64,000 nucleotides of DNA from Candidatus Electrothrix communis (GTDB lineage Bacteria > Desulfobacterota > Desulfobulbia > Desulfobulbales > Desulfobulbaceae): positions 3,487,501 through 3,551,500 of the forward strand of contig CP130629.1 in assembly GCA_030644725.1 (NCBI GenBank), written 5' to 3'. Of this stretch, positions 1 to 64,000 are shown piece after piece (positions within the stretch are counted from its first letter, which is position 1; each line of letters starts with the position of its first letter). A model generated the notes under the pieces. It was not told where the DNA came from and did not search any database. It worked only from the letters and a program-made list of their open reading frames with translations. The translations under genes and the position numbers were made by a program.

Positions 1-2
1 CG

Positions 3-578
3 ATTCCGGTCATTGAGCGTTTGTGGCTGCTTTTGGCCCATTATAACGGTCAGACCATAAATTACAGTAAACTGGCGGCTGCTGCTGATATATCAATACC
101 GACGTTAAAGAAATACCTGTCAATTCTGGAACAGACCTATATGGTTCGTTTACTGCCCCCTGCGGAGACAAACCTTAAAAAGAGGTTGGTCAAGTCGCCG
201 AAAATTTATTTACGGGACAGCGGAATCCTGCATGCTTTACTTGATATCGAGCAGTATGACTTTTTGCTCTCCAACCCGATGGCGGGTGCATCCTGGGAGG
301 GCTTTGTCATTGAAAATATCATTACGGAGTATGATCGCTGGCGACCGTCTTTTATACGAACCTCCAACGGGGCTGAAATAGATCTCATGCTGGAGAGGGC
401 AGGAGAAAAACATCTTTTTGAATGCAAGCTCTCAAAAGCTCCGAAACCTTCACGGGGATTTTACGAGCTGATTGATGCAGTGCAGCCTGCATCGGCATGG
501 GTTGTTGCTCCGGTTGATGAACCCTATGAAATAAAAAAAGGAATTCATGTCTGTGCCCCGGTCGATCTGGAAATATAA
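3..578 (+). CDS. DUF4143-type P-loop ATPase, C-terminal part (5' end outside window)
   Basis: The reading frame is open to the left edge, so the start and the N-terminal P-loop ATPase domain lie outside the window. What remains is a helix-turn-helix-like stretch near YSKLAAAADISIPTLKKYLS, then a PD-(D/E)XK-like segment (GAEIDLMLE ... HLFECKLSK). This arrangement is typical of DUF4143 proteins, which pair an AAA ATPase with a nuclease-like C-terminus. Their cellular role is poorly known and many are mobile or defence-associated. The family call rests on the C-terminal pattern alone. A repeat-containing gap of about 240 bp follows. Confidence 0.7.
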   Translation: MPVIERLWLLLAHYNGQTINYSKLAAAADISIPTLKKYLSILEQTYMVRLLPPAETNLKKRLVKSPKIYLRDSGILHALLDIEQYDFLLSNPMAGASWEGFVIENIITEYDRWRPSFIRTSNGAEIDLMLERAGEKHLFECKLSKAPKPSRGFYELIDAVQPASAWVVAPVDEPYEIKKGIHVCAPVDLEI

Positions 579-766
579 TACAGCTGCTTGCGGAACAGCC
601 GGGAATCGGCAAGCCCGGACGGGTTGCGGGCATCAGAGAGATGATTGTCAGCGGACTTGCCGTATGTTATCCCCTATTTTGTACAGGAAGGTACTGGTAT
701 CATGCTGCGAATCATGCATACTTCCATGAAATGGCCTGAGTTTTTTTGATCTATCAGAAATCAATC

Positions 767-806
767 GAGTCTGACCCTATTGATCAGAGTCTGACCCTAT
801 TGATCA
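767..806. repeat. Tandem 20-bp repeat, two copies
   Basis: GAGTCTGACCCTATTGATCA occurs twice in direct succession (767-786 and 787-806), just past the stop codon of the minus-strand gene that ends at 821. A near-identical inverted copy with one mismatch lies at about 11038-11059. It is a dispersed non-coding repeat, possibly of the REP/RAYT kind. Nothing else is evident in the 579-820 gap. Confidence 0.8.
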
Positions 807-820
807 TTTTTTTCTCAGAC

Positions 821-2044
821 TCAATACCCCCAACTCCGTGTACGCCTTTCCTGTAACTCACCTACATCATAAGGCTCTATTCGCGATTCACGGACAGTAG
901 AAAGCATGCTAGATTTTTCTCCTCCTCTTAAACTATAGAATGTATTTCTAGGGTTCCATATTTGAATATTAAACTCAGGTGTTTCAATTTTTTTTCTGTT
1001 ATTGGTGTCAAATTGAAGAACGATTTTAAGTGTGGCTGATTTGTTTGCTCCAATAGTTAACCCAAACCTATCAAACCCTCCGGGAGGAATTTCATGTGCG
1101 ACAGATATTTCATCATCAATTGCTGGGTCATTTACATTAACCATTAAGTTGTAAATGGCACTTGGAGATATGAGGCTATACCTAACACCTTTGTCATATC
1201 CTACATATTCAAAACGATCATCAGAGAAATAAATACGCTTATTATCATATGCTCCCCTTTCTATACTTACTACCTTCATCTCATCTTTATGAGAAACGCC
1301 ATCATTAGATTCATAAGTTGCAACTAGCTGTATAGGCGTGATACCGTTTTTCTTGATAATATTTTGGAATTTGAATAAATCATCACGTTCTGACGATTCG
1401 GGTGGTAAAGGACGCACTAAATTTACTGGAAGCATATTAACTAGGACTTCCTCTTTTCTTAAAATAGTGAATATATTTGAAGATAACTTTTTTTCTTCAG
1501 AAATAATGCTTTGTTGAATTACTTTTTTCTCAATACTTAAACTATTTTCTATCTTAAGTGAATGATCGAACTGAGATAAATCAATATTCGCCTTGAAATT
1601 CTTTGCATCCCCCCAGCCAAAATTTCTAACAAGTAGAACTAAATCACCATCTACAACTTCAATTGAATATTCAAGAGATGGAGTTTTATCTATTTCCACT
1701 TCTATCGTTTTAATTTTAATACGAGTAATAAGCTCACTCGTTTTTCCTTGATTGTGAAATTTTAAATCAAGAACAGGAAAATCGTTTAAATATTCTTTAC
1801 TTTGTATAACATTCGAAACGTCTACATAAGAGGAATTATCGGTGACACCTATACCAGCCAATTGCGTTTTCGGAGCAGATTCTGCACGTTTCTGCGCAAC
1901 TGATGAATCATTGTACTGAAGGACAAATACTGCCGTTGACGAAAGTATTAATATAAACGTCAATGAAAATAAGACTTGAGCCCAGGTTGGGTAATAAGCT
2001 ATCAAGGGAACAACTGACTGTATCGTTTTAAGAATGCTTTCCAT
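821..2044 (-). CDS. Orphan single-pass membrane protein, AT-rich
   Basis: This 407-residue protein is not recognised. It has an N-terminal hydrophobic segment (about residues 20-42, VLFSLTFILILSSTAVFVLQ). The rest is soluble and probably beta-rich, with stretches such as VLDLKFHNQGKTSELITRIKIKTIEVEI that resemble membrane-anchored proteins of the DUF4352 or CARDB kind, although I cannot assign it to either. Base composition is clearly more AT-rich than the neighbouring housekeeping genes, which suggests horizontal acquisition. It stands alone, flanked by repeats on its 3' side and by a 750-bp gene-free stretch upstream. Confidence 0.7.
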   Translation of the reverse strand: MESILKTIQSVVPLIAYYPTWAQVLFSLTFILILSSTAVFVLQYNDSSVAQKRAESAPKTQLAGIGVTDNSSYVDVSNVIQSKEYLNDFPVLDLKFHNQGKTSELITRIKIKTIEVEIDKTPSLEYSIEVVDGDLVLLVRNFGWGDAKNFKANIDLSQFDHSLKIENSLSIEKKVIQQSIISEEKKLSSNIFTILRKEEVLVNMLPVNLVRPLPPESSERDDLFKFQNIIKKNGITPIQLVATYESNDGVSHKDEMKVVSIERGAYDNKRIYFSDDRFEYVGYDKGVRYSLISPSAIYNLMVNVNDPAIDDEISVAHEIPPGGFDRFGLTIGANKSATLKIVLQFDTNNRKKIETPEFNIQIWNPRNTFYSLRGGEKSSMLSTVRESRIEPYDVGELQERRTRSWGY

Positions 2045-2797
2045 ATTATAAATCTCATGTATTAAGCCTGCTTGGCGAAAAATCTAACCGTTGATTATCA
2101 GGCGTTTTTCATTGCTAACAGCTAATATTGACAATATCAGACACATATCCCTTGATAATCAGTTATCAGGCGTAACCGTTGCTCATGCGCCTAACCGAAA
2201 ATCTCATTATTTATGGGAATATACAACCATGCTGAACCTAAAAAGTAAATAGGAATCCATGACTTTTTGGCAAAAAGGTACCACACCCGGCATCACAGGG
2301 CAAAATTAAACCGCGCAGTGATGCGGATTACAGAGCGGGGTCACAAGTTATAATCCCGACTATTCCCGATGTAACTAGCTGGAAAAAATAAACTACGCTG
2401 TTTTTCCTCGAAAATATCCGATAAAATGAGCTACGAGGGTAGAATTCTGTTTCGGGAACATAAAGCCCCTTTCACGGCAGTAAAATATTTCCGGGAGCGG
2501 GTTTAACTGCCTAGTCTGACGTTTATAATTCCGGCAATCAAAATTCTCAACGCGACATTTGAATCCTTCAGCAAGGCATGTCTTGCTGGGAACAGAGAAA
2601 GAAAAGAAGAAATATTCCGGTAACTCATTACAGTGAACTACGTTTTCCTGTGGCTATCTATCGCGTAAAATGCTAGAGTTGCATTGTAAATGGCCACAGG
2701 GTGGTAATCAGGCAGCCTCTCTCATCCCCACCCTGTAAAGGGTTACAAAAAAAATGAGCGAAGGATGAAGAGAAAAATTCTATCATAACTAATTATT
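2045..2797. other. Gene-free stretch of about 750 bp
   Basis: No convincing ORF is present on either strand. Short direct repeats occur around 2085-2195: TATCAGGCGT appears twice, and the CTAACCG and AACCGTTG words recur. Two mutually exclusive hairpins occur near the right end and are listed separately. Part of it may be decayed accessory DNA around the AT-rich gene at 821-2044. Confidence 0.5.
2647..2735 (+). promoter_or_regulatory. Two competing hairpins in the leader of the beta-helix gene
   Basis: CCTGTGGC (2647-2654) can pair with GCCACAGG (2693-2700). CAGGGTGG (2697-2704) can pair with CCACCCTG (2728-2735). The pairings share bases 2697-2700, so only one can form at a time. The second stem ends about 60 nt before the ATG at 2798. 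There is no T-run, so a classical attenuator is not shown; the geometry is only suggestive of a switch. Confidence 0.3.
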
Positions 2798-4180
2798 ATG
2801 GCCTTAAAAAAACACATCCTGTTCTTCTGCACTCTCTTTTCCCTCCTCCCTTATACAGTCTGTCAGTCACAGGGAGCAGAAGGGCTTTCCCCCCATAATC
2901 TTCTCGACGGACACAGTGTTGAGAGCGTTACTCTGGCTCCATTTGAGGAGGCTGTGACAAAGAAGTTACAGCTGGCCCAGGAAAAAGCCCTGAGCCTTAT
3001 TGACGGACAATTCCATAAGAAAGGAAACATACTTCTCGTCCCCGAAAAATACAAGACCATCCAGTCAGCCATTAATGCTGCGACATCAGGCGATTCCGTG
3101 GTTGTTAAGGAAGGGATCTATTACGAACAGCTGGTCATGAAAGACGGCGTGAAGCTTGTTTCAGATTCTTCCAACAAGGGCGATGAACTCGTTCCCGTGG
3201 ATCAGGCGATTTTGCAACTGCCCCGCAGGACCCTGCGGACTATCATTGACGGCTCGAAGTCTTCCCCATCCCATCACGGCATGTTTGACTTCACAGAGGG
3301 ACTCGGCTCCACAACCATTATTGATGGGTTCACCATCCAGAATTTACCCAGACAGAACCATCACGAACCCGGTCATGCCCATGCTATCAACATGAGAGGG
3401 GCAAGTGCCGTGGTGATGAACTGCGTTATCCGCAATAATGGTTCCACCGGAATTGGCAGCCATGTTTTTTTCAAGGATCAAAAACAGCCTATGGCCACCC
3501 GAGATTTTCGCTGGCAGAACATCCAAACACGGTCTTCAGCGGTGATCTATAATAATATTATCCGTGATAACTTTGGATTAGGGATCGGGTGTAATCATTT
3601 TTCAACACCCTGGATACTGGGAAATGAAATTTTTGGCAACGATGATTCGGAACTCACCGGAATACCCACACCGGGCATTGGCGTGAAACACGGCGCAGCA
3701 CCTACCATTCTGGGCAATCTCGTGCATAATAACCCCGGTGGAGGTATCCTGACCGGGAAAGGAGAGCCCCAAGGGAAACATCAGATAGACAAGCCAACTG
3801 CTCCTTTGATTACGCAAAATATAGTCTATAGCAATGCAGAGGAAAAACCAGGTATAGGGAATGATGATGCTGGCTCAAAGGAATTTCCCGTCAGAATTAT
3901 TGAAAATATTGTGACAAAGGAGCGCGCGGTGGGGATTGGCTTAATGAACGGGGGAGTGAGTATCTTGGAAGGAAATATCGTTACAGATACTGGATCTGTG
4001 GGGATCGCCGTTAATGGCAGCACTGTCCTTACACTGAATCGTAACAAGGTAACAAAAACAGGCGCACCAGGTATTGTTATTGTCTCTGGTTCAGAGGTTC
4101 ATGAGATGCAACAAAATATCGTGACGAACACTCGTGGGCCAAAAATTAGAATTAAAGAGAGCATGGTTGATGAAAAATGA
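2798..4180 (+). CDS. Secreted right-handed beta-helix protein
   Basis: The 460-residue protein starts with a clear signal peptide (MALKKHILFFCTLFSLLP, cleavage probably near residue 26). Residues about 80-450 form a parallel beta-helix fold with PbH1-type repeats. Examples are TIQSAINAATSGDSVVVKEGIYYEQ, split here as TIQSAINAAT and GIYYEQLVMKDG, followed by repeated N-x-I/V turns (MNCVIRNNGSTGIG, IYNNIIRDNFGLGIG, ILEGNIVTDTGSVGI). Such proteins (DUF1565/NosD-like) are usually secreted or surface carbohydrate-binding or lyase-like proteins; no catalytic residues can be assigned. Its 3' end overlaps the convergent shikimate kinase gene by 29 bp. Confidence 0.85.
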   Translation: MALKKHILFFCTLFSLLPYTVCQSQGAEGLSPHNLLDGHSVESVTLAPFEEAVTKKLQLAQEKALSLIDGQFHKKGNILLVPEKYKTIQSAINAATSGDSVVVKEGIYYEQLVMKDGVKLVSDSSNKGDELVPVDQAILQLPRRTLRTIIDGSKSSPSHHGMFDFTEGLGSTTIIDGFTIQNLPRQNHHEPGHAHAINMRGASAVVMNCVIRNNGSTGIGSHVFFKDQKQPMATRDFRWQNIQTRSSAVIYNNIIRDNFGLGIGCNHFSTPWILGNEIFGNDDSELTGIPTPGIGVKHGAAPTILGNLVHNNPGGGILTGKGEPQGKHQIDKPTAPLITQNIVYSNAEEKPGIGNDDAGSKEFPVRIIENIVTKERAVGIGLMNGGVSILEGNIVTDTGSVGIAVNGSTVLTLNRNKVTKTGAPGIVIVSGSEVHEMQQNIVTNTRGPKIRIKESMVDEK

Positions 4181-4895
4181 GCTGTTCATGAATCACCCCA
4201 GCCAACGCCTTCGGCGTTTTTCCCTCCGTATCCAGCGCCAAGTCTGAACCGGCCCGATAGAGCGGTTCTCGTTCCGCCAGCACAGCGGATATCTCCTTGG
4301 CCGGATCCTGCACATCCTCCTGCCTGTCTCTGCCTCCTGTTAATGCAGGCCGTTGCGCGGCAGTCTTCTGGTCCCGCGCAAGCCGAGACAGGGTGGTGGC
4401 GAGATCCGTGCGCAGCCAGACCACAAAAGATCCTTGATGCAGCTCCTGCCATTCATTCTGATGAAGAATAGCCCCGCCGCCGGTGGCGATAATCGTTTCC
4501 TGCCAGCAAGGAAGTTCAGCCAATAAGGTCTGCTCCTGCTCGCGAAAATACGGCCAGCCATGCTGCCTAACCGCTTCAGTAACGGAACAGCCCATACGCT
4601 GGCAGAGCTCCTGATCCGTATCCAAAAAACGGAACCCGATTAAGCGGGCAAGAGCCTTGCCCACGGCTGTTTTACCGGTAGCTCGAAATCCTGTCAGGAC
4701 AATGCGGTCGGGAAGCCCCTGCTGTTTATCCGCTCCGTTCTTCATCGTCTGCGTTTCTCTATCTGCTGCCATACCTTGCACGTTGTTCACAAACTCCTTA
4801 TGCTGTTGGATTGATCCAGCTCGGGCAGAGGGAAAGAGCTGGTCCGGTATTTTTCCCTTTTCCTCCTGCCGCAGGTACTGTATGACATACGGCAT
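4152..4895 (-). CDS. aroK: Shikimate kinase with N-terminal extension
   Basis: Shikimate kinase phosphorylates shikimate at the 3-OH in the pathway to chorismate. Visible motifs are the Walker A GFRATGKTAVGK, the shikimate-binding DTD (FLDTDQEL), R in YFREQE and the GGG loop (ATGGGAIL). The kinase fold begins about residue 64. The long start at 4895 is favoured by a GAGGG Shine-Dalgarno about 10 nt upstream, giving a 60-residue extension not normal for AroK. Internal ATGs at 4772 and 4745 would give a conventional length. An insertion rich in Asp, Gln and Arg (GGRDRQEDVQDPAKEIS) sits in the lid region. It converges on the beta-helix gene. Confidence 0.85.
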   Translation of the reverse strand: MPYVIQYLRQEEKGKIPDQLFPSARAGSIQQHKEFVNNVQGMAADRETQTMKNGADKQQGLPDRIVLTGFRATGKTAVGKALARLIGFRFLDTDQELCQRMGCSVTEAVRQHGWPYFREQEQTLLAELPCWQETIIATGGGAILHQNEWQELHQGSFVVWLRTDLATTLSRLARDQKTAAQRPALTGGRDRQEDVQDPAKEISAVLAEREPLYRAGSDLALDTEGKTPKALAGVIHEQLIFHQPCSL

Positions 4896-4985
4896 AAATT
4901 TTCATCCCTCAATGAGATCCCATGAAAAAAACTATGCTACCAGGCCGGAGAACGGCGGAACACAAGGCAGCTGCGGAGGATATCC

Positions 4986-6314
4986 TTGGCTGCTGATAAT
5001 CTTTTTGATTTGGTCGGCCAGCTCCATTTTCCTTCCCTGGTCACCGGCATCGTCCTGACAGCATTGAGCATGCTGTCCTTGCTTCTGGTGATCTCTCATC
5101 GGCTCCAGCGCAAGAACCTCCGGCTTTCCCTGCACCTGGAACAGGCAGAGCGGAATGCCCGCCGCTTTGAACAGGAGGCGGAAGAGCTGCGCCGCGAGCG
5201 GGACAACCTGCGCCAGCAGAAGGAGGAGGTGGAGCGAGATAACATCGGCCTGGAGGCTTTTCTCCATGAAACCAGGACTCTTGCCGGTGAGCGCCAGCAA
5301 TTCCTTGCCCAAAGTAAACAACAGCTGGAAGAGGATTTTTATAATCTCTCCCGCAAGGTCATGGCCGAGCAGGGCAGAGTTCTTCAAGAGCAGCATGCCG
5401 GGGGCTTGGAAAATCTCTTGTCCCCGGTGCAGAACCAGTTGGATTCCTTTCGCAAAAAGGTCGAGGATGTCTATGAACGGGAATCCCGTGATCGTCTCTT
5501 CTTAATTAAGGAGGTTGAACATCTCAAGCAATTGAACGAACGGATCAGCCGGGAAGCGGTTGATCTGACCAAGGCCTTGCAGGGCACCAATAAATTGCAG
5601 GGGCAATGGGGCGAGATGGTGCTGGAGCGACTCCTGGAGGAATCTGGGCTCCGGCCGGGCAGCGAGTTTGCCACCCAGGTTTCCCAACGGGATGAGCAGG
5701 GACGCCTCAAGCAGCCGGATGTGATTGTCTATCTGCCGGAGAACAGGGCCGTGATCATTGACGCCAAGGTGTCCCTGAACAGCTATGTCGAGGCCAGCCG
5801 GACCGATGACGAGAGGGAGCGGGAGCAGCATCTGACCAACCATATCAACTCCATCCAGCAGCATGTCAACGGTTTGAGCAAGAAGCAGTATCAGCAGCTT
5901 CCTGAACTGACCACCCTTGATTTTGTCCTGCTCTTTATCCCGGTGGAAGGGGCCTTTCAGGCGGCGGTCAGCAGGAAGCCGGAATTACTCACCCAGTCGC
6001 TGCGGCGTCGGGTGATGCTTGCCTCGCCCTCGACCCTGTTGGCGATCCTCCGCACCATCCATCATATCTGGCGGCTGGATGAACAGAACCGGAACAGTCA
6101 GATCATTGCCCTGGAGGCGGGGAAACTTTATGATAAATTTGTCGGTTTTACCGAAGCCTTTAGCGAGGTAGGCAACCGGCTGGACCAGGCCCGACAGAGC
6201 TGGCAATTGGCGGAAAAACGGCTGAGCACGGGCAAGGGAAATCTCATTGACCGGGCTGAGGCCTTGCGACAGCTCGGTGTCCAACCGAGCAAAGATCTCT
6301 CAAAGGAACGATGA
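4986..6314 (+). CDS. rmuC: DNA recombination protein RmuC
   Basis: RmuC proteins limit inversions and process recombination intermediates. They have an N-terminal membrane anchor, a long coiled coil and a PD-(D/E)XK-like domain. Here residues about 18-37 are hydrophobic (LVTGIVLTALSMLSLLLVIS). Residues 45-190 are strongly heptad coiled coil. The RmuC domain follows, with GQWGEMVLERLLEESGL, the nuclease-like DVIVYLP ... VIIDAKVSLNSY, and DFVLLFIPVEGAF. The start is TTG at 4986, chosen because GGAGGA lies 5 nt upstream. The stop overlaps the rsmB start (ATGA), so the two are translationally coupled. Confidence 0.93.
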   Translation: MAADNLFDLVGQLHFPSLVTGIVLTALSMLSLLLVISHRLQRKNLRLSLHLEQAERNARRFEQEAEELRRERDNLRQQKEEVERDNIGLEAFLHETRTLAGERQQFLAQSKQQLEEDFYNLSRKVMAEQGRVLQEQHAGGLENLLSPVQNQLDSFRKKVEDVYERESRDRLFLIKEVEHLKQLNERISREAVDLTKALQGTNKLQGQWGEMVLERLLEESGLRPGSEFATQVSQRDEQGRLKQPDVIVYLPENRAVIIDAKVSLNSYVEASRTDDEREREQHLTNHINSIQQHVNGLSKKQYQQLPELTTLDFVLLFIPVEGAFQAAVSRKPELLTQSLRRRVMLASPSTLLAILRTIHHIWRLDEQNRNSQIIALEAGKLYDKFVGFTEAFSEVGNRLDQARQSWQLAEKRLSTGKGNLIDRAEALRQLGVQPSKDLSKER

Positions 6315-7684
6315 TGCAGAAGAAGGTACTCACCTCCCGAAGTTTGGCGCTGGAAACCCTGGTGCAATGGGCTGGCAGCGGAAAACCGATGCAGGGTTTT
6401 ATCAACAGGATTATTCATGACTCTGGCCTGAAAAACGAGGAGCGTCAGCTGGCCGTTATGCTGGTCATGGGAGTCTTGCGGGAACAGGAATATCTTGATA
6501 TTGTTATCAGCCGCTTCTCTAAAACCAAGCTGGCCAAAATGAAGCCGCTGACCCTGGCTGCCCTGCGGATCGGGATTGTGCAGATCTGCTGCTTGGAGCG
6601 CATTCCGGATTCGGCAGCGGTCAACGAGACCGTTAAGTCCCTCAAGAAGATGGGGCAACCCACGTGGCTTTGCAGTTTTGTTAACGGCACCCTGCGTAAT
6701 ATTGCGAGAAATAAGGAGAGCCTGCCGGGGCCGGAAAGCGCAGGGCCTGGGGAAACACCGGTGCTCAATCATCCTGCTTGGCTGACCGAGCGTTGGCAGA
6801 AGCATTTCGGGACGGAGCAGATGCAGGCTATTTGCCAAGTCAATAATACGGAACCAACCCTCTGTCTCCAGGTTAATCAGGCGCGAACAGATCGGGAGAC
6901 CCTGGCTACGCATTTTGCAGAGCAGGGGATACGAACCGAGCCGGGGAGCTTTGCTCCAGACAGCCTGATTCTTCCTGAGCAACGGGGGGCGGTGACAGGC
7001 TTACCGGGTTTTGCTGAAGGCCTGTTTCAGGTCCAGGATCAGGCAGCTCGCTTGGCCTGTGAGCTTCTGGGACCGTTTAAAGAGCAGGGCCGTTATCTGG
7101 ACGGCTGTGCTGGCTTGGGCGGTAAGACCTGTATTCTTGCTGCGCTTCTCCCTCAGGAAGCCTCTCTTTTTGCGGTTGATCCGGATCAGCGACGTTTTCG
7201 CTTGCTGCAAGAAAATCTTCAACGACAGGGCCTTGCTGAGCGGGTTAATATTATGCAACAAGAGTTGCAGGAGGTTGCAGCCTCAGAACAATGTGTTTCT
7301 GGTGGTTTATTTGACGGCATCCTCATTGATGCGCCTTGTACCGGCACCGGGGTTATCCGCAAACATCCTGATATCCGCTGGAACCGGCAGCCGGAAGACT
7401 TTGTTGCTTCTCAGGAACAACAGCTTGCGCTGCTGCGGACGGCTGCGGCCTTGGTCAAACCGGGCGGGGTGTTGGTCTATGCCACCTGTTCCCTTGAGCC
7501 AGAGGAAAATCAAGAGGTGATTGAGCAGTTTCTCAGCTCCTTTGCTGCCTTTGAGCTGACTAATTGCCGGGATTTTCTGCCTGAAGCCGCTGCCTCTTTT
7601 GTTGATGCAAAGGGCTTTTTTGCTCCTCTGCCCACAGAGGAGATCGAAGGCTTTTTTGCGGCTCGGTTGGTGCGTAAGGTTTAA
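6311..7684 (+). CDS. rsmB: 16S rRNA (cytosine-967-C5)-methyltransferase
   Basis: The 457-residue protein has the full RsmB layout. An N-terminal NusB-like helical domain (residues about 1-140, with RSLALETLVQW and AAVNETVKSLKK) is followed by a Rossmann methyltransferase domain. Visible are the SAM loop DGCAGLGGKT, the motif IV cysteine in DAPCTGTGVIRKHPDIRW, and the catalytic cysteine of motif VI in YATCSLEPEEN. It modifies C967 of 16S rRNA before 30S assembly. It overlaps rmuC by 4 bp; an alternative ATG lies 3 bp further on. Confidence 0.94.
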   Translation: MMQKKVLTSRSLALETLVQWAGSGKPMQGFINRIIHDSGLKNEERQLAVMLVMGVLREQEYLDIVISRFSKTKLAKMKPLTLAALRIGIVQICCLERIPDSAAVNETVKSLKKMGQPTWLCSFVNGTLRNIARNKESLPGPESAGPGETPVLNHPAWLTERWQKHFGTEQMQAICQVNNTEPTLCLQVNQARTDRETLATHFAEQGIRTEPGSFAPDSLILPEQRGAVTGLPGFAEGLFQVQDQAARLACELLGPFKEQGRYLDGCAGLGGKTCILAALLPQEASLFAVDPDQRRFRLLQENLQRQGLAERVNIMQQELQEVAASEQCVSGGLFDGILIDAPCTGTGVIRKHPDIRWNRQPEDFVASQEQQLALLRTAAALVKPGGVLVYATCSLEPEENQEVIEQFLSSFAAFELTNCRDFLPEAAASFVDAKGFFAPLPTEEIEGFFAARLVRKV

Positions 7685-7763
7685 TAATCTGATACAGTCT
7701 GGCCTCAAGATCAATGAATCAATTAATAACTCGCTGTTGCGATAGCGATAAGGAGAAATAATA

Positions 7764-8357
7764 ATGGCAGAAATAAAATCCACGATGGAATTGGTCATGG
7801 AGCGGGCTGCTCGCATGGGCAGGGCAAGCGATGACGAGTTGCAGCAGGAAGATCAACGCAAAGAGGGGATGAAGCTGGCAGCTGATTTTCTGGACGGAAA
7901 GATCGAGAGCCTGATGACAGCCTTAGCAGACCAGCCCAAGGAAAAGCAGATGGGTATTCGCAGCGGCATGGTAGATACCCTGCTGCGCAATATTTTCCTC
8001 CATCGCGATGAACTCGGCAAAGAACGGACCGAAAAGGCTGCTCAGGGGATTCGAGAAATTAGCGGCGATGCTGGCGAGGTAGGGAGTATCTGTGCTGAAA
8101 TGCAGAATATCCTGGGGCAGTATAATCAGCACCGCGAACAGCTTCATCAGCAGCTGGAAGAACAGATTCGTATGCAGTATGAACAGATAATGGCCCAACA
8201 AGCTCAACAGGCAGGTATGCCGGGCGGTGCGAACCTTGAACAGATCCTGGAAGCCAAGGTCGATGAGGAGCTGGGAAAAATGGAGGCAGAGCTTGCCGAC
8301 CAGTATAATCAGGCCTTGGAGCAGTATAAGGGGGCAATCAGAGAACGATTGAGCTGA
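7764..8357 (+). CDS. Conserved coiled-coil protein of unknown function
   Basis: This 197-residue soluble acidic protein has no signal peptide or transmembrane segment and is not recognised. It is almost entirely helical and Gln/Glu-rich (HREQLHQQLEEQIRMQYEQIMAQQAQQ about residues 112-140, shown here in part as QLHQQLEEQIRMQYEQ), suggesting a coiled coil or filament-like assembly. AAGGAG lies upstream of the ATG at 7764. It follows rsmB by about 80 bp and is probably a separate transcript. The ordinary codon use suggests a resident gene. Confidence 0.7.
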   Translation: MAEIKSTMELVMERAARMGRASDDELQQEDQRKEGMKLAADFLDGKIESLMTALADQPKEKQMGIRSGMVDTLLRNIFLHRDELGKERTEKAAQGIREISGDAGEVGSICAEMQNILGQYNQHREQLHQQLEEQIRMQYEQIMAQQAQQAGMPGGANLEQILEAKVDEELGKMEAELADQYNQALEQYKGAIRERLS

Positions 8358-8382
8358 AGAAAAGAGCTGAGGAAAAGAATTT

Positions 8383-8946
8383 CTACAGCTCCCCCTTCTC
8401 TTCCACAAGAAAAACTTGACGTAATTTGTAGAAATAATCAAGTCCTGACCAAACAGTCAGCACCAAGGCGACGTAGAGCACAACAAGGCCTATTTGGTGC
8501 AGATAGGGGATAGGCAGGAGGTCCAGGGGGAAGATCAGTATGCCTAAGCCGATATACTGTAAGGTGGATTTGATCTTTCCTAGGCCGCTGGCGGAAACCA
8601 CAATCCCGGAGGATGAGGCAAGGCCTCTGAGGCCGGTGACCATCATTTCGCGGGAGAGGATCACCAAGGCAATCCAGGCTGGAAGACGGCCAAGGGGTAT
8701 AAGCATAATAAGAGCCGTGGCCACGAGCAGCTTATCCGCCAAAGGGTCCATGAGCTTACCCAGGGTGCTCTCGGCTTCAAAACGGCGGGCAAGATAGCCG
8801 TCAACCCAGTCTGAGGCCGCAGCAATGGTGAACAGCAGGCAACAGAGGAAGGCCATGCCGGTTTTCTGCTCAAGCATGAGCAGGATTGCCAGGAGAGCAG
8901 TGAGCAGAAGACGGAAAGCGGTTATCAGATTTGGCAGGTGTTGCAT
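8383..8946 (-). CDS. pgsA: CDP-diacylglycerol-glycerol-3-phosphate 3-phosphatidyltransferase
   Basis: PgsA makes phosphatidylglycerophosphate, the committed step to phosphatidylglycerol. The CDP-alcohol phosphotransferase signature D-G-x2-A-R-x8-G-x3-D-x3-D is complete in DWVDGYLARRF ... GKLMDPLADK (residues about 46-71). The 187-residue length and about five hydrophobic segments are normal for the family. It is convergent with the coiled-coil gene at 7764-8357. The 175 bp between its start and the transglycosylase stop hold no other gene. Confidence 0.94.
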   Translation of the reverse strand: MQHLPNLITAFRLLLTALLAILLMLEQKTGMAFLCCLLFTIAAASDWVDGYLARRFEAESTLGKLMDPLADKLLVATALIMLIPLGRLPAWIALVILSREMMVTGLRGLASSSGIVVSASGLGKIKSTLQYIGLGILIFPLDLLPIPYLHQIGLVVLYVALVLTVWSGLDYFYKLRQVFLVEEKGEL

Positions 8947-9121
8947 AAAAATTCTTAGCTCAGCTTCAGGAAATACCCTACGTTGCTTGCAGCGTATTTT
9001 GAAAATCAGGGGAGGAGATTATTCTCAATCTCCAGAAATGAGGGCATCGGTTCGAAATGCGGAATGTGCGTTCAGTAAATACGAGTAATGTTGAATTATT
9101 GGCCAAGGCCTACTCGTTCTG

Positions 9122-9865
9122 TTAGTTAACGGTTACTATTTTTCGAACACGAATACTGGTGGTCATTGCCACTGTGGGTCGCGGCGCTGCCCGTTGTGGT
9201 TTACGCTCTTTTTTATAGGCCTTGTATTGACGAAGAACTTTAGCAACATAGGCTATTGTCTCTGGGATGCGTGGGATCTTTTTTTTTCGAATTCGTGCCG
9301 GTCCGGCATTATAGGCGGCCACGCTGAGCCGCACATCACCGTTGAAACGTTTTAGTAACCATTTCATGTACTTGGTCCCACCGTAGATATTTTCCCGAGG
9401 ATTAAAGGGGTCTTTCACCTCAAGATCTTTTGCCGTGGCAGGCATCAGCTGCATCAGACCCTGTGCACCTTTTGATGAGACAGCATTGCAATTAAAGTTG
9501 GATTCCGCCTTAATAATCGCCTTAATCAGCATGGGGTCCACCTTATGGGCTCGGGCCGCATGCCGGATATGCTTGTCAAATCGGGTGTTGTCAGTATACT
9601 TCCAACGCTCCCCGCTACGAAGTTTCAGCGCCTTTCGATTTGTGCTGCGTACTTTCGGGGTTCGAAACGATATTCCCTCTTCCTGGGGTGTTGAGAGAGG
9701 AGAGAGAGGGACTGGTTTGTAGCGATCCGTGGGAACATTGGTGTAATGGGCAACGCCATATTTATCTATATATCTGTAAATTTCTTCTCCTGACACCTCT
9801 CCATGATTGCAAAGGAAAATCAAACAGGTTGCGACAAATAAATAACGGGTTGCACAAGGTCTCAT
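9122..9865 (-). CDS. Periplasmic lytic transglycosylase with DUF4124 domain
   Basis: A signal peptide (residues 1-26, LFVATCLIFLCNHG) leads into a DUF4124-like segment (EIYRYIDKYGVAHYTNVP). A single SLT domain follows at about residues 100-215. The catalytic glutamate is in IKAESNFN, and the typical motifs SSKGAQGLMQLMPAT and VAAYNAGPARI are present. Such enzymes cleave peptidoglycan to 1,6-anhydromuropeptides. The C-terminus (KAYKKERKPQRAAPRPTV) is basic and unstructured. It is 14 bp upstream of the transaldolase stop, on the same strand. Confidence 0.9.
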   Translation of the reverse strand: MRPCATRYLFVATCLIFLCNHGEVSGEEIYRYIDKYGVAHYTNVPTDRYKPVPLSPLSTPQEEGISFRTPKVRSTNRKALKLRSGERWKYTDNTRFDKHIRHAARAHKVDPMLIKAIIKAESNFNCNAVSSKGAQGLMQLMPATAKDLEVKDPFNPRENIYGGTKYMKWLLKRFNGDVRLSVAAYNAGPARIRKKKIPRIPETIAYVAKVLRQYKAYKKERKPQRAAPRPTVAMTTSIRVRKIVTVN

Positions 9866-9879
9866 AATAAAATATATGG

Positions 9880-10524
9880 TTATTTTTGTCGTTTTTCCCA
9901 GTCGGCTAGAAATTTTTCCATACCGATATCAGTCAGTGGATGCTTGGCTAATTGGGCGATGACTTTATAAGGAATCGTGGCGATATCCGCCCCGATTAAT
10001 GCTGATTGGGCAACGTGCTGGGGGCTGCGAACCGACGCAACGATTACTTCGGTGGGCAGGGAATAGTTGGCAAAGATGGTCATGATATCGCCAACCAACT
10101 CCATACCGTCTAGAGAAAGGTCATCAATTCGACCGACAAAAGGGCTGACATAGGTTGCTCCTGCTTTGGCAGCAAGCAAAGCCTGGGTGGAGGAAAAGAT
10201 CAGGGTCACATTGGTTTTAATGTTTTCCGCAGACAGTCGTTTTACCGCTTTCAGACCATCTTCGGTCATCGGGACCTTGATAACTATATTTTCATGGATT
10301 GCTGCGAGTTCGCGACCCTCGGTCACCATGCCGTCAGCATCAAGACTGATAACTTCAGCACTGATCGGGCCATCAACCAAGGCGCAGATATCGGCAAGGA
10401 TATCCGTAAAGGGGCGTTGCTCTTTGGATATAAGCGACGGGTTGGTGGTAACACCGTCCACCATGCCCAGCTCAAGCCCTTTGTTGATTTCATCAATATT
10501 TGCCGTATCTATAAAAAACTTCAT
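9880..10524 (-). CDS. Transaldolase / fructose-6-phosphate aldolase family (TalC type)
   Basis: At 214 residues this is the short single-barrel form of transaldolase. Diagnostic motifs are [19 protein letters not shown] and the Schiff-base lysine in [15 protein letters not shown], followed by NVTLIFSS and [11 protein letters not shown]. It probably transfers dihydroxyacetone units in the non-oxidative pentose phosphate pathway; fructose-6-phosphate aldolase activity cannot be excluded. Its ATG overlaps the stop of the YHS protein gene, indicating coupling. Confidence 0.92.
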
Positions 10525-10811
10525 TCTTTTCCTCCCGGCTTGCCGGTAAATTCATCGCAGCAGGAATCGCTGCAAAAATAATAGGTTTTTCCGTCCTGAC
10601 GCAAACGAACTGCCTGATGTTTAGGGATCAGGGTTCGACATACCGGGTCTTCGACCAAGATATCCTGGACAGTTGTTTTTTCAGCCTGCTCGGATTCTTT
10701 TCGGAGCTGGCTTTTGGCTTCTTGCGTGATTTTATCACGGATCAGGCTTCGCAGTAATCGCCAAGCAATATAGAGAAGGAGGGCGAGAAGAAGTAAGCGC
10801 TGTGGACTCAT
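10521..10811 (-). CDS. Membrane-anchored YHS/TRASH-like metal-binding protein
   Basis: This 96-residue protein has an N-terminal transmembrane helix ([15 protein letters not shown]) and a C-terminal YHS-like motif: DPVCRTLI, then [13 protein letters not shown]. Cysteines in this motif usually bind a metal ion. Similar small proteins occur throughout Desulfobacterota, without an established function. It is the first gene of a two-gene unit with the transaldolase (4-bp overlap), although no functional link is known. Confidence 0.8.
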
Positions 10812-11037
10812 GCTCTTTCTCCTGATATTCTGCCCTGCCTGATTAATTGAATAAAATACATAAGACTATTATAATCGCGTGAACTCAAAAGTCGAATCTA
10901 TTTTTTTGGGTTACCTGTTATCCGTAACTGATTTGAATGAAAAAATATTTTTTCTCCCTTGCAAGATAACAAAGGGATGTCCTATGTTTAAAACAAACTT
11001 AATTGGTTTTGAGGCGGCAAAGTATCTGATGCAAATA

Positions 11038-11059
11038 ATCAATAGGGTCAGCCTCGATT
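11038..11059 (-). repeat. Inverted copy of the 20-bp dispersed repeat
   Basis: ATCAATAGGGTCAGCCTCGA is the reverse complement of the tandem repeat at 767-806 with one mismatch. It lies directly next to the truncated dehydrogenase remnant. The rest of the gap 10812-11065 shows no gene. Confidence 0.6.
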
Positions 11060-11065
11060 GCTTGC

Positions 11066-11392
11066 TTATTTTCCCACAGTTATTACCACGTTTCCCTTTT
11101 TATGTCCTTTTTCCACATACCGAAAAGCCTCGCCAATCTGTTCCAGCGGATAACACCTATCTATGACCTGTTTCAACTTTCCCGCCTCAATAAGCTCTTT
11201 GAAGAACTCCAGATCTTCCACACTTTCGCCTGCCACTCCGCCCTTGACTCGTTTATCGCCTCTCATGGAGGTCCATACTATCTGAACGAGTTCCTTCAGA
11301 TCCATGACCACAGGAAGAAACACCCCCTTTTGCTTCAGCGATTTATTACAGCGTGAAAACGAAGTCTTGCCTCCCATAGTTACTTTGATCAT
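11066..11392 (-). pseudogene. Zinc-type alcohol dehydrogenase/quinone reductase, C-terminal remnant
   Basis: Only the last third of a medium-chain dehydrogenase is present. It has the tail pattern [39 protein letters not shown], quoted here only as [20 protein letters not shown]. The N-terminal catalytic domain and the nucleotide-binding motif are absent, and no sequence of that type lies upstream. It is a 5'-truncated gene, unlikely to be functional. Confidence 0.8.
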
Positions 11393-11421
11393 TCTCCATA
11401 AAACGCTTATTCGTCAAGGGA

Positions 11422-11892
11422 TCAAAGTGGTTTCGTCATCCGAAGGAGTTTTACTCCCGGTATAACCAGACGCTTCGGCCACTGTGATTCAACGGTTATC
11501 CCACGCTGCTCGTAGAGTCCACGAGCGCCCTTGTTGTTGGCTGAAACGTCAAGGGAGAGTCGAGTTGCTCCGCTGGCGCGGGCACGATCTTCGACAGCAT
11601 CCATCAACATAGAGCCGACGCCTTCGTTGCGAAGCTCTCTCTCCACAGTAAGAGACAGGAGATAGAAATCGTCCTCAACGATGGTTTCGAGAATACGAAT
11701 GAGTGGTCCACAGAGTATTTTCACGGCCTTCACTCGCAAAGCAGAGTAGCCCGCAGCGTGCTTCAGTGGCTGGTCGGAAAAATGGTGACGCTGCTTGGCA
11801 GTGTAACCTGAGGCCATGCCGACGATGACGTTGTCGCAACAGCAAAAAATTCCACCCCATGCCGCCCAGAATCCTTCTGCACCTCTCGCCAA
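11422..11892 (-). pseudogene. GNAT acetyltransferase, N-terminally truncated
   Basis: The frame carries a good GNAT core: LLSLTVERELRNEGVGSMLM (acetyl-CoA motif A with R-N-E-G-V-G) and SANNKGARGLYEQRGI. The first 25 residues are out-of-frame methyltransferase sequence, so the true N-terminus is lost. GNAT sequence begins near 11830, where the methyltransferase frame leaves its family pattern. A deletion joining the two genes is the simplest reading. Translation could start at the ATG at 11817, but the fold would lack its first strand. Confidence 0.65.
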
Positions 11893-12671
11893 CCATGTTC
11901 TTGCAGGAAAGACGCAAGTCCTTCAGGCCGGACGCTCCATATCCAGGGCTCGCCAACGACGTTTTGCAGCCAGAGCATCAAACCCGTCCAGCGTCCGACG
12001 TGGGGCCGACCATCTGCTCCTTCGGGAATATAGGAAAAGGCAAAGCGAGAACCCTTACCGACAATTGCAGCACATTGACTGAACAACGATTGCACGGCTT
12101 CCGTTGTTAAATACATGACCAGACCTTCGGCGATGATAACGCTTTGCGCATTGATATCCCAGGTTGTATCAGCTCTCAGAACATCAAGCAGTTTTCTCTC
12201 ACCCAGGTCTTCAGCAATCAGGTGAAGATTCTCTCTTCTTCCCATGGCATCAATCCCTTTCGATTTAAGAGCAGCTGTGGCGGGATGATCAATTTCAAAG
12301 AAGTGTACACCTGGAAATTCCGCTGCCAATCGCCAGCACAAGGTATCGTATCCTGCGCCGAGGACAAGGATCTGGACGGCCCCAGTGCTGATACCGTCCC
12401 GTACTTGCTGTTCGCAGAATGCCTTTCGCTGGCCGAAAGCCTCAAACTGTCCAGGCAGCATCCAGTCAAACGCGTTATACACAGCAACCATTTTGGGAGA
12501 GCGAGCCCACCTGATAGTTCTTTCCCCGACAACACCGGAGGCAACGAGTAATTTTGCAGTGGCATCAACAATCCCTTGAGGAAGAATTGCTGTCATCCCA
12601 GGTTGCGAGCCAAGGGTTATAAGGTTCAGCGCAACCTTTCGAGCGGTCATGCTCGGTTTTTTTGTATTCAT
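11763..12671 (-). CDS. Class I SAM-dependent methyltransferase (leucine carboxyl methyltransferase-like)
   Basis: The SAM-binding motif VQILVLGAGYDTLCWRLA, the acidic EIDHPATAALK and the AEGLVMYLT motif mark the PPM/TIGR00027 family of O-methyltransferases. Substrates of bacterial members are mostly unknown. The natural C-terminus is reached near HGVEFFAVA. The last 23 residues are read from GNAT DNA out of frame, so the gene is 3'-fused across a deletion but its catalytic domain is probably complete. Confidence 0.82.
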   Translation of the reverse strand: MNTKKPSMTARKVALNLITLGSQPGMTAILPQGIVDATAKLLVASGVVGERTIRWARSPKMVAVYNAFDWMLPGQFEAFGQRKAFCEQQVRDGISTGAVQILVLGAGYDTLCWRLAAEFPGVHFFEIDHPATAALKSKGIDAMGRRENLHLIAEDLGERKLLDVLRADTTWDINAQSVIIAEGLVMYLTTEAVQSLFSQCAAIVGKGSRFAFSYIPEGADGRPHVGRWTGLMLWLQNVVGEPWIWSVRPEGLASFLQEHGWREVQKDSGRHGVEFFAVATTSSSAWPQVTLPSSVTIFPTSH

Positions 12672-12737
12672 CGCATTTCTCTCGCAAATGTCATAAGATC
12701 ACCTTATTTACTTTTTGTATTTCAGTTGGATAGAAGT

Positions 12738-14009
12738 TCAACGGAACTGTTTTGTATGCTTTTGCGTGTCACTGAAGGCTCTCCGATGTACAGATATTAT
12801 TCCGCATTTAACGAACAATTCCCGAAACGGCGTGATGCCCTGTTTGTTCAACGCAATAACTGACATTATTAAGAGAGAAATCAACAAAGAAAGAGAACAA
12901 TATACGGTAACTCCGTGCCAACCATATGAACGCCAGACAGGGCCTAAAAGGATAGAGGAAAGACTCCCGCCCCCGATACAAAATAAGATATACAGAGATG
13001 AGGCCGTTCCGATTGACGCTCTTGGAACGCTCTGGCCGATGAGTAAAAATATCAACGGTTGAGAGGAATAAACACTCAAGAAAATCAAGAGTAAAGATAA
13101 GGTGATTAAGGTGATGGATTGAGACCAACCCATAAGTTGGAACGATAACAGACAAAGAAGTAAACTTAAAAATATAATCTTTAACACCCCTGTTTTTTTT
13201 GAGATATTTCCGGCAAACGGGGCGATGAGCGCAGTGATTCCCGCAAAGCTTATCCAGCCTATCTCGCCTGAAGAAAAGTTAAAAGGCGGGCCGAGCAGCC
13301 TATAGGTTAAAAATGTAATCATCCCGAGAAAGCCAAAATAGAGGCTGAAGCCCACCAGCAACAAAGATAAAATCTTCGGCCTGAACATGAGCTGTATTGA
13401 ATTTACGTATAATTTGAATAGATTTTGATGGGTTTTTGCTTTTTCATTATCCTTTTCAACAAGAGAAAAAAAGGATATCGCTGCAAGAAAAAGAAGAACA
13501 ACAGCAACGATTCTAAATGAAGATTGCCAGCCGATGGTCGCCGTTAACAGGCCCATTGCAGCTCTGCCGAAAATGACACCCAATGTCCCTGACGCAACAA
13601 TTAATCCGACGTAAACACCAAGTTTATTTTCAGGCGAGGTCTTTGCTACGTGCGGGAACATTGATGCCGGGATTAATGCGGCACAAATCCCCATCAAGGC
13701 CATCGCTGTTATAAACATCCCGAAACCGGTTGCATAAGATGCGCCCATAACTGTCATGGCCAGAAGCAGCAAGCCGCTGACAGCGATTTTCGGGAGATTA
13801 AATTTGTCGGCAGGCGGACCGAGAAAGAAAAAGGATGCGGAGTACGATAACGACACAATACTGAATGAGAGTCGTGCTTGGGTTATGTCGATATTGAACG
13901 ATTCAGAAATTTCAAAAAATATCGATTGCGTCATAAATACTGTCGAAACCGCGAGCATATTAATGGCGCATGCGACGAATATCTTAAACATTTCACTCAT
14001 GGTGTTCAT
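12738..14009 (-). CDS. MFS transporter
   Basis: This 423-residue protein has about twelve hydrophobic segments, with the loop 2-3 motif region FFLGPPADKFNLPKIAVSG, a variant of GxxxDRxGRR. It resembles drug/proton antiporters of the YnfM/AraJ kind; the substrate cannot be read from sequence. The codon use and AT content differ somewhat from the core genes. The C-terminal tail (FVKCGIISVHRRAFSDTQKH) is hydrophilic. It lies just upstream, on the same strand, of the methyltransferase at 11763-12671. Confidence 0.88.
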   Translation of the reverse strand: MNTMSEMFKIFVACAINMLAVSTVFMTQSIFFEISESFNIDITQARLSFSIVSLSYSASFFFLGPPADKFNLPKIAVSGLLLLAMTVMGASYATGFGMFITAMALMGICAALIPASMFPHVAKTSPENKLGVYVGLIVASGTLGVIFGRAAMGLLTATIGWQSSFRIVAVVLLFLAAISFFSLVEKDNEKAKTHQNLFKLYVNSIQLMFRPKILSLLLVGFSLYFGFLGMITFLTYRLLGPPFNFSSGEIGWISFAGITALIAPFAGNISKKTGVLKIIFLSLLLCLLSFQLMGWSQSITLITLSLLLIFLSVYSSQPLIFLLIGQSVPRASIGTASSLYILFCIGGGSLSSILLGPVWRSYGWHGVTVYCSLSLLISLLIMSVIALNKQGITPFRELFVKCGIISVHRRAFSDTQKHTKQFR

Positions 14010-14052
14010 TGCCGGAGTTGTGGTTCAGGAAAAGAGTTCCTGGTATCAATCA

Positions 14053-14859
14053 TTAAAAAAGCCGACCGGTCATGTTGTGCTTCACAATGAGTTCCCGGAA
14101 CATTTCCACTATGCCTCGGGTTACGGTGTATATGTACTCGATGTTTATATTATCCGGTGCGGTGCAATCGAAAAAGATGCTGAGTTGGGAGGCAAAATCG
14201 TCATCCGCGTTCCAATAATGGATGATCATGGGCAGTTTGGGCATCGGGTGAATCAGTAGGCAACGATCGGCATCTGATCCGCTGACCGGCTGCGCATCAA
14301 AAAGCTGCATGAGTTCAAAAAAGAGTTCTGTATGGGAATCAATTAATTTCCTCATATCCTCTTCGCATCTATGGCTAAAAAACCGGCTCCAGTCCGCAGC
14401 GCCCTGAAGCTGATCAAAGGGAAGCCGCTCTCCGCTGATCGCTCTGCCTTGGCCGTGGACGATGTAACTTAACAGCGGCAGATGTACCCATTGATTACGA
14501 TGGCATTCCGAGGTCATCGCGCCGGAAGGGTCAATGATGAAATCCTTACCCAGGCAATTGACGGCCAGGGAATCACCTTGTATCTTCCCGCCGAGTTTTT
14601 CCGCGATCCTCGCATAATCGACCTTTGCTGCTTCCTGTTGCAGATTATGCAGCTTTTCCTGGAAACCGTCTTCTAAGTTTTTTCTTTGGGCAGGCTCGCC
14701 GCTGATGCTCCGGGTATCCAGCTCCGGGCAGTCGCTCAGTTTCTTTTGGCCCTGGATCACTGCCGCCGCAAAGGCAAGGCAGGAAGGCAGCATGCACTTC
14801 CGGCAATTTGATTTGTTGAGCAGTTTGTATACTTCTAACGGGGTGTTCAGCGCAGCCAT
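14053..14859 (-). CDS. Fe-S-domain protein with DUF3786
   Basis: The N-terminus has a CODH/ACS-gamma-like 4Fe-4S motif: NCRKCMLPSC ... DCPEL (C at about residues 19, 22, 27 and 44). A DUF3786-type domain follows (residues about 80-265, with the WVHLPLLSYIVHGQG motif). Such proteins are found in anaerobes and are probably redox or corrinoid related; no reaction is established. It lies about 100 bp downstream of the LuxR-type Fe-S protein gene on the same strand and shares its cluster motif, so a joint redox role is likely (inference). Confidence 0.85.
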   Translation of the reverse strand: MAALNTPLEVYKLLNKSNCRKCMLPSCLAFAAAVIQGQKKLSDCPELDTRSISGEPAQRKNLEDGFQEKLHNLQQEAAKVDYARIAEKLGGKIQGDSLAVNCLGKDFIIDPSGAMTSECHRNQWVHLPLLSYIVHGQGRAISGERLPFDQLQGAADWSRFFSHRCEEDMRKLIDSHTELFFELMQLFDAQPVSGSDADRCLLIHPMPKLPMIIHYWNADDDFASQLSIFFDCTAPDNINIEYIYTVTRGIVEMFRELIVKHNMTGRLF

Positions 14860-14966
14860 ATCACCATCTCCTTGAATGAATTTTTATTTTTAATCGGACG
14901 GTGAAGGTTAAAACATAATGCAGCAGAAATGAAATCGCCCGTTCGGGGGATATAGGCGTTTTCTTG

Positions 14967-15746
14967 TCAGATTACCTTATGCCGGGAGGCCCAGACCGCT
15001 GCCTGGGCCCTGTCGTTGACGTCGATTTTATCGTAGATGTGGGCCACATGGCTTTTGACCGTGTGCTGACTGATAGAAAGTGTTGCTGCGATTGCAGGAT
15101 TGGACAGCCCCTTTGCCAGGAGCCGGAGAACCTCCACTTCCCGTTTGGTCAACAGATCCTTTGGCACAGCTGTTTGTTTGTCCTGATCAGAAATGCTCAG
15201 TTCAACTGTGGAGGAGAGATTGCCGTGTTTATCAAAAATCGGATAAACGGCTTTTTGAGCTATGGGGTCGGAAAAATTAGGGCACTCGCAGGAAGCGGCC
15301 CGCCCCTTACTCAACAGGGCGGCAAAGGCAAAACAGCTTTCCTGCCCGCATTTGCCGCAGTTTGTTTTGGGAAGGAGCTGATATATATCCATCGGTGCAA
15401 AATGTTCGACGGTTGTGTAGTCCGGCGTGAGGGTACCCTGTTTCTCATGGACTTCATTCAGATACTCCACGAAACGATCCGCAAAGCAACGGGCACTGTC
15501 TTCATCGTGAAAACCGGCGGCGATTACCTCCTTGGAATATATGGTGCAGAGGGCCTGCTCAAAAACACATTGAATACGTTCTGGGTCGGCAAAGTACTTC
15601 GCCTCCGGGAACTCGGCATTCAGATACGGGAAAAGAGGGCGGAGATCCCGGTCCACCTCGAATTGAACCCCTGTCCTGGGGCCGACGATGGGCAGCACTC
15701 CAGACCTGTTGACTGAAAAGTTTGTATATCCGGTAAGAAATCCCAT
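14967..15746 (-). CDS. LuxR-type transcription regulator with N-terminal Fe-S domain
   Basis: This 259-residue protein combines three parts. Residues about 1-115 have no clear family (RDLRPLFPYLNAEFPEAKYF). A 4Fe-4S motif like that of the CODH/ACS gamma subunit spans about 116-160 (TNCGKCGQESC ... SCECPNF). The C-terminal LuxR-type HTH covers about 195-257 (LTKREVEVLRLLAKGLSN, HTVKSHVAHIYDKIDV). The fusion suggests a cluster-based redox or gas sensor controlling transcription. The neighbour at 14053-14859, with the same Fe-S motif, is the obvious candidate target. Confidence 0.88.
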   Translation of the reverse strand: MGFLTGYTNFSVNRSGVLPIVGPRTGVQFEVDRDLRPLFPYLNAEFPEAKYFADPERIQCVFEQALCTIYSKEVIAAGFHDEDSARCFADRFVEYLNEVHEKQGTLTPDYTTVEHFAPMDIYQLLPKTNCGKCGQESCFAFAALLSKGRAASCECPNFSDPIAQKAVYPIFDKHGNLSSTVELSISDQDKQTAVPKDLLTKREVEVLRLLAKGLSNPAIAATLSISQHTVKSHVAHIYDKIDVNDRAQAAVWASRHKVI

Positions 15747-15800
15747 TTTCCCGTTGTACTGTCTTTTGCAAGATTGTTTTGTGGCGACAACAGCGGCTCG

Positions 15801-16034
15801 CTATCTTTGCTTACGATGTTGATAAAAGCCGTCACGAAGAGCGGTATAAGGATCAACGCTTATCTCCTTCATCTGTTCATATTCGCCAAGATGCAGAGAG
15901 AGGTTGTCGAGAAAATCTATTTCATCATCAGCTGCATACAGGACGTCACAGAAGTACGTCGACAGTCCACAACTGACCATAACAAAGCTGATAAGGAGCG
16001 CACGTACTCTTTTCTTCATAAAAAATGTGCTCAT
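15801..16034 (-). CDS. Small secreted protein of unknown function
   Basis: The 77-residue product has a convincing signal peptide (MKKRVRALLISFVMVSCGLS, possibly from the internal ATG at 16019) ending near VLYAADD. An acidic mature part of about 40 residues follows. No family is recognised. The Shine-Dalgarno is weak, so coding status rests on the signal peptide. The remaining parts of the 15747-16379 gap show no other gene. Confidence 0.45.
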   Translation of the reverse strand: MSTFFMKKRVRALLISFVMVSCGLSTYFCDVLYAADDEIDFLDNLSLHLGEYEQMKEISVDPYTALRDGFYQHRKQR

Positions 16035-16379
16035 TGTTCTTTTCTTGGATTTCGTTGGTGTATTGGTTCCTTATGATAAAGCATGATGTGTGCCGGAAAT
16101 ATATACGGGGAAATATCAAGGCATTAAACAGGTACCACGCCGGTGTCTTACCAAATACGGCAAATGGGATTATCTTATATGGTAATCAGCGGCGTGGAAT
16201 GTCGAATGCGGTAAAAAAGTTATTTGTAAATCTCCGGACTATTCTCCCGCCTCTCAGGGCGTTGTTTATTCGTTAACAGCTTTCAGTTGTATAGTCTGGT
16301 TTTTTTTTACTGCATTTGTTACTATTCGATATTGAAAACAATGTTGAAAAATTAAACATAGTTCGAGGGGATATATTTT

Positions 16380-16733
16380 ATGTGTGAAATTAAAGAAATC
16401 AAACTGGCTGACGGAACAAGTATTTTTGTCGAAATGGAGACAGTTGATTTTTCACCGGCATCAGAAAATGCTGTTCAACGCAATCTGCCTCCCGGTGCCG
16501 AAGAAGTCAATGCTGTTGAGACAGTGCTGGATACCATGAAGACCTTGAAGGGCACTTTAAGCTCTGTTTTCAATACAGTGCAGGATGCAGTGAAAGATAA
16601 ATCTCCCGACGAATGGGGCGTAGAACTTAACATTGGTTTTAAAGGCAAGGTCAATCCGATCCCGGTGATTGTAAGCGGTGAATCCAGCGTGGCAATTAAA
16701 GTCCACGCTCATTGGAAGAAAAAGCAAGGCTGA
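16380..16733 (+). CDS. Trypco1 (CU044_2847-like) protein of a vWA-MoxR-VMAP conflict system
   Basis: At 117 residues, the protein has the pattern of the Trypsin-co-occurring domain 1. It starts with a beta-rich head (EIKLADGTSIFVEME), has a helical middle (VETVLDTMKTLKGTLSSVFNTV), and ends with the typical WGVELNIGFKGKVNPIPVIVSG ... VAIKVHAHWK, quoted in parts. These domains accompany trypsin-like proteases in conflict systems and probably act as adaptors or regulators. GAGGGG lies 10 nt before the ATG. The protease gene starts 10 bp after its stop, which supports a single operon running to 24434. Confidence 0.85.
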   Translation: MCEIKEIKLADGTSIFVEMETVDFSPASENAVQRNLPPGAEEVNAVETVLDTMKTLKGTLSSVFNTVQDAVKDKSPDEWGVELNIGFKGKVNPIPVIVSGESSVAIKVHAHWKKKQG

Positions 16734-16743
16734 TTTAACAGTA

Positions 16744-18480
16744 ATGTATACTTGGCAGGAAGCCCTGGTTCGAGTCTGGGACGGCAATCCCTATGATGGT
16801 GGGATTTATGTAGGTACTGCGTTTTTAATTGCACCTGGTTATTTACTTACAGCTAAGCATGTAGTGACAGCTGTTAAAGATCATAAACAGATTTTTCTGG
16901 TCAGTTCTTTTGGTGCTTGGGGTGGCAGTTTCTTTAAAGCTGACGCTCCTATTCTGCATCCAGACGATCTGGTTGATATCGCCATTCTGCCTGTCAAGAA
17001 ACAAGTCCAGAGGAAATTTTGTCTTTCATTCTGTTCGGATCGTAAATTTGACTTAAAAATTGGCGACAAAGTGTTTTTAGGAGGGTTCAGCTCGAAAGAT
17101 GGTACTCCAGAATGTCCAGAGGTTCCTATCAGTGCTTATTTTGGAAGCTATCACCTTAGTGTAACACATACTTCTATCGCCAAAGGTCTTAGTGGCGGCC
17201 CGGTACTGTATAATAACAAGGTTGTCGCTGTTATCCGCGCTCGTGAGAAAGACGGCACTAAAACCTATCTGGAACCCTTAAGTTCCTTCCGAAGCTTTCT
17301 GGAGGATCACCTTGATGTCGCCAGTCAAATCCAACCAATCTCCATAAAAGATCTGGATGAACTGAAACACCTGCTGGGACATATTCAGATTTCAGATGAA
17401 AAAATTAACAGTGTTTTTTTTCAGACTGTACCCGGCTCCCGCCAGCCTGATAACTGCATAAATCAAAGCTTATTTTTCACTATTTTGGATTTCCTCGCCC
17501 AAAAGAAATGCGTTAAGCCGAATCAGGCACCCTTGTTGTGTTTTTTAGAATACTTGCAACAGGATATTCGGCAACAGATTGATGATGAACCCTTTGATAA
17601 GCTGTCGGCATGGAAAGAAAAGATTGCAGGCCAACTGGGTATGGACTTGCAGGCAATTCGGGCAAAATGCCGACCGGTCAGAAATGTCGTTACTTCTAAC
17701 AATAACACTTCGTCATTATTGTTGAAGATCGAACCGCACAATTTGATCCACACAGATAAATTTATTCTCACAGCTTGGCTGTACCATAAAGACACCTACG
17801 AACCTCTGGAAATTTCAGACCATATTTACCGAAAGAAAGATTTAGATACCGGTGTAACAGAAATTTTAGATAAGGGTTTTCAGATGTTTGGCAGAGAATT
17901 GCATGTTGAAGCCATTCAACCTCTAACCCTTTTTGACTGGAATCCGGCTCGAATTAGGCGCAATGCCGGGCCGATAAAACAGTCGCTTGGATCATTATGT
18001 CCTGTCACCGTACGTTCCTGGGATCGACTATACCATGATGATTACATTTCTGTACGGGGAAGGTGGCCTGAAAAATGGAAAAGTTGCAGGTTGTATTGCG
18101 GAATCGAAGAGCTGCACAGTATCCATGAATCCCCTTTAAGTTGCGAGGAGTTATTCAGAAAACTGGACACAAACGAGAGACTCTTTGTCAGTCTCTCTGT
18201 GTTTCCTGAGAAAGCCGATTATATGCAACAACTGTTTGGCACTATGTTGGCCGCCGGACTTGCAGTTCTTTTTTGGCCTTTGGAACCTCTTGGAAACTTT
18301 AATGCCCTGCATCAAGAATTGAAAGATTGTTTGTCAGGGCAGGATAATTGTCTATGGCCTCAAAAAATATATCAAAGGCGACGTGAACGTGATGATTGGA
18401 ACGATTTGCTGATGCTCTATGATAACCCCAACTGCTTGCCGCCTGACGTGAATTATCCCGGCATAGCCCCTTACGAGTGA
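16744..18480 (+). CDS. Trypsin-like serine protease with VMAP-like C-terminus
   Basis: The 578-residue protein (ATG at 16744) begins with a cytosolic trypsin/HtrA-like domain. The triad is intact: His39 in LLTAKHVV, Asp78 in DDLVDIAIL, Ser150 in AKGLSGGPVL. No signal peptide is present. A helical module follows (TILDFLAQKKCVKPNQ ... FLEYLQQDI, about residues 240-310). The C-terminal half resembles the VMAP-C domain (PVTVRSWDRLY, WPLEPLGNF). In the published vWA-MoxR-VMAP model such proteins act as the effector or its trigger. Its stop overlaps a possible GTG start of the ATPase gene. Confidence 0.85.
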   Translation: MYTWQEALVRVWDGNPYDGGIYVGTAFLIAPGYLLTAKHVVTAVKDHKQIFLVSSFGAWGGSFFKADAPILHPDDLVDIAILPVKKQVQRKFCLSFCSDRKFDLKIGDKVFLGGFSSKDGTPECPEVPISAYFGSYHLSVTHTSIAKGLSGGPVLYNNKVVAVIRAREKDGTKTYLEPLSSFRSFLEDHLDVASQIQPISIKDLDELKHLLGHIQISDEKINSVFFQTVPGSRQPDNCINQSLFFTILDFLAQKKCVKPNQAPLLCFLEYLQQDIRQQIDDEPFDKLSAWKEKIAGQLGMDLQAIRAKCRPVRNVVTSNNNTSSLLLKIEPHNLIHTDKFILTAWLYHKDTYEPLEISDHIYRKKDLDTGVTEILDKGFQMFGRELHVEAIQPLTLFDWNPARIRRNAGPIKQSLGSLCPVTVRSWDRLYHDDYISVRGRWPEKWKSCRLYCGIEELHSIHESPLSCEELFRKLDTNERLFVSLSVFPEKADYMQQLFGTMLAAGLAVLFWPLEPLGNFNALHQELKDCLSGQDNCLWPQKIYQRRRERDDWNDLLMLYDNPNCLPPDVNYPGIAPYE

Positions 18481-18485
18481 TAACC

Positions 18486-19505
18486 ATGAATAACGACAAA
18501 TTAACTTTTCAATTACCTAGCACCCCGCCGCCGCCGTGGCGTGAATTCAAAAATCGCATGAATCGTCAAGTACGTGCGGAGAACTATCAGCCCAGCGAGC
18601 GGGAAGTTAAGTTAATCAATGCGGCCCTGATGTTACGCCGTCCTCTCTTGATTGAGGGTCCGCCGGGTGTGGGGAAATCCTCATTGGCGCATGCGGCGGC
18701 GTATAAATTGGGCTTGGACGATGTCCTTCAATGGCCCATAACTTCGAAGTCTACTCGACAGGACGGCTTATACAGTTACGACGCCTTGGCACGTCTGCAA
18801 GAAGCGGCATTGCTTGAAAAACGTACAGCACGGGAAGATGATTTCGATCAAAATAATTACCAGGAAGCACAAAAGAAGATTGAAGATATCGGGCGATATA
18901 TCAGCCTCGGCCCATTAGGCACGGCATTATTACACTCCACCTCAGAGAAACCCTGTGTCGTGTTGATTGACGAACTGGATAAAAGCGATATTGATCTCCC
19001 GAACGACCTGCTTCACCTGTTTGAAGAAGGAGAGTTTCAAATCCCGGAGATAGCCCGTCTGCCGGACAGCGATCACGCTGATAAAATTATGGTCTGCGCC
19101 CATAACAGCACAGAAAAATTACCTGTTGAACGTGACGGAATAGTCCGATGTCACGCATTTCCTTTGGTGATCATGACGAGCAACGGGGAACGCGAATTTC
19201 CTGCGGCTTTTTTACGTCGCTGCTTACGTCTTAAAATATCCCAGCCAACAGAAGAAGAACTTCGACGCATCATACACGGCCATTTAAATATGAACGTTCC
19301 GGGCACAAGCAATGAAGATCTTTCTGAGGAACAGCAGGCAACACAGAAGTTGTTGGCTGACTTTCTTGATAAGAGAGGAGAACAGTCCCGGTTAGCCACA
19401 GGTCAACTCTTAGATGCCATGTATTTATTCAATTCAGGAATAGAGTTATCCGAAGAAGAAAATAAGTATCTATACCAGGCTGTTTTTGAGGCGTTATCTG
19501 AGTAA
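18486..19505 (+). CDS. MoxR-type AAA+ ATPase of the conflict system
   Basis: At 339 residues, it has Walker A IEGPPGVGKSSL (about residues 58-68), Walker B CVVLIDELDKSD, sensor 1 VIMTSNGEREFPAAFLRRC, and a helical lid. MoxR ATPases act as chaperones with vWA proteins, remodelling client complexes. A GTG at 18477 is an alternative start overlapping the protease stop; the ATG at 18486 is preferred. It lies 87 bp upstream of the vWA-STAND gene, its expected partner. The proline-rich N-terminus (PSTPPPPWREF) is usual for this VMAP-associated branch. Confidence 0.9.
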   Translation: MNNDKLTFQLPSTPPPPWREFKNRMNRQVRAENYQPSEREVKLINAALMLRRPLLIEGPPGVGKSSLAHAAAYKLGLDDVLQWPITSKSTRQDGLYSYDALARLQEAALLEKRTAREDDFDQNNYQEAQKKIEDIGRYISLGPLGTALLHSTSEKPCVVLIDELDKSDIDLPNDLLHLFEEGEFQIPEIARLPDSDHADKIMVCAHNSTEKLPVERDGIVRCHAFPLVIMTSNGEREFPAAFLRRCLRLKISQPTEEELRRIIHGHLNMNVPGTSNEDLSEEQQATQKLLADFLDKRGEQSRLATGQLLDAMYLFNSGIELSEEENKYLYQAVFEALSE

Positions 19506-19592
19506 GTGCTTACTTACCGAATGTTGCAATCCGATGAGCTGGAGATTTGATATTCTGTAATTTTAAACTGTTATGACTGACAGAGACATCCT

Positions 19593-22500
19593 GTGATAAA
19601 CGAAACAGTACCAAAACTCCTTACAGCTCTCCAATCTGTCTGCCCTGATGAAAACGCAGATGCGGAGGCCGTTGCCGACTGGTTATGGCTTGCCGCCCAC
19701 AGTATACCGTCCAAAAAGGGGCCGCATGATGAGTCATCGCCCCGAAAATCTGACAGTCTTGATCCTGAACAAGTCGATCAATCAGATTCCGGCCAACAGC
19801 CCGAATCTGAGGCAACGAACAAAACGAGCGATAGCGATCATCTTGAAGACACCACAAGTCACTCCGAGGGTGATCCTAAACCAAATCAATCTGACAACCT
19901 CCAGAAATCATCAACCCCGCTCTATTCCGGAGGTCAAGGAACGGGGACAGGCAGCGGCCTTCCTCTCCGTGTTCCCGGCGGACGTGCTCTGCCTCATTCA
20001 CTGGCTCTTGTCCGCGCTCTGCGTCCTTTAAAACAACAGATCGAAACGAACGATTCCTGGGTTATAGATGAAGAGGCGACAGTCCGCAGGATTGCCGATA
20101 CCGGTATCTGGACCCCTGTACTCAAAGCCAACAGACAGCGTTGGTTGGAACTGGCATTGGTGCTTGATGAATCGCCTTCCATGCGTTTATGGCACAATAC
20201 CATTAAAGAATTACGTGCATTGCTCGTTCAACTCGGTGCATTTCGTGACATTCGCATCTGGAGGTTGAAAACATCAGGAAAAGACCAACGGGTTGATTTG
20301 CACTCAGGGGCAGGAGAAGCACCATGCCATTTTCGAGGACTCGTGAATACAGCTCGTCCTCGCTTGATAGTAATTGTTAGCGATTTTATTTCTCCTGCCT
20401 GGCAGGGGGAAGAGCTGATTGAATGGCTGAATGTTTGGGGGCGTGAACATCCTGTAAATTTTATTCAACTGCTGCCGCAAAGATTGTGGCGGCAAAGTCG
20501 TCTGCGTACCGCCCGGCTGTTGAAAGTCACCAACCCTGCTTCCGAGACACCTAATTCTCGTTTTCACGTCCATCAGCCTGCTCTGCCTTGGGCAGAACCT
20601 GCTACGGAAAAGGCAATACCCTTTCCTTTGATTTCGTTAGAGCCCGACCTTCTCGCCGATTGGGCACATTTTATTGTTGGAAACAAAAAGATCGAATTGC
20701 CTGCCTTTCAGCTGCAATCAAGAGAACAGACAAGCGTTGAGCTTCCAAAAAATCAATCAGAGGAGAATGAACGTCTGCAACAATTCCGGGCTGTAGCCAC
20801 TCCAACAGCATATAAATTGGCATGTTTTCTTGCTGCCGCACCGCTCATGTTGCCTGTTATGCGTTTGGTTCAGCGTGTATTGGTTCCGGAATCTGGACAG
20901 TCGCATTTGGCAGAGTTCTTTTTAAGCGGTCTGATCAAGCGGGTGAATACTGATGAAGAAATTATCGACCCCGACAAGATAGTATATGATTTTTTATCGG
21001 ATAATTTACGCAATACGCTTTTAGAATCCGGCTTGATTACTGATGCAGTACGGGTACAGGAAGAGATTTCGAGATTTATCAATGAACATTATAATGATGC
21101 ATTTTCTTTTCAGGCGATAATAAGGGATCCGAAAAGTACGGGGGACGTTAGAGTATCTGAAGAGTTAAGACCATTTGCTAAAGTGACGGGGTCTGTGCTG
21201 GAACAGTTGGGAGGGAAATATACCAAAGCTGCGCAAGAAATACGTATTGTTAAAGCAGCTGGAATTGTGCCCTTAAAACCTCTTTTAGGGTCGATCTTTT
21301 ATCTGCCGCAGGCCCCCACCCGCTTCACCGGAAGAATCCCAGAGCTGAATCAGCTGGCTGACCTACTGCTTCGCTCAGAAGAAGAGAAGACCGTAGCCAT
21401 TGTCGGGATAACCGGTCAAGGCGGCATCGGCAAGTCCGCTTTGGCATTTCATTTTGCAAAGGAATACCGAGACAAGTTCCCTGACGGGATCATCGCTGAA
21501 CGGGTGAACGGCAAGGATGCGGACACAATTGCTCGTATCTTTGCCCGGATTGGCGGGAAAATGATCGCCGAGGACGATGTCCGGCCCGGAGTGGCGATCA
21601 TGCAGGAAGCTTTTGCCCATCGGCGGATGTTGCTCATCTTTGACAATGCCGAGACAGCAGACATCCTTACTCTGCATCCAGGCGGGAAATGCGCAGTGAT
21701 CATTACCACCCGCGACCGTGACCTGCTAGGCCGAATTGATGTTCCCAAGGAGCAATGCGTTGATCTGCCAGTTCTGCCGGATCAGGATGCTTGGAACCTG
21801 CTGGCCTGCTCTGTTGATCGCAGTCGCCTTGAGGATGAAGCGGAGGCTGTAGCCCGTATTCTGGAGCTGGTGGGCAATCTGCCCCTAGCAGTAGAGATCG
21901 TCGGTAAAACCCTGCAAAAACGATTGCGGCGCAACTCCTCCTTTTCACTGACCGCCTATGCCGAGGCATTAGACTTGGAACGACTTAGCCTGCCCCGTGA
22001 TGTCCATCTGAATGTGCGTATCTGTTTCAATCAGAGTATCTGGCTGCTTGAAGATGACGGCAGGGATGATCTAATTAGTGCCTTTGCCCGGCTTTCTGTT
22101 TGCCAGCAGAACGGTTTTTCTCTGCATACGGCGATGGCCGTTTTGGAGACAGAAGATGAATACGCTACGGAAGAAAATATGTTTGAGTTGCTTGACCTGT
22201 CTTTTCTCAGTCAGCAGGATACAGGCCGTTTTATTTATCATCCACTGATGTACGAATTCGCCAAAGAAATCGCCAAAGAACGTAACTTGGTTGCAGTGGC
22301 GAGGCAGAATCATACAAGCTATTTTATTGACCTGCTTGAGAATCGAAAGGTTGAAGAATTGGTGGCGGAGTTAGATGATATTTTGCTTGTTGCCAAACGG
22401 ATGGCGGAAAGTGGAGATGATAGCTATATCAATTTTTCTTTAAATCTAAAAAAATTGCTTACCCATTTGAGCAACTGGTTTCAATTAGCCAGATTGTACA

Positions 22501-24434
22501 TTCAACAGGCTGAATTCAATATATTGCAGGGTGAATTACACAACGCAGAAGAGACGCTTCTAGCTGCACAAGATATTGTTCGAAAAATCGAGCCACTGAG
22601 GGGACAGCAGCACACGGATGTTGTGCGACTGAATACGCTGGGTCGAGTATACCAGCTGCTCGGAAAATTTGACCACGCAGTGCGAGTTTTCCTACAGAGC
22701 CGTAAGATTACCGAACAGCTAGAGGACGAGCGAGGATTGGCGATGGTATTGAACTCTCTGGGCGGAGTCTATCAGCGGCAAGGGAAGTTCGACGACGCAA
22801 TGCAGTCCTTCCGGCAGAGCCTCAAAATTGAAGAAGAGCTAGATAATCAGCGCGGTCAGGCGATGGTGCTGAATTCTCTAGGTGGGGTCTATCAGCGGCA
22901 GGGAATATTTGACGGTGCGGTGCAGGCTTTTCAGCAGAGTTGTGATATTTCCGAACGGTTGGGGGATGAGCGCAGCTTGGCAATGGTGTTGAACTCCTTG
23001 GGCGGAGTCTATCAGCGGCAGGGGAAGTTCGACGACGCAATGCAGTCCTTCCGGCAGAGCCTCAAAATTGAAGAAGAGCTAGATAATCAGCGCGGTCAGG
23101 CGATGGTGCTGAATTCTCTAGGTGGGGTCTATCAGCGGCAGGGAATATTTGACGGTGCGGTGCAGGCTTTTCAGCAGAGTTGTGATATTTCCGAACGGTT
23201 GGGGGATGAGCGCAGCTTGGCAATGGTGTTGAACTCCTTGGGCGGAGTCTATCAGCGGCAGGGGAAGTTCGACGACGCAGTGCAGTCCTTCCGGCAGAGC
23301 TATGCTATTTCCGAACAGCTTGAGGATGAACGCAGCTTGGCGATGGTGCTGAACTCGCTGGGCGGAGTCTATCAGCGGCAGGGGAAGTTCGACGACGCAG
23401 TGCAGTCCTTCCGGCAGGGCTATGATATTTCCGAACGGCTGGAGGACGAACACAGTATGTCGATGATTCTGAATTCTTTGGGCGGGATCTATCAGCGGCA
23501 GAAAATGTTTGATGATGCAATTCAAGCTTTCCGACAAAGCTTTAATATCGCTGTGCAAATGAAGGATGAGCGCTGTCAGGCAATAAGCTTAAATTCTTTG
23601 GGTGGGGTCTATCAGCGACAGGGGAAGTTTAAGGAAACGGTGGAGGTATTCTGGCAGAGTTATGAAATCTTCTCCCTGTTGGAAGATAAGCGGGGGGTGG
23701 CGATGGTCTCGAATTCCCTTGGCGAAGTGTATCAGCGGCAGGGAAAGCTTGACAATGCAGTTCAGGCATTCCAAGAAAGTGCAGCTATTGGAAAAAAGAT
23801 AGACGATAAACGCCTTTTGGCAATGGTGCTGAACTCCTTAGGCGGGATCTATCAGCGACAGGGTGAGTTCGATGATGCGGTTCGAGCATTCCAGGAAAGC
23901 TATGATATCGGCCAAGTCTTGGGTGACGAACGGCATCTGGCAATAGTCACCAGCTCTTGGGGGCGTGTCCTGTTAAGTCAAAATAAACCCGAAGAAGCCC
24001 TTGTCCTCTTGGAGCAGTGCTTTGCCATTGACGAAAAGATAAAGAACCGACGCGGACTGGGCATGGTTACGCCACTGCTCTGTCATACCCTACGCCGACT
24101 CAGACGCACCAGTGAAGCCGCTGCTTTCTGCAGACGCGCCCTAAAGATCACGCCCAAAAATAACCGACTCCTCGTCCTGCAAAAAAGCTTGGAAGAATGC
24201 CTCCTGCTCACTGGCACGGTCAAGTTTATCCGTCCCTCCCGAGATGGCGATCATTATTTCGGCTACATTACCATGGATGATGGCGGTAACGATGTACGTT
24301 TTGATTCGCATTTTGTAGACATCAGCGGTTTGGACACCGGCACACGGGTTGCGGTCGAAGTAAATATAAATCGAGAGAGCGTCCGGGTCGCTCAAAAGGT
24401 GGAAATAATCAATGAACAGCCCCAGGCCCAATAA
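19593..24434 (+). CDS. vWA - NB-ARC - TPR - cold-shock-like giant protein (conflict-system core)
   Basis: The 1613-residue protein has, in order: a short helical head; an acidic linker (residues about 45-115); a SAV_2336-like vWA domain (about 185-365) with MIDAS LDESPSM at 191-197 and IVSDFISPAW; and a winged-helix-like region (about 400-500). An NB-ARC ATPase domain follows (about 575-800) with Walker A GQGGIGKSA (608-616), Walker B LLIFDNAE (680-687), TTRDRD and GNLPLAVEIVG. About thirteen 40-residue TPRs (about 1005-1520) lead to a cold-shock-like OB domain (about 1540-1605, FGYITMDDGGNDVRFDSHFV). It is probably the NTP-dependent sensor/switch, with TPRs for ligand or target binding. Two TPRs are exact duplicates. 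The final residues (NEQPQAQ) run into an antisense vapC remnant. Confidence 0.9.
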   Translation: MINETVPKLLTALQSVCPDENADAEAVADWLWLAAHSIPSKKGPHDESSPRKSDSLDPEQVDQSDSGQQPESEATNKTSDSDHLEDTTSHSEGDPKPNQSDNLQKSSTPLYSGGQGTGTGSGLPLRVPGGRALPHSLALVRALRPLKQQIETNDSWVIDEEATVRRIADTGIWTPVLKANRQRWLELALVLDESPSMRLWHNTIKELRALLVQLGAFRDIRIWRLKTSGKDQRVDLHSGAGEAPCHFRGLVNTARPRLIVIVSDFISPAWQGEELIEWLNVWGREHPVNFIQLLPQRLWRQSRLRTARLLKVTNPASETPNSRFHVHQPALPWAEPATEKAIPFPLISLEPDLLADWAHFIVGNKKIELPAFQLQSREQTSVELPKNQSEENERLQQFRAVATPTAYKLACFLAAAPLMLPVMRLVQRVLVPESGQSHLAEFFLSGLIKRVNTDEEIIDPDKIVYDFLSDNLRNTLLESGLITDAVRVQEEISRFINEHYNDAFSFQAIIRDPKSTGDVRVSEELRPFAKVTGSVLEQLGGKYTKAAQEIRIVKAAGIVPLKPLLGSIFYLPQAPTRFTGRIPELNQLADLLLRSEEEKTVAIVGITGQGGIGKSALAFHFAKEYRDKFPDGIIAERVNGKDADTIARIFARIGGKMIAEDDVRPGVAIMQEAFAHRRMLLIFDNAETADILTLHPGGKCAVIITTRDRDLLGRIDVPKEQCVDLPVLPDQDAWNLLACSVDRSRLEDEAEAVARILELVGNLPLAVEIVGKTLQKRLRRNSSFSLTAYAEALDLERLSLPRDVHLNVRICFNQSIWLLEDDGRDDLISAFARLSVCQQNGFSLHTAMAVLETEDEYATEENMFELLDLSFLSQQDTGRFIYHPLMYEFAKEIAKERNLVAVARQNHTSYFIDLLENRKVEELVAELDDILLVAKRMAESGDDSYINFSLNLKKLLTHLSNWFQLARLYIQQAEFNILQGELHNAEETLLAAQDIVRKIEPLRGQQHTDVVRLNTLGRVYQLLGKFDHAVRVFLQSRKITEQLEDERGLAMVLNSLGGVYQRQGKFDDAMQSFRQSLKIEEELDNQRGQAMVLNSLGGVYQRQGIFDGAVQAFQQSCDISERLGDERSLAMVLNSLGGVYQRQGKFDDAMQSFRQSLKIEEELDNQRGQAMVLNSLGGVYQRQGIFDGAVQAFQQSCDISERLGDERSLAMVLNSLGGVYQRQGKFDDAVQSFRQSYAISEQLEDERSLAMVLNSLGGVYQRQGKFDDAVQSFRQGYDISERLEDEHSMSMILNSLGGIYQRQKMFDDAIQAFRQSFNIAVQMKDERCQAISLNSLGGVYQRQGKFKETVEVFWQSYEIFSLLEDKRGVAMVSNSLGEVYQRQGKLDNAVQAFQESAAIGKKIDDKRLLAMVLNSLGGIYQRQGEFDDAVRAFQESYDIGQVLGDERHLAIVTSSWGRVLLSQNKPEEALVLLEQCFAIDEKIKNRRGLGMVTPLLCHTLRRLRRTSEAAAFCRRALKITPKNNRLLVLQKSLEECLLLTGTVKFIRPSRDGDHYFGYITMDDGGNDVRFDSHFVDISGLDTGTRVAVEVNINRESVRVAQKVEIINEQPQAQ
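22782..23279 (+). repeat. Exact 240-bp tandem duplication within the TPR region
   Basis: Positions 22782-23039 are identical to 23022-23279, an offset of 240 bp. The duplication covers two TPRs of 40 residues each. Neighbouring TPR units share the 120-bp period but differ at the base level, so this copy is recent. It sits inside the gene at 19593-24434 and keeps the frame. Confidence 0.95.
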
Positions 24435-24566
24435 CCTGTAAACCCAGCTGCTCCTCCATAGGCACAAAATCCTGATCATCATGCAGCAGGGCCACATCAT
24501 TTTCAATGCAGTACGTCCCGATCAACACATCAATCGTTTTTTTCACCGTAATTCCCTGCTTCCCAT
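24407..24566 (-). pseudogene. vapC 3'-end remnant, duplicate of the PIN toxin gene at 25969
   Basis: About 160 bp match the 3' part of the vapC gene at 25969-26376 with roughly ten differences. The shared words include GAACAGCCCCAGGCCCAA and CACAAAATCCTGATCATCAT. The remnant encodes only the C-terminal third (TIDVLIGTYC ... HDDQDFVPMEEQLGLQV region). It begins inside the last codons of the giant vWA gene and fades out before 24600. It records a duplication spanning the Fic gene. Confidence 0.85.
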
Positions 24567-24655
24567 CCCCGCCGCCATGCAGCCCTGATAAGCAAGGTGC
24601 TGTCCAAGTTGTTAATCATCGGTTTTTTACTCTCTTACCGAAGAAAAACCCGAAT

Positions 24656-25768
24656 TTATAATTGCTCAATGTTATCAATTAGATCATATCCGGTACTACG
24701 CCCGCCTCCCGGAAGTTTATACAGAATTTCTTTGTCGATTAAATCCTGAATATCCCTGGTTGCCGTATCCTGTGAGCATTTAGCGATCTTTGCCCATTTC
24801 GAGGTTGTCAGTTTTCCCTTGAATCCGTCAAGCAGTCGGTTGAGCAATTTTTTCTGCCGTTCATTTTTTATCTTTGCAGCATTACGCATCCAAAAGCTAT
24901 GCTTGCGCAGTATTTTTTCCAGAACAGTTTCGGAAGCCTCTATGGCATGCAGCAGGCATTGCAGAAACCATTCCAGCCAATCAGTGATATCGATTTTTCC
25001 TCGTTGTGTTCGTTCCAAAATGTCATAATACTGCTCCCTCTCTTTTCTTATTTGAGCGGACATGCTGTAGAAGCGATACGACTGATTATCAGACCGGGCC
25101 AGCAGCATATCGCTGATTGCTCGGGCTATCCTACCGTTACCGTCTTCAAACGGATGAAGGGTGACGAACCAAAGATGGCCTATAGCGGATTTTAGCACTG
25201 GATCAATAGGTTGACGCTCATTGATCCAGTTGAGAAAACGTTTCATCTCTGTTTCAAGCAGATCGGCGGCAGGAGCCTCAAAATGTACTTTTTCTTTCCC
25301 CACAGGGCCGGAAACAACCTGCATTGATCCGGAAGAATCGTCTCTCCATCTGCCGACAAGCACCTTATACATTCCGCTGTAGCCGGACGGGAACAGAGCA
25401 TTATGCCAGCCGAAAAGTCGCCCCTTATCCAGCGGAATGTTGAAATTTTCCGTGGCATCAACCATCATTTCAACCACACCGTCCACATTTCTGTCGGAAT
25501 GCACCAAGCCTGAAATGTCCAGCCCCAATCGGCGAGCCACTGATGACCGTACCTGATCCGCATTTAACAGCTCACCTTCTATTTCCGTTGATTTCAGGAC
25601 GTCCTGCGTTATGATTTCAAGGTTTGCCTGATTTCTCAGCTCAAAGCCCAAGGCTCCCATTCTGCCGACAACCTGTCCCTGCATATTTCTCACTGTTGTC
25701 AGCAGGGTCAGAATTTTTTCTGTATTCCATGTGAAATGCGGCCAATCAGGTTGTTCGTGGATGTACAT
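24656..25768 (-). CDS. Fic family AMP-transferase (DUF4172-Fic-HTH)
   Basis: At 370 residues, it has the Fic core motif HPFEDGNGRIAR (His about 205), which usually transfers AMP to a target hydroxyl. An N-terminal DUF4172-like domain contains the inhibitory motif STEIEGE, matching [S/T]xxxE[G/N], so activity is self-restrained. The C-terminus is a winged-helix-like DNA-binding region (TSKWAKIAKCSQDTATRDIQDL). The start at 25768 is preferred over 25783 because GGAG lies 9 nt upstream. It stands alone between the vapC remnant and the intact vapBC pair, in an island of toxin-type genes. Confidence 0.92.
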   Translation of the reverse strand: MYIHEQPDWPHFTWNTEKILTLLTTVRNMQGQVVGRMGALGFELRNQANLEIITQDVLKSTEIEGELLNADQVRSSVARRLGLDISGLVHSDRNVDGVVEMMVDATENFNIPLDKGRLFGWHNALFPSGYSGMYKVLVGRWRDDSSGSMQVVSGPVGKEKVHFEAPAADLLETEMKRFLNWINERQPIDPVLKSAIGHLWFVTLHPFEDGNGRIARAISDMLLARSDNQSYRFYSMSAQIRKEREQYYDILERTQRGKIDITDWLEWFLQCLLHAIEASETVLEKILRKHSFWMRNAAKIKNERQKKLLNRLLDGFKGKLTTSKWAKIAKCSQDTATRDIQDLIDKEILYKLPGGGRSTGYDLIDNIEQL

Positions 25769-25968
25769 TTTTATTCTCCGCATAATTTGCGGTAAATAGA
25801 GCGATTAATCTCCGCACAATCAATAATTGAAGGGCGCTGTCAAAAAGATTATTCTGCTAACTTACGGTATCCATTATTTTTCACCAATAGCCCACCCAAC
25901 CCCGCCAGGCGTACAGATGAGAGAAGACAGCGAGTGAAGAGTGTGTTTAATTTACAAAGGGGAAATAA

Positions 25969-26376
25969 TCAATGAACAGCCCCAGGCCCAACAACCTGCA
26001 ACCCCAGCTGCTCTTCCATAGGCACAAAATCCTGATCATCATGTAGCAGGTACACATCATTTGCAATGCAGTACGTACCGATCAACACATCAATCGTCTT
26101 CCTCACCGTAATCCCCTTCTTCCGCAGCGCCCGATAATTCATCGCCGCGGCAACCGCATTGGAATGACCGCCCAATGCAACGAAATCAAGGGCCTTGAGA
26201 AATTCCTTTGCCTTTCTGAAATCACTATCATTACGGAACCCCTGCAAAACGTCCGTCAATATCAGATCACCAATCAGGATTGGCTCGTTCCCTAACAGTT
26301 CATCAAGCAGGTCTGTCTGCCAATTGATTCGACCGTTGAAATAGGCAATCCAAACCGATGAATCAACAAGGATCAT
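25969..26376 (-). CDS. vapC: VapC-type PIN-domain toxin
   Basis: This 135-residue PIN-domain ribonuclease has the conserved acidic residues in LVDSSVWIAYF (Asp4), the internal DVLQGFRND, and the C-terminal TIDVLIGTYC and LLHDDQDF. VapC toxins cleave tRNA or rRNA when not bound by their antitoxin. Its start overlaps the upstream antitoxin stop by 4 bp, the usual vapBC arrangement. The 3' end exists in a second, broken copy at 24407-24566. Confidence 0.92.
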   Translation of the reverse strand: MILVDSSVWIAYFNGRINWQTDLLDELLGNEPILIGDLILTDVLQGFRNDSDFRKAKEFLKALDFVALGGHSNAVAAAMNYRALRKKGITVRKTIDVLIGTYCIANDVYLLHDDQDFVPMEEQLGLQVVGPGAVH

Positions 26377-26567
26377 TGATCCTGCCTCGTTTCATCCAGG
26401 TCTCCTTCCCAGCGCAACTTGCCACGGAGCGATTTGATTTTCTGCTGCTTTTTCATCCGAACCAATAATTTTAAGCCTTCTTCCACAACAGCCTTTTTGG
26501 TGTGTAAATTCGTTAAGTGCAGAGCTTCATTCATTAATCGGTCATTTATAACGATATTTGTTCTCAT
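26373..26567 (-). CDS. vapB: VapB-type antitoxin
   Basis: The 64-residue ribbon-helix-helix protein starts MRTNIVINDRLMNEALHL, followed by TKKAVVEEGLKLLVRMKKQQ, the pattern of the DUF2191/VapB antitoxins that cap PIN toxins. It should bind DNA with its N-terminal strand and neutralise the toxin with its C-terminus. It is the first gene of a two-gene operon with vapC (4-bp overlap). Confidence 0.88.
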   Translation of the reverse strand: MRTNIVINDRLMNEALHLTNLHTKKAVVEEGLKLLVRMKKQQKIKSLRGKLRWEGDLDETRQDQ

Positions 26568-26842
26568 GGTGGCCTCCCTGTGTATTAATTTAACTAATCA
26601 TACACACTTATTTCCGTACTTGAAAGCATTATTTTTTGTCCAGCTTGGCCCTTTGTCCGAATCAGATCGCATTTTTCCCACCGAACCCCGGCGTCCCCCA
26701 TCCAAGCCCGTAATCCTCTAAAAAACAACTTCTTAATTTCTTGCGTTTTCTGCTAGTTAATGATAAACTAAGTTCAAGAACTAAGTCCTCTCTTCACTGG
26801 ACGAGAATCCCGTACAAGAGAATAACAGGAGGAACACGAAGG

Positions 26843-27067
26843 ATGGAAACAGTCAATGTACATAAGGCGAAAACCCATTTATCCAGACTGCTGAACAGAG
26901 CCCATGCCGGGGAAGAGATCATTATCGCCAAGGCCGGTGTTCCCTATGCAAAGCTGGTTCCTGTTTCGCCGATAAAAGAAAGAAAACCAGGAATTGCGCA
27001 GGGAGCTGTGACAGATGCTTTTTTCGAGCCCTTACCTGATGAGGAATTGGAGGGCTGGGAAGAATGA
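26843..27067 (+). CDS. Phd/YefM-family antitoxin
   Basis: The 74-residue antitoxin starts METVNVHKAKTHLSRLLNRA, followed by EEIIIAKAGVPYAKLVPV, the standard Phd/YefM DNA-binding fold. The ATG at 26843 is chosen because AGGAGGA lies 9 nt upstream. The C-terminal part (FFEPLPDEELEGWEE) is acidic and should wrap the toxin. It overlaps the PIN toxin gene by 4 bp. Autoregulation is usual for the family; no operator could be clearly defined upstream. Confidence 0.9.
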   Translation: METVNVHKAKTHLSRLLNRAHAGEEIIIAKAGVPYAKLVPVSPIKERKPGIAQGAVTDAFFEPLPDEELEGWEE

Positions 27068-27453
27068 TTGTCCTGCTGGATACCCATATTTTTCTCTGGT
27101 GGCTTTTTGACGATCCCAAGTTGCCTGCGGGAATCAAGAAAAGCTTGCAACTGATCGACAATACCGTGCTGGTCAGCTCCGCATCGGTCTGGGAAATAAG
27201 CACAAAATTTCGTCTGGGTAAATTACCCGAAGCAGCCGCTGTTGCCGAGAATGTCCCGGTATGGATTGAAAAAGCAAGTTTTCAGGCACTTTCTGTCAGT
27301 CCACAACATGCCCAACTTGCCGGATCCTGGAAGATGGCACATCGAGATCCCTTTGACCGGATGCTTGCTGCTCAGGCAAAGCTGGAAGAAATCCCGCTGG
27401 CGACTGTGGATAAGGCCCTGTCGGATTTCCCGATTGAGATCATGAGGAAATAA
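27064..27453 (+). CDS. PIN-domain toxin paired with the Phd-type antitoxin
   Basis: This 129-residue PIN-domain ribonuclease of the type that carries DTHIFLWWLF at its N-terminus has the acidic residues Asp6, Glu in SVWEISTKF, Asp in HRDPFDRMLAAQA and Asp in LATVDKAL. It belongs to a different PIN branch from the VapC at 25969. It is translationally coupled to the antitoxin gene. Confidence 0.92.
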   Translation: MIVLLDTHIFLWWLFDDPKLPAGIKKSLQLIDNTVLVSSASVWEISTKFRLGKLPEAAAVAENVPVWIEKASFQALSVSPQHAQLAGSWKMAHRDPFDRMLAAQAKLEEIPLATVDKALSDFPIEIMRK

Positions 27454-27525
27454 GTTTGGTTCAAGGGTGCCCCCTGAGTATAAAAAGCGGATTATAGCGG
27501 AACCGAAAAAAATAAGGTGCAAAAA

Positions 27526-28509
27526 ATGTCATTCAATCAAGGCGAATTAATCTTATACCAAACCGATGACGGTCAAACCGGGCTTGATGTCCAGCTGAAG
27601 GATGAGACGGTCTGGCTGACGCAGGCCCAAATGCAGGAACTGTTCGGTCGAGAGCGGTCAGTCCTGACCAAGCATATCAACAACGTGTTCAAGGAAGGTG
27701 AATTGGACAAAGAACGAGTATGTGCAAAATTTGCACATACTGCCGCAGATGGAAAAACGTATCAGGTGTCTCACTACAACCTCGACGTTATCATCTCGGT
27801 GGGTTACCGGGTAAAATCAAAACGCGGTACCCAGTTCCGTATCTGGGCCACCACTCTTCTGAAACAGCATCTGGTCCAGGGATACACCTTGAATCAGCAG
27901 AGGCTGGCGGAAAAAGGTGTTGCCGAGATTCATCAGGTGCTGGATTTGTTGAGTAGTACCTTGGAAAACCACGAATTGGTCAATGATGATGGCAGGTTTG
28001 TGCTTACCCTTGTTAAAAATTACGCCCGCACTTGGCGATTGCTCTGGCAATATGATGAAGATTCTTTACCCGTCCCCAGAAAAGGAGAGAAAACCGGTAG
28101 GGTACCAGAACCTGAGGAAGTGCGAAAAGCTATTGATTCGCTGCGCCTGGATCTGCTGGAACGAGGAGAGGCGACAGATATTTTTGGCAATGAGCGGGGT
28201 CAGGGCTTGGAGGGAATCCTCGGGGCTGTGCGGCAGAGTTTTGCCGGTCAGGATCTCTATCCGACTTTTGAGGAAAAGGCGGCCCATCTACTCTATTTTG
28301 TCATCAAAGATCATCCCTTTACAGATGGCAATAAACGGATTGGCTCATTTCTTTTTCTCCTGTTTTTACAGCTCAACCGGCATTGCTCGAAATTTGACGA
28401 CAAGGCCCTGGTCGCCCTGACCCTGCTCATCGCCTCCAGCGCACCGGAACAGAAAGACGTGCTCATTCGTTTGGTGGTTAACCTGATCAGCGAAACAACG
28501 GCGGAATGA
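27526..28509 (+). CDS. RhuM-Fic/DOC fusion protein
   Basis: The N-terminal half (residues 1-170) is a RhuM virulence-protein domain (ETVWLTQAQMQELFGRERSV, GYRVKSKRGTQFRIWAT). The C-terminal half is a Fic/DOC domain with HPFTDGNKRIGSFLFL. The core His and the GNKR variant resemble DOC-type enzymes, which may phosphorylate rather than adenylylate. The ATG at 27526 is preferred over GTG 27517 because of an AAGG close upstream. It follows the PIN toxin by 72 bp in the same direction. Its target is unknown. Confidence 0.9.
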   Translation: MSFNQGELILYQTDDGQTGLDVQLKDETVWLTQAQMQELFGRERSVLTKHINNVFKEGELDKERVCAKFAHTAADGKTYQVSHYNLDVIISVGYRVKSKRGTQFRIWATTLLKQHLVQGYTLNQQRLAEKGVAEIHQVLDLLSSTLENHELVNDDGRFVLTLVKNYARTWRLLWQYDEDSLPVPRKGEKTGRVPEPEEVRKAIDSLRLDLLERGEATDIFGNERGQGLEGILGAVRQSFAGQDLYPTFEEKAAHLLYFVIKDHPFTDGNKRIGSFLFLLFLQLNRHCSKFDDKALVALTLLIASSAPEQKDVLIRLVVNLISETTAE

Positions 28510-28535
28510 TGAATCCCTTCGGGACATCTCGTCCC

Positions 28536-28722
28536 AACCTAAAAATACACGAACCAGCGCAAATAATAATGATCCGCTGCGGTTCCGAAGGTATCCTCTT
28601 CATCCCCGTAATACAGGAAAGCCCCCAACCCCAGGGTCATTTCATCGCTTAAGCTGTATTCCAGAGAAGGAGCAACAAAGCCGGACGAGTCCTCAAGGGA
28701 GGTGATGCCGAGCAGGCCGCAT
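28536..28722 (-). pseudogene. Duplicated C-terminal fragment of the outer-membrane protein at 33011
   Basis: About 180 bp are almost the same as the 3' end of the gene at 33011-33982. The encoded 60 residues match its last 62 with only a few changes (TSLEDSSGFVAPSLEYSLSD, YYLRWFVYF). Identity stops sharply at the GCCGCA word near 28722. No upstream part is present, so it cannot be a working barrel. It lies just past the stop of the peptidase-barrel gene. Confidence 0.88.
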
Positions 28723-28746
28723 AACAAAACAACAGAAACAACATTG

Positions 28747-31659
28747 CTAATTCCTGAACAGCTTCAGGTAAATGAAAAATTCATTATACGAATCGTTGAA
28801 TTCATCCCAAGCATGAGCAAACCCCAGGGACAGAGTCGCATCGACAGTGTAAAAATTTGTCAAATACCAGTTGTTCTGCATCCCGATATTCCAATATCGG
28901 GCGGATTCATTTTCCAGCTCTGTATAAAGCTGCTGATGAAATATGGCGAGATCGGTACGTTTTACATAACTGTCTCCGAACCGCCAACCGATTTTCATTG
29001 AGGGGAATAGATTTTCCACTGTCAGTTTGGCATATGCGTCAGCGACTTGGCTGTTCTCACCGAGTCCTGTAAAATTTTCAGGCAGCCGGTAGCGTCGGAC
29101 TGTCTGCTTTTCTAAAAACTGGCCTCCGAATCCTTCAAAATAAAACAGACTTTCTCCAAGAGGGTCGCCCCAGCTCTTTCCCGTTGCCGTCTGAATGCGG
29201 AAGATATTATGGGGAAGAAAAAGGGGAGTGAACCAGTTGACTTCTCCAGACAGCACAGCGGCATCGATATCAAATGCATCGACCGAGTGGATTTTCTGAA
29301 CCTGTCCGCTCAGCCGGTATCCTTTTTCATCATCAACACTACCGATGCTCATTCGTGAATTCTTCAGGCGGAACCCTGTGCCGAAACTGAATGTCTCCTC
29401 GCTGCTTTCCCCGCCGAAATCATCATATTTCCATTTATTCCAGCCGACTGAAAAGGTCTGCTCAAGGGTTTTCGGGCGATCGTATATCCAGAATTTTTTA
29501 TATTCCGAGAAAAAGCCGTTATGGACCCTCCGTACATCACGTTGATTCGCCAGGTCATAAAACGAAGTCGGCAGATGTTGGAAGCCGATCTCCAAGGTGT
29601 TCCGATAAGCATAGGTGCTACTTAGATGCATATTGTTTTCAGAGTCAGGGCCTTGGGACCAGCCGCTCTGTAACGACAGGCGATGCTCGCTCAGAGGATC
29701 CTGCATTTCCAGATAGAGCCCGAAAGCGGTCTGCTGACCATACGAGGCCACTACAGGAATCAGGGTGTTTTTTCGGAGGTGTAGCAGGCCGTGATACACT
29801 TCTCCATACGGCTGTTGCCCGGCTGGATCGGGGACAGCCGGTTTCAGGCGCCATTCACGCAGTTCCGGATGATTTTCAATCACCTGCTGTCCACGGTAGC
29901 GGATCGCAGCTAGTCCTTCCACCGGTCTGTCGGGAATAATAACAGGTTGAAATCCCTTACCGGTAAACTGATAGGCAAAAATACGTTCCTGATCCAGAAC
30001 CAAGGGATGAAACAGACCGGTGAGCGTGTTGCTCAGTACCTCCACTCTGTCGTTGCCGATCCGCTGACGAAAAATATTGGAAACACCGCTGGTATAGGCG
30101 TTCCAGTACACAATGTCCCCGTCCACCCCCCAGGAAGGATGCTCCGGGCTGCCTTGCCGGGTCAGAACGGTGTAGAGTAGTCTTTTTTCCTTTAGCAACT
30201 TTTCCAGATCAATAAGGATGATTTCTTGTTCGCCGCTGCCCCTGTGAAGGGTCGCCAGCATGGAATCACCTTCGGAATGAATCTGCAGCTGCCCTAGTAC
30301 GGTATTCACAGGCAGTGAAATCAGAGGAATAAATTTCCTGTATGGAAAAGGGGATACAACCAGAACCGAGCGGGCCTGACGGATCTGTATTCCCCACAGA
30401 TCCCGGTTACGCGGATTGACAGTCAGGCTGCCTATCCGGGCATCTCTGAACAGTCGTTTACTTTCCTGGGTGTGCATGTCCACCGCCCACAAATCACGGT
30501 ACCCTCGGTCGTTATGGGTGGTGAAAAAGAAAAACTGCTGCTGGTCAAAGGCTGTGGATGCGACCTGAATCAGCGAAGGAGTTATCAGGGTATGAATTTC
30601 CTTCAGCTGCCCGTCTGCTAAATTCAACTGTTCTATGGCGGTAAATTTATCGGGCCGGAGGCTTGCCAGCAGAACGGAATGATCGGTGTTTTTATACGCT
30701 CTGGTCACCCAACCCAGCGGTTCGGTGAGCGGCTGCACCGGAGTCAGGGGATATTTTCGGATCCTCTTAAGATTTTCGTGTTGAAATTCTTCTTCAGCAT
30801 GAAGAAACTGATTCCAGGCGGTTTCCAGGTCAGTTCCGAAGACCTGCTGGAATTTTGTCTGGAAATGCAGATGCTCCTGGTCTGGGGCAAGCCGTACCCA
30901 GTCCAGCAATGCGGACAGATCGTAACGGAGCACGAGATGGGTCATAAAACGGGCTCCGTACAGATAAGCTGTGCTTCCCAGCAGGAACGAGTCATCGTTG
31001 AAATCCACATCCTCCCAGCTCTCTCCGGGCGTATTTTCATATGCCAAGGTGCGAAAATACATTTCATCGTAACTGCCTAACACGCGACCGTATCCGCCGT
31101 TGAGCCAGGTTTCCATAAACACCGCAATTCCCTCCTGATACCATGTCGGAGTAAAACGGCCTTTATTAGTGAGCAAGGAAAAGGGAAGAGTCAGGGGGCT
31201 GTCTTTGACCGGCATGACTTTACCGAGAATGCTGCGCAGCCGTTTTTTGCTTCGGGATGCCTGATCCGCTGTGATGATATGAACCAGTTCATGGCTGAAG
31301 AGCCACTGAAACTGGTTATCGAACCGACCTGATTCATATTCTCCCTGATCGAACGGAGCAATATCCAGAGTGACTGTATTATGAGGCAGGGCAGTGGCAC
31401 TCCCGCCGCCGACATCTCGATGATCCTGAATGATGACTGTAATCGGTTCGGTGGGTTGATAACTGAAGATTTCCTGGAGACTATATAAGGCGGTTTCTGC
31501 ACCTATGATAATCCGGGGAAGTAAGGGCTGATGCTGTTCCCGGTAGATGAAATGGAAATGTTCTGTGCTGAAGTGGTGCCGTTCAGCGGCCTGGGTGAGG
31601 GAAGTGAAGAGAAAAAGGAGAGGTAGGAGAACCGTTAGGCCGGATAAAATTGATGTCAT
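28747..31659 (-). CDS. Secreted gluzincin peptidase - propeller - outer-membrane barrel fusion
   Basis: This 970-residue protein has a signal peptide (LSGLTVLLPLLFLFTSLTQA). A peptidase-MA-like domain follows, with HELVHIITA as the zinc motif and a downstream glutamate in WYQEGIAVFMET (residues about 120-195). Residues about 300-620 show beta-propeller-like repeats (VTRAYKNTDHSVLLASL, GSPEHPSWGVDGDIVYW) as in TolB. The last 300 residues look like an outer-membrane beta-barrel ending in FNEFFIYLKLFRN-like strands (FFIYLKLFRN). It probably sits in the outer membrane with the protease in the periplasm or at the surface. Substrates are unknown. Confidence 0.82.
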   Translation of the reverse strand: MTSILSGLTVLLPLLFLFTSLTQAAERHHFSTEHFHFIYREQHQPLLPRIIIGAETALYSLQEIFSYQPTEPITVIIQDHRDVGGGSATALPHNTVTLDIAPFDQGEYESGRFDNQFQWLFSHELVHIITADQASRSKKRLRSILGKVMPVKDSPLTLPFSLLTNKGRFTPTWYQEGIAVFMETWLNGGYGRVLGSYDEMYFRTLAYENTPGESWEDVDFNDDSFLLGSTAYLYGARFMTHLVLRYDLSALLDWVRLAPDQEHLHFQTKFQQVFGTDLETAWNQFLHAEEEFQHENLKRIRKYPLTPVQPLTEPLGWVTRAYKNTDHSVLLASLRPDKFTAIEQLNLADGQLKEIHTLITPSLIQVASTAFDQQQFFFFTTHNDRGYRDLWAVDMHTQESKRLFRDARIGSLTVNPRNRDLWGIQIRQARSVLVVSPFPYRKFIPLISLPVNTVLGQLQIHSEGDSMLATLHRGSGEQEIILIDLEKLLKEKRLLYTVLTRQGSPEHPSWGVDGDIVYWNAYTSGVSNIFRQRIGNDRVEVLSNTLTGLFHPLVLDQERIFAYQFTGKGFQPVIIPDRPVEGLAAIRYRGQQVIENHPELREWRLKPAVPDPAGQQPYGEVYHGLLHLRKNTLIPVVASYGQQTAFGLYLEMQDPLSEHRLSLQSGWSQGPDSENNMHLSSTYAYRNTLEIGFQHLPTSFYDLANQRDVRRVHNGFFSEYKKFWIYDRPKTLEQTFSVGWNKWKYDDFGGESSEETFSFGTGFRLKNSRMSIGSVDDEKGYRLSGQVQKIHSVDAFDIDAAVLSGEVNWFTPLFLPHNIFRIQTATGKSWGDPLGESLFYFEGFGGQFLEKQTVRRYRLPENFTGLGENSQVADAYAKLTVENLFPSMKIGWRFGDSYVKRTDLAIFHQQLYTELENESARYWNIGMQNNWYLTNFYTVDATLSLGFAHAWDEFNDSYNEFFIYLKLFRN

Positions 31660-31774
31660 GTGATGCCCGGCACAGAGGATAGCGCATTGGAGTCATATTA
31701 TTGTGGGAAACAACACATTGTGGAGCTTCTTATGAGAGCTTTGAATGTTTAACCGGCAAAGCCGTTGAAATCTG

Positions 31775-31799
31775 ACCACCCCCAGAGGGGGTGGTTTTC
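31775..31799 (+). terminator. GC-rich hairpin followed by TTTTCT
   Basis: ACCACCCCC (31775-31783) pairs perfectly with GGGGGTGGT (31787-31795) across a 3-nt loop and is followed by TTTTCT. No plus-strand gene lies upstream, so it may belong to a repeat element rather than end a transcript; on the minus strand no T-run follows. Confidence 0.35.
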
Positions 31800-31817
31800 T
31801 CTCACGAAGCCTCCGGC

Positions 31818-32142
31818 TCTATACCTTAAATGTTGCTCGAAATCCTAGCTGAAAAGAATGAAAGGTCGCAATAATAACAATTTAAGTTGACATTAAAATG
31901 ACACTCACCTTAAATCATTGACTTTTTCAAATAACTACCGTCAGTTGCTTGAAAATACAAACAAAATTCAGAATCGTTTTTCCAAGCTCAAAATAAAACA
32001 ATTAATGTCAAATCATATAGTTATATATTTTACAAGCTAAAATTATCTCCCTGCGGTTCGCAGTGAAAAAATATTACTTCAATATATCTATTTTATTAAA
32101 AAAATATGGATTTTTGGTTAATTTCGAGCAACATTTAAGTAT
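31818..32142. mobile_element. MITE-like element with about 20-bp terminal inverted repeats
   Basis: CTTAAATGTTGCTCGAAAT at about 31824-31842 recurs in inverted orientation as ATTTCGAGCAACATTTAAG at about 32119-32137. Flanking TATAC words extend the match with one gap. The 320-bp interior is AT-rich, carries only a short hypothetical frame and encodes no transposase. It sits next to the 3' end of the AEVQELG-repeat gene, whose stop is at 32144. Confidence 0.6.
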
Positions 32143-32143
32143 A

Positions 32144-32671
32144 CTAAAACGATGGGGGAGCGATGCGCCTGCCAAGCTCCTGCACCTCAGCTCTGTCCTT
32201 TTTTATGACTGTTTTGTCACCCAAGTCCTGCACCTCAGCACTGCTTCTCATTGGATGAACTTGGCCTCCACCCAAGTCCTGCACCTCTGCTCTGTCCTTT
32301 GTTGAAAGTACCCTACCAAGCTCCTGCACTTCAGCTTTATCCCTTGCATCACCACTTATCGAGACCCCAAGTTCTTGCACCTCGGCACTATTCCTCACCA
32401 TTGGTGCAATCCCGTTGCCAAGCTCCTGCACCTCTGCTCTCTCTCTTACTTGAGCTGGAAGGGTCATACTCCCCCCTAGTTCTTGTACCTCAGCACTGCT
32501 GCCTGCCATCATGTGCTGCCCGGAAACATCAGCACGGCCTTTAACAGCAGCTACGGTCAACTCAACGGATGCCAACGGCGCAGTATAACGGTGTGCTGTT
32601 TCAATCTCTCCGGCAACGGCGGATCCAAAAATCAGAGAACATGCGGCGACGAATAATAAAGTCTTTTTCAT
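32144..32671 (-). CDS. Secreted protein with seven AEVQ(E/D)LG repeats
   Basis: The 175-residue protein starts at 32671, where GAGGAGGAGT lies 6 nt upstream. The signal peptide MKKTLLFVAACSLIFGSAVA is unambiguous. The mature part has seven copies of the heptapeptide AEVQELG or AEVQDLG, each preceded by a charged or small residue and spaced 17-25 residues apart with unrelated linkers. No known repeat family is recognised. The even spacing suggests a repeated binding or assembly site in the periplasm or on the surface. The gene is free-standing between a MITE-like element and the porin gene. Confidence 0.88.
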   Translation of the reverse strand: MKKTLLFVAACSLIFGSAVAGEIETAHRYTAPLASVELTVAAVKGRADVSGQHMMAGSSAEVQELGGSMTLPAQVRERAEVQELGNGIAPMVRNSAEVQELGVSISGDARDKAEVQELGRVLSTKDRAEVQDLGGGQVHPMRSSAEVQDLGDKTVIKKDRAEVQELGRRIAPPSF

Positions 32672-33010
32672 GATACTCCTCCTCAAAAATGGTTTACAGA
32701 TAAACATCCTTTCCTTCCTGTATTAAACATTAATTTTCAATAGGAAATTTGTCAACAGGTAAGAAGAATAAAACAGCAGACCGCTGTCGTTTTCCTTCTC
32801 TCCTCTGCCGACCGGGAGCTGTGCGTTCTCCCCCTTCTGTGCAATGCTCTAAGAAGAGAAACCTGGAAGAACTTGCCAGGACAAAGCCCCCCAGTGACCC
32901 TGAGCACCGCACCTTTCCTTTCTTCACAGCCTGAATTTCCTTTTTCGTCTGCCGGATAATACTCGTTTTGTATCATCTGGATATCCTGATGACCCAACGG
33001 GGTGTACAGA
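32672..33010. other. Gene-free stretch of about 340 bp
   Basis: Only short shadow frames are present. The segment holds the promoter side of the AEVQELG-repeat gene and the 3' flank of the outer-membrane protein gene at 33011. No terminator hairpin is evident. Confidence 0.5.
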
Positions 33011-33982
33011 TTAAAAATACACAAACCAACGCAAATAGTAGTGATCCGCCGCGCTTCCGAATATATCCTCTTCATCCCCGTAATACAGGAAAGCCCCCAA
33101 CCCCAGGGTCATTTCATCGCTTAAGCTGTATTCCAGAGAAGGAGCAACAAAGCCGGACGAGTCCTCAAGGGAGGTGACGCCGAGCAGGCCGCAGGCCCAG
33201 AGCATGGCGGGCTGATAGCTCAGCATGCCGCCCAGATAATCACCCTCGTCCTCATCTGAAAATTTATATTCGCCAAGTAGGGTCAGTGAATTGGCAAAGC
33301 CGTACTCGGCCCCGACAATAAACTCGGTGTGCCGCTCGCCGCTGGAACGGTCATGAAAACTACCGCCCTCGCTCCGTAACTCAATCCCGGTGTCCGGGAG
33401 ACGGCCTGCCAGCTCCCAGCCGATGATGTCTTGATCATTGTCCTCATCCACCAGCCCGATCAGAGCCACATCGACATATTCGAGATACCCCTTGATCCGC
33501 ATTGCTGCTTTATCCCGAGCCAGCGTAACATCCATGTTGGATAGCTCAGTAAAGGCGTACTCATAGCGGAGGGATTCCGTGCCGATCCGTTCGTCCGGCT
33601 CGACCGCCTCAGGATCCACCGGGTTGAACACATCAACGGGATTCCAGATTCGACCGACTCCCAACGGGATACGCTGTTTGCCTGCGGACCAGAAATGCTT
33701 CAGCCCCTTATACTGGAGATAGGCCCGATAGACCGAGGTTTTGTTCCCCAGACTGTCCGGGGTCGCGGTGTATCGGGTTTTATTGTCAACAATCACCCTG
33801 CCGACAATATCGGAATACTCTTTATGCTCCAGGGTAAGCTCCGCCCGTAACCGGTTGAAGTCGGTAAAATGATGCAGTTCATCGTAGCCAGCGATATTGG
33901 TGTTCTCCAGGCCGAGTTCCGGGCTGATCCCCAGCATCCCGAACGCCAGCATTTTGTTCAGCTTGTTACTGAATGCGCTCAT
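33011..33982 (-). CDS. Outer-membrane beta-barrel protein of an ABC export operon
   Basis: At 323 residues, the protein is dominated by alternating amphipathic strands (LRAELTLEHKEYSDIVGRVI, SVYRAYLQYKGLKHFWSAGK, and the C-terminal HYYLRWFVYF with terminal Phe). It is similar in style to DUF1302 or alginate-porin-like barrels. No strong signal peptide is seen at the annotated start, so the N-terminus may be lost or mis-assigned. It overlaps the ATPase gene by 17 bp and is the last gene of the LolA/FtsX/FtsX/LolD operon. Its 3' end was copied to 28536-28722. Confidence 0.78.
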   Translation of the reverse strand: MSAFSNKLNKMLAFGMLGISPELGLENTNIAGYDELHHFTDFNRLRAELTLEHKEYSDIVGRVIVDNKTRYTATPDSLGNKTSVYRAYLQYKGLKHFWSAGKQRIPLGVGRIWNPVDVFNPVDPEAVEPDERIGTESLRYEYAFTELSNMDVTLARDKAAMRIKGYLEYVDVALIGLVDEDNDQDIIGWELAGRLPDTGIELRSEGGSFHDRSSGERHTEFIVGAEYGFANSLTLLGEYKFSDEDEGDYLGGMLSYQPAMLWACGLLGVTSLEDSSGFVAPSLEYSLSDEMTLGLGAFLYYGDEEDIFGSAADHYYLRWFVYF

Positions 33983-34658
33983 CAGAAATAATTTCCCCGT
34001 CCTTTAGGACGATAGAGTGTCTTGCCTTATCTATAACCAGTGGATCATGTGAGGAAAAGATGACTGTCACCCCCTCATCCTCGTTGAGCCGCTCCATCAT
34101 ATCCATCAAGGACGCAGCTGTTTTAGAATCAAGGTTGGCGGTCGGTTCATCAGCAAGAATGAGCTTTGGGGTCGCCGCCACGGCCCGTGCCACAGCCACT
34201 CGCTGTTGCTGGCCTCCGCTGAGCTGACTGGGCAGTTTGTTGAGCAGGGTCTCTATTTCGAGTTTGCGGGCCACTTCCATGACGCGGGTATCGCATTCTT
34301 CTTGGTCCCGCCCCTGGAGTCTCATGACATATTCGATATTTTCCTTGGCCGTAAGCACCGGGATGAGGTTATAGGCCTGAAAGACAAAGCCGATCTGATC
34401 ACGACGGATAATGGAAAGCTCTTTTTCTGACAACCCGGTCAGCACCTGACCCGAAAGGAGCACTTCACCGCCGGTGGCCTCATCAAGACCGCCGATGATA
34501 TTGAGCAGGGTGGTCTTGCCGCTGCCGGAGGGGCCGGAGAGCACCGCAAAATCACCTTGCTTGACAGCGATGTTGATATTACGCAAAGCCGTCACTTCCA
34601 CTTCTTTATCAGGCTGAAAGGTTTTGTTGAGCTGTTTTACTTCAAGAAAGGTCTTCAT
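33966..34658 (-). CDS. ABC transporter ATP-binding protein, LolD/MacB type
   Basis: At 230 residues, it has Walker A LSGPSGSGKTTLLN, the Q-loop in GFVFQAYNLIPVLTAKENI, the signature LSGGQQQR and Walker B LILADEPTANLD. This is the ATPase of FtsX-type systems that extract or release lipoproteins and other envelope substrates (MacB/LolD/FtsE class). The start at 34658 is chosen over 34682 because GAGGAC lies upstream and the longer form would add MRIRGHVT. It lies between the second permease gene and the barrel gene, with overlaps on both sides. Confidence 0.93.
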   Translation of the reverse strand: MKTFLEVKQLNKTFQPDKEVEVTALRNINIAVKQGDFAVLSGPSGSGKTTLLNIIGGLDEATGGEVLLSGQVLTGLSEKELSIIRRDQIGFVFQAYNLIPVLTAKENIEYVMRLQGRDQEECDTRVMEVARKLEIETLLNKLPSQLSGGQQQRVAVARAVAATPKLILADEPTANLDSKTAASLMDMMERLNEDEGVTVIFSSHDPLVIDKARHSIVLKDGEIISDERIQ

Positions 34659-34678
34659 TGTTACGTGTCCTCGTATCC

Positions 34679-35902
34679 TCATATGGTATTGATAGCTTCG
34701 ATCGGTTTTGCTTTCTTTAAGACCCGCAACGGGATCAATATACTTAAAAATGTGGCACCGGTCACAGCAATCAGCGCGGTTACAAAATAACTCGGTCGGA
34801 TAATCGCATAGGTGACCGCATCCATACCGAACGCTTCAAAGGCATCGCTGAAAATGCTGAGGTCAAGACCGTAGATCTTAAAATAGTACAGGGTGCTGAA
34901 CCCGATCAGGGAACCCAGGCCGAAACCGATGAAGCCCATGAAAAAGGACTCGGCAAGGATAATCTTACATATCTCGCTGAAACGGGTGCCTATAGCAAGC
35001 ATGATCCCGAATTCCCGTAACCGTTCCAGCACTGAGACCAGCATCACCCCGAATATCCCCAGAGCGGCCACGCAGAAAATCAGCAGATTGGTGATCAGAT
35101 TAAACCCTTCCATCATGACCCTGGACTGGAGCAGGGCAGGGTAGAGTTCATCCCAGCGTTGCACATCCAGCTCCGGAAAATTTTCGTGCAGTTCCTGCTG
35201 TAATCCGGCAATCTGCCCTTCATCATGGAGCAGAACCGCGACCTGGGCCGCGCCGTTCTCAATGGCCAGCAGCTTACGCATCTGCTTCTTGCTGAGAAAC
35301 ACGGCATTTTCATCCAGTGCCATATTATTCGTCTTGAGGATCCCGCTGATTCTGAGTGCTGCTGAGGAAACCTCGTGCAAACTATCCTGGGCCGAGACAA
35401 TGATCTTGCCGCCGACCCGGACTTGCAGCTTCTCAGCCAGTTTATAGCCGATGATCGCGCCACGTCCTTTTGTGCCGAAATGAAAATCCCCCTGGTGCAA
35501 GTATCCTCCGAGGCGACCGTGCCGCTCTTCCGCCTCTAGGTCAACACCGAGCAGAACCGCACCGCGTGAATAATGGGCGGTCGCTACCAGCCCGTCCTGC
35601 TTGAGGCGTTTCACGTAGCTTTTTACCCGTGCATCATCGGCAAGCAGCGCATCCAGCTTTTTTTCATTACCGATCCAGCGGGACAGGTCAGGATCAAGCC
35701 GGTAGCCTTTGCCGAAAAAAGAGATGTGGCCGCTGTCGCTGCGGATGGCATTGCCGATCATCTGCTCGGTCATGCCGTCATAAATTCCTTCCATGAAGAG
35801 CAGGCCCCAGAGGCTGACCGCGATCATCAGCACCAGCAGGACCGAACGGGCCCGGCGGCGAATGAGCGATGCCCAGGCGATTTTGGCTGTCATTGTAAAC
35901 AT
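34679..35902 (-). CDS. FtsX/MacB-like ABC transporter permease 2
   Basis: This 407-residue permease has an N-terminal transmembrane segment (SVLLVLMIAVSLWGLLF), a large periplasmic MacB-PCD-like domain (about residues 45-250) and three C-terminal transmembrane helices. The FtsX signature region is ERLREFGIMLAIGTRFSEI. It likely forms a heterodimer with the permease at 39129-40342. Between the two, 3.2 kb of foreign-looking genes now intervene. GAGG lies about 10 nt before the start. Its stop overlaps the ATPase start region. Confidence 0.92.
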   Translation of the reverse strand: MFTMTAKIAWASLIRRRARSVLLVLMIAVSLWGLLFMEGIYDGMTEQMIGNAIRSDSGHISFFGKGYRLDPDLSRWIGNEKKLDALLADDARVKSYVKRLKQDGLVATAHYSRGAVLLGVDLEAEERHGRLGGYLHQGDFHFGTKGRGAIIGYKLAEKLQVRVGGKIIVSAQDSLHEVSSAALRISGILKTNNMALDENAVFLSKKQMRKLLAIENGAAQVAVLLHDEGQIAGLQQELHENFPELDVQRWDELYPALLQSRVMMEGFNLITNLLIFCVAALGIFGVMLVSVLERLREFGIMLAIGTRFSEICKIILAESFFMGFIGFGLGSLIGFSTLYYFKIYGLDLSIFSDAFEAFGMDAVTYAIIRPSYFVTALIAVTGATFLSILIPLRVLKKAKPIEAINTI

Positions 35903-36204
35903 AGCGTATATCCTCTGTATAATTACCCTTTGTAGAAGGTTATTGGTTTTGTTCCTGCTGAATTTCTACATCCTCCTGGATGCGAAATCATAAATTTTCT
36001 TATTTCTGCACGGCTTAACTCGGTTCAATTACTTTTCGACTTGATGAATTATCTTCTGCCACGAAGACGATGAAGGGTTCGCCACCTAGAATGAGCTAAG
36101 GGGCGGCAAGCGAGTTACCCCGAAACTGGTTTAGAATTTATAAGATTTATTTCAACTTTGAATTTGCAAATGGCATAGCCTCTTGCCGTCCCTCTTGAGC
36201 GGCT
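35903..36204. other. Gene-free spacer at the left edge of the cassette block
   Basis: The 300 bp between the permease 2 start and the attC-like site carry no ORF with recognisable features. If the integron reading is right, this is either an empty cassette or original operon spacer. Confidence 0.5.
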
Positions 36205-36265
36205 GGTTCAAACGGTTCAGATTGTGGCTCGCTGCGCTCGCACAATCTAACCTTATTCGTTAGCA
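36205..36265 (-). other. attC-like recombination site A
   Basis: On the minus strand the site starts TGCTAAC (36259-36265), five bases after the GNAT stop. An imperfect palindrome follows, in which GGTTAGATTGTG pairs with CACAATCTGAACC with one extrahelical G, and it ends CCGTTTG. Unpaired spacer, stems and a bulged base are the classic attC layout. A matching GTTAGCA box lies just before the GNAT start (36721-36727), as expected for an inserted cassette. A 54-bp segment is identical to site C near 52.9 kb. Confidence 0.75.
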
Positions 36266-36269
36266 TTTT

Positions 36270-36713
36270 TTAATAGGTATTTACAAGCATCCAATAGCCA
36301 TCGTCCTTTTCTTCACTTACGATAAAACCGGTTTTCTCATACAAGCCTTTTGCTGGATTACTTTTCAGAACAGATAGAATAATTGTTTTAAACTTTTTTG
36401 TTCTTTTACAGTATTTCTTTGCCTCAATGATTAGCTTTTCTCCAAGACCTTTCCCTCTGTAAGTTTCCTTAATAAAGATTTGCATAATTGCAGTTTGTTC
36501 ATTTTTATTGTTTCCATTGTGATAACTAAGATTTAAATAACCGACCGTGTTATTATTGAGTTCACAAACAAAAGTTACTTGATATTCTTCTTCGGTGATT
36601 GAATCCTCTGCATAGTCGTCTAGTTGATGTTCATCGGCAGGGTCTTCTTTTATCTCTTTTCTAATGATATTTATTGCTACAATATCTAGCCTATTCGCAA
36701 TGCGGATTTTCAT
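36270..36713 (-). CDS. GNAT family N-acetyltransferase (cassette gene)
   Basis: This 147-residue GNAT has acetyl-CoA motif A IFIKETYRGKGLGEKLI and the typical end KSNPAKGLYEKTGFIV. Substrate is unknown. It is AT-rich compared with the operon genes around it. The gene fills a cassette of about 460 bp bounded by GTTAGCA upstream (36721-36727) and the attC-like site downstream. Such small acetyltransferases are common in integron cassette arrays. Confidence 0.88.
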   Translation of the reverse strand: MKIRIANRLDIVAINIIRKEIKEDPADEHQLDDYAEDSITEEEYQVTFVCELNNNTVGYLNLSYHNGNNKNEQTAIMQIFIKETYRGKGLGEKLIIEAKKYCKRTKKFKTIILSVLKSNPAKGLYEKTGFIVSEEKDDGYWMLVNTY

Positions 36714-36847
36714 TTCAGTATGCTAACATTTTATTAATAAATGGAAATTTTTTATGCTCTGGACAGCAACAGCTCACAGTGCTTTCTACTTACGGTCCAG
36801 AAACATACAATACGGATAGACGCACAAAAACGAACGACCCCGCCTAA

Positions 36848-37438
36848 CTATTCATTATCGCTCTCAACCGCTTTGTCGCCAGCTTCCTCCTCTTCCTCCG
36901 GCTCAATACCGTGTGATCGAAACCACCCCTTCAACCATTCCTGAGACTCCTCAGTCAGCAGACCATCGCCGTATCCAACACGGAAACCGAGGATACGCAC
37001 CGTGGAAAACCCACGCCAGCGAATGGCGTAACCGTGCTGCATGGCTGTAAGGGCAACCCGCTTCTTTCCTTTGTACCAATCAATACCTGGGCCGCCGCAA
37101 CACATGCAGGCTTCCGAAAGCGAGTTCGTGGTGAGTCTGGGAAGAAAGCGGATATGAGTCGCCACATCCGCAACCTCCTCCGGTTCGGTTACGGTAAAGA
37201 GGACAGCGGTTTCGTTTACAGGACCGCAGCAATCGAACCCGTCGCCCCGGACAACGATTCGATCCGCCTCGGCAATGACCGGTCCAAAGGGCTGATCATA
37301 TTGAACAGGCTTGTGATAGAGCAACAAACGAAGGCCGTCCTGCCACTTGAACGCCGCAAGCAGACCAATGCCGACAAGAACGCATGCGATAATTGCTCTC
37401 CGAATCCATTTTCGTTTGCCTTGATTGTCGTCCATCAT
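36848..37438 (-). CDS. Membrane-anchored hypothetical protein with CMCCGGP motif
   Basis: At 196 residues, it has an N-terminal transmembrane helix (RRAIIACVLVGIGLLAAF) and a soluble domain with two Cys-rich spots (FDCCGPVNE, EACMCCGGPGIDWYKGKK). The acidic C-terminus (EPEEEEEAGDKAVESDNE) is disordered. Similar proteins are frequent cassette-encoded orphans; function is unknown. The cysteines could bind metal or form disulfides outside the membrane. GTTAGGC follows the stop codon, but no complete attC-like palindrome was found. Confidence 0.75.
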   Translation of the reverse strand: MMDDNQGKRKWIRRAIIACVLVGIGLLAAFKWQDGLRLLLYHKPVQYDQPFGPVIAEADRIVVRGDGFDCCGPVNETAVLFTVTEPEEVADVATHIRFLPRLTTNSLSEACMCCGGPGIDWYKGKKRVALTAMQHGYAIRWRGFSTVRILGFRVGYGDGLLTEESQEWLKGWFRSHGIEPEEEEEAGDKAVESDNE

Positions 37439-37620
37439 TTCTATGCCAAGGGTTGCGCTGTCCTGCCAACCGCACTGCTCATGCGCCTAAAAGAAAAGCT
37501 CATGCCGACTGTTCGGGGTTGTAAAAAAATCACACCGTTCAACCCTGATGCCTCTATTCTCCATTGTAGATGTGACGATTTTCTTATTGTACGGATGGAC
37601 ATCTTCAGAATTCATGTATT

Positions 37621-38166
37621 TTATTCTCGCCAGTGCTGAGGCTCATTGAGAACTTTTGAACATTGAATCTTCCCTGAGTTCTTTACCAAGGCATCACCAT
37701 TTAATTCTTGAATCATCCATGCTCCTGCGTGCTCTTCCGGTATAGGATAAGGTGCTTCAAAACCTTGTTCGCCAGCAGGTATAAAACCGCAACGAGGGTA
37801 ATAGGTTGGATGTCCAAGAACGAACACTAACTCTGTTCCTGATGCCTTAAGCAGTCGTAACCCTTCGTTAATGAGTTTTTCTCCAATGCCTTTTTTTTGT
37901 TTATCCGGCAGGATGGACAAAGGAGCCAATATTTGAGCAGGTATTAATATTTCTGTTTGGGTAACCACAGCTTTTGTGTAAAGGATATGACCAATGAGTT
38001 TGTTGTTCTCAACGGCAACTAAAGATAATATTGGCATTGCTGTCTCATCATTCAGCAAATCATCGACAAGTTTGGCAATTACAGGGCCTTTTTCTTTACC
38101 AAATGATTGGTGGTGGATATTCAGTATTTCTTTACGTTCTGATTCTGTTGATTTTCTTATTTTCAA
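37621..38166 (-). CDS. GNAT family N-acetyltransferase, YhbS-like
   Basis: This 181-residue protein has motif A PLSILPDKQKKGIGEKLI and the YhbS-type segment LVFVLGHPTYYPRCGFIPA. Such enzymes often acetylate small amines or tRNA-linked substrates, but none is proven. It lies between the CMCCGGP protein and a repeat-bearing gap and is oriented like the flanking operon. Confidence 0.88.
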   Translation of the reverse strand: MKIRKSTESERKEILNIHHQSFGKEKGPVIAKLVDDLLNDETAMPILSLVAVENNKLIGHILYTKAVVTQTEILIPAQILAPLSILPDKQKKGIGEKLINEGLRLLKASGTELVFVLGHPTYYPRCGFIPAGEQGFEAPYPIPEEHAGAWMIQELNGDALVKNSGKIQCSKVLNEPQHWRE

Positions 38167-38189
38167 TGTATATCCTTTTTGTCAGCGTT

Positions 38190-38300
38190 GACTCTGGTTC
38201 CCAAGCACCAGCTTGGGAATCCTTATTTCTGAAGCTCTGTTTTCCATACGAAGCTAAGCTTCAAGCTGTTAGTGCCCAAGTGGAGCTTGGACACCAGCGC
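38190..38300. repeat. Palindromic intergenic repeat
   Basis: TTCCCAAGC (38198-38206) pairs with GCTTGGGAA (38211-38219), and GAAGCTAAGCTTC (38250-38262) is a second palindrome. Related GTTCCCAAGC...GCTTGGGAAC elements are widely dispersed in many bacteria. It separates the GNAT gene from the vapBC pair. Confidence 0.7.
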
Positions 38301-38340
38301 AAAAGGAATAAGTGCGGCCAACGATTGTTATATGATCTCT

Positions 38341-38733
38341 TTAGAACCAATCTTCTAACGACAAACCAGCTACTCTTTGAAATTCTTTTGTGTTGTTAGT
38401 GACCAATGTGGCGTTTACGCTCAAAGCCGTTCCTGCAATAAGGGTATCATATGGACCTATAGGAGTTCCCTGCTTCTCTAAATCGGCTCTAATCATTGCT
38501 GCCACTTCAGCTTCACGAGGGGTAAAAGATTGAACGGTAATTCTTGAAGTAAGTGCTTCAAGTTGTTTTTTCCTTTTCTTGGGGTTGTTTGATTTTGCAA
38601 TTCCTACTTCAAGCTCATAGAGAACGATTGAGGGAATAGAAATATTTTTGGGCGATTTGGACAGTAATGTTTCAGCCACGTTGCCAATGTCTTTGAAGAA
38701 GTAAATCAAGGTGTTTGTGTCAAGGAGATACAT
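38341..38733 (-). CDS. vapC: VapC-type PIN-domain toxin
   Basis: This 130-residue PIN-domain ribonuclease has YLLDTNTLIYFF at its start, VLYELEVGIAKS for the second acidic position, PIGPYDTLIAGTAL for the third and LVTNNTKEFQRV for the fourth. The layout is that of VapC/FitB toxins. It is paired with an antitoxin ending 1 bp before its start. It is distinct in sequence from the two other PIN toxins in the window. Confidence 0.93.
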   Translation of the reverse strand: MYLLDTNTLIYFFKDIGNVAETLLSKSPKNISIPSIVLYELEVGIAKSNNPKKRKKQLEALTSRITVQSFTPREAEVAAMIRADLEKQGTPIGPYDTLIAGTALSVNATLVTNNTKEFQRVAGLSLEDWF

Positions 38734-38734
38734 T

Positions 38735-38968
38735 TTACAGTTCTTCCCTCATGCTGTCGTGGCCGATATTTGACCTAATTTCTTCAAGAGTTGGAAAATC
38801 ATCCTTCCAGCTCCCTGCCAATCCCACAACATCTTGAGGCCATTCATTCATAATTTTTTCTTTAATGATCCCAGCGATCCATTTGCTGACGGATAGATGG
38901 CTTGATTTCGCAGCTTTTTTTAGCTTATTCTCAGTTTCGTTATCAAGGTAAATGGTTACTTGGCCCAT
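38735..38968 (-). CDS. vapB: Ribbon-helix-helix antitoxin of the VapBC pair
   Basis: At 77 residues, it starts with the RHH pattern QVTIYLDNETENKLKKAAKS and continues HLSVSKWIAGIIKEKI. The C-terminus (WKDDFPTLEEIR) is an acidic toxin-binding tail. It precedes the PIN toxin gene. A strong palindrome at 38997-39012 just upstream is the likely operator for autoregulation. Confidence 0.9.
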   Translation of the reverse strand: MGQVTIYLDNETENKLKKAAKSSHLSVSKWIAGIIKEKIMNEWPQDVVGLAGSWKDDFPTLEEIRSNIGHDSMREEL

Positions 38969-38996
38969 AAGCTCGCCTCCAGATAAATATTTATAA

Positions 38997-39012
38997 TATA
39001 ATTGGAATTATA
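38997..39012. promoter_or_regulatory. Probable vapBC operator palindrome
   Basis: TATAATTGGAATTATA has 7-bp arms around a 2-bp centre and ends about 29 bp upstream of the antitoxin ATG. RHH antitoxins normally bind such palindromes to repress their own operon. The assignment is by position and symmetry only. Confidence 0.55.
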
Positions 39013-39128
39013 ATTGCCAGACAGAGGCTTGTCAAGGTGTATTCATTACCCTGAAATACTGTAATTTTTACGTATCAACAAGCGAAAAGTTTTCATGCTT
39101 TTGAAAGCATTTTTTTTGATCATTCCTG

Positions 39129-40342
39129 CTACACATGCCGCATAGCCTCCACCGGTCGATACCGATTAATCTTCAGGATCGGATAAAGCGTCGACAGCAC
39201 AGAGAGGATAAACATCACCAGCATGTCGCGGACAATGGTCACGGGCTGAAAAGCTGTCGGAATTGCCGAGACAGCCAGGCCGTACTGTTTGAACTGCTCT
39301 TCAAAGCCAGCCATTGTTATGGGGTTGATATGAAAATAATAGGCGATCATCCCGCCAAGCAGCCCCCCGATGACCACGCTCACTGCCGCCAGCAGGGCAC
39401 CCTCCAGCACCAGCATCCCGAAGACCTGCTTCGGTGTAGTGCCGATGGCCCGCAGCACCCCGATTTCCCGAATCCGGGAATACACGGTTAATAAGGTATA
39501 GATCATAATGACAAAGAGGATAACGATAAAAATAACGCCCAGGGTGATATAGCCGAACAGCGAGTCCAGCTGCATGGCCTTGACCAGTTCCGCCATGATC
39601 TGGAGCCAGCTTTCCGAGGCGTACTCCGACCCGATAGCCCTGCTGATTTTTTCGGCAAGTTCTTCAACCTGTTCCGGCTGTTCCGGCATGACAATGATAT
39701 GGGTGGCATAATTTTCAGCAGCCATGATCTGTTCAAAGTATTCACGGGCAAGAAAGGCGGTTGAGGCGTCAAATTCGTAGAGCCCAGTCTGGAAAATCCC
39801 CTTCACCCGCAGGTTGTCGGCGGCAAAGGAGTAATCAGCCCCGCTCCCGACAAAGGCGATCTCATCCCCCACGCCGACCTTGAGTCGCTTGGCCAGTTCA
39901 TTGCCGATGTACACCAGATTGGTATCTCCGGCTTTGAGATACTCGCCGCTTTGTAACGATGCGGCAAGCCGGGACAGACGGGTCTCTTGTTCCGGTTCGA
40001 TACCGGTCAGCATCCCGCCCAGGGCTTTTTCCCCGGCGGAATAGAGGACAAAGGACTCGAATCTGGCCGCAGACACCTCAATGCCTTCAATCCGGGCCAA
40101 TTTTTCCCTGATTGCCGCTGTATCGAAAATCAGGTGGTCGTAGCTCGGTTTATCCCGAAATTCCCTGCCGGTAATCTGGAGATAGCCCGGATAGATTTCC
40201 ACGGCGTTTTGGATCATGGTCTGATGCGAGCCGTCCATCCAGGCTGAGGTGAAAACCAGCAGAGCGGTTGTCAGGCTGGTCAACAGCACTGTGACAATGG
40301 TGCGTTTTTAAAGGCTGCTATATTTCTCAAGGCCATTTTCAT
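39129..40342 (-). CDS. FtsX/MacB-like ABC transporter permease 1, with frameshift near the start
   Basis: The uninterrupted frame (39129-40289) begins LLTSLTTALLVFTSAWMDG and covers a periplasmic domain and three C-terminal transmembrane helices with SRIREIGVLRAIGTTPKQV. The natural N-terminus (MKMALRNIAAFK, ATG at 40342 with GAGGGG upstream) is in another frame. Loss of one base in the T/A run at about 40304-40313 separates the parts. It may be a sequencing error or a real inactivating mutation. It belongs to the same export operon as the genes at 33011-35902 and 40505-41254. Confidence 0.85.
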
Positions 40343-40377
40343 GGAAAGATCCCCTCGTTTTTCTGTTTGTTCGGTGT

Positions 40378-40463
40378 TGTAGGGGCGAATCCCTGTGTTC
40401 GCCCTTTTCAGAACGGGCAGGGTGCCCTTTCATACCGGGCAGGCACAGGGGCCTGCCCCTACA
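40378..40463. repeat. Palindromic intergenic element
   Basis: TGTAGGGGC (40378-40386) is the inverted complement of GCCCCTACA (40455-40463). The interior carries more imperfect pairs, such as GGCGAATCCCTGTGTTCGCC. Elements of this TGTAGGGGC type occur widely in bacterial intergenic DNA. It sits between the LolA-like gene and permease 1. Confidence 0.75.
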
Positions 40464-40504
40464 GTCCCCGTACCCAAAAGGGGATCCTATTTTCTGTAAA
40501 TTTT

Positions 40505-41254
40505 TTAATCGGAATATCGTTTTAAAGCCCGTTTCGTGAAATAGGACTCGCTGACTTGGTCGTCAAAAACAGCGTCTGAAATCTGAATAAGGGTTCGGTG
40601 ACCTTCTTTTTCCGGCTCTTTGGGCTCCATGATCCATTCGGTCGGATAGAAACGCTCACCAAAGGGCTTGACCTCGGTGTAGGCCATTTCACGGATCAGG
40701 GTTCCCTCTTCATCGAAATAGCGAACCTTGGTCGGCAGAGAGTACTGTTTGGAGATCTCCATAATGATCTTTCCCCAGACCACGGCGGCCTCATCTTTGG
40801 GCAGTAGCTCCGCCGTGAAGGCATCATCCGTCTCGCCCAGCAGTCTTACCGTGTAATCCTCACTGATTGAGCTTTCCCGCACCAGATCATCATTGCTGAA
40901 ATCACTGCCCATCCAACTTTGCAGCATCATGGAGGCCGGGATTTTTATTGTTTTTTCAATACGGGGCACATATTGCCACATGGAATTATCAAGCTTCAAA
41001 AAGGTGATACCCTTATCCTTGCCTGGATAGAGGATTTTGATAAAGGATTTATCCTTGCCAATTGCCCAGCTCTGCATCTTCATGGTTCGCTCGGCCCGCT
41101 TGGTTTTGACCACCATGGTGAGCGTCATCGTTGCTGTTTTGCCGTTCAGATTATCCTCAACCTTTCTGATGAGTTCTGCTGCCTCATCTGCAAAAGAGGT
41201 TATGGGCAGCAAGGTAAGGAGTAATATCATCATTCCTGTTCTATGCGGTCTCAT
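40505..41254 (-). CDS. Outer-membrane lipoprotein-sorting protein (LolA-like)
   Basis: This 249-residue protein has a signal peptide (MMILLLTLLPITSFA) and a LolA/LolB-like fold of the COG2834 type (ATMTLTMVVKTKRAERTMKM, WMGSDFSNDDLVRESS, KVRYFDEEGTLIREMAY). It probably carries a lipid or lipoprotein-like substrate across the periplasm. It is the first gene of the FtsX-FtsX-LolD-barrel operon and supplies the periplasmic step. Confidence 0.88.
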   Translation of the reverse strand: MRPHRTGMMILLLTLLPITSFADEAAELIRKVEDNLNGKTATMTLTMVVKTKRAERTMKMQSWAIGKDKSFIKILYPGKDKGITFLKLDNSMWQYVPRIEKTIKIPASMMLQSWMGSDFSNDDLVRESSISEDYTVRLLGETDDAFTAELLPKDEAAVVWGKIIMEISKQYSLPTKVRYFDEEGTLIREMAYTEVKPFGERFYPTEWIMEPKEPEKEGHRTLIQISDAVFDDQVSESYFTKRALKRYSD

Positions 41255-41300
41255 TATTTGTTCTCCTTGAATGGTCCGTTGCTTCTTTTATGAGCTTCTT

Positions 41301-41585
41301 TTATGAACAGGAGGTTTCCTTCCAGATACTGTGATTGACCAATCCGTAATCTTTTAATATTGTGGCTAAACGAAGCCCAATCTCGCTTCCGCAGGGGGCA
41401 ATAGTTTCTGCTTCATGGAAAAGGTGGATGCTGTAGTCTGTTTCAACCTGTATACGGCTATATGATTGAACATTTTTCTCTTTGAACTCTTGTTTCAACT
41501 CACAGAGTATTTGTTCTATTTGCGATGTCAGTGTATTTTTATCTTTTGTCACCGAGCGAAGCTCAATAATTTCTAGCCATTTCAT
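41301..41585 (-). CDS. Small conserved hypothetical protein
   Basis: This 94-residue soluble protein starts MKWLEIIELRSVTKDKNTLT and contains VQSYSRIQVETDYSIHLFHE followed by GSEIGLRLATILKDYGLVNH. The ferredoxin-like beta-alpha pattern resembles antibiotic-biosynthesis monooxygenase-type dimers, but no active-site residue can be named. It lies directly upstream of the LolA-like gene on the same strand. Confidence 0.65.
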   Translation of the reverse strand: MKWLEIIELRSVTKDKNTLTSQIEQILCELKQEFKEKNVQSYSRIQVETDYSIHLFHEAETIAPCGSEIGLRLATILKDYGLVNHSIWKETSCS

Positions 41586-41735
41586 GTGGAGGCAAACTCC
41601 TCAAGTATTATTGATGGGTGAGGCTGGTAAACCATTTTGCAAAATGTTTTCGCCTTTATTTTAGATAAGCATGATGTATGCCTGTTTTTTAAGTCTTTTC
41701 ATATCAGCGTGTTGTTTGTTTGAAGGCTGTCTCGT

Positions 41736-41800
41736 TGTCAAATATGGCAATTTAAGTTGTCGTATACGACAGTTTGTAACGTTTGTTGTCGTATATGGTA
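41736..41800. promoter_or_regulatory. Three related operator-like palindromes upstream of the sigma-54 activator
   Basis: TGTCGTATACGACA (41758-41771) is a perfect palindrome. TGTCAAATATGGCA (41736-41749) and TGTCGTATATGGTA (41787-41800) are degenerate copies, 22 and 29 bp away by start. They lie 75-140 bp before the ATG at 41877. Spaced triplets of this kind are typical enhancers for NtrC/NorR-type activators. Confidence 0.6.
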
Positions 41801-41876
41801 GCTTTGGTTTAATTTTTCTGGCCTAGGGATCGAATCTGGTTGCTGTTGGGTCATTTTTTTTTGCAAGGAGAGCTGG

Positions 41877-43427
41877 ATGGATGAAAATACTTTTTTTCGG
41901 GAAGCTGTCGTACGAATCTGCGGCAACCTAGAGATTGAGGAAGGACTTCGGGACTGTGTGGAATTTCTTTCCCAGCATATACCGGCAGACAACCTATATC
42001 TTGAACGGCATGACTACGACCTCGACGCAATGCATTACATTGCCCGGGCCACTCCTGAAAAAGGGGAAAAGATGGATCTGCTGGTTTCTTTTTCTCAGGA
42101 GGCCAAGGCAAAGATGGCCGAGTTGGCCAGGATCTGGCAGGCAGGTACGTTCCCCTCTGTTTTTGTTGTTAATAACCCTGAAGAAGAGCCTATTACTCGT
42201 CACCTTCTTCAGGCTCTTGAAGAGCCATCCTCTTCGATTATGAGCCTGCCCCTTGCCATTGAAGATCAGCTGGTAGGGGCCTTGGTTGTGCTTGCCAAGG
42301 GGAACAACCGCTATACAGAAAAACACGCCCGGCTGTACGCCAATCTCAAGATACCATTTTTCGTGGCCATGTCCAACACCATGAAGCATCGGGAGATCTT
42401 GAAGCTCAAAGACCTGCTGGCTGATGATAACCGCTATTTACACGGGGAACTGCATCGGCTCTCCGGTGATGCAGTGGTCGGGGCGAATTTCGGCCTGAAA
42501 GATGTCATGAACAAGGTGCGGCAGGTTGCCACCCTGAACAGTCCGGTCTTGCTGTTAGGAGAGACCGGGGTTGGAAAGGATGTGATTGCCCAAACCATCC
42601 ATTACTCCTCCTCGCGCGGTGAAGGTCCTTTTGTCAACGTAAACTGCGGGGCAATTCCAGACAGCCTCATAGACAGTGAGTTATTCGGCCATGAACAAGG
42701 TGCGTTCACTGGGGCCTTATCGCAAAAGCGCGGTCGTTTTGAACGGGCGGATAAGGGAACAATCTTCCTTGATGAAATAGGTGAGCTTCCTCTTCAGGCT
42801 CAGGTTCGCCTGCTACGGGTGTTGCAGAGCAAGGAGATTGAACGGGTTGGAGGAGTAGAAACCATTTCTCTGGATATACGAATTATTGCGGCAACAAATC
42901 GTAATTTAGAAGAAATGATTACTCAGAATACATTTCGTGAAGATCTCTGGTTTCGGCTCAATGTTTTTCCCATCCAGATACCGCCACTTCGCGATAGAAA
43001 AGAAGATATCCCCGCTTTATTGCAACATCTTATTAGCAAAAAGGCCAAAGAACTGAATTTGCCAGCGGTGCCGAATGTTTTTCCCGGAGCAGTTGATTTC
43101 CTGATGAATTATTCTTGGCCCGGAAATGTCAGAGAGTTGGGCAATATTGTTGAGCGGGCTATGATCCTCAATCCGGCAGGTCCGTTGACCTTTGCGCATA
43201 TCACGCCGGAATCCTCGATAACAGAGACCGTCCCCTTGGCTTCGGCGGAGCAGGCACTTGACCTGGATACGGTCGTTTTTCGACATATCCGGCAGGTGCT
43301 CTCCCTGACCAACGGCAAGGTGAACGGGGCTGACGGGGCAGCCGCCATTCTGGGTGTCAATCCCAGCACCCTGCGGAACCGGATGAAAAAAATGGGTATT
43401 GCTTATGGGAAACAGCAGCAAGTGTAG
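41877..43427 (+). CDS. Sigma-54-dependent activator with GAF sensor
   Basis: This 516-residue protein has an N-terminal GAF-like sensor (residues about 5-165). The AAA+ domain (about 195-430) has Walker A GETGVGKD, the sigma-54 contact loop GAFTGA, Walker B FLDEIG and the R-finger region. The C-terminus is a Fis-type HTH ([24 protein letters not shown]). AAGGAG lies 6 nt before the start. The layout is like NorR or FhlA-type activators; the signal is unknown. It probably also controls its own promoter through the three palindromes. Confidence 0.93.
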
Positions 43428-43460
43428 AACGTCCTGCCGCTTCATATTTTCAAGGGCATA

Positions 43461-45155
43461 TCACCCAACCGCCACCGCCTCAATCGCACTGCCGTCAGTG
43501 AGCAGGAGGTAGGACTTCAGCTTGGGCATTTTTTTGATCTCTGCAAGCTGTTGATACGCCCTGACCTGCGCAATCCCTTCGGCCCGTTTTTCCTCCAGGC
43601 CTTTTGCACCTTCCTTTTTCTTACTGTATTTCAGCTCAAAGAGAAATTGATAGCGCACCTCAATGGGGTTGCGTTCCAGCAGGAGGATATCCGGATAGCG
43701 GTTGTTCACCTCGGCCTCGCTCTGAATAAAATAGACCTCGGACTGGTACAGCAGGGTCAGGATCACGGCCTTGATGTGCTTCTCATCCATGCGCATAAAA
43801 TCACGGTTGGAAAACAGGGCCAACACCCTGCCGATTTCCTCAATCAGTGGCTTGATATTATTATGAAGGGCCAGTTCGGCCACAGCGTTTTCAACAGCGC
43901 GGCTTGAAACCGTGATCCGGCTGCGCTGTTCAATCTCCGCTCTGAAATAATCATAATACAGCTTCTGAATCACATAATTGGGCACCTTGTAGCGGTACTG
44001 ACTGAGCACGGTGCCGCTGAGGGTAATAAAACCCATATACAAGAGCAGACTGATGAAGTCGTTGCGCTCAAAGGGCTTGTTCATGTCCAAATCAAGTTTT
44101 CCCTTATGCCGTCCGATAATCTCACCTTCGGTAATCAGCTCCTCAAGGGTCTGGAAATTGCTCTCCCGGTCGCCGACTCCGAAAAGCCGCATGATTTTGC
44201 CGTAATCCGAGGCGATATTATCGTCCAGCATCTGCTCTGGCCAGCGACATTCTGCTGTATCAAAACTGTCGATGAAATACAGTACCATATCGGGGTTAAA
44301 GATCTTCTCATCGGCACGACTGCTGAACAGGTAACCGTTATACCAGTTTCCGAGGATCCGCATCATTTCTGGAGCGTCGAGTCCGCAGGCATCAACAAGT
44401 GGCCGGGTCAACTTTTCCACTTCCTGACGAGTAAACCCCATGGCCTGATTAAATTCCTTATCAAAGGAAAGATTTTTGCCGATATTAAAGCCGCTGGTCA
44501 TGCTGTCCAGGGTGATGGAGGTCACACCGGTGATGAAGAGGCGATCCACTGTTCCCCGGCCTGCCGCGATTTTGATCGTCTCATAAAAGGCCCGGACAGC
44601 GCCTCCCTTGCCGATGATGTCTGTGAACATTTCCAGACTCTCACCGAGAACGGCATTGGCGAAATGGTCGTACTCGTCAATGAGTAGATAGATTTTTTTT
44701 CCCCGGCAGAGGCGAAACAGGCAATCTACTTTTCCCTGCGGACTTTCTTTGGCCCTGATCTCGGCGGCGGCCTCAGGCCCGTAATCATATCGCTCCAGAA
44801 AATCAAGCAGACAGGTTTCGACCCTGCCGGTAAAATTGTGGAGAACGGTTGCAACGTCGCCGGTGGCTATCCCGCTGAAATCAAAGGCGAGGATCTGATA
44901 GCTGTTGTGCAGCGGGGTGGGATTTTTCCCTACGGAAAGATGGCCGAAAAGCCCATCAAATTCTTCTTTGAAGCTGATATCATAATAATACCACAGGCTG
45001 GAGATGAAGAGACTCTTGCCGAAGCGGCGAGGACGGAGCAGGATATTGTATTTACCGTATTCTTCGAGCGTTTCTATAAAGGGTGTCTTGTCAATATAGA
45101 GATACCCCTCTTCGAGAAGTGACTTAAAGTTACTGATTCCGTAAGGTATTTTCAT
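43461..45155 (-). CDS. AAA-like ATPase / PD-(D/E)XK nuclease family protein
   Basis: This is a DUF1703/AAA-ATPase-like protein of about 564 residues. It starts MKIPYGISNFKSLLEEGYLY and has the variant Walker A RPRRFGKSLF and Walker B IYLLIDEYDHF. The C-terminal nuclease-like part is PDILLLERNPIEVRYQFLFELKYSKK (D ... E-x-K). Such proteins are abundant in some environmental bacteria, often in many copies, with no known role. The ATG at 45155 is preferred over a TTG at 45191 that would overlap the PARG gene stop. Confidence 0.88.
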   Translation of the reverse strand: MKIPYGISNFKSLLEEGYLYIDKTPFIETLEEYGKYNILLRPRRFGKSLFISSLWYYYDISFKEEFDGLFGHLSVGKNPTPLHNSYQILAFDFSGIATGDVATVLHNFTGRVETCLLDFLERYDYGPEAAAEIRAKESPQGKVDCLFRLCRGKKIYLLIDEYDHFANAVLGESLEMFTDIIGKGGAVRAFYETIKIAAGRGTVDRLFITGVTSITLDSMTSGFNIGKNLSFDKEFNQAMGFTRQEVEKLTRPLVDACGLDAPEMMRILGNWYNGYLFSSRADEKIFNPDMVLYFIDSFDTAECRWPEQMLDDNIASDYGKIMRLFGVGDRESNFQTLEELITEGEIIGRHKGKLDLDMNKPFERNDFISLLLYMGFITLSGTVLSQYRYKVPNYVIQKLYYDYFRAEIEQRSRITVSSRAVENAVAELALHNNIKPLIEEIGRVLALFSNRDFMRMDEKHIKAVILTLLYQSEVYFIQSEAEVNNRYPDILLLERNPIEVRYQFLFELKYSKKKEGAKGLEEKRAEGIAQVRAYQQLAEIKKMPKLKSYLLLTDGSAIEAVAVG

Positions 45156-45187
45156 ATCGTTATCTTTAGGGTCAATGGGCGAACAAA

Positions 45188-46036
45188 TCAATTCGGTGCT
45201 TTCTGGATCTGTATGGACTGTGAATCAAACGTCTCTTTAAAAGCATTGAGGACAGCCTGATCCTTTGAACTATCATGAATCGCGAACACAACCTTTTCAA
45301 ATACCCCATTGAAGTGACTTGATTTCAGAGCATCGCGAAAGGCTTTAGCAACCGAGAAGGGATCATTACCAAACACTCCGCACCCCCAAGCACCCAGCAA
45401 AACCACTCTATGATGATGTGCCTTGGCTACACCAAGTATCATTTGCGCCCTTCGCCTCAAAGCCGATTCAAGAGTACGCATGCTCTCACCCTTCATTCGT
45501 GCTTGGCGGGCATTCGGTGCTGGGGCTGTAATAACCGATGCATAGAATGGCTCCTGCGGGGGATCAGTACTTCGTGTTCTGAACCAAACCACCTTCGGGC
45601 TATAGATAAGGTGGTCGGTGTATAGCGGTGAATTGTGCTGTCGGTTCGCTTCATAGTATTCCATTTGCTTGACGAGGCACGGATAGAGCGATGAACAGCG
45701 GGCCAGATCTTCTTCCTGAGCCTTTGCCCCATTGATGAAACCGCCACCGGGATTCCATGCTGAAGCAAAGTTCAACAAAACAGGATCTTCGGCTCCTTCC
45801 ACAAATAAACGCTTTGCTGCGACCTGGGTTGTTTCCTCGGTAGCCTCGACAATCGTTTTGTACCTTTCGCATGAATGGGAATGGAGAAGGGAATCGAAAT
45901 CGTTGGGACGGTAGGTTTTTGAATTGTCGGCGCAAAATTTGAAATCACCTGACAAATCGAGCCATTTTCCAGAAACCTCAAAGCCGCCTGATTTGAGGAT
46001 TTCAAGTACTTGTTGAGCCTTGTTCTTTAGGGACAT
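45188..46036 (-). CDS. Bacterial-type poly(ADP-ribose) glycohydrolase (TIGR02452 family)
   Basis: At 282 residues, it has the microbial PARG catalytic signature GGG-x-QEE: NPGGGFINGAKAQEED (GGG 97-99, QEE 107-109). It also has SLYPCL, LIYSPKVVWFRT and VVLLGAWGCGVFGND of the macrodomain fold. It removes ADP-ribose chains or related modifications. With a CHAT-protease gene immediately upstream and an AAA/nuclease gene downstream, it may form part of a defence neighbourhood, although this is inference. The ATG has a weak Shine-Dalgarno. Confidence 0.9.
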   Translation of the reverse strand: MSLKNKAQQVLEILKSGGFEVSGKWLDLSGDFKFCADNSKTYRPNDFDSLLHSHSCERYKTIVEATEETTQVAAKRLFVEGAEDPVLLNFASAWNPGGGFINGAKAQEEDLARCSSLYPCLVKQMEYYEANRQHNSPLYTDHLIYSPKVVWFRTRSTDPPQEPFYASVITAPAPNARQARMKGESMRTLESALRRRAQMILGVAKAHHHRVVLLGAWGCGVFGNDPFSVAKAFRDALKSSHFNGVFEKVVFAIHDSSKDQAVLNAFKETFDSQSIQIQKAPN

Positions 46037-46068
46037 TGCTGTTTTGATCTGGAATTTTTATTATAAAA

Positions 46069-47199
46069 TTAACTAGTTAAGGAAATCGAGCTCTGTCCCT
46101 TAATACCAACTGGTTCTGTGCTGTTTTTCGTTTCAGGTCTATCTTCATTTTGAGGTTTAACAATAATTAGCTCATTAGGGTCAAGACCGGCTTTAATAAA
46201 CAATTCTGGTGTATTCTCTTCATCAATTCCTTCCATCATGAGTAGAGCTTTCGCTTGATTGAAAGCTTTTTGAACTGATAGACCAAAACCAATCGATGAA
46301 TAAAATTGAGAGGAAAAAACTCTAGCTGCTTCATCACCAATACTTGTGTTCATTCCGATGGCTGCTTCTACGTGCTCGATTACAGCTTCAGCCTGATTGG
46401 CAGAATAACAGGTATTGAAGAATACAAGACGTATGCCATCAGCTGAAGCCATCATAGTTTGGACAATTGCTTCTTTGCTTACTAATTTGGTTTTACCTTG
46501 AGAGTCTTGGAATACGATTTCATCTGTATCAGAACCATGCCCACTGAAATGAACTATAGCTGGCGTAAACTCATTTAATGCTTGCAGTACATCTATGGGG
46601 CGCACTGCCCAACAAGATTCAAATTTCACAGAATCTCTGTGCTTTGCCTTTTTTATAATTTCTGTAATCGAACGTGCTTCTTCATCCAAACGGAGCTGTT
46701 GATGATCCAACGGATTTGCTGCTAAAAACAGAACAATTATATTTTCTGGAAGGCTTTTGAGGTTTGCGATTTCAATTTGTGTTTGATCGTGCAGCTTACC
46801 ATGTCTGTTAAGAGTAGAGTTTATACTTCTCAATCTTGCTTGTTGTTCACTTGCAAGTTTCTCTTCCTCTCGCTTTTTCTTTTTGAATTCCTTTTCTTCT
46901 TCCCGAGTAACCTTTTTTTCTTCGTTTCCAATTTCCTTATATCTGGTGGCTATTTTTTGTTCAAAATTGGCAATTTTATTTTCAATATTAGCTGAAGCTT
47001 TCTGGTGTCTTTCTATCTCACGATGTTTAGATTTTATTGTGCTTTCAGTTTTAGTTCTGCTAATTTCATCTGAGGCTCTCTGGATTTTTCCTGATAAATC
47101 AGCAAGTTTTTTCTGCTCTCGTGCTTTTTCATTTTGTAACTTAGCAATATCTCCTCTCTTGCGTTGAACATTCTTTCTATAGGTATCAAGTAAAGACAA
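46069..47199 (-). CDS. Coiled-coil CHAT-domain (caspase-like) protease
   Basis: An N-terminal coiled coil (residues about 1-145, LLDTYRKNVQRKRGDIAKLQ) precedes a CHAT domain. The catalytic pair is His in IVHFSGHG (about 221) and Cys in FFNTCYSA (about 264). TTG at 47199 is preferred as start because AAGGAG lies 6 nt before it; the ATG 6 nt upstream touches the Shine-Dalgarno. CHAT proteases act in bacterial programmed-death and defence systems. The gene lies 33 bp upstream of the PARG gene on the same strand. Target unknown. Confidence 0.88.
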   Translation of the reverse strand: MSLLDTYRKNVQRKRGDIAKLQNEKAREQKKLADLSGKIQRASDEISRTKTESTIKSKHREIERHQKASANIENKIANFEQKIATRYKEIGNEEKKVTREEEKEFKKKKREEEKLASEQQARLRSINSTLNRHGKLHDQTQIEIANLKSLPENIIVLFLAANPLDHQQLRLDEEARSITEIIKKAKHRDSVKFESCWAVRPIDVLQALNEFTPAIVHFSGHGSDTDEIVFQDSQGKTKLVSKEAIVQTMMASADGIRLVFFNTCYSANQAEAVIEHVEAAIGMNTSIGDEAARVFSSQFYSSIGFGLSVQKAFNQAKALLMMEGIDEENTPELFIKAGLDPNELIIVKPQNEDRPETKNSTEPVGIKGQSSISLTS

Positions 47200-47381
47200 T
47201 TTCATCTCCTTAAAATATGTTTTTTTAAACACAGAACGTTGAGCTCACAGGCCGCCTGATTGGGACCAATGAACCTGGATTAAAGTTGAAGTTTTTGAGT
47301 GCCGATAAAGCTGAAAAACCCGCGACCTCAGGTGGTCCTAGTGGAGCGTTTGGTTCGGTTAATGTATTATAATACAGAGAG

Positions 47382-47646
47382 TTAGTCTCCTATATTAACG
47401 ATGCTTCTACAATTTGGAAACCTTCTGCAACCCCAAAATCTCTTTCCCTTAAATTTACCTTTTTTGGCTAATCGAATCACCATTTCTGCACCACATTTTG
47501 GGCAAATTTTCTCTGCTACAGTACTGGTGTCCGCAATATTTGATTTATTGTCACTATGTTTAGGTTTGATTGTGTGAAGGGGATCTGATGTTTCTTTTAC
47601 GGGGAGGTCTTCTCTTATTGTCTTTTGGATCCTCACCTTATTATAA
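47382..47646 (-). pseudogene. Topoisomerase-type zinc-ribbon protein, 5' truncated by the IS
   Basis: The last 45 residues are a good topoisomerase C4 zinc ribbon (ICPKCGAEMVIRLAKKGKFK, FWGCRRFPNCRSIV). Such ribbons often end nuclease or restriction-like proteins. The frame upstream of 47646 is IS sequence, so the N-terminal domain has been cut off by the insertion. Confidence 0.7.
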
Positions 47647-47764
47647 TGGACCCATCTTTTAGGACAGCTATTTAAGGTAGATTTTTTTCTAAAAAGGGTG
47701 AATGTATTTTGATCGCTCGGCAACGAGTTTAAAATCCATACAGCCACTACCGGAGAGCATAAGC

Positions 47765-48043
47765 ATGTCACAAAAAAGAAGAGTCCACTCAGCTGCCTTC
47801 AAAGGAAAAGTTGCACTCGAAGCATTGAAAGAGTTGAAGCCAATTAATGCGTTGGCGTCCCAGTATGAGATTCAACCAAACCAGATAAGCCTCTGGAAAA
47901 AGCAGTTAAAAGAAGGTGTTCCCGAAATATTCAGTAGAAAACGTAGTAAGGAAAAAGAGGACTCCCGTAAGGTTGAAAATCGTTTATATGAAGAGGTCGG
48001 GCGCCTGAAAATGGAGTTGGACTGGCTTAAAAAAAAAGTCTGA
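47765..48043 (+). CDS. IS3-family transposase OrfA
   Basis: This 92-residue helix-turn-helix protein starts MSQKRRVHSAAFKGKVALEA, continues QYEIQPNQISLWKKQLKEGV and ends in a coiled coil (YEEVGRLKMELDWLKKKV). It ends at an A9 run, where IS3 elements usually shift frame into OrfB; here OrfB is in the +1 relative frame. Full length for this role. Confidence 0.9.
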   Translation: MSQKRRVHSAAFKGKVALEALKELKPINALASQYEIQPNQISLWKKQLKEGVPEIFSRKRSKEKEDSRKVENRLYEEVGRLKMELDWLKKKV

Positions 48044-48046
48044 GTC

Positions 48047-48868
48047 ATGTTCAGATCCACTTGATTTAATTGATCCTAAGCACAAGTCGATCAGCATCCA
48101 GAGGCAATGTGACCTGCTCGGCATCAGTCGATCCCGCTATTACTATAAGCCTGCGGTCGAGAGTGAATTGAACCTCAAATTGATGCGAATTATTGATGAG
48201 ATCTACACCAACTTCCCTTTTACGGAAGCAGACGAATGGTCATCGAACTGGAGCGGCGTTCTTTTCATGTAAACAGAAAACGGGTTCAAAGGTTGATGCG
48301 CCTTATGAGGATTGAGGCGATTTATCCGAAACCGAAGCTAAGCCAAAGGAATAGCGAACATAAGGTTTATCCGTACCTTTTGAGGAACATCTTGATTGAT
48401 CATCCCAATCAGGTTTGGAGTACTGATATCACATATATTCCGATGCAGGACGGTTTCATGTACCTGACGGCAGTTATTGATTGGTACAGCCGATACATTC
48501 TCAGCTGGCGCATATCCAATACGCTCGATAACGATTTTTGCATTGAGGCCCTTGATGAGGCATTAAGTCAGGGATTACCCGATATTTTTAATACCGATCA
48601 GGGGGTACAGTTCACAAGCAAAAAATTCACAAAACGTCTGACAGATGTTGATGTAAAAATCAGCATGGACGGCAAGGGTCGGGCACTGGATAATATTTTT
48701 GTCGAGCGTTTTTGGCGTACAGTAAAATATGAAAACATCTACCTGAAGGACTATCGAAACGGCAAGGAGTTATACCACGGTCTGGAGGAATATTTTTCAT
48801 TTTACAATACCCAACGCCCCCATCAGTCTTTGGGGTACAGAGTCCCTGAATATATTCATTATTGCTAA
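48047..48868 (+). pseudogene. IS3-family transposase OrfB, one frameshift
   Basis: The DDE core is present: VWSTDITYIPM, NTDQGVQFTS and IFVERFWRTVKYE, with HRPHQSLGY-like end (QRPHQSLGY). The first part (SESCSDPLDLID ... LGISRSRYYYKPAVE) is in a different frame from the second (48236-48868). The break falls at a T4 run (48218-48221) inside FPFYGSRRMVIEL, where one base is missing. The enzyme is therefore probably inactive unless the base is a sequence error. Confidence 0.85.
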
Positions 48869-48940
48869 TGCGACACACTCAAGCAGATACAGGGGGGAAA
48901 TCATCAGATAAGAGAGGTCATTGTCAGTTCGAAATCTATC

Positions 48941-49678
48941 TTAAATTATGCCAATTTTTGTGTTGACTGTGGGGTCCACTTTATTTGGCACATTCCAAGT
49001 TAAGCACTCAACTAAAAAGCTTGGAGCTTCTTTAGCACTTTTTATTCCGTTGTCAGACATTTCGTTTGACAATGTTTTCAGGATACGAACAGCCCTTTTA
49101 TAACGTTTACTTGTGTTAGAATTCTTGTGTACTCCATTATTGTAATGTTGCTCTGGCCAGTTCCTTACCATTGGTGGATTATAATCGTCAGGAATCATTT
49201 CAACACCTGACAGGTAATCATATGCTGAAGTATATCTTCTATGTTCGAAAAAGGCCGCAACATCAGCTTCAACACGATAGCTATTTTCCTTAATATCAAA
49301 TGATTTTTTCCCTCTTTTGACTGAGGCTCTACCGAATCTAGCCACCAAGGCTTCTTCTATTTCGTTTTTGAATGTTGCGTATGTATAAACAGCATCTTTC
49401 GACCGCTTTTCAATTACTGCCTTAACATTATCATCTGGGTAATCAGGAAAATACGTGTCATAACAAACTATGCCAATATCAACATCACTATCTTTTCTGA
49501 CATTTACCCTGTTTCGATAAGAACCTTGAGTAAAAACTTTAATGTTTCTGCTTTGAAGTTTTGGGCTTGAAGCAATTGCTTGACGTACTTGACTTTCGGC
49601 ATTCTCTGCTCTTTGCTGTTCAGTGGCAGATGGACCATTCGACCAAGCAGAAAATGTTTTTTCCCAATCTCTACTCAT
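48941..49678 (-). CDS. DNA polymerase beta-type nucleotidyltransferase, 3' truncated by the IS
   Basis: At about 245 residues, it has the nucleotidyltransferase signature GSYRNRVNVRKDSDVDIGIV (G-S ... D-x-D) and a third acidic residue in RVEADVAAFFE. This fits CD-NTase-like enzymes but also other pol-beta families, and no cyclic-nucleotide effector gene is adjacent. From 48978 the frame reads IS DNA (KVDPTVNTKIGII), so the C-terminus is lost. The ATG at 49678 has GGAG 8 nt upstream. It lies directly after attC-like site B and was probably a cassette gene. Confidence 0.8.
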   Translation of the reverse strand: MSRDWEKTFSAWSNGPSATEQQRAENAESQVRQAIASSPKLQSRNIKVFTQGSYRNRVNVRKDSDVDIGIVCYDTYFPDYPDDNVKAVIEKRSKDAVYTYATFKNEIEEALVARFGRASVKRGKKSFDIKENSYRVEADVAAFFEHRRYTSAYDYLSGVEMIPDDYNPPMVRNWPEQHYNNGVHKNSNTSKRYKRAVRILKTLSNEMSDNGIKSAKEAPSFLVECLTWNVPNKVDPTVNTKIGII

Positions 49679-49732
49679 ATGTATTGCTCCACTCTTCAAC
49701 TATTATTATCTACCTTGAAATATCGGTTTAAT

Positions 49733-49805
49733 CGCTAACGTTTAAGGTGAGGGGCGCGGAGCCACGCTTTTTGGCGGAGCGTCCCTCTCGACCGCAATGT
49801 TATGC
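49733..49805 (-). other. attC-like recombination site B
   Basis: On the minus strand, GCATAAC follows the stop codon of the cassette gene immediately, and the site ends GTTAGCG (49733-49739). Between them lies an imperfect palindrome built on GAGGGACGC and GCGCCCCTC. The first box pairs perfectly with GTTATGC at 50639-50645 at the other end of the cassette, as a circular cassette would require. Confidence 0.75.
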
Positions 49806-50623
49806 CTATATTACGTGAGAACATTCAATCTCGTTTGGCATTTCATTGGATACTGCCTCGTTTACGAAATTGAAATTTATCGTCCAATGCCCTCCGCCCT
49901 TTGGTTCCGTAATTATGTAATTGTGTGAACCAACAGCCATCAGGTAATCAGAATGCTGTCGACGGAAATACTTGTATGCCGAAACCACATGCTGTTCTGT
50001 TGACTCTTCAGCGAAGTTGTCATCGTCATATTCGGTAAAAGCATCATAGTGTTCCTGCGGACTAAATAAGCCAGAATGGGTATAGCGCTGCCTTTCGATG
50101 TATTCCTCACATCCGCACACACATCAATTAGTAACTGATCGTTGGTCCATTGTGACTCGCCATGACGATTGTAGTTCTGATCAAGAAGAACGATGGCCGG
50201 GAACAGATGACCACCACAGCAATTGCATCTTGGAAACGCCAGATCAAGAACATCAATGACTTCAAAATTTTCTTGATCTAATAGAGCTATTTTGTAGCTT
50301 GGGCCTGTGCCCATAAAAGGCTCATAGTCACCAAATTTCTTGAAATTGATGTTCGTCGTTACATCAAACCTTGCTGGTCGTGAACTAAACATTCCAGAAA
50401 AATCGGCATGCTCGCCCATATCGCCCGCTACAGTTAGATAAAACTCCTTTCCATGCCGCTCATAAAACCGAAGCTCAGCCATGAGGCCAAAGTAGCTTGG
50501 GGTATCTAGCTGCCTTCGATAGGTTTTTTCCATCCACTCATAGGCAACAGAAAATCCCTTCGTCCGATCATTGGCTGTGCAAAAGAGGATTCTTCGAATT
50601 TTGTTGTAGATTTCCGCGCTCAT
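49806..50623 (-). CDS. Cassette-encoded hypothetical protein, one frameshift
   Basis: The N-terminal frame starts MSAEIYNKIRRILFCTANDR and runs to DQLLIDVC. The C-terminal frame continues CGCEEYIERQRYTHSGLFSP to NEIECSHVI. They join at a GTGTGTG run near 50105-50112, where one repeat slip would restore a single protein of about 272 residues. No known domain is recognised. Two Cys-rich spots (FPRCNCCGGHLF, CGCEEY) could bind metal. It fills a cassette of about 0.9 kb bounded by GTTATGC and site B. Confidence 0.7.
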
Positions 50624-50638
50624 AACGATTTCCCTGAT

Positions 50639-50851
50639 GCATAACGGGCGCTGTTGAGCCGCGAGACTCGCAGGCACAGAAGAGAAAGTGCTGTTTTTTC
50701 TTTTCCGTGCCGAGAATCGCAGTCGGTTCCAACGTGTTGGATAGGTGGAGCGCGTAGCGCGTAACCTGTTCAACTCGTTGGAGGAACTCGACAGCGCCCG
50801 ATAGGATGGACCGCTGAAAGTGAGCTTGCGAGCGGAGCGGTCCATCCTATC
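50639..50851. other. Cluster of attC-like palindromes
   Basis: Three palindromes follow one another. The first, 50639 to about 50735, has CGGCACGGAAAAGAAA-type and GGCACAGAAGAGAAA arms and ends with the GTTATGC box. The second, 50729-50781, has CCAAC and GTTGG ends around an AGGT...ACCT stem with GCGC TA GCGC. The third has perfect 16-bp arms, GATAGGATGGACCGCT at 50800-50815 and its complement at 50836-50851. The first two fit attC geometry; the third is a simple hairpin. They may be attC sites of lost cassettes. Confidence 0.5.
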
Positions 50852-51027
50852 AGTGTTAATAAGCGGAAAACTTTCCATGCTATTGACAGTAATAGATTCC
50901 ACGAATTTCCACTTATTACGATATTGAAGTGAAAAACAGGAAAACTTTTCCACTTATCACTTTTCGCCTCCATTTTTCCTCTTATCACGCTATACAGCAG
51001 CTAACATGGAACCCGGGACGAGTAACC

Positions 51028-51179
51028 AAAATTTGGCTACCAGCTTAAGCCGGGACAAAAGTTCGGGTTCTGAAGTCTCCGAATTCGGCAAAAGCCCCCG
51101 CTATGAACAGTTTGCGACGGTTTACGCAATTGCCTGATTTTGCAAGCTGTCCCGCCTTAAGTTGGTAGCCCAAAATTTT
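51028..51179. mobile_element. MITE-like element of about 150 bp
   Basis: GGCTACCAGCTTAAGCCGGG near 51035-51054 is mirrored by CCGCCTTAAGTTGGTAGCC near 51152-51170, within arms of about 30 bp that extend to AAAATTT words on both sides. No ORF lies inside. It directly precedes the 21-bp minisatellite. Confidence 0.65.
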
Positions 51180-51200
51180 AAGAGCATCGTTTCTCCCGTA

Positions 51201-51794
51201 TCAGAACCTTCCACTCAGCAACACCCGGTTGCTGATAACTAAAAGCTCTTTGACAGGAGTAAATAGTCTTCTTTTGATAGCTACCAACCTTCTGCCATGA
51301 ACAAACAACCCCTTGTTGATTGCCAACAACCTTCTGTTGATAGCAAACGTTCCTTCGTTGCTTAACAACGACCTTCTGTTGATAGCAAACAACTCTCTGT
51401 TTGTTACCAACAACCTTCTCTTGTTAACTAACGCTCCTTCGTTGATTACCAAAAACCTTTTGTTTATAACAAACAACCTTCTGTCAGGAGCAAACACTCC
51501 TTCGTTGATTATCAAACACCTTCTGTTGATAACAAACGTTCCTTCGTTGATTAACAAGAACCTTTTGTTTATAACAAACAACCTTCTCTTGATAATAAAC
51601 AACCTTTTGTTAGCAACAAACAACTCCTTGTTTGTTACCAACAACCTTCTGTTGATAGCAAACGTTCCTTCGCTGTTTAACAAAACTCCTTCATTGATTA
51701 ACAACAATCTTTTGTCTGCGAACAAAAAGCATCGCTTTTCTGAAGAGTTGTAAACAAACCCTATCAAATATCTCTGCAACAAAACTCCAAACAA
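51201..51794 (-). CDS. Possible heptapeptide-repeat protein from the minisatellite
   Basis: The minus frame gives 197 residues built of 7-residue units such as NKRLFVI, NKRFLLI and NEGTFVI. The plus frame (51313-51753) is also open with units such as LLLIANV. No known fold is recognised and no good Shine-Dalgarno is seen before the TTG at 51794. Both frames may be by-products of a 21-bp repeat. The minus frame covers the whole array and is the better candidate. Confidence 0.35.
   Translation of the reverse strand: MFGVLLQRYLIGFVYNSSEKRCFLFADKRLLLINEGVLLNSEGTFAINRRLLVTNKELFVANKRLFIIKRRLFVINKRFLLINEGTFVINRRCLIINEGVFAPDRRLFVINKRFLVINEGALVNKRRLLVTNRELFAINRRSLLSNEGTFAINRRLLAINKGLFVHGRRLVAIKRRLFTPVKELLVISNRVLLSGRF
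51220..51744. repeat. 21-bp minisatellite, about 25 degenerate copies
   Basis: Units of exactly 21 bp follow without gaps; typical ones are AACAACCTTCTGTTGATAGCA, written here as AACAACCTTCTGTTGATAGC plus A, and AACGTTCCTTCGTTGATTAAC (AACGTTCCTTCGTTGATTAA plus C). Strict phase is kept from 51220 on, and weaker units continue on both sides. The period is a multiple of three, so both strands are open over most of it. Confidence 0.93.
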
Positions 51795-52039
51795 GAGGAC
51801 AAACTCCCTGAAGCGAGAGTAAAAACTCTTTACCTATCGCATGTCTTTAGAAAATTCAAGAAATGAATCACAGCGATCCACCTTATCCCCCAACAAAAAA
51901 TCTCCGCCAAAATTCATGCAGAAATCCTTCGCAAAAAAACAAGATACAGTTTATGAACAAACAGTAACGAGAAACAGATCTTCCTGCCGCTTGGTTCATA
52001 CATATAATAATAGTCAGCCACCTATTACTACAAAACTTT

Positions 52040-52312
52040 TTATCCCTTTTGAATAGTTCGTTTAAGCTTCTCGTATTCTTTCTTTAAATAATCCTCATGC
52101 CTTCCTGGGCTTAAACACGCTTCATATATAGATGCAGCCACATCATATTTTTTATTTTCTGCGGCTAATTCTGCCATAGATGTAATTCTTCTCCATTCAC
52201 GAGTCCCCATTAATGCTGCAATTTCAGGAAATTTTTCGACCTGTGCGGTTAGATTAATTTTCACTACCCTCACGCGTGACATGCGATTAATATTATAGAA
52301 GGATAGACTCAT
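52040..52312 (-). CDS. Hypothetical protein
   Basis: The 90-residue product is not recognised. It has an unusual mid part (KFPEIAALMGTREWRRITSM) and a helical end (HEDYLKKEYEKLKRTIQKG) that could be a TPR-like fragment. It is divergent from the transposase unit starting at 52334. Coding status is uncertain. Confidence 0.4.
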   Translation of the reverse strand: MSLSFYNINRMSRVRVVKINLTAQVEKFPEIAALMGTREWRRITSMAELAAENKKYDVAASIYEACLSPGRHEDYLKKEYEKLKRTIQKG

Positions 52313-52333
52313 ATTTCATGTGGAGGGATCAGA

Positions 52334-52564
52334 ATGACTGGGTATAAAGTCAAAGTAAGCGTTGAACTTGTAGAGTGTAACGAATCTATTAGCGATAGCC
52401 CGACGAAGCAGCAAGATGGCAGTTTCAATATGGTTATCAGTGAGAAAGATGCTGTAAGTATAGACAAGTGCGAAAAAACCATTTTACAAACCGCATATCC
52501 GACAATACGGTCTGCTTTATCCGAGCACCTTACCGGGGTGTCTCAAAAAAAGCTGGTGAGATGA
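52334..52564 (+). CDS. Small ORF preceding the transposase gene
   Basis: The 76-residue product starts TGYKVKVSVELVECNESISD and has a conserved-looking segment (SIDKCEKTILQTAYPTIRSA). GGAGG lies 7 nt upstream. The stop overlaps the next ATG (ATGA), so it is coupled to the transposase N-terminal frame and may be its first part. Function unknown. Confidence 0.6.
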   Translation: MTGYKVKVSVELVECNESISDSPTKQQDGSFNMVISEKDAVSIDKCEKTILQTAYPTIRSALSEHLTGVSQKKLVR

Positions 52565-52892
52565 GTGAAGCCGGAGAACAAGTAATTCAAAATAGTTGTC
52601 CATATAAAGTTGATGGGGAAGCCGGACGATTTGCATTCTTTACTCATAGTATCCTGAAGGGTGCCGACGTGCGATACAACACCGGTCAAGATGTTTTTTC
52701 GTGCCTGCATGGGAAAGAGTATTACCGAACCACAGGTTTCAAAGAAATAGCTTTGATTTACGGTGATACGGAAGAATCATACAGAAAAACAACACGATTA
52801 ATCAATCGCATCCGGTACCAGGAAAAAGACGGCACCCCATCCCGTACACTTCATGAAGCTACAGAGCGGGAAGGAACTGCCCTGCTTGAGCA
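52561..52892 (+). pseudogene. DDE-type transposase, N-terminal half, interrupted
   Basis: The frame starts MSEAGEQVIQNSCPYKVDGE and carries GFKEIALIYGDTEESYRKTT before running at 52892 into attC-like site C and then foreign DNA. The C-terminal half reappears at 55346-56282. The family could not be fixed; the layout resembles ISKra4 or ISLre2 groups. The split shows nested insertion. Confidence 0.7.
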
Positions 52893-52954
52893 TATAACGA
52901 ATAAGGTTAGATTGTGCGAGCGCAGCGAGCCACAATCTGAACCGTTTGTTGGAC
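52892..52954 (+). other. attC-like recombination site C
   Basis: The site runs from ATATAAC (52892-52898) through GGTTAGATTGTG ... CACAATCTGAACC to GTTTGTTGGAC, with the final GTTGGAC matching the GTTRRRY box. 52895-52948 is identical over 54 bp to the inverse of site A at 36209-36262. It sits between the interrupted transposase and the IS91-family element. Confidence 0.7.
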
Positions 52955-53195
52955 AAGCCCGGCATTATATAGAAAACATCTTTTTTGGCTGAAGGCTGCC
53001 TAGTCAGACAGATGGACCGGAAGGCTGTTTTGGAACCGAGAATTTGATCTTTGAAATTGATTTTCCCTATGCATAAAGCTGTAGTCGGTGAAAAATAGTA
53101 TTTTTTAAGTACAGGTATCCAGCGCCGGTTGAACCGGTTTTTTCGAAAGCTGGCGATGTCGCTTCAGGGTTACATAACCATGCACACCTCCATTT

Positions 53196-54297
53196 TTATG
53201 CGATGCAAACAGCTGGCCGGAGAGGAGGCGGCTTCCTCACCCTAGTCCGAATGATTTTCATTTCCGCCCCGCAGTTCGGGCAGATGATAGCAGCTTTTTT
53301 GGGTTGCTCAGCACTGAATAATGTAAACGGGTTGACCCTAAGCACCAGTTGGAGAAATCGGATGAGCTTTTTGCTGCACGGATGCAGAAAACCGTAACAG
53401 CGTGCCCTGCGAAACCCTTTGGGCAAGACGTGCAGCATGAGCAGAGAGAGGAATTCTTCTCCGGTCACCTCCCTGGACCTGTATTTGCCGGTTTTGGCGT
53501 GAAGATACCTGAAGGTAACCATGCCGTTTTCGCACTTCAGGATATCCTTTTCCTGAATTACGCCCCGGTAGAGATATTTGCCGAGATAGATGATCGCCTT
53601 GTCTCCGTTGCCGACGCTCTTGCAGTCGACAACCCACTTTTCCGGGCAATCCTTTGGCAGTTTCAGGCCTTGCTCAACTATGGCCGTAAGCATCTTTGCC
53701 CGAAAAACCTTTGCCAAGGCCTTGTGGTTAAAGAGGTATTCAGCCCCCTTTTTATGCCACAACCCTGTTTTTTGTTGATGCTTGCTCCGGGCATGACCAC
53801 ATGGATGTGGGGGTGATGATCAAGATTTCTTGCATGGGTATGGAGGATAGCGGTAAATCCCGCTTCTCCGCCGAGTTTTTGTCATTTGCAGTAAAGGTTT
53901 TCAGAGTCTCTTTGACCGAAGCGAACATCTGTGAATAAACGATTTTCTGATTTCTCCAGGCAAGATCCCTGAGTTGAGCAGGCAGGGTAAAGGTAACCAG
54001 AAAATAGGGAGCCGGCAGCCGCTTGTTCAGTTGCTTTTCGATCCAGTTGCTGCTTTCATGGTTCTGACAGTGCGGACAGTTTCTATGGCCGCAGGAATGA
54101 GGAATATAGATTTCTGTTCCGCATTCATGGTTCGCACACCGCGCAAGCATCTGCAGGCTGTGTTCCGTCCTGCACTTGGCCATGGCCCACAGCGCTTTTT
54201 TGTGGCTGGGCAGAACGAAAGCCTGATATTGCGCTAAAAACTGTTCCTTGAATCGATTAATAATCGTGGAGAGCAAAATCATTTGACGCCCTCCCAA
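53196..54297 (-). pseudogene. IS91-family (HUH) transposase, two frameshifts
   Basis: The N-terminal zinc domain (MLARCANHECGTEIYIPHSC, GHRNCPHCQNHESSNW) is in frame at 53752-54297. The HUH motif HPHIHVVMPG lies in a middle frame near 53800-53880. The C-terminal part (ALAKVFRAKMLTAIVEQGLK ... IIYLGKYLYRGVI) is at 53196-53762. Three frames and two breaks make it non-functional as given. Confidence 0.85.
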
Positions 54298-55186
54298 GTG
54301 ATATCAAAGGTATCGGTCAGGGAGTTGACGGCCTGACGGGCGTTGCTGTTGGTGACAGCGGTAAGATGGGTATATCGGGATGTGGTCAGGATGCTGACAT
54401 GACCGAGTATCTGTTGGAGTTCAACAAGGTCAACCCCGGCTTCCAACATATGGGTGGCATAACTGTGGCGCAGGGAATGGCATGAGATTTTTTTATGTTG
54501 AGCTGTCCAACCACAGCCTTCATGGCAGCTTGAATACCTCCTCGATTTAAAGGCGTTTCAACCAAGTGGACGTTTTTCAGTCCCCGTTTCCTGTTTGGAA
54601 AGAGGAATTTGGGGTGCTGGTGAACGGACCAGAAATTTCTTAGAATCTGAAGGGTTTTTTCAGGCAAAGGAACCAGCCTGTCCTTGTTGCCTTTGGCGTC
54701 GCGAATGTGGACCCGCATATTGCTGGCGTCAATGTCGCTTGTTTTCAGGGCAATGCCCTCGCCGAGGCGCAGCCCCAGTGAGTAGGCTGTGAAAAAAGAC
54801 CTTGTAGCTCAGTTTGCCGGTGGCGGCAACCAGTTGATGGAGCTGCTCGACCGTGAGAATATCTGGAATCCTTGAAACCTTGGGCGGTTTGATCAGGGGA
54901 TATCCTCCCAGGTTCTGTTCAGCACCCTGGAATAAAAGAACTTCAGCCCATACAGGTCGAGCTTGACTGCGCTCCATGAGCGACAATCCAAAAGTTCGTT
55001 AAAGTAATCAAGGAGCTGGTCGGATGTGAGATTGTCGATTTGACACTCGAAATAATTGCCGATTCGCCTGATCGACCGTGAATAGGCATCAATGGTCTTT
55101 GGTTGTAAGCCGTTAAGTTTCAGATGTTTGATATGTTTTTGATAAAGCAGATTGAAGTGTGGATCGCTTGGCATCGTGCAGTTCAT
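54290..55186 (-). pseudogene. Tyrosine recombinase of the IS91-family element, frameshifted
   Basis: The core-binding domain (LKLNGLQPKTIDAYSRSIRR) is at 54893-55186. The catalytic part is split into frames at 54729-54986 (SRIPDILTVEQLHQLVAATG) and 54386-54718 (VHIRDAKGNKDRLVPLPEKT), with an H-x-x-R motif shifted near the end. At least two frameshifts are needed to rebuild it. It is unrelated to integron integrases by motif layout. Confidence 0.8.
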
Positions 55187-55345
55187 TGTAACCTCCTCTG
55201 TGTAATAATAGGATAATGGCAGTGCACTTGCATTGCCGTTATACTATTATTGCAAAAGATATAGGCTGCTACAAGATATTCACCGCAGAGGTGGATGTAC
55301 GGGGTTTGTCTGCCGCGTAGCGGCTTCGTCCAACAAAAAAATCCG

Positions 55346-56282
55346 AACAAATATTATCCCGGCATGGCTTTGAAGAGACCGGGATATATCAAGAAGAGAA
55401 TCCAGAGTATACTCAATCAGTCCCTGTTTTTCTGGATCAGGAGAAGATTGACGACGCAGTCTCTCTTTGTACAGAAGTATGTGGCTTTTCTGATGGTTAC
55501 ATAGATAATCCGATAGGCTACGAGGATCCTTCTGAAACAATCAACATAGCGGTGGATGATGTTAATGTAAAAAGACAGGAAGATAACAGAATTCCGGGGC
55601 AGAAAAGAACCGCGCATACAAGGAAATACGCACATAACACAATCGCTCGTCTTTCTCACAACGGGACAAAATATGTCTTAAACGGAGCGTCCATAACCTC
55701 TCTTCTTCCTATTATAATGTCTTTTTACTTGCTAACGGTCTTTCCGGGAAACGATTCCAGTTTTTTACTGATGGTCATACAGTCCTGAATACAGCAATTA
55801 TAAATTTTTATTCCTGGAAAGAAAATATGGGAATAATATTGGACTGGTACCACCTTGGTAAGAAGTGCGGGGAGTTGCTGAGTCAAACAATGAACGGTCG
55901 GAAATTACGCAATGAAGTTCTCAATAAACTCAAGCCGTTGCTTTGGTACGGTCTCACAGATAAAGCAGTTGAGTTTTTGCGTGAGATCCCGGAGAAGGAT
56001 ATAAAGAACGTTCAATCATTAGAGAAACTCATTGCCTACCTGGAAAGGAACCGACCTTATATCCCCTGCTATGCTGCCCGAAAAGAACTCGGACTTTGTA
56101 ATTCGAGTGCTGTCGGTGAAAAGGCGAATGATCTGATTGTGTCAGAACGACAAAAACATAATGGGATGAGCTGGACCAAAAAGGGAACAGTGGCCTTGGC
56201 TACGATTACTGCCCTTAAGCAAAATAATGAATACAGAAAGTGGTTTGAGGAAAAGGATATTGATTTTAAACTGGCTGCTTAG
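55346..56282 (+). pseudogene. DDE-type transposase, C-terminal half, one frameshift
   Basis: The first frame runs from about 55346 to 55788 (INIAVDDVNVKRQ, NGASITSLLPIIM). The second frame begins near 55725 with LLANGLSGKRFQFFTDGHTV and continues into ILDWYHLGKKC ... RQKHNGMSWTKKGT at 55827-56282. One base in the T5 run near 55722 separates them. Together with 52561-52892 this rebuilds most of one transposase. Confidence 0.8.
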
Positions 56283-56283
56283 A

Positions 56284-57258
56284 CTAAAAAATGGCTAACC
56301 GCACAGGTTGAAATTTTTCATAGATCAACTGGGCTTTGTAAAGTTCACCAAGTAAGGTCAGAGCGTTGTCAGCCTGATAGCTCATCGTATCGAACGAAGT
56401 TAAATCATCCCATTGATGTTTTAATATTTTTTCTACAATTGAAATTTCACCCTCATCTACTGTAGAGAAAAAATCTCCATATAAGTCATCTATGAAGGCG
56501 TAATCTTCCCATATCATTAACTCTAATATATCATTATAGAAGTCGTTTACCGACATTGACATTTCTGATCTATCAAGATAGATATATTTTATAAAAACAT
56601 CTTGATATAATTCTCCAATAACGCCAAAGGAATCATCTACTGATTCAATACGTTCTAATATAACCGTTAAGCATGCTCTGTATAATGATAACAGTTTTGG
56701 TATTGACTTTTTCTTCTCTAATCTTTCAATCTTCTTTCGCAGTTTTTCTGACAATTTAAGAGATTGACTCTTACTGCAAAATTTCTTTGAAAATGAGCGT
56801 TCAATCTCTACAGCGAAAACCTCAGGATCTACTTGAAATGTGTCCCAATGGCCCCGCATAGCTAAATATTCTTTTTCTTTTTTTGGTGTGTTTATCATCC
56901 AAACACTTTTCTCTTTTTTCACATACCCCATCTCAATTATTTTCTTTTTAGCCTTGGGCTTCACCTTCTTAATCAAGGCATTTTCCAAATCATTGTAATA
57001 TTCCTGGGCGTTGAAATCGTTATCAGTATAGGTTTTGCGAAGTTGTTGTATATGATGAACCATACCTTCTCTGTTTCCTCCTCCCCATGTACTGTTCACT
57101 ATGTTATTTGAAAGTTCATCCCAATCCCCATTAAACATATCGAACAAAATTATTATGATCCATAAGTCCCAATATGTGATTTCTAGTTTTTTTCCGTCTG
57201 GACAGGCTACTTTTTGAAAGAGGTCATTTCCATAAAGTATTACTCGTTTTTGTGTCAT
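56284..57258 (-). CDS. Orphan protein of unknown function
   Basis: This 324-residue protein is AT-rich and not recognised. The N-terminus is MTQKRVILYGNDLFQKVACP, a Lys-rich coiled stretch lies at about 175-200 (LSEKLRKKIERLEKKKSIPK), and the C-terminal half is helical and acidic (YNDILELMIWEDYAFIDDLY). No transmembrane segment or catalytic motif can be named. It lies directly behind the transposase remnant and upstream, in its own direction, of no obvious partner except the CXC protein gene 89 bp away on the same strand. Confidence 0.65.
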   Translation of the reverse strand: MTQKRVILYGNDLFQKVACPDGKKLEITYWDLWIIIILFDMFNGDWDELSNNIVNSTWGGGNREGMVHHIQQLRKTYTDNDFNAQEYYNDLENALIKKVKPKAKKKIIEMGYVKKEKSVWMINTPKKEKEYLAMRGHWDTFQVDPEVFAVEIERSFSKKFCSKSQSLKLSEKLRKKIERLEKKKSIPKLLSLYRACLTVILERIESVDDSFGVIGELYQDVFIKYIYLDRSEMSMSVNDFYNDILELMIWEDYAFIDDLYGDFFSTVDEGEISIVEKILKHQWDDLTSFDTMSYQADNALTLLGELYKAQLIYEKFQPVRLAIF

Positions 57259-57346
57259 ATTTTTTACCGCCAGAAATGTTTAATTAAAAGATGAAAGAAG
57301 GCTGGACACGCTATCGCTCCTCCCGGCCTACGGTTTTAAAAGTGGA

Positions 57347-57808
57347 TTAGCTTTCTTCACTTCCGCAATGTTCGCATGGCAGGCTTACTCCATACGTGCA
57401 TTTATTACAGTTAGGGCAGTGCCATTCCCTCCAATCTCTACATTTTCCACATGTATCACAATGCCAAGTACAACTATCTTGAGCCACGTCATTCCAACAG
57501 AATGAATACCAATATGTTTCGTTGCATTTTGAACAAGAGTAATGGTTAATAAGTTTACTCAAAGGGACTGATTCACAACCACAAGGCAACTCATGACTTT
57601 CCTGTAACTCCTCTTTTGAAAGGTCTTTGAATTCGGCTATATTTTGTATTGCACACGTTGACAGTTCTTCAATATTCATTCCATTGAGAGGATTTTTACA
57701 ATTTATACATCCACATTTATCATCGCATGGCTCACCTTGCTTAAGACATTTACATCGCCTACTATCACACCCTGATTTGCACTTGCAGTGAACTGTTTTA
57801 TCTGTCAT
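57347..57808 (-). CDS. CXC (tesmin/TSO1-like) domain protein with zinc ribbons
   Basis: This 153-residue protein has 29 or so cysteines. The N-terminal part [20 protein letters not shown] followed by [18 protein letters not shown] matches the eukaryotic CXC/CRC DNA-binding domain (C-x-C-x4-C-x3-Y/R-C-x-C pattern). The rest holds further ribbons ([38 protein letters not shown]) with a GC-rich zinc-finger look. Probable zinc-dependent nucleic-acid or protein binder. It follows the orphan at 56284-57258 in orientation and may be co-transcribed with it. Confidence 0.8.
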
Positions 57809-58597
57809 TTCTCGTCTAATTGTATGTTTTTGATGCTTTTATCGTTCCCATATGGAAACGATAAAAAGAGAAGAGCCGTTTTCCTGCGATCCACCTCTCA
57901 CTGCCTCTTGATAACTACGCCCATTCAAAAAAGATAACGAAAAATCAGGAAGACAGCACGTATGCAGGCTACATATCATTCGTTTCTTACAGAGTATCAA
58001 GAAACCTGATATCATTACCGAGTTCAAATCCCGAAACCGCCTCGTCAGCTATACATAAATACTGACAAGGCTGTACGTAACTCTCCATATCTTCAAAAGA
58101 ACATACTGATTTCAATAAGTAAATAAAAAATTACCGCTGTCGGGAAAAAAGCACACCTGTCGGTATCACAGGGTTGGAGAGGCGGAGAAACGGATACAGA
58201 AGTGTAAATGTATCTTCCCTGCTGAATCAGCAGGGTGTCTTGTTGCGTCATTTGGCCTAAATGGCTCTCAGTTTAATTTCTTTCTCCCTGTATTTCTTCC
58301 TCAGTTTTATCTTGCGCATCTTCGTTATATAGGGTATATAAACTCCTTTTTAGAGTAGATATATTGACTTCCTGTTTTAAAGTGCAGTTTTTCAAGGTAC
58401 TTATTTGATGATGTTTTAGTGTCATCCCGAAGACAGGGTACGTGTTGAGGGGTTACAGAATTCGCTGTGACTCCTTTTTTATTTTTAAATGGTTGTTTGC
58501 TCGGCAAACAGCGAGTTTTTTTTATCCGAATTCCGAGGGGACCAGAAGGAGCGGATAGAATCAGCGGCCAGGCAGCTGTAACAGAGGAATAAGAGAG
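57809..58597. other. Gene-free stretch of about 790 bp upstream of fusA
   Basis: Only short shadow frames are seen. A perfect hairpin CCCTGCTG/CAGCAGGG (58217-58235, 3-nt loop) without T-run lies in the middle. The region marks the border between accessory and core DNA and must contain the EF-G promoter; no clear -35/-10 pair was chosen. Confidence 0.5.
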
Positions 58598-60682
58598 ATG
58601 AACAAAGATCTGGATAAAGTACGGAATATAGGCATCAGTGCCCATATTGACTCCGGCAAGACAACACTTACCGAGCGAATTCTTTACTACACGCAGCGCA
58701 TCCACGCTATTCATGAGGTACGTGGTAAGGATGGCGTCGGCGCGACAATGGATTCCATGGAGCTGGAAAAAGAGCGCGGTATCACCATTCAGTCGGCAGC
58801 CACCTACTGTTCATGGAAAGATATTGATGTCAATATTATTGACACACCGGGCCATGTTGACTTTACCGTTGAAGTTGAACGTGCTCTGCGAGTGCTCGAC
58901 GGTGCTGTCCTGATTCTCTGCTCCGTGGGCGGTGTTCAGTCGCAGTCCATTACGGTTGATCGTCAGATGACCAGGTATAATGTTCCACGTATCGCTTTTA
59001 TTAATAAATGCGATCGAACAGGTGCTAATCCAGAACGAGTTGTTGGTCAGTTACGGGATAAGCTCAACCTCAATGCTGTAATGATTCAGCTGCCCATTGG
59101 TTTGGAATCAGAACTGGAAGGTATGGTTGACTTGGTCACCATGAAGGCTATCTATTTTGACGGAGATCAGGGTGATGATATCCGTTATGACGAGATCCCT
59201 GAGAACCTGAAAGATGAGGCCGAAGAGAAGCGCGAGGAGCTGCTGGATGCAGTTTCCATGTTCTCGGAAGAGTTGATGGAGGCTATGCTGGAAGAGGAAG
59301 AAATTCCTGTTGAGCTGATTCAGGCCGCTATCCGTAAAGGTACCTTGGATCTGGAGCTGGCACCGGTCATGATCGGTTCCGCTTATAAAAATAAGGGTGT
59401 TCAGCCCCTGCTGGATGCTGTTGAGACCTATCTGCCCTGTCCGACTGATGTCGTAAATACTGCTCTTGATCTGGATAATGATGAAGAGGAGATGACGGTT
59501 TCCAATAATCCTGATGATCCGTTGGTTGCTCTGGCTTTTAAATTGGAGGACGGTCGTTACGGTCAGCTGACCTATGTGCGTACTTATCAGGGTACGCTGA
59601 GAAAAGGCGAGACCATCTTCAATACCAGAACCGGTAAGAAGGTCAAAGTCGGACGTTTGGTTCGGATGCATTCCAATGAGATGGAGGAAATCGAAGAAGC
59701 AGGTTCCGGCGATATCGTCGGTCTCTTCGGTGTGGACTGCGCCTCCGGTGATACCTTCTGCGACAGCAAGGTCAACTGGTCCATGAGCTCCATGCATGTC
59801 CCTGCACCGGTTATCTCCCTGGCCATCACCCCGATAGATAATAAAGCCCAGGACAATATGTCCAAGGCCTTGAATCGCTTTAGCAAGGAAGATCCGACCT
59901 TCAAGACCTTTGTTGATCATGAGACCAACGAGACCATTATTTCTGGTATGGGCGAGCTGCATCTTGAAGTGTACATTGAACGGATGAAGCGTGAGTATAA
60001 GGCCGAGGTTGAGGTTGGTGCTCCTCGGGTTGCCTATCGCGAGGCTATTACCCAGCGTGCTGACTTCAATTACACCCATAAGAAACAGACCGGTGGTTCA
60101 GGTCAGTTCGGTCGAGTAGGCGGCCATATGGAGCCGTTGGAAGAGGAAGAGTACGAATTTGTCGACCAGATTGTGGGTGGTGTTATCCCGCGCGAATATA
60201 TTCCGTCCTGTGATAAGGGCTTCCAGGCTTCCATGGAAAAGGGGATGCTGATCGGTGCACCCATCACAGGGGTTCGTTGCCTGATCAACGACGGCAGTTA
60301 CCATGCGGTCGACTCCTCGGATATGGCTTTTCAACAGGCCTCCAAAGGAGCCTTTAAAGAGGGCTATAAAAAAGCAGGCCCGGTTATCATGGAGCCGATC
60401 ATGAAGGTCTCTGTAGAAGGACCTTCCGAGTTTCAGGGATCGATCATGGGCAGCCTGAATCAGCGACGCGGTATGATTGTCGGCACCTCGGAAGAGGGGA
60501 GTTATACCGTTGTAGAGGCGGATATGCCTTTATCCGAGATGTTTGGCTACTCAACCACCCTGCGTTCTCTGACCCAGGGAAAGGCTGAATTCACTATGGA
60601 GTTCTCAACGTATAAGCAGGTTCCCAAGAGTGTTGCCGAAGAGCTGATCAAGGAATACGAAGAATCCAGGAAAAAAGGGTGA
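58598..60682 (+). CDS. fusA: Elongation factor G, mitochondrial EFG1-like type
   Basis: This 694-residue translational GTPase drives ribosomal translocation. GTPase motifs are [15 protein letters not shown] (G1), RGITI (G2), DTPGHVD (G3) and NKCD (G4). The segment [20 protein letters not shown] and [10 protein letters not shown] is that of mtEFG1/spdEFG1, rather than the EF-G of most bacteria, which reads AHIDAGKTTTTERIL. Domains II to V are complete, including [10 protein letters not shown] and the C-terminal [17 protein letters not shown] lies upstream of the ATG. The next gene follows after 96 bp. Confidence 0.95.
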
Positions 60683-60778
60683 TTCAGACGGAATCTTGGA
60701 GAAATAGAGTAGTCTGCGTCTGATTGCGGACTGCGCTGAGCGATACGAAAGAGAGACGAAAAAATAAGAGGTGGTAGC

Positions 60779-61477
60779 ATGGGATATGAACCGTTAGTGA
60801 AAAAGAATCCGTTACGGGTGTTGAATTTAGCCGGAAACGACAAAAAAATGGGCCTGATCATGGCCCGGGCAGGCTTGGGAAAGACCGCTCTGCTGGTCCA
60901 GATTGCCTTGGATTCCATTCTTCGCGGAAAACGGGTTGTCCATATCAGTATTGGAGAAAACCTGGAGAAAACAAAGCTTTGGTATGATGATATGCTGGAG
61001 ATTATCCTTCAGGAATGCTCAGTGTCTAATCCTCATGAGCTGATTGATATGGTGCAGCAGCACCGGATGATCATGAGCTTCAAGGAATCCGCTTTTAATC
61101 GGGCTCGTCTTGAAGAGCGACTGAACGACCTGATCCTGCAGGATATCTTTAAACCGGATTGTGTGGTGATTGATGGCTTTGATTTCACAAACGTGGATCA
61201 CAAGGACTTGGAAGATATTAATAATCTGATGGAGAGCCTGCGTCTTCAGACCTGGTTTTCCGCAACCAGTCATCGTGAGGATGATCGAGTATCTCCGTCA
61301 GGAGTACCTGCCCCTTGTCATGAGCTTGATGATCTTTTTGAGACGGTTGTGTTGCTTAAGTCAGAGCAGGAGCATGTTCAGCTGGAGATTATACGTCATA
61401 ACAGCGATGCCTGCAGCGGTGATTCATGTCACCTGATCCTTGATCCGGCAACCATGATGGTTAAGCAGGATGACTGA
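60779..61477 (+). CDS. RecA/KaiC-like P-loop ATPase of unknown function
   Basis: This 232-residue protein has Walker A MARAGLGKTALLVQIALD, HISIGENLEKTKLWYD and Walker B FKPDCVVIDGFDF, the layout of a KaiC/RadA-type ATPase core without its DNA-binding loops. No known family member with an assigned role is recognised. GAGGTGG lies 6 nt upstream. It lies between EF-G and a strong terminator, so it may be co-transcribed with EF-G. Confidence 0.8.
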   Translation: MGYEPLVKKNPLRVLNLAGNDKKMGLIMARAGLGKTALLVQIALDSILRGKRVVHISIGENLEKTKLWYDDMLEIILQECSVSNPHELIDMVQQHRMIMSFKESAFNRARLEERLNDLILQDIFKPDCVVIDGFDFTNVDHKDLEDINNLMESLRLQTWFSATSHREDDRVSPSGVPAPCHELDDLFETVVLLKSEQEHVQLEIIRHNSDACSGDSCHLILDPATMMVKQDD

Positions 61478-61496
61478 TTAATCTGCTCATCAGTAC

Positions 61497-61537
61497 AAAA
61501 GCAAGATGCGATTTTTTCGCATCTTGCTTTTTTTTTT
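61497..61537 (+). terminator. Rho-independent terminator
   Basis: GCAAGATGCGA (61501-61511) pairs perfectly with TCGCATCTTGC (61517-61527) and is followed by a run of ten T. It ends the transcript of the ATPase gene and probably of EF-G. Confidence 0.95.
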
Positions 61538-61550
61538 GTCGGAGTACCCA

Positions 61551-61668
61551 GGGTGTTACCCCGGGCTCTTACCGGCCCTTTCAGGGCATTTTGATTCCCG
61601 GTAGTTCCTTGATCTGGGGTAAAAGAAGCCCCAAAGGGGCTGTATTTAACCAGCTCAGGGTAACACCC
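61551..61668. repeat. Nested palindromic element before hisA
   Basis: GGGTGTTACCC (61551-61561) and GGGTAACACCC (61658-61668) form the outer arms. GCCCTTTCAGGGC (61575-61587) and GCCCCAAAGGGGC (61628-61640) are inner hairpins. It is of a type dispersed in many genomes and directly precedes the hisA start. Confidence 0.8.
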
Positions 61669-61691
61669 ATTTTTATATAAAAAATAAAAAA

Positions 61692-62465
61692 ATGCGCTTC
61701 CGTCCTTGTATTGACCTGCATAACGGCAAGGTAAAACAGATTGTCGGCTCCACCCTGAGCGACAGTGAGTCCGCAACCCTGCGAACCAATTTTTCCTCCC
61801 AATTTTCTTCTTCCTATTACGCCCGGATGTACCGTCAGGATAATCTTCCTGGAGGGCATATTATTATGCTGGGGCCCGGTAATGAAGAGGCGGCAACAGA
61901 GGCTCTGCAGGCCTGGCCCGGAGGTCTGCAAATCGGTGGGGGAATAACTGCTGAAAATGCCGAGCTCTGGCTGAATCGAGGGGCTTCCCATGTTATTGTC
62001 ACCTCCCATGTCTTTCATGACGGACAACTGGATGCGGAGCGGTTGGACAGGTTGTGTCGGCTCATCGGCAAAGAGCGATTGGTGCTTGATCTGAGCTGTC
62101 GTTGGAAAGATGATGGCTATTACGTGGTTACCGATCGATGGCAGAAGTTTACTGACCTGAGGATCAGCGGGAAAATGCTGAAGGAGCTGGAGGGGAGCTG
62201 CGATGAGTTTTTGATCCATGCAGTCGACGTGGAGGGAAAATGCATGGGCGTTGATGAACGGTTGATTGAGCTCCTGGCAGCAGCAGAGGTAAGCAAGCCC
62301 ATCACCTATGCAGGTGGAGTCACTGACATGGACGATTTACAAATTATTCACAGGGCCGGAAAATCCAAGCTGGATGCAACAGTGGGAAGTGCGCTGGATA
62401 TCTTCGGTGGCACAGGATGTGCCTACCAAGAGGTGGTAACTTTTCATAATCAGGCTGCGGGATAA
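61692..62465 (+). CDS. hisA: HisA isomerase of the eukaryotic type
   Basis: This enzyme isomerises ProFAR to PRFAR in histidine synthesis. The 257-residue protein starts MRFRPCIDLHNGKVKQIVGS, contains LPGGHIIMLGPGNEEAATEA and GGLQIGGGITAENAELWLNR, and ends with ITYAGGVTDMDDL. This is the fungal/plant-type HisA (TIGR02129), not the common bacterial HisA with GGIR. Catalytic Asp (PCIDLH) and the second Asp (IHAVDVEGKC) are present. No Shine-Dalgarno is seen before the ATG. It stands alone between a palindromic element and dsrA. Confidence 0.9.
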   Translation: MRFRPCIDLHNGKVKQIVGSTLSDSESATLRTNFSSQFSSSYYARMYRQDNLPGGHIIMLGPGNEEAATEALQAWPGGLQIGGGITAENAELWLNRGASHVIVTSHVFHDGQLDAERLDRLCRLIGKERLVLDLSCRWKDDGYYVVTDRWQKFTDLRISGKMLKELEGSCDEFLIHAVDVEGKCMGVDERLIELLAAAEVSKPITYAGGVTDMDDLQIIHRAGKSKLDATVGSALDIFGGTGCAYQEVVTFHNQAAG

Positions 62466-62664
62466 CGGCGTATCATTTTGGGATAGCGTTTTTATTTTTT
62501 ATTGATGGGGCAAGAAGATGCAATTGGCAATAATTGGCAATAATAGGAAATTTTTGCTGCCAGCGTAAAGAGAACGCCTGGTTGTGTCATAAGGAAGAGG
62601 GGCTTGCCAGCGGAGAAAGCAGTATTTTGGGAGCGGACTCGTCAGTGGATTTTACGCTTTTTTG

Positions 62665-62692
62665 TTGACAAATACAATTCATCTGTTTAAGT
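62665..62692 (+). promoter_or_regulatory. Possible dsrA promoter
   Basis: TTGACA (62665-62670) is followed after 16 nt by TTTAAG (62687-62692), a weak -10. It lies about 150 bp before the dsrA ATG. Upstream at 62522-62541 the 10-bp word AATTGGCAAT is repeated twice in tandem. The rest of the 62466-62841 gap shows no gene. Confidence 0.3.
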
Positions 62693-62841
62693 TCGCCCAC
62701 TAAATACTAAATAAGTAATCAATAAGGTAAAGCGTTGTTGTTTTCCTGAAAAACACCTGCATACCTGTTGGATTTTCAGTAAGTGTATACGTTTTTTATA
62801 TTTACCTTAATTTTTTATAACATTATCGAGGAGGAACACCG

Positions 62842-64000
62842 ATGGCAAAGCATGATACGCCTTTGTTGGACGATCTAGAAAAAGGCCCTTGGCCAAGTTT
62901 CGTTACCGACATGAAGCGCCAGGCAGAGACCCACCCAGAATGCTGGGATATTCTCGGTCAGCTGGAGCTTTCGTTCAAAGACAGAATTACACATTGGAAG
63001 CATGGCGGTATCGTTGGTGTTTTTGGATATGGCGGCGGTATTGTTGGTCGTTACTCCGACGTACCCAAGCAGTTCCCCGGTGTTGAGCATTTTCATACTG
63101 TTCGTATTGCTCAGCCTGCTGGCCTGTACTACTCCACCAAGAACCTGCGTGCCCTGATGGATCTGTGGGATAAGTACGGATCAGGTATGACCAATATGCA
63201 CGGTTCTACCGGTGACATGATTTTCCTCGGTACCCGTACCGAAAATCTGGAGCCCCTGTTCTGGGACCTGACCCATGATCTGGATCAGGATCTCGGTGGT
63301 TCTGGTTCTAACCTGCGTACCCCCTCCTGCTGTTTGGGTGATTCTCGCTGTGAGTGGGCCTGCTACGATGCTCAGGATGTTTGTTACCACCTGACCATGC
63401 ATTACCAGGATGAGATTCATCGTCCGGCTTTCCCGTATAAGTTCAAATTTAAGTTTTCCGGTTGTTCCAACGACTGTGTAGCGTCCATCGCCCGTTCCGA
63501 CTTTGCTCTTATCGGTACCTGGAAGGATGATATCCAGATGGATCAGGCTGCTGTCAAGGAATACGTTGCAGGCAACTATCCGTCTAACGGTGGTGCCCAT
63601 GCCGGTCGTGACTGGGGTGCCTTTGACATCAAGAAAGAAGTTATTGATCTCTGCCCGACCAACTGCATGTGGATGGAAGGCGATGAGCTGAAAATCGATA
63701 ATTCTGAGTGTACTCGTTGTATGCATTGCATCAACGTTATGCCGCGTGCTCTGAAGCCGGGTAAAGAGAAAGGCGCAACCGTTTGTATCGGTGCTAAGGC
63801 TCCGATTCTGGACGGTGCTCAGTTCGCTACCATGGTTATTCCCTTCATCAAAGTTTCCAAAGACAATGAGTACGAGAACGTTATTGACGTGATCGAGCAG
63901 ATTTGGGACTGGTGGATGGAAGTCGGTAAAAACCGTGAGCGTGTCGGTGAGACCATGCAGCGTATCGGTCTGCCCACCTTCCTGAAGGTTATGGAAGTCG
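62842..64000 (+). CDS. dsrA: Dissimilatory sulfite reductase alpha subunit (3' end outside window)
   Basis: DsrA with DsrB reduces sulfite with siroheme and Fe-S clusters in the cytoplasm. The frame from 62842 (GAGGAGG upstream) runs to the right edge, giving 386 residues. Siroheme/4Fe-4S cysteines are in [17 protein letters not shown] and [11 protein letters not shown]. The inserted ferredoxin domain has [11 protein letters not shown] and [13 protein letters not shown]. The sequence is of the reductive Desulfobulbales style. dsrB is expected just beyond the edge. Confidence 0.97.

What the first reader, a model, noticed from the sequence alone, without database searches (positions are those of the whole stretch)
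32144..32671. Secreted protein with seven AEVQ(E/D)LG heptapeptides
The heptapeptide is almost invariant while the spacers are unrelated, implying selection on the short motif itself. No known repeat family fits. If the host is a filamentous or cable bacterium, a periplasmic or envelope repeat protein with regularly spaced motifs is of special interest.
Basis: seen in the sequence. Interest (0 to 1): 0.65.

Follow-up and report, generated by a model that had tools for sequence, protein, structure and literature searches.

The report
Orphan exported protein, seven repeated motifs
A small, probably exported protein of a cable bacterium carries nearly the same seven-residue motif seven times, kept by selection on the protein, but no relative was found, its job is unknown, and it is unlikely to be part of the shared electron-conducting fibres.

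Summary
ORF 32671-32144 (-) encodes 175 aa with a strong Shine-Dalgarno, a Sec-type signal peptide (by eye) and seven AEVQ[ED]LG copies spaced 15-19 residues. The motif is held at protein level: pS 0.71 against pN 0.05 inside it. Spacers are not wholly unrelated: K/R at -3, a polar residue at -2 and a hydrophobic residue at +9/+10 recur. No credible relative was found in its own genome, in samples of its genus, family, order and phylum, in 84,980 species genomes, viruses, plasmids, phages, PDB, Pfam or NCBIfam. The host genus is Ca. Electrothrix: a sister genome has exactly the published E. scaldis length. The gene lies in ~22 kb absent from sister genome G003, in a ~4.3-kb block between 182-bp direct repeats, and has atypical codon usage. 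Present in one of eight Electrothrix genomes and without cysteine in the mature protein, it is a poor candidate for the conserved conductive fibre. Best reading: an exported, largely disordered scaffold presenting seven copies of one short docking motif (inferred, 40%). Rivals: repeated-peptide precursor, modification-site array, small repeat fold, relic. Function, expression and localisation are untested.

The parts
32144..32671 (-). CDS, 175 aa, probably exported protein with seven AEVQ[ED]LG motifs
32676..32684 (-). Shine-Dalgarno-like GAGGAGGAG, 4 nt before the ATG
   Evidence: upstream sequence printed
32612..32671 (-). Sec-type signal peptide MKKTLLFVAACSLIFGSAVA, likely cut after AVA
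   Evidence: read by eye from the translation; no predictor run
32474..32494 (-). motif 1, AEVQELG
32417..32437 (-). motif 2, AEVQELG
32366..32386 (-). motif 3, AEVQELG
32315..32335 (-). motif 4, AEVQELG
32270..32290 (-). motif 5, AEVQDLG
32219..32239 (-). motif 6, AEVQDLG (shares the codons GAC TTG GGT with motif 5)
32171..32191 (-). motif 7, AEVQELG
31825..32139 (.). 315-bp stretch bounded by perfect 19-bp inverted repeats (31825-31843 / 32121-32139), just downstream of the CDS; single copy in the genome
28747..31659 (-). 970-aa protein: HELVH...E metallopeptidase-like motif (by eye, conserved in 2 relatives), TolB-like propeller stretch, C-terminal part unassigned; no match in the 7 other Electrothrix genomes held
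28540..28721 (.). 182-bp direct repeat, truncated copy of the 3' end of the 323-aa gene
33012..33193 (.). 182-bp direct repeat inside the intact 323-aa gene (95% identical to the other copy)
10954..33011 (.). ~22-kb variable region; in sister genome G003 the two flanks lie 35 bp apart

Best explanation
The gene makes an exported protein (Sec signal peptide; mature part 155 aa, pI 5.1, no Cys, no Trp) that is largely disordered and presents seven copies of one short, probably helical docking motif, [KR]-x-x-AEVQ[ED]LG. Shown here: the gene structure, the seven motifs, protein-level constraint on the motif with freer spacers, and the accessory location. Inferred: export, disorder, helical motif, and that each motif binds the same partner (a periplasmic, envelope or extracellular protein or surface), so that the protein works as a multivalent scaffold or cross-linker. 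It was probably brought in by horizontal transfer from a donor not in the collections (inferred).
For: pS 0.71 against pN 0.05 in the 7 motif codons over 21 pairs of copies; outside, pN is 0.41 at positions -3..-1 and 0.73-0.74 at -7..-4 and +7..+8. Codon identity between copies is about what independent codon choice at neighbouring genes' usage would give for A, Q, L and G, so the copies look old and are held by the peptide, not by the DNA. Spacing varies by 4 residues, which tethered motifs tolerate and a tight solenoid would not. AlphaFold2 single-sequence model: mean pLDDT 47.8, helices fully over motifs 2, 4 and 7 and partly over 3 and 5, none over 1 and 6 (low confidence). Motifs carry net -14, spacers +9. 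Atypical codons: AGA/AGG 9 of 12 Arg against 20 of 154 in eight chromosomal genes of the window, p = 7e-6; CTG 1 of 14 Leu against 143 of 305, p = 0.004.
Against: No partner, no relative, no expression data. Disorder rests on composition and on a low-confidence model without an alignment, which would look the same for a real fold with no relatives. The basic residue at -3 and the hydrophobic residue at +9/+10 could equally mark a cleavage site or a small fold. V and E codons are more alike between copies than expected (0.71 against 0.30 and 0.71 against 0.53), and the spacers' DNA, last three codons included, also aligns better than shuffled (1 of 3000 reach it), so common descent is still visible. 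Counts over 21 pairs of seven copies are not independent. The co-located 970-aa gene has ordinary codon usage (AGA/AGG 10 of 58, p = 0.51; CTG 52 of 109, p = 0.91), so the block was not imported whole from one odd-codon donor, or codon bias is a poor clue here.
Confidence: 0.4

Rival explanations
1. Peptide precursor: an exported polyprotein cut near the basic residues before each AEVQ[ED]LG to release seven near-identical peptides (signal, antimicrobial or modified peptide), in the manner of multi-core precursors.
For: Signal peptide, near-identical cores, weakly constrained linkers, K/R at -3 in 6 of 7 units and K/R at -1 in 4 of 7; a metallopeptidase-like gene lies 484 bp downstream on the same strand.
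Against: Position -1 is R, S or K and position +7 is free, so neither end of the core has an invariant cut site. No modifying-enzyme family among the 7 neighbouring proteins scanned in Pfam (5 of them also in NCBIfam). The two genes are 484 bp apart with a 315-bp inverted-repeat stretch between, so an operon is unlikely.
Confidence: 0.17
2. Folded repeat domain: each 15-19-residue unit is a small helix-turn-strand module and the seven stack into a short solenoid.
For: V and L in the motif and a hydrophobic residue at +9/+10 in 7 of 7 units; low-confidence helices over several motifs.
Against: Unit length varies from 15 to 19, spacer middles are indistinguishable from shuffled, hydrophobic content is low (GRAVY -0.41), and the model is not confident (mean pLDDT 47.8).
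Confidence: 0.18
3. Array of modification or attachment sites: the invariant Q or acidic residues of each motif are substrates of an enzyme (for example glutamine-lysine cross-linking), giving a cross-linked envelope or matrix protein.
For: Invariant Q in 7 of 7 motifs, basic spacers, opposite charges of motifs and spacers.
Against: No modifying enzyme identified; nothing specific beyond composition.
Confidence: 0.1
4. Relic: a gene that came in with the block and is no longer expressed.
For: Found in a single genome, inside a block with a truncated gene copy; no expression data; no promoter-like site in front of it in a simple scan.
Against: Intact ORF with signal peptide, strong Shine-Dalgarno and seven unbroken motifs; the promoter scan covers only sigma-70-type consensus.
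Confidence: 0.1
5. DNA-level repeat: the 20-nt direct repeats are protein-binding or recombination sites and the ORF is incidental.
For: Direct-repeat finder sees 7 copies of 20 nt at 70-100% identity to its reference copy.
Against: Differences sit at synonymous positions of this one frame (74 synonymous against 18 non-synonymous differences over 21 pairs).
Confidence: 0.02

Closest known systems
Extracellular proteins with amino-acid tandem repeats in archaeal Borg elements (PMC9879509; start of abstract and passages seen)
   Same: Signal peptides and predicted disorder are enriched among those Borg proteins, Cys and Trp are almost absent from their repeats, and their repeats are read as resembling short linear motifs.
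   Different: Borg repeats are described as recently formed; here synonymous sites between copies are near saturation and the motifs are separated by freer spacers, so the array looks old.
Multi-core peptide precursors (plant and fungal RiPP precursors, mostly recalled; PMC11253845 and PMC12048977 seen only in a search listing)
   Same: Signal peptide followed by several near-identical short cores in variable linkers.
   Different: No invariant cut site at the core borders and no modifying enzyme recognised next to it; bacterial host.
Single AEVQ-LG-like stretches in unrelated proteins (alpha-catenin in the PDB; RsmG-like protein in G127)
   Same: Share the heptapeptide or most of it once.
   Different: One copy only; chance-level E-values (best 0.12).

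Membership tests
Any Pfam or NCBIfam family or repeat | Score above the curated cut-off | tested here: not met
   Pfam: 4 weak matches, best 16.3 bits against cut-off 27; NCBIfam: no match up to E 1
Any PADLOC defence family or PHROGs phage family | Significant HMM match | tested here: not met
   PADLOC none up to E 1; PHROGs best E 0.036, no stretch passing on its own
Component of the conductive fibre of cable bacteria | Conserved across cable bacteria (expectation stated in PMC11976967, passage) | tested here: not met
   No credible relative in 72 other genomes of the family, 7 of them of the same genus (best E 0.036, an unrelated frame); the 7 are 69-97% complete
Component of the conductive fibre of cable bacteria | Cysteines or haem motifs for metal or haem binding in the mature protein (criterion is mine, from general knowledge) | tested here: not met
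   0 Cys, 3 His in 155 residues
Multi-core peptide precursor | Repeated core peptides in variable linkers after a leader or signal peptide | tested here: met
Multi-core peptide precursor | Conserved cleavage sites at the core borders | tested here: not met
   -1 is S/R/S/K/R/S/R; +7 is G/N/V/R/G/D/R; K/R at -3 in 6 of 7 is the nearest thing
Multi-core peptide precursor | Modifying enzyme or dedicated exporter encoded nearby | tested here: inconclusive
   An ABC ATPase/permease pair (33966-35902) is near and scores, below cut-off, with LolD/LolCE and also with bacteriocin- and darobactin-export models; it matches sister genomes G003, G005 and G007, which lack the motif protein. No modifying enzyme among 7 neighbours scanned
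Borg-type recent tandem repeat | Recent, near-identical DNA repeat units | tested here: not met
   pS 0.71 between motif copies
Multivalent short-linear-motif scaffold (works like) | Repeated conserved motif in a disordered, unconstrained linker | tested here: inconclusive
   Motif constraint met; disorder only suggested
Multivalent short-linear-motif scaffold (works like) | Known binding partner | not testable with these tools
   no partner data

The most novel reading that the evidence does not exclude
A bacterial exported 'polyprotein' that yields seven copies of one near-identical short peptide, like animal neuropeptide precursors, used by a multicellular filamentous bacterium as a signal or antagonist, possibly released by the metallopeptidase-like propeller protein encoded in the same block.
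Probability: 0.07. Interest if true: 0.75.

Novelty: new variant of a known kind. Interest (0 to 1): 0.33.

Why it matters
It is a clean example of selection on a seven-residue motif in a probably exported protein with no detectable relatives, in a group of bacteria whose envelope is of wide interest. It matters mainly as a caution and a lead: the gene looks accessory and species-restricted, so it should rank low as a fibre candidate, but the motif array is a ready-made bait for finding a periplasmic or extracellular binding partner.

Tried and rejected
Conductive-fibre or core-envelope role: ranked low because no relative was found in the genus, because of the location in a variable block and the lack of Cys and Trp. 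Lipoprotein: the only Cys, in VAAC at residue 11, comes too early for a lipobox (judged by eye), so a plain signal peptide is preferred.

Homologue hunt, all negative: own genome (only itself at E <= 10); 37 genomes, own included (13 with a match at E <= 10 including itself, best other 0.038); 84,980-species collection by protein (410 pattern stretches, none confirmed) and by motif pair (0; the pattern demands GAG as the Glu codon of the first motif, and records near the window's genome may be left out, so it had no positive control there); viral contigs (39 stretches, none confirmed; 0); plasmids (8 records, best E 0.3); phages (none); PDB by sequence (none up to E 10). Repeat-pair profile in 395 genomes of the phylum (2 at E <= 0.01, itself and G212 at 0.0085) and in 73 of the family (17 at E <= 1 including itself, best other G542 at 0.036). 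On checking, the G212 match is a single AEVQDL in a frame antisense to what looks like a sensor kinase, and the G542 match a single RVQELG in what looks like a phosphoribosyltransferase (by eye). In one search I had read the wrong strand for these two minus-strand loci; one search mends that.

Neighbourhoods of the 970-aa relatives in G050, G027 and G068 (L047-L050) and of the 323-aa gene in four sister genomes (L043-L046): among ORFs of 60 aa or more, 5-mers repeated three times or more were only homopolymer runs. The 315-bp inverted-repeat stretch is not a multi-copy element: one copy in the genome; one arm-like site with 2 mismatches in G002 among 8 genus genomes. Rfam: two matches below the gathering scores, one of them inside the CDS. 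The predicted structure was too weak for a fold search, so none was run. Papers: the strings AEVQELG and AEVQDLG occur in 0 papers of the 5.39-million library. Which Electrothrix species the window comes from was not settled.

Full report
What is there. The reading frame 32671-32144 on the minus strand runs from ATG to stop and encodes 175 residues. It is preceded by GAGGAGGAG four bases before the ATG. The first 20 residues read as a Sec signal peptide with an AVA cleavage site (by eye; no predictor run). The mature part is 155 residues, pI 5.1, with no Cys or Trp. AEVQ[ED]LG occurs seven times with start-to-start distances of 19, 17, 17, 15, 17 and 16 residues.

Is it more than chance. Yes. 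The back-translated motif occurs seven times in the 4,845,585-base genome, all here, and in 1 of the other 145 genomes of the order sample, once. In 2000 shuffles of the mature protein no 4-mer occurs more than twice; AEVQ occurs seven times. Over the 21 pairs of motif copies, differences are 74 synonymous against 18 non-synonymous (pS 0.71, pN 0.05); pN is 0.41 at positions -3..-1 and 0.73-0.74 at -7..-4 and +7..+8. For A, Q, L and G the codon identity between copies is close to that of independent codon choice at the usage of four neighbouring genes; E (0.71 against 0.53) and above all V (0.71 against 0.30) codons are more alike than that. So the peptide rather than the DNA is conserved, and the copies are not a fresh tandem expansion, although common descent is still visible: motifs 5 and 6 share GAC TTG GGT, and the spacers' DNA, last three codons included, aligns better than shuffled (1 of 3000).

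The unit is longer than seven. K/R at -3 (6 of 7), D/E/S/N at -2 (7 of 7) and a hydrophobic residue at +9 or +10 (7 of 7) are rare in shuffled spacers (3, 4 and 61 of 20000), although these tests were chosen after seeing the sequence. All six full spacers together align better than shuffled ones (0 of 5000 reach the score), but without their last three residues they do not (2651 of 5000).

Host. The genus search holds 8 genomes, own included. One of them, G007, has contig length 5,089,909, the published size of Ca. Electrothrix scaldis GW3-3, 5 089 909 bp (PMC10926707, passages). The window thus belongs to a Ca. Electrothrix species; which one is not settled.

Context. The three genes for permease, ABC ATPase and 323-aa protein (33011-35902) match G003, G005 and G007 at about 79% DNA identity; the 323-aa protein has a relative in 5 of the 7 other genus genomes. 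In G003 the DNA matching window 10953 and window 33012 lies 35 bp apart, whereas the window has about 22 kb there; G005 and G007 share a gene of that stretch (11835-12662, a methyltransferase by eye), so the region is variable rather than a single insertion. Inside it, two 182-bp copies of the 323-aa gene's 3' end, 95% identical, bound a ~4.3-kb block with the heptapeptide gene and a 970-aa gene. No credible relative of the first, and no match to the second at E <= 0.001, was found in the other seven genus genomes. The heptapeptide gene has atypical codon use (AGA/AGG 9 of 12 Arg against 20 of 154 in eight chromosomal genes of the window, p = 7e-6; CTG 1 of 14 Leu against 143 of 305, p = 0.004); the 970-aa gene does not. 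The 970-aa protein has distant relatives in 3 of the other 95 genomes of the order sample, an HExxH and a downstream Glu shared with the two relatives aligned, and a TolB-like propeller stretch.

Relatives of the heptapeptide protein. None credible in any collection tried, with the limits given under Tried and rejected.

How it probably works. The contrast between a nearly invariant motif and freer spacers of variable length is the usual mark of tethered short motifs (general knowledge). The single-sequence AlphaFold2 model is poor (mean pLDDT 47.8, pTM 0.14); it puts helices at 73-88, 95-100, 109-131 and 160-170, fully over motifs 2, 4 and 7, partly over 3 and 5, not over 1 and 6. I therefore favour an exported multivalent scaffold, at 40%. 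A small repeat fold (18%), a peptide precursor (17%), a modification-site array (10%) and an unexpressed relic (10%) remain open.

Verdict. Interest is moderate to low until expression or a relative is found.

Noticed in passing
10954-33011: About 22 kb of variable DNA between flanks that are 35 bp apart in G003; it holds a RhuM-Fic gene (27517-28509) and, by eye, Fic-like (24656-25783) and PIN-like (25969-26376) genes.
   Followed up: partly
28747-31659: 970-aa HELVH...E protein with a TolB-like propeller stretch, no match in the 7 other Electrothrix genomes held; 24-35% identical to proteins in two other families of the order.
   Followed up: partly
31825-32139: 315-bp stretch with perfect 19-bp inverted ends, single copy; perhaps a lone mobile-element relic or a regulatory stretch.
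   Followed up: partly
51201-51794: Degenerate 42-63-bp tandem repeats open in both strands (197-aa and 146-aa ORFs).
   Followed up: no
22671-23747: 120-bp repeats (240/360-bp higher order) in a 1613-aa protein with TPR-like units (by eye).
   Followed up: no
38192-38298: About 100 bp that matches two places some 2.4 kb apart in G003 (L043:5498-5606 and 3057-3144), a dispersed repeat of the genus.
   Followed up: no
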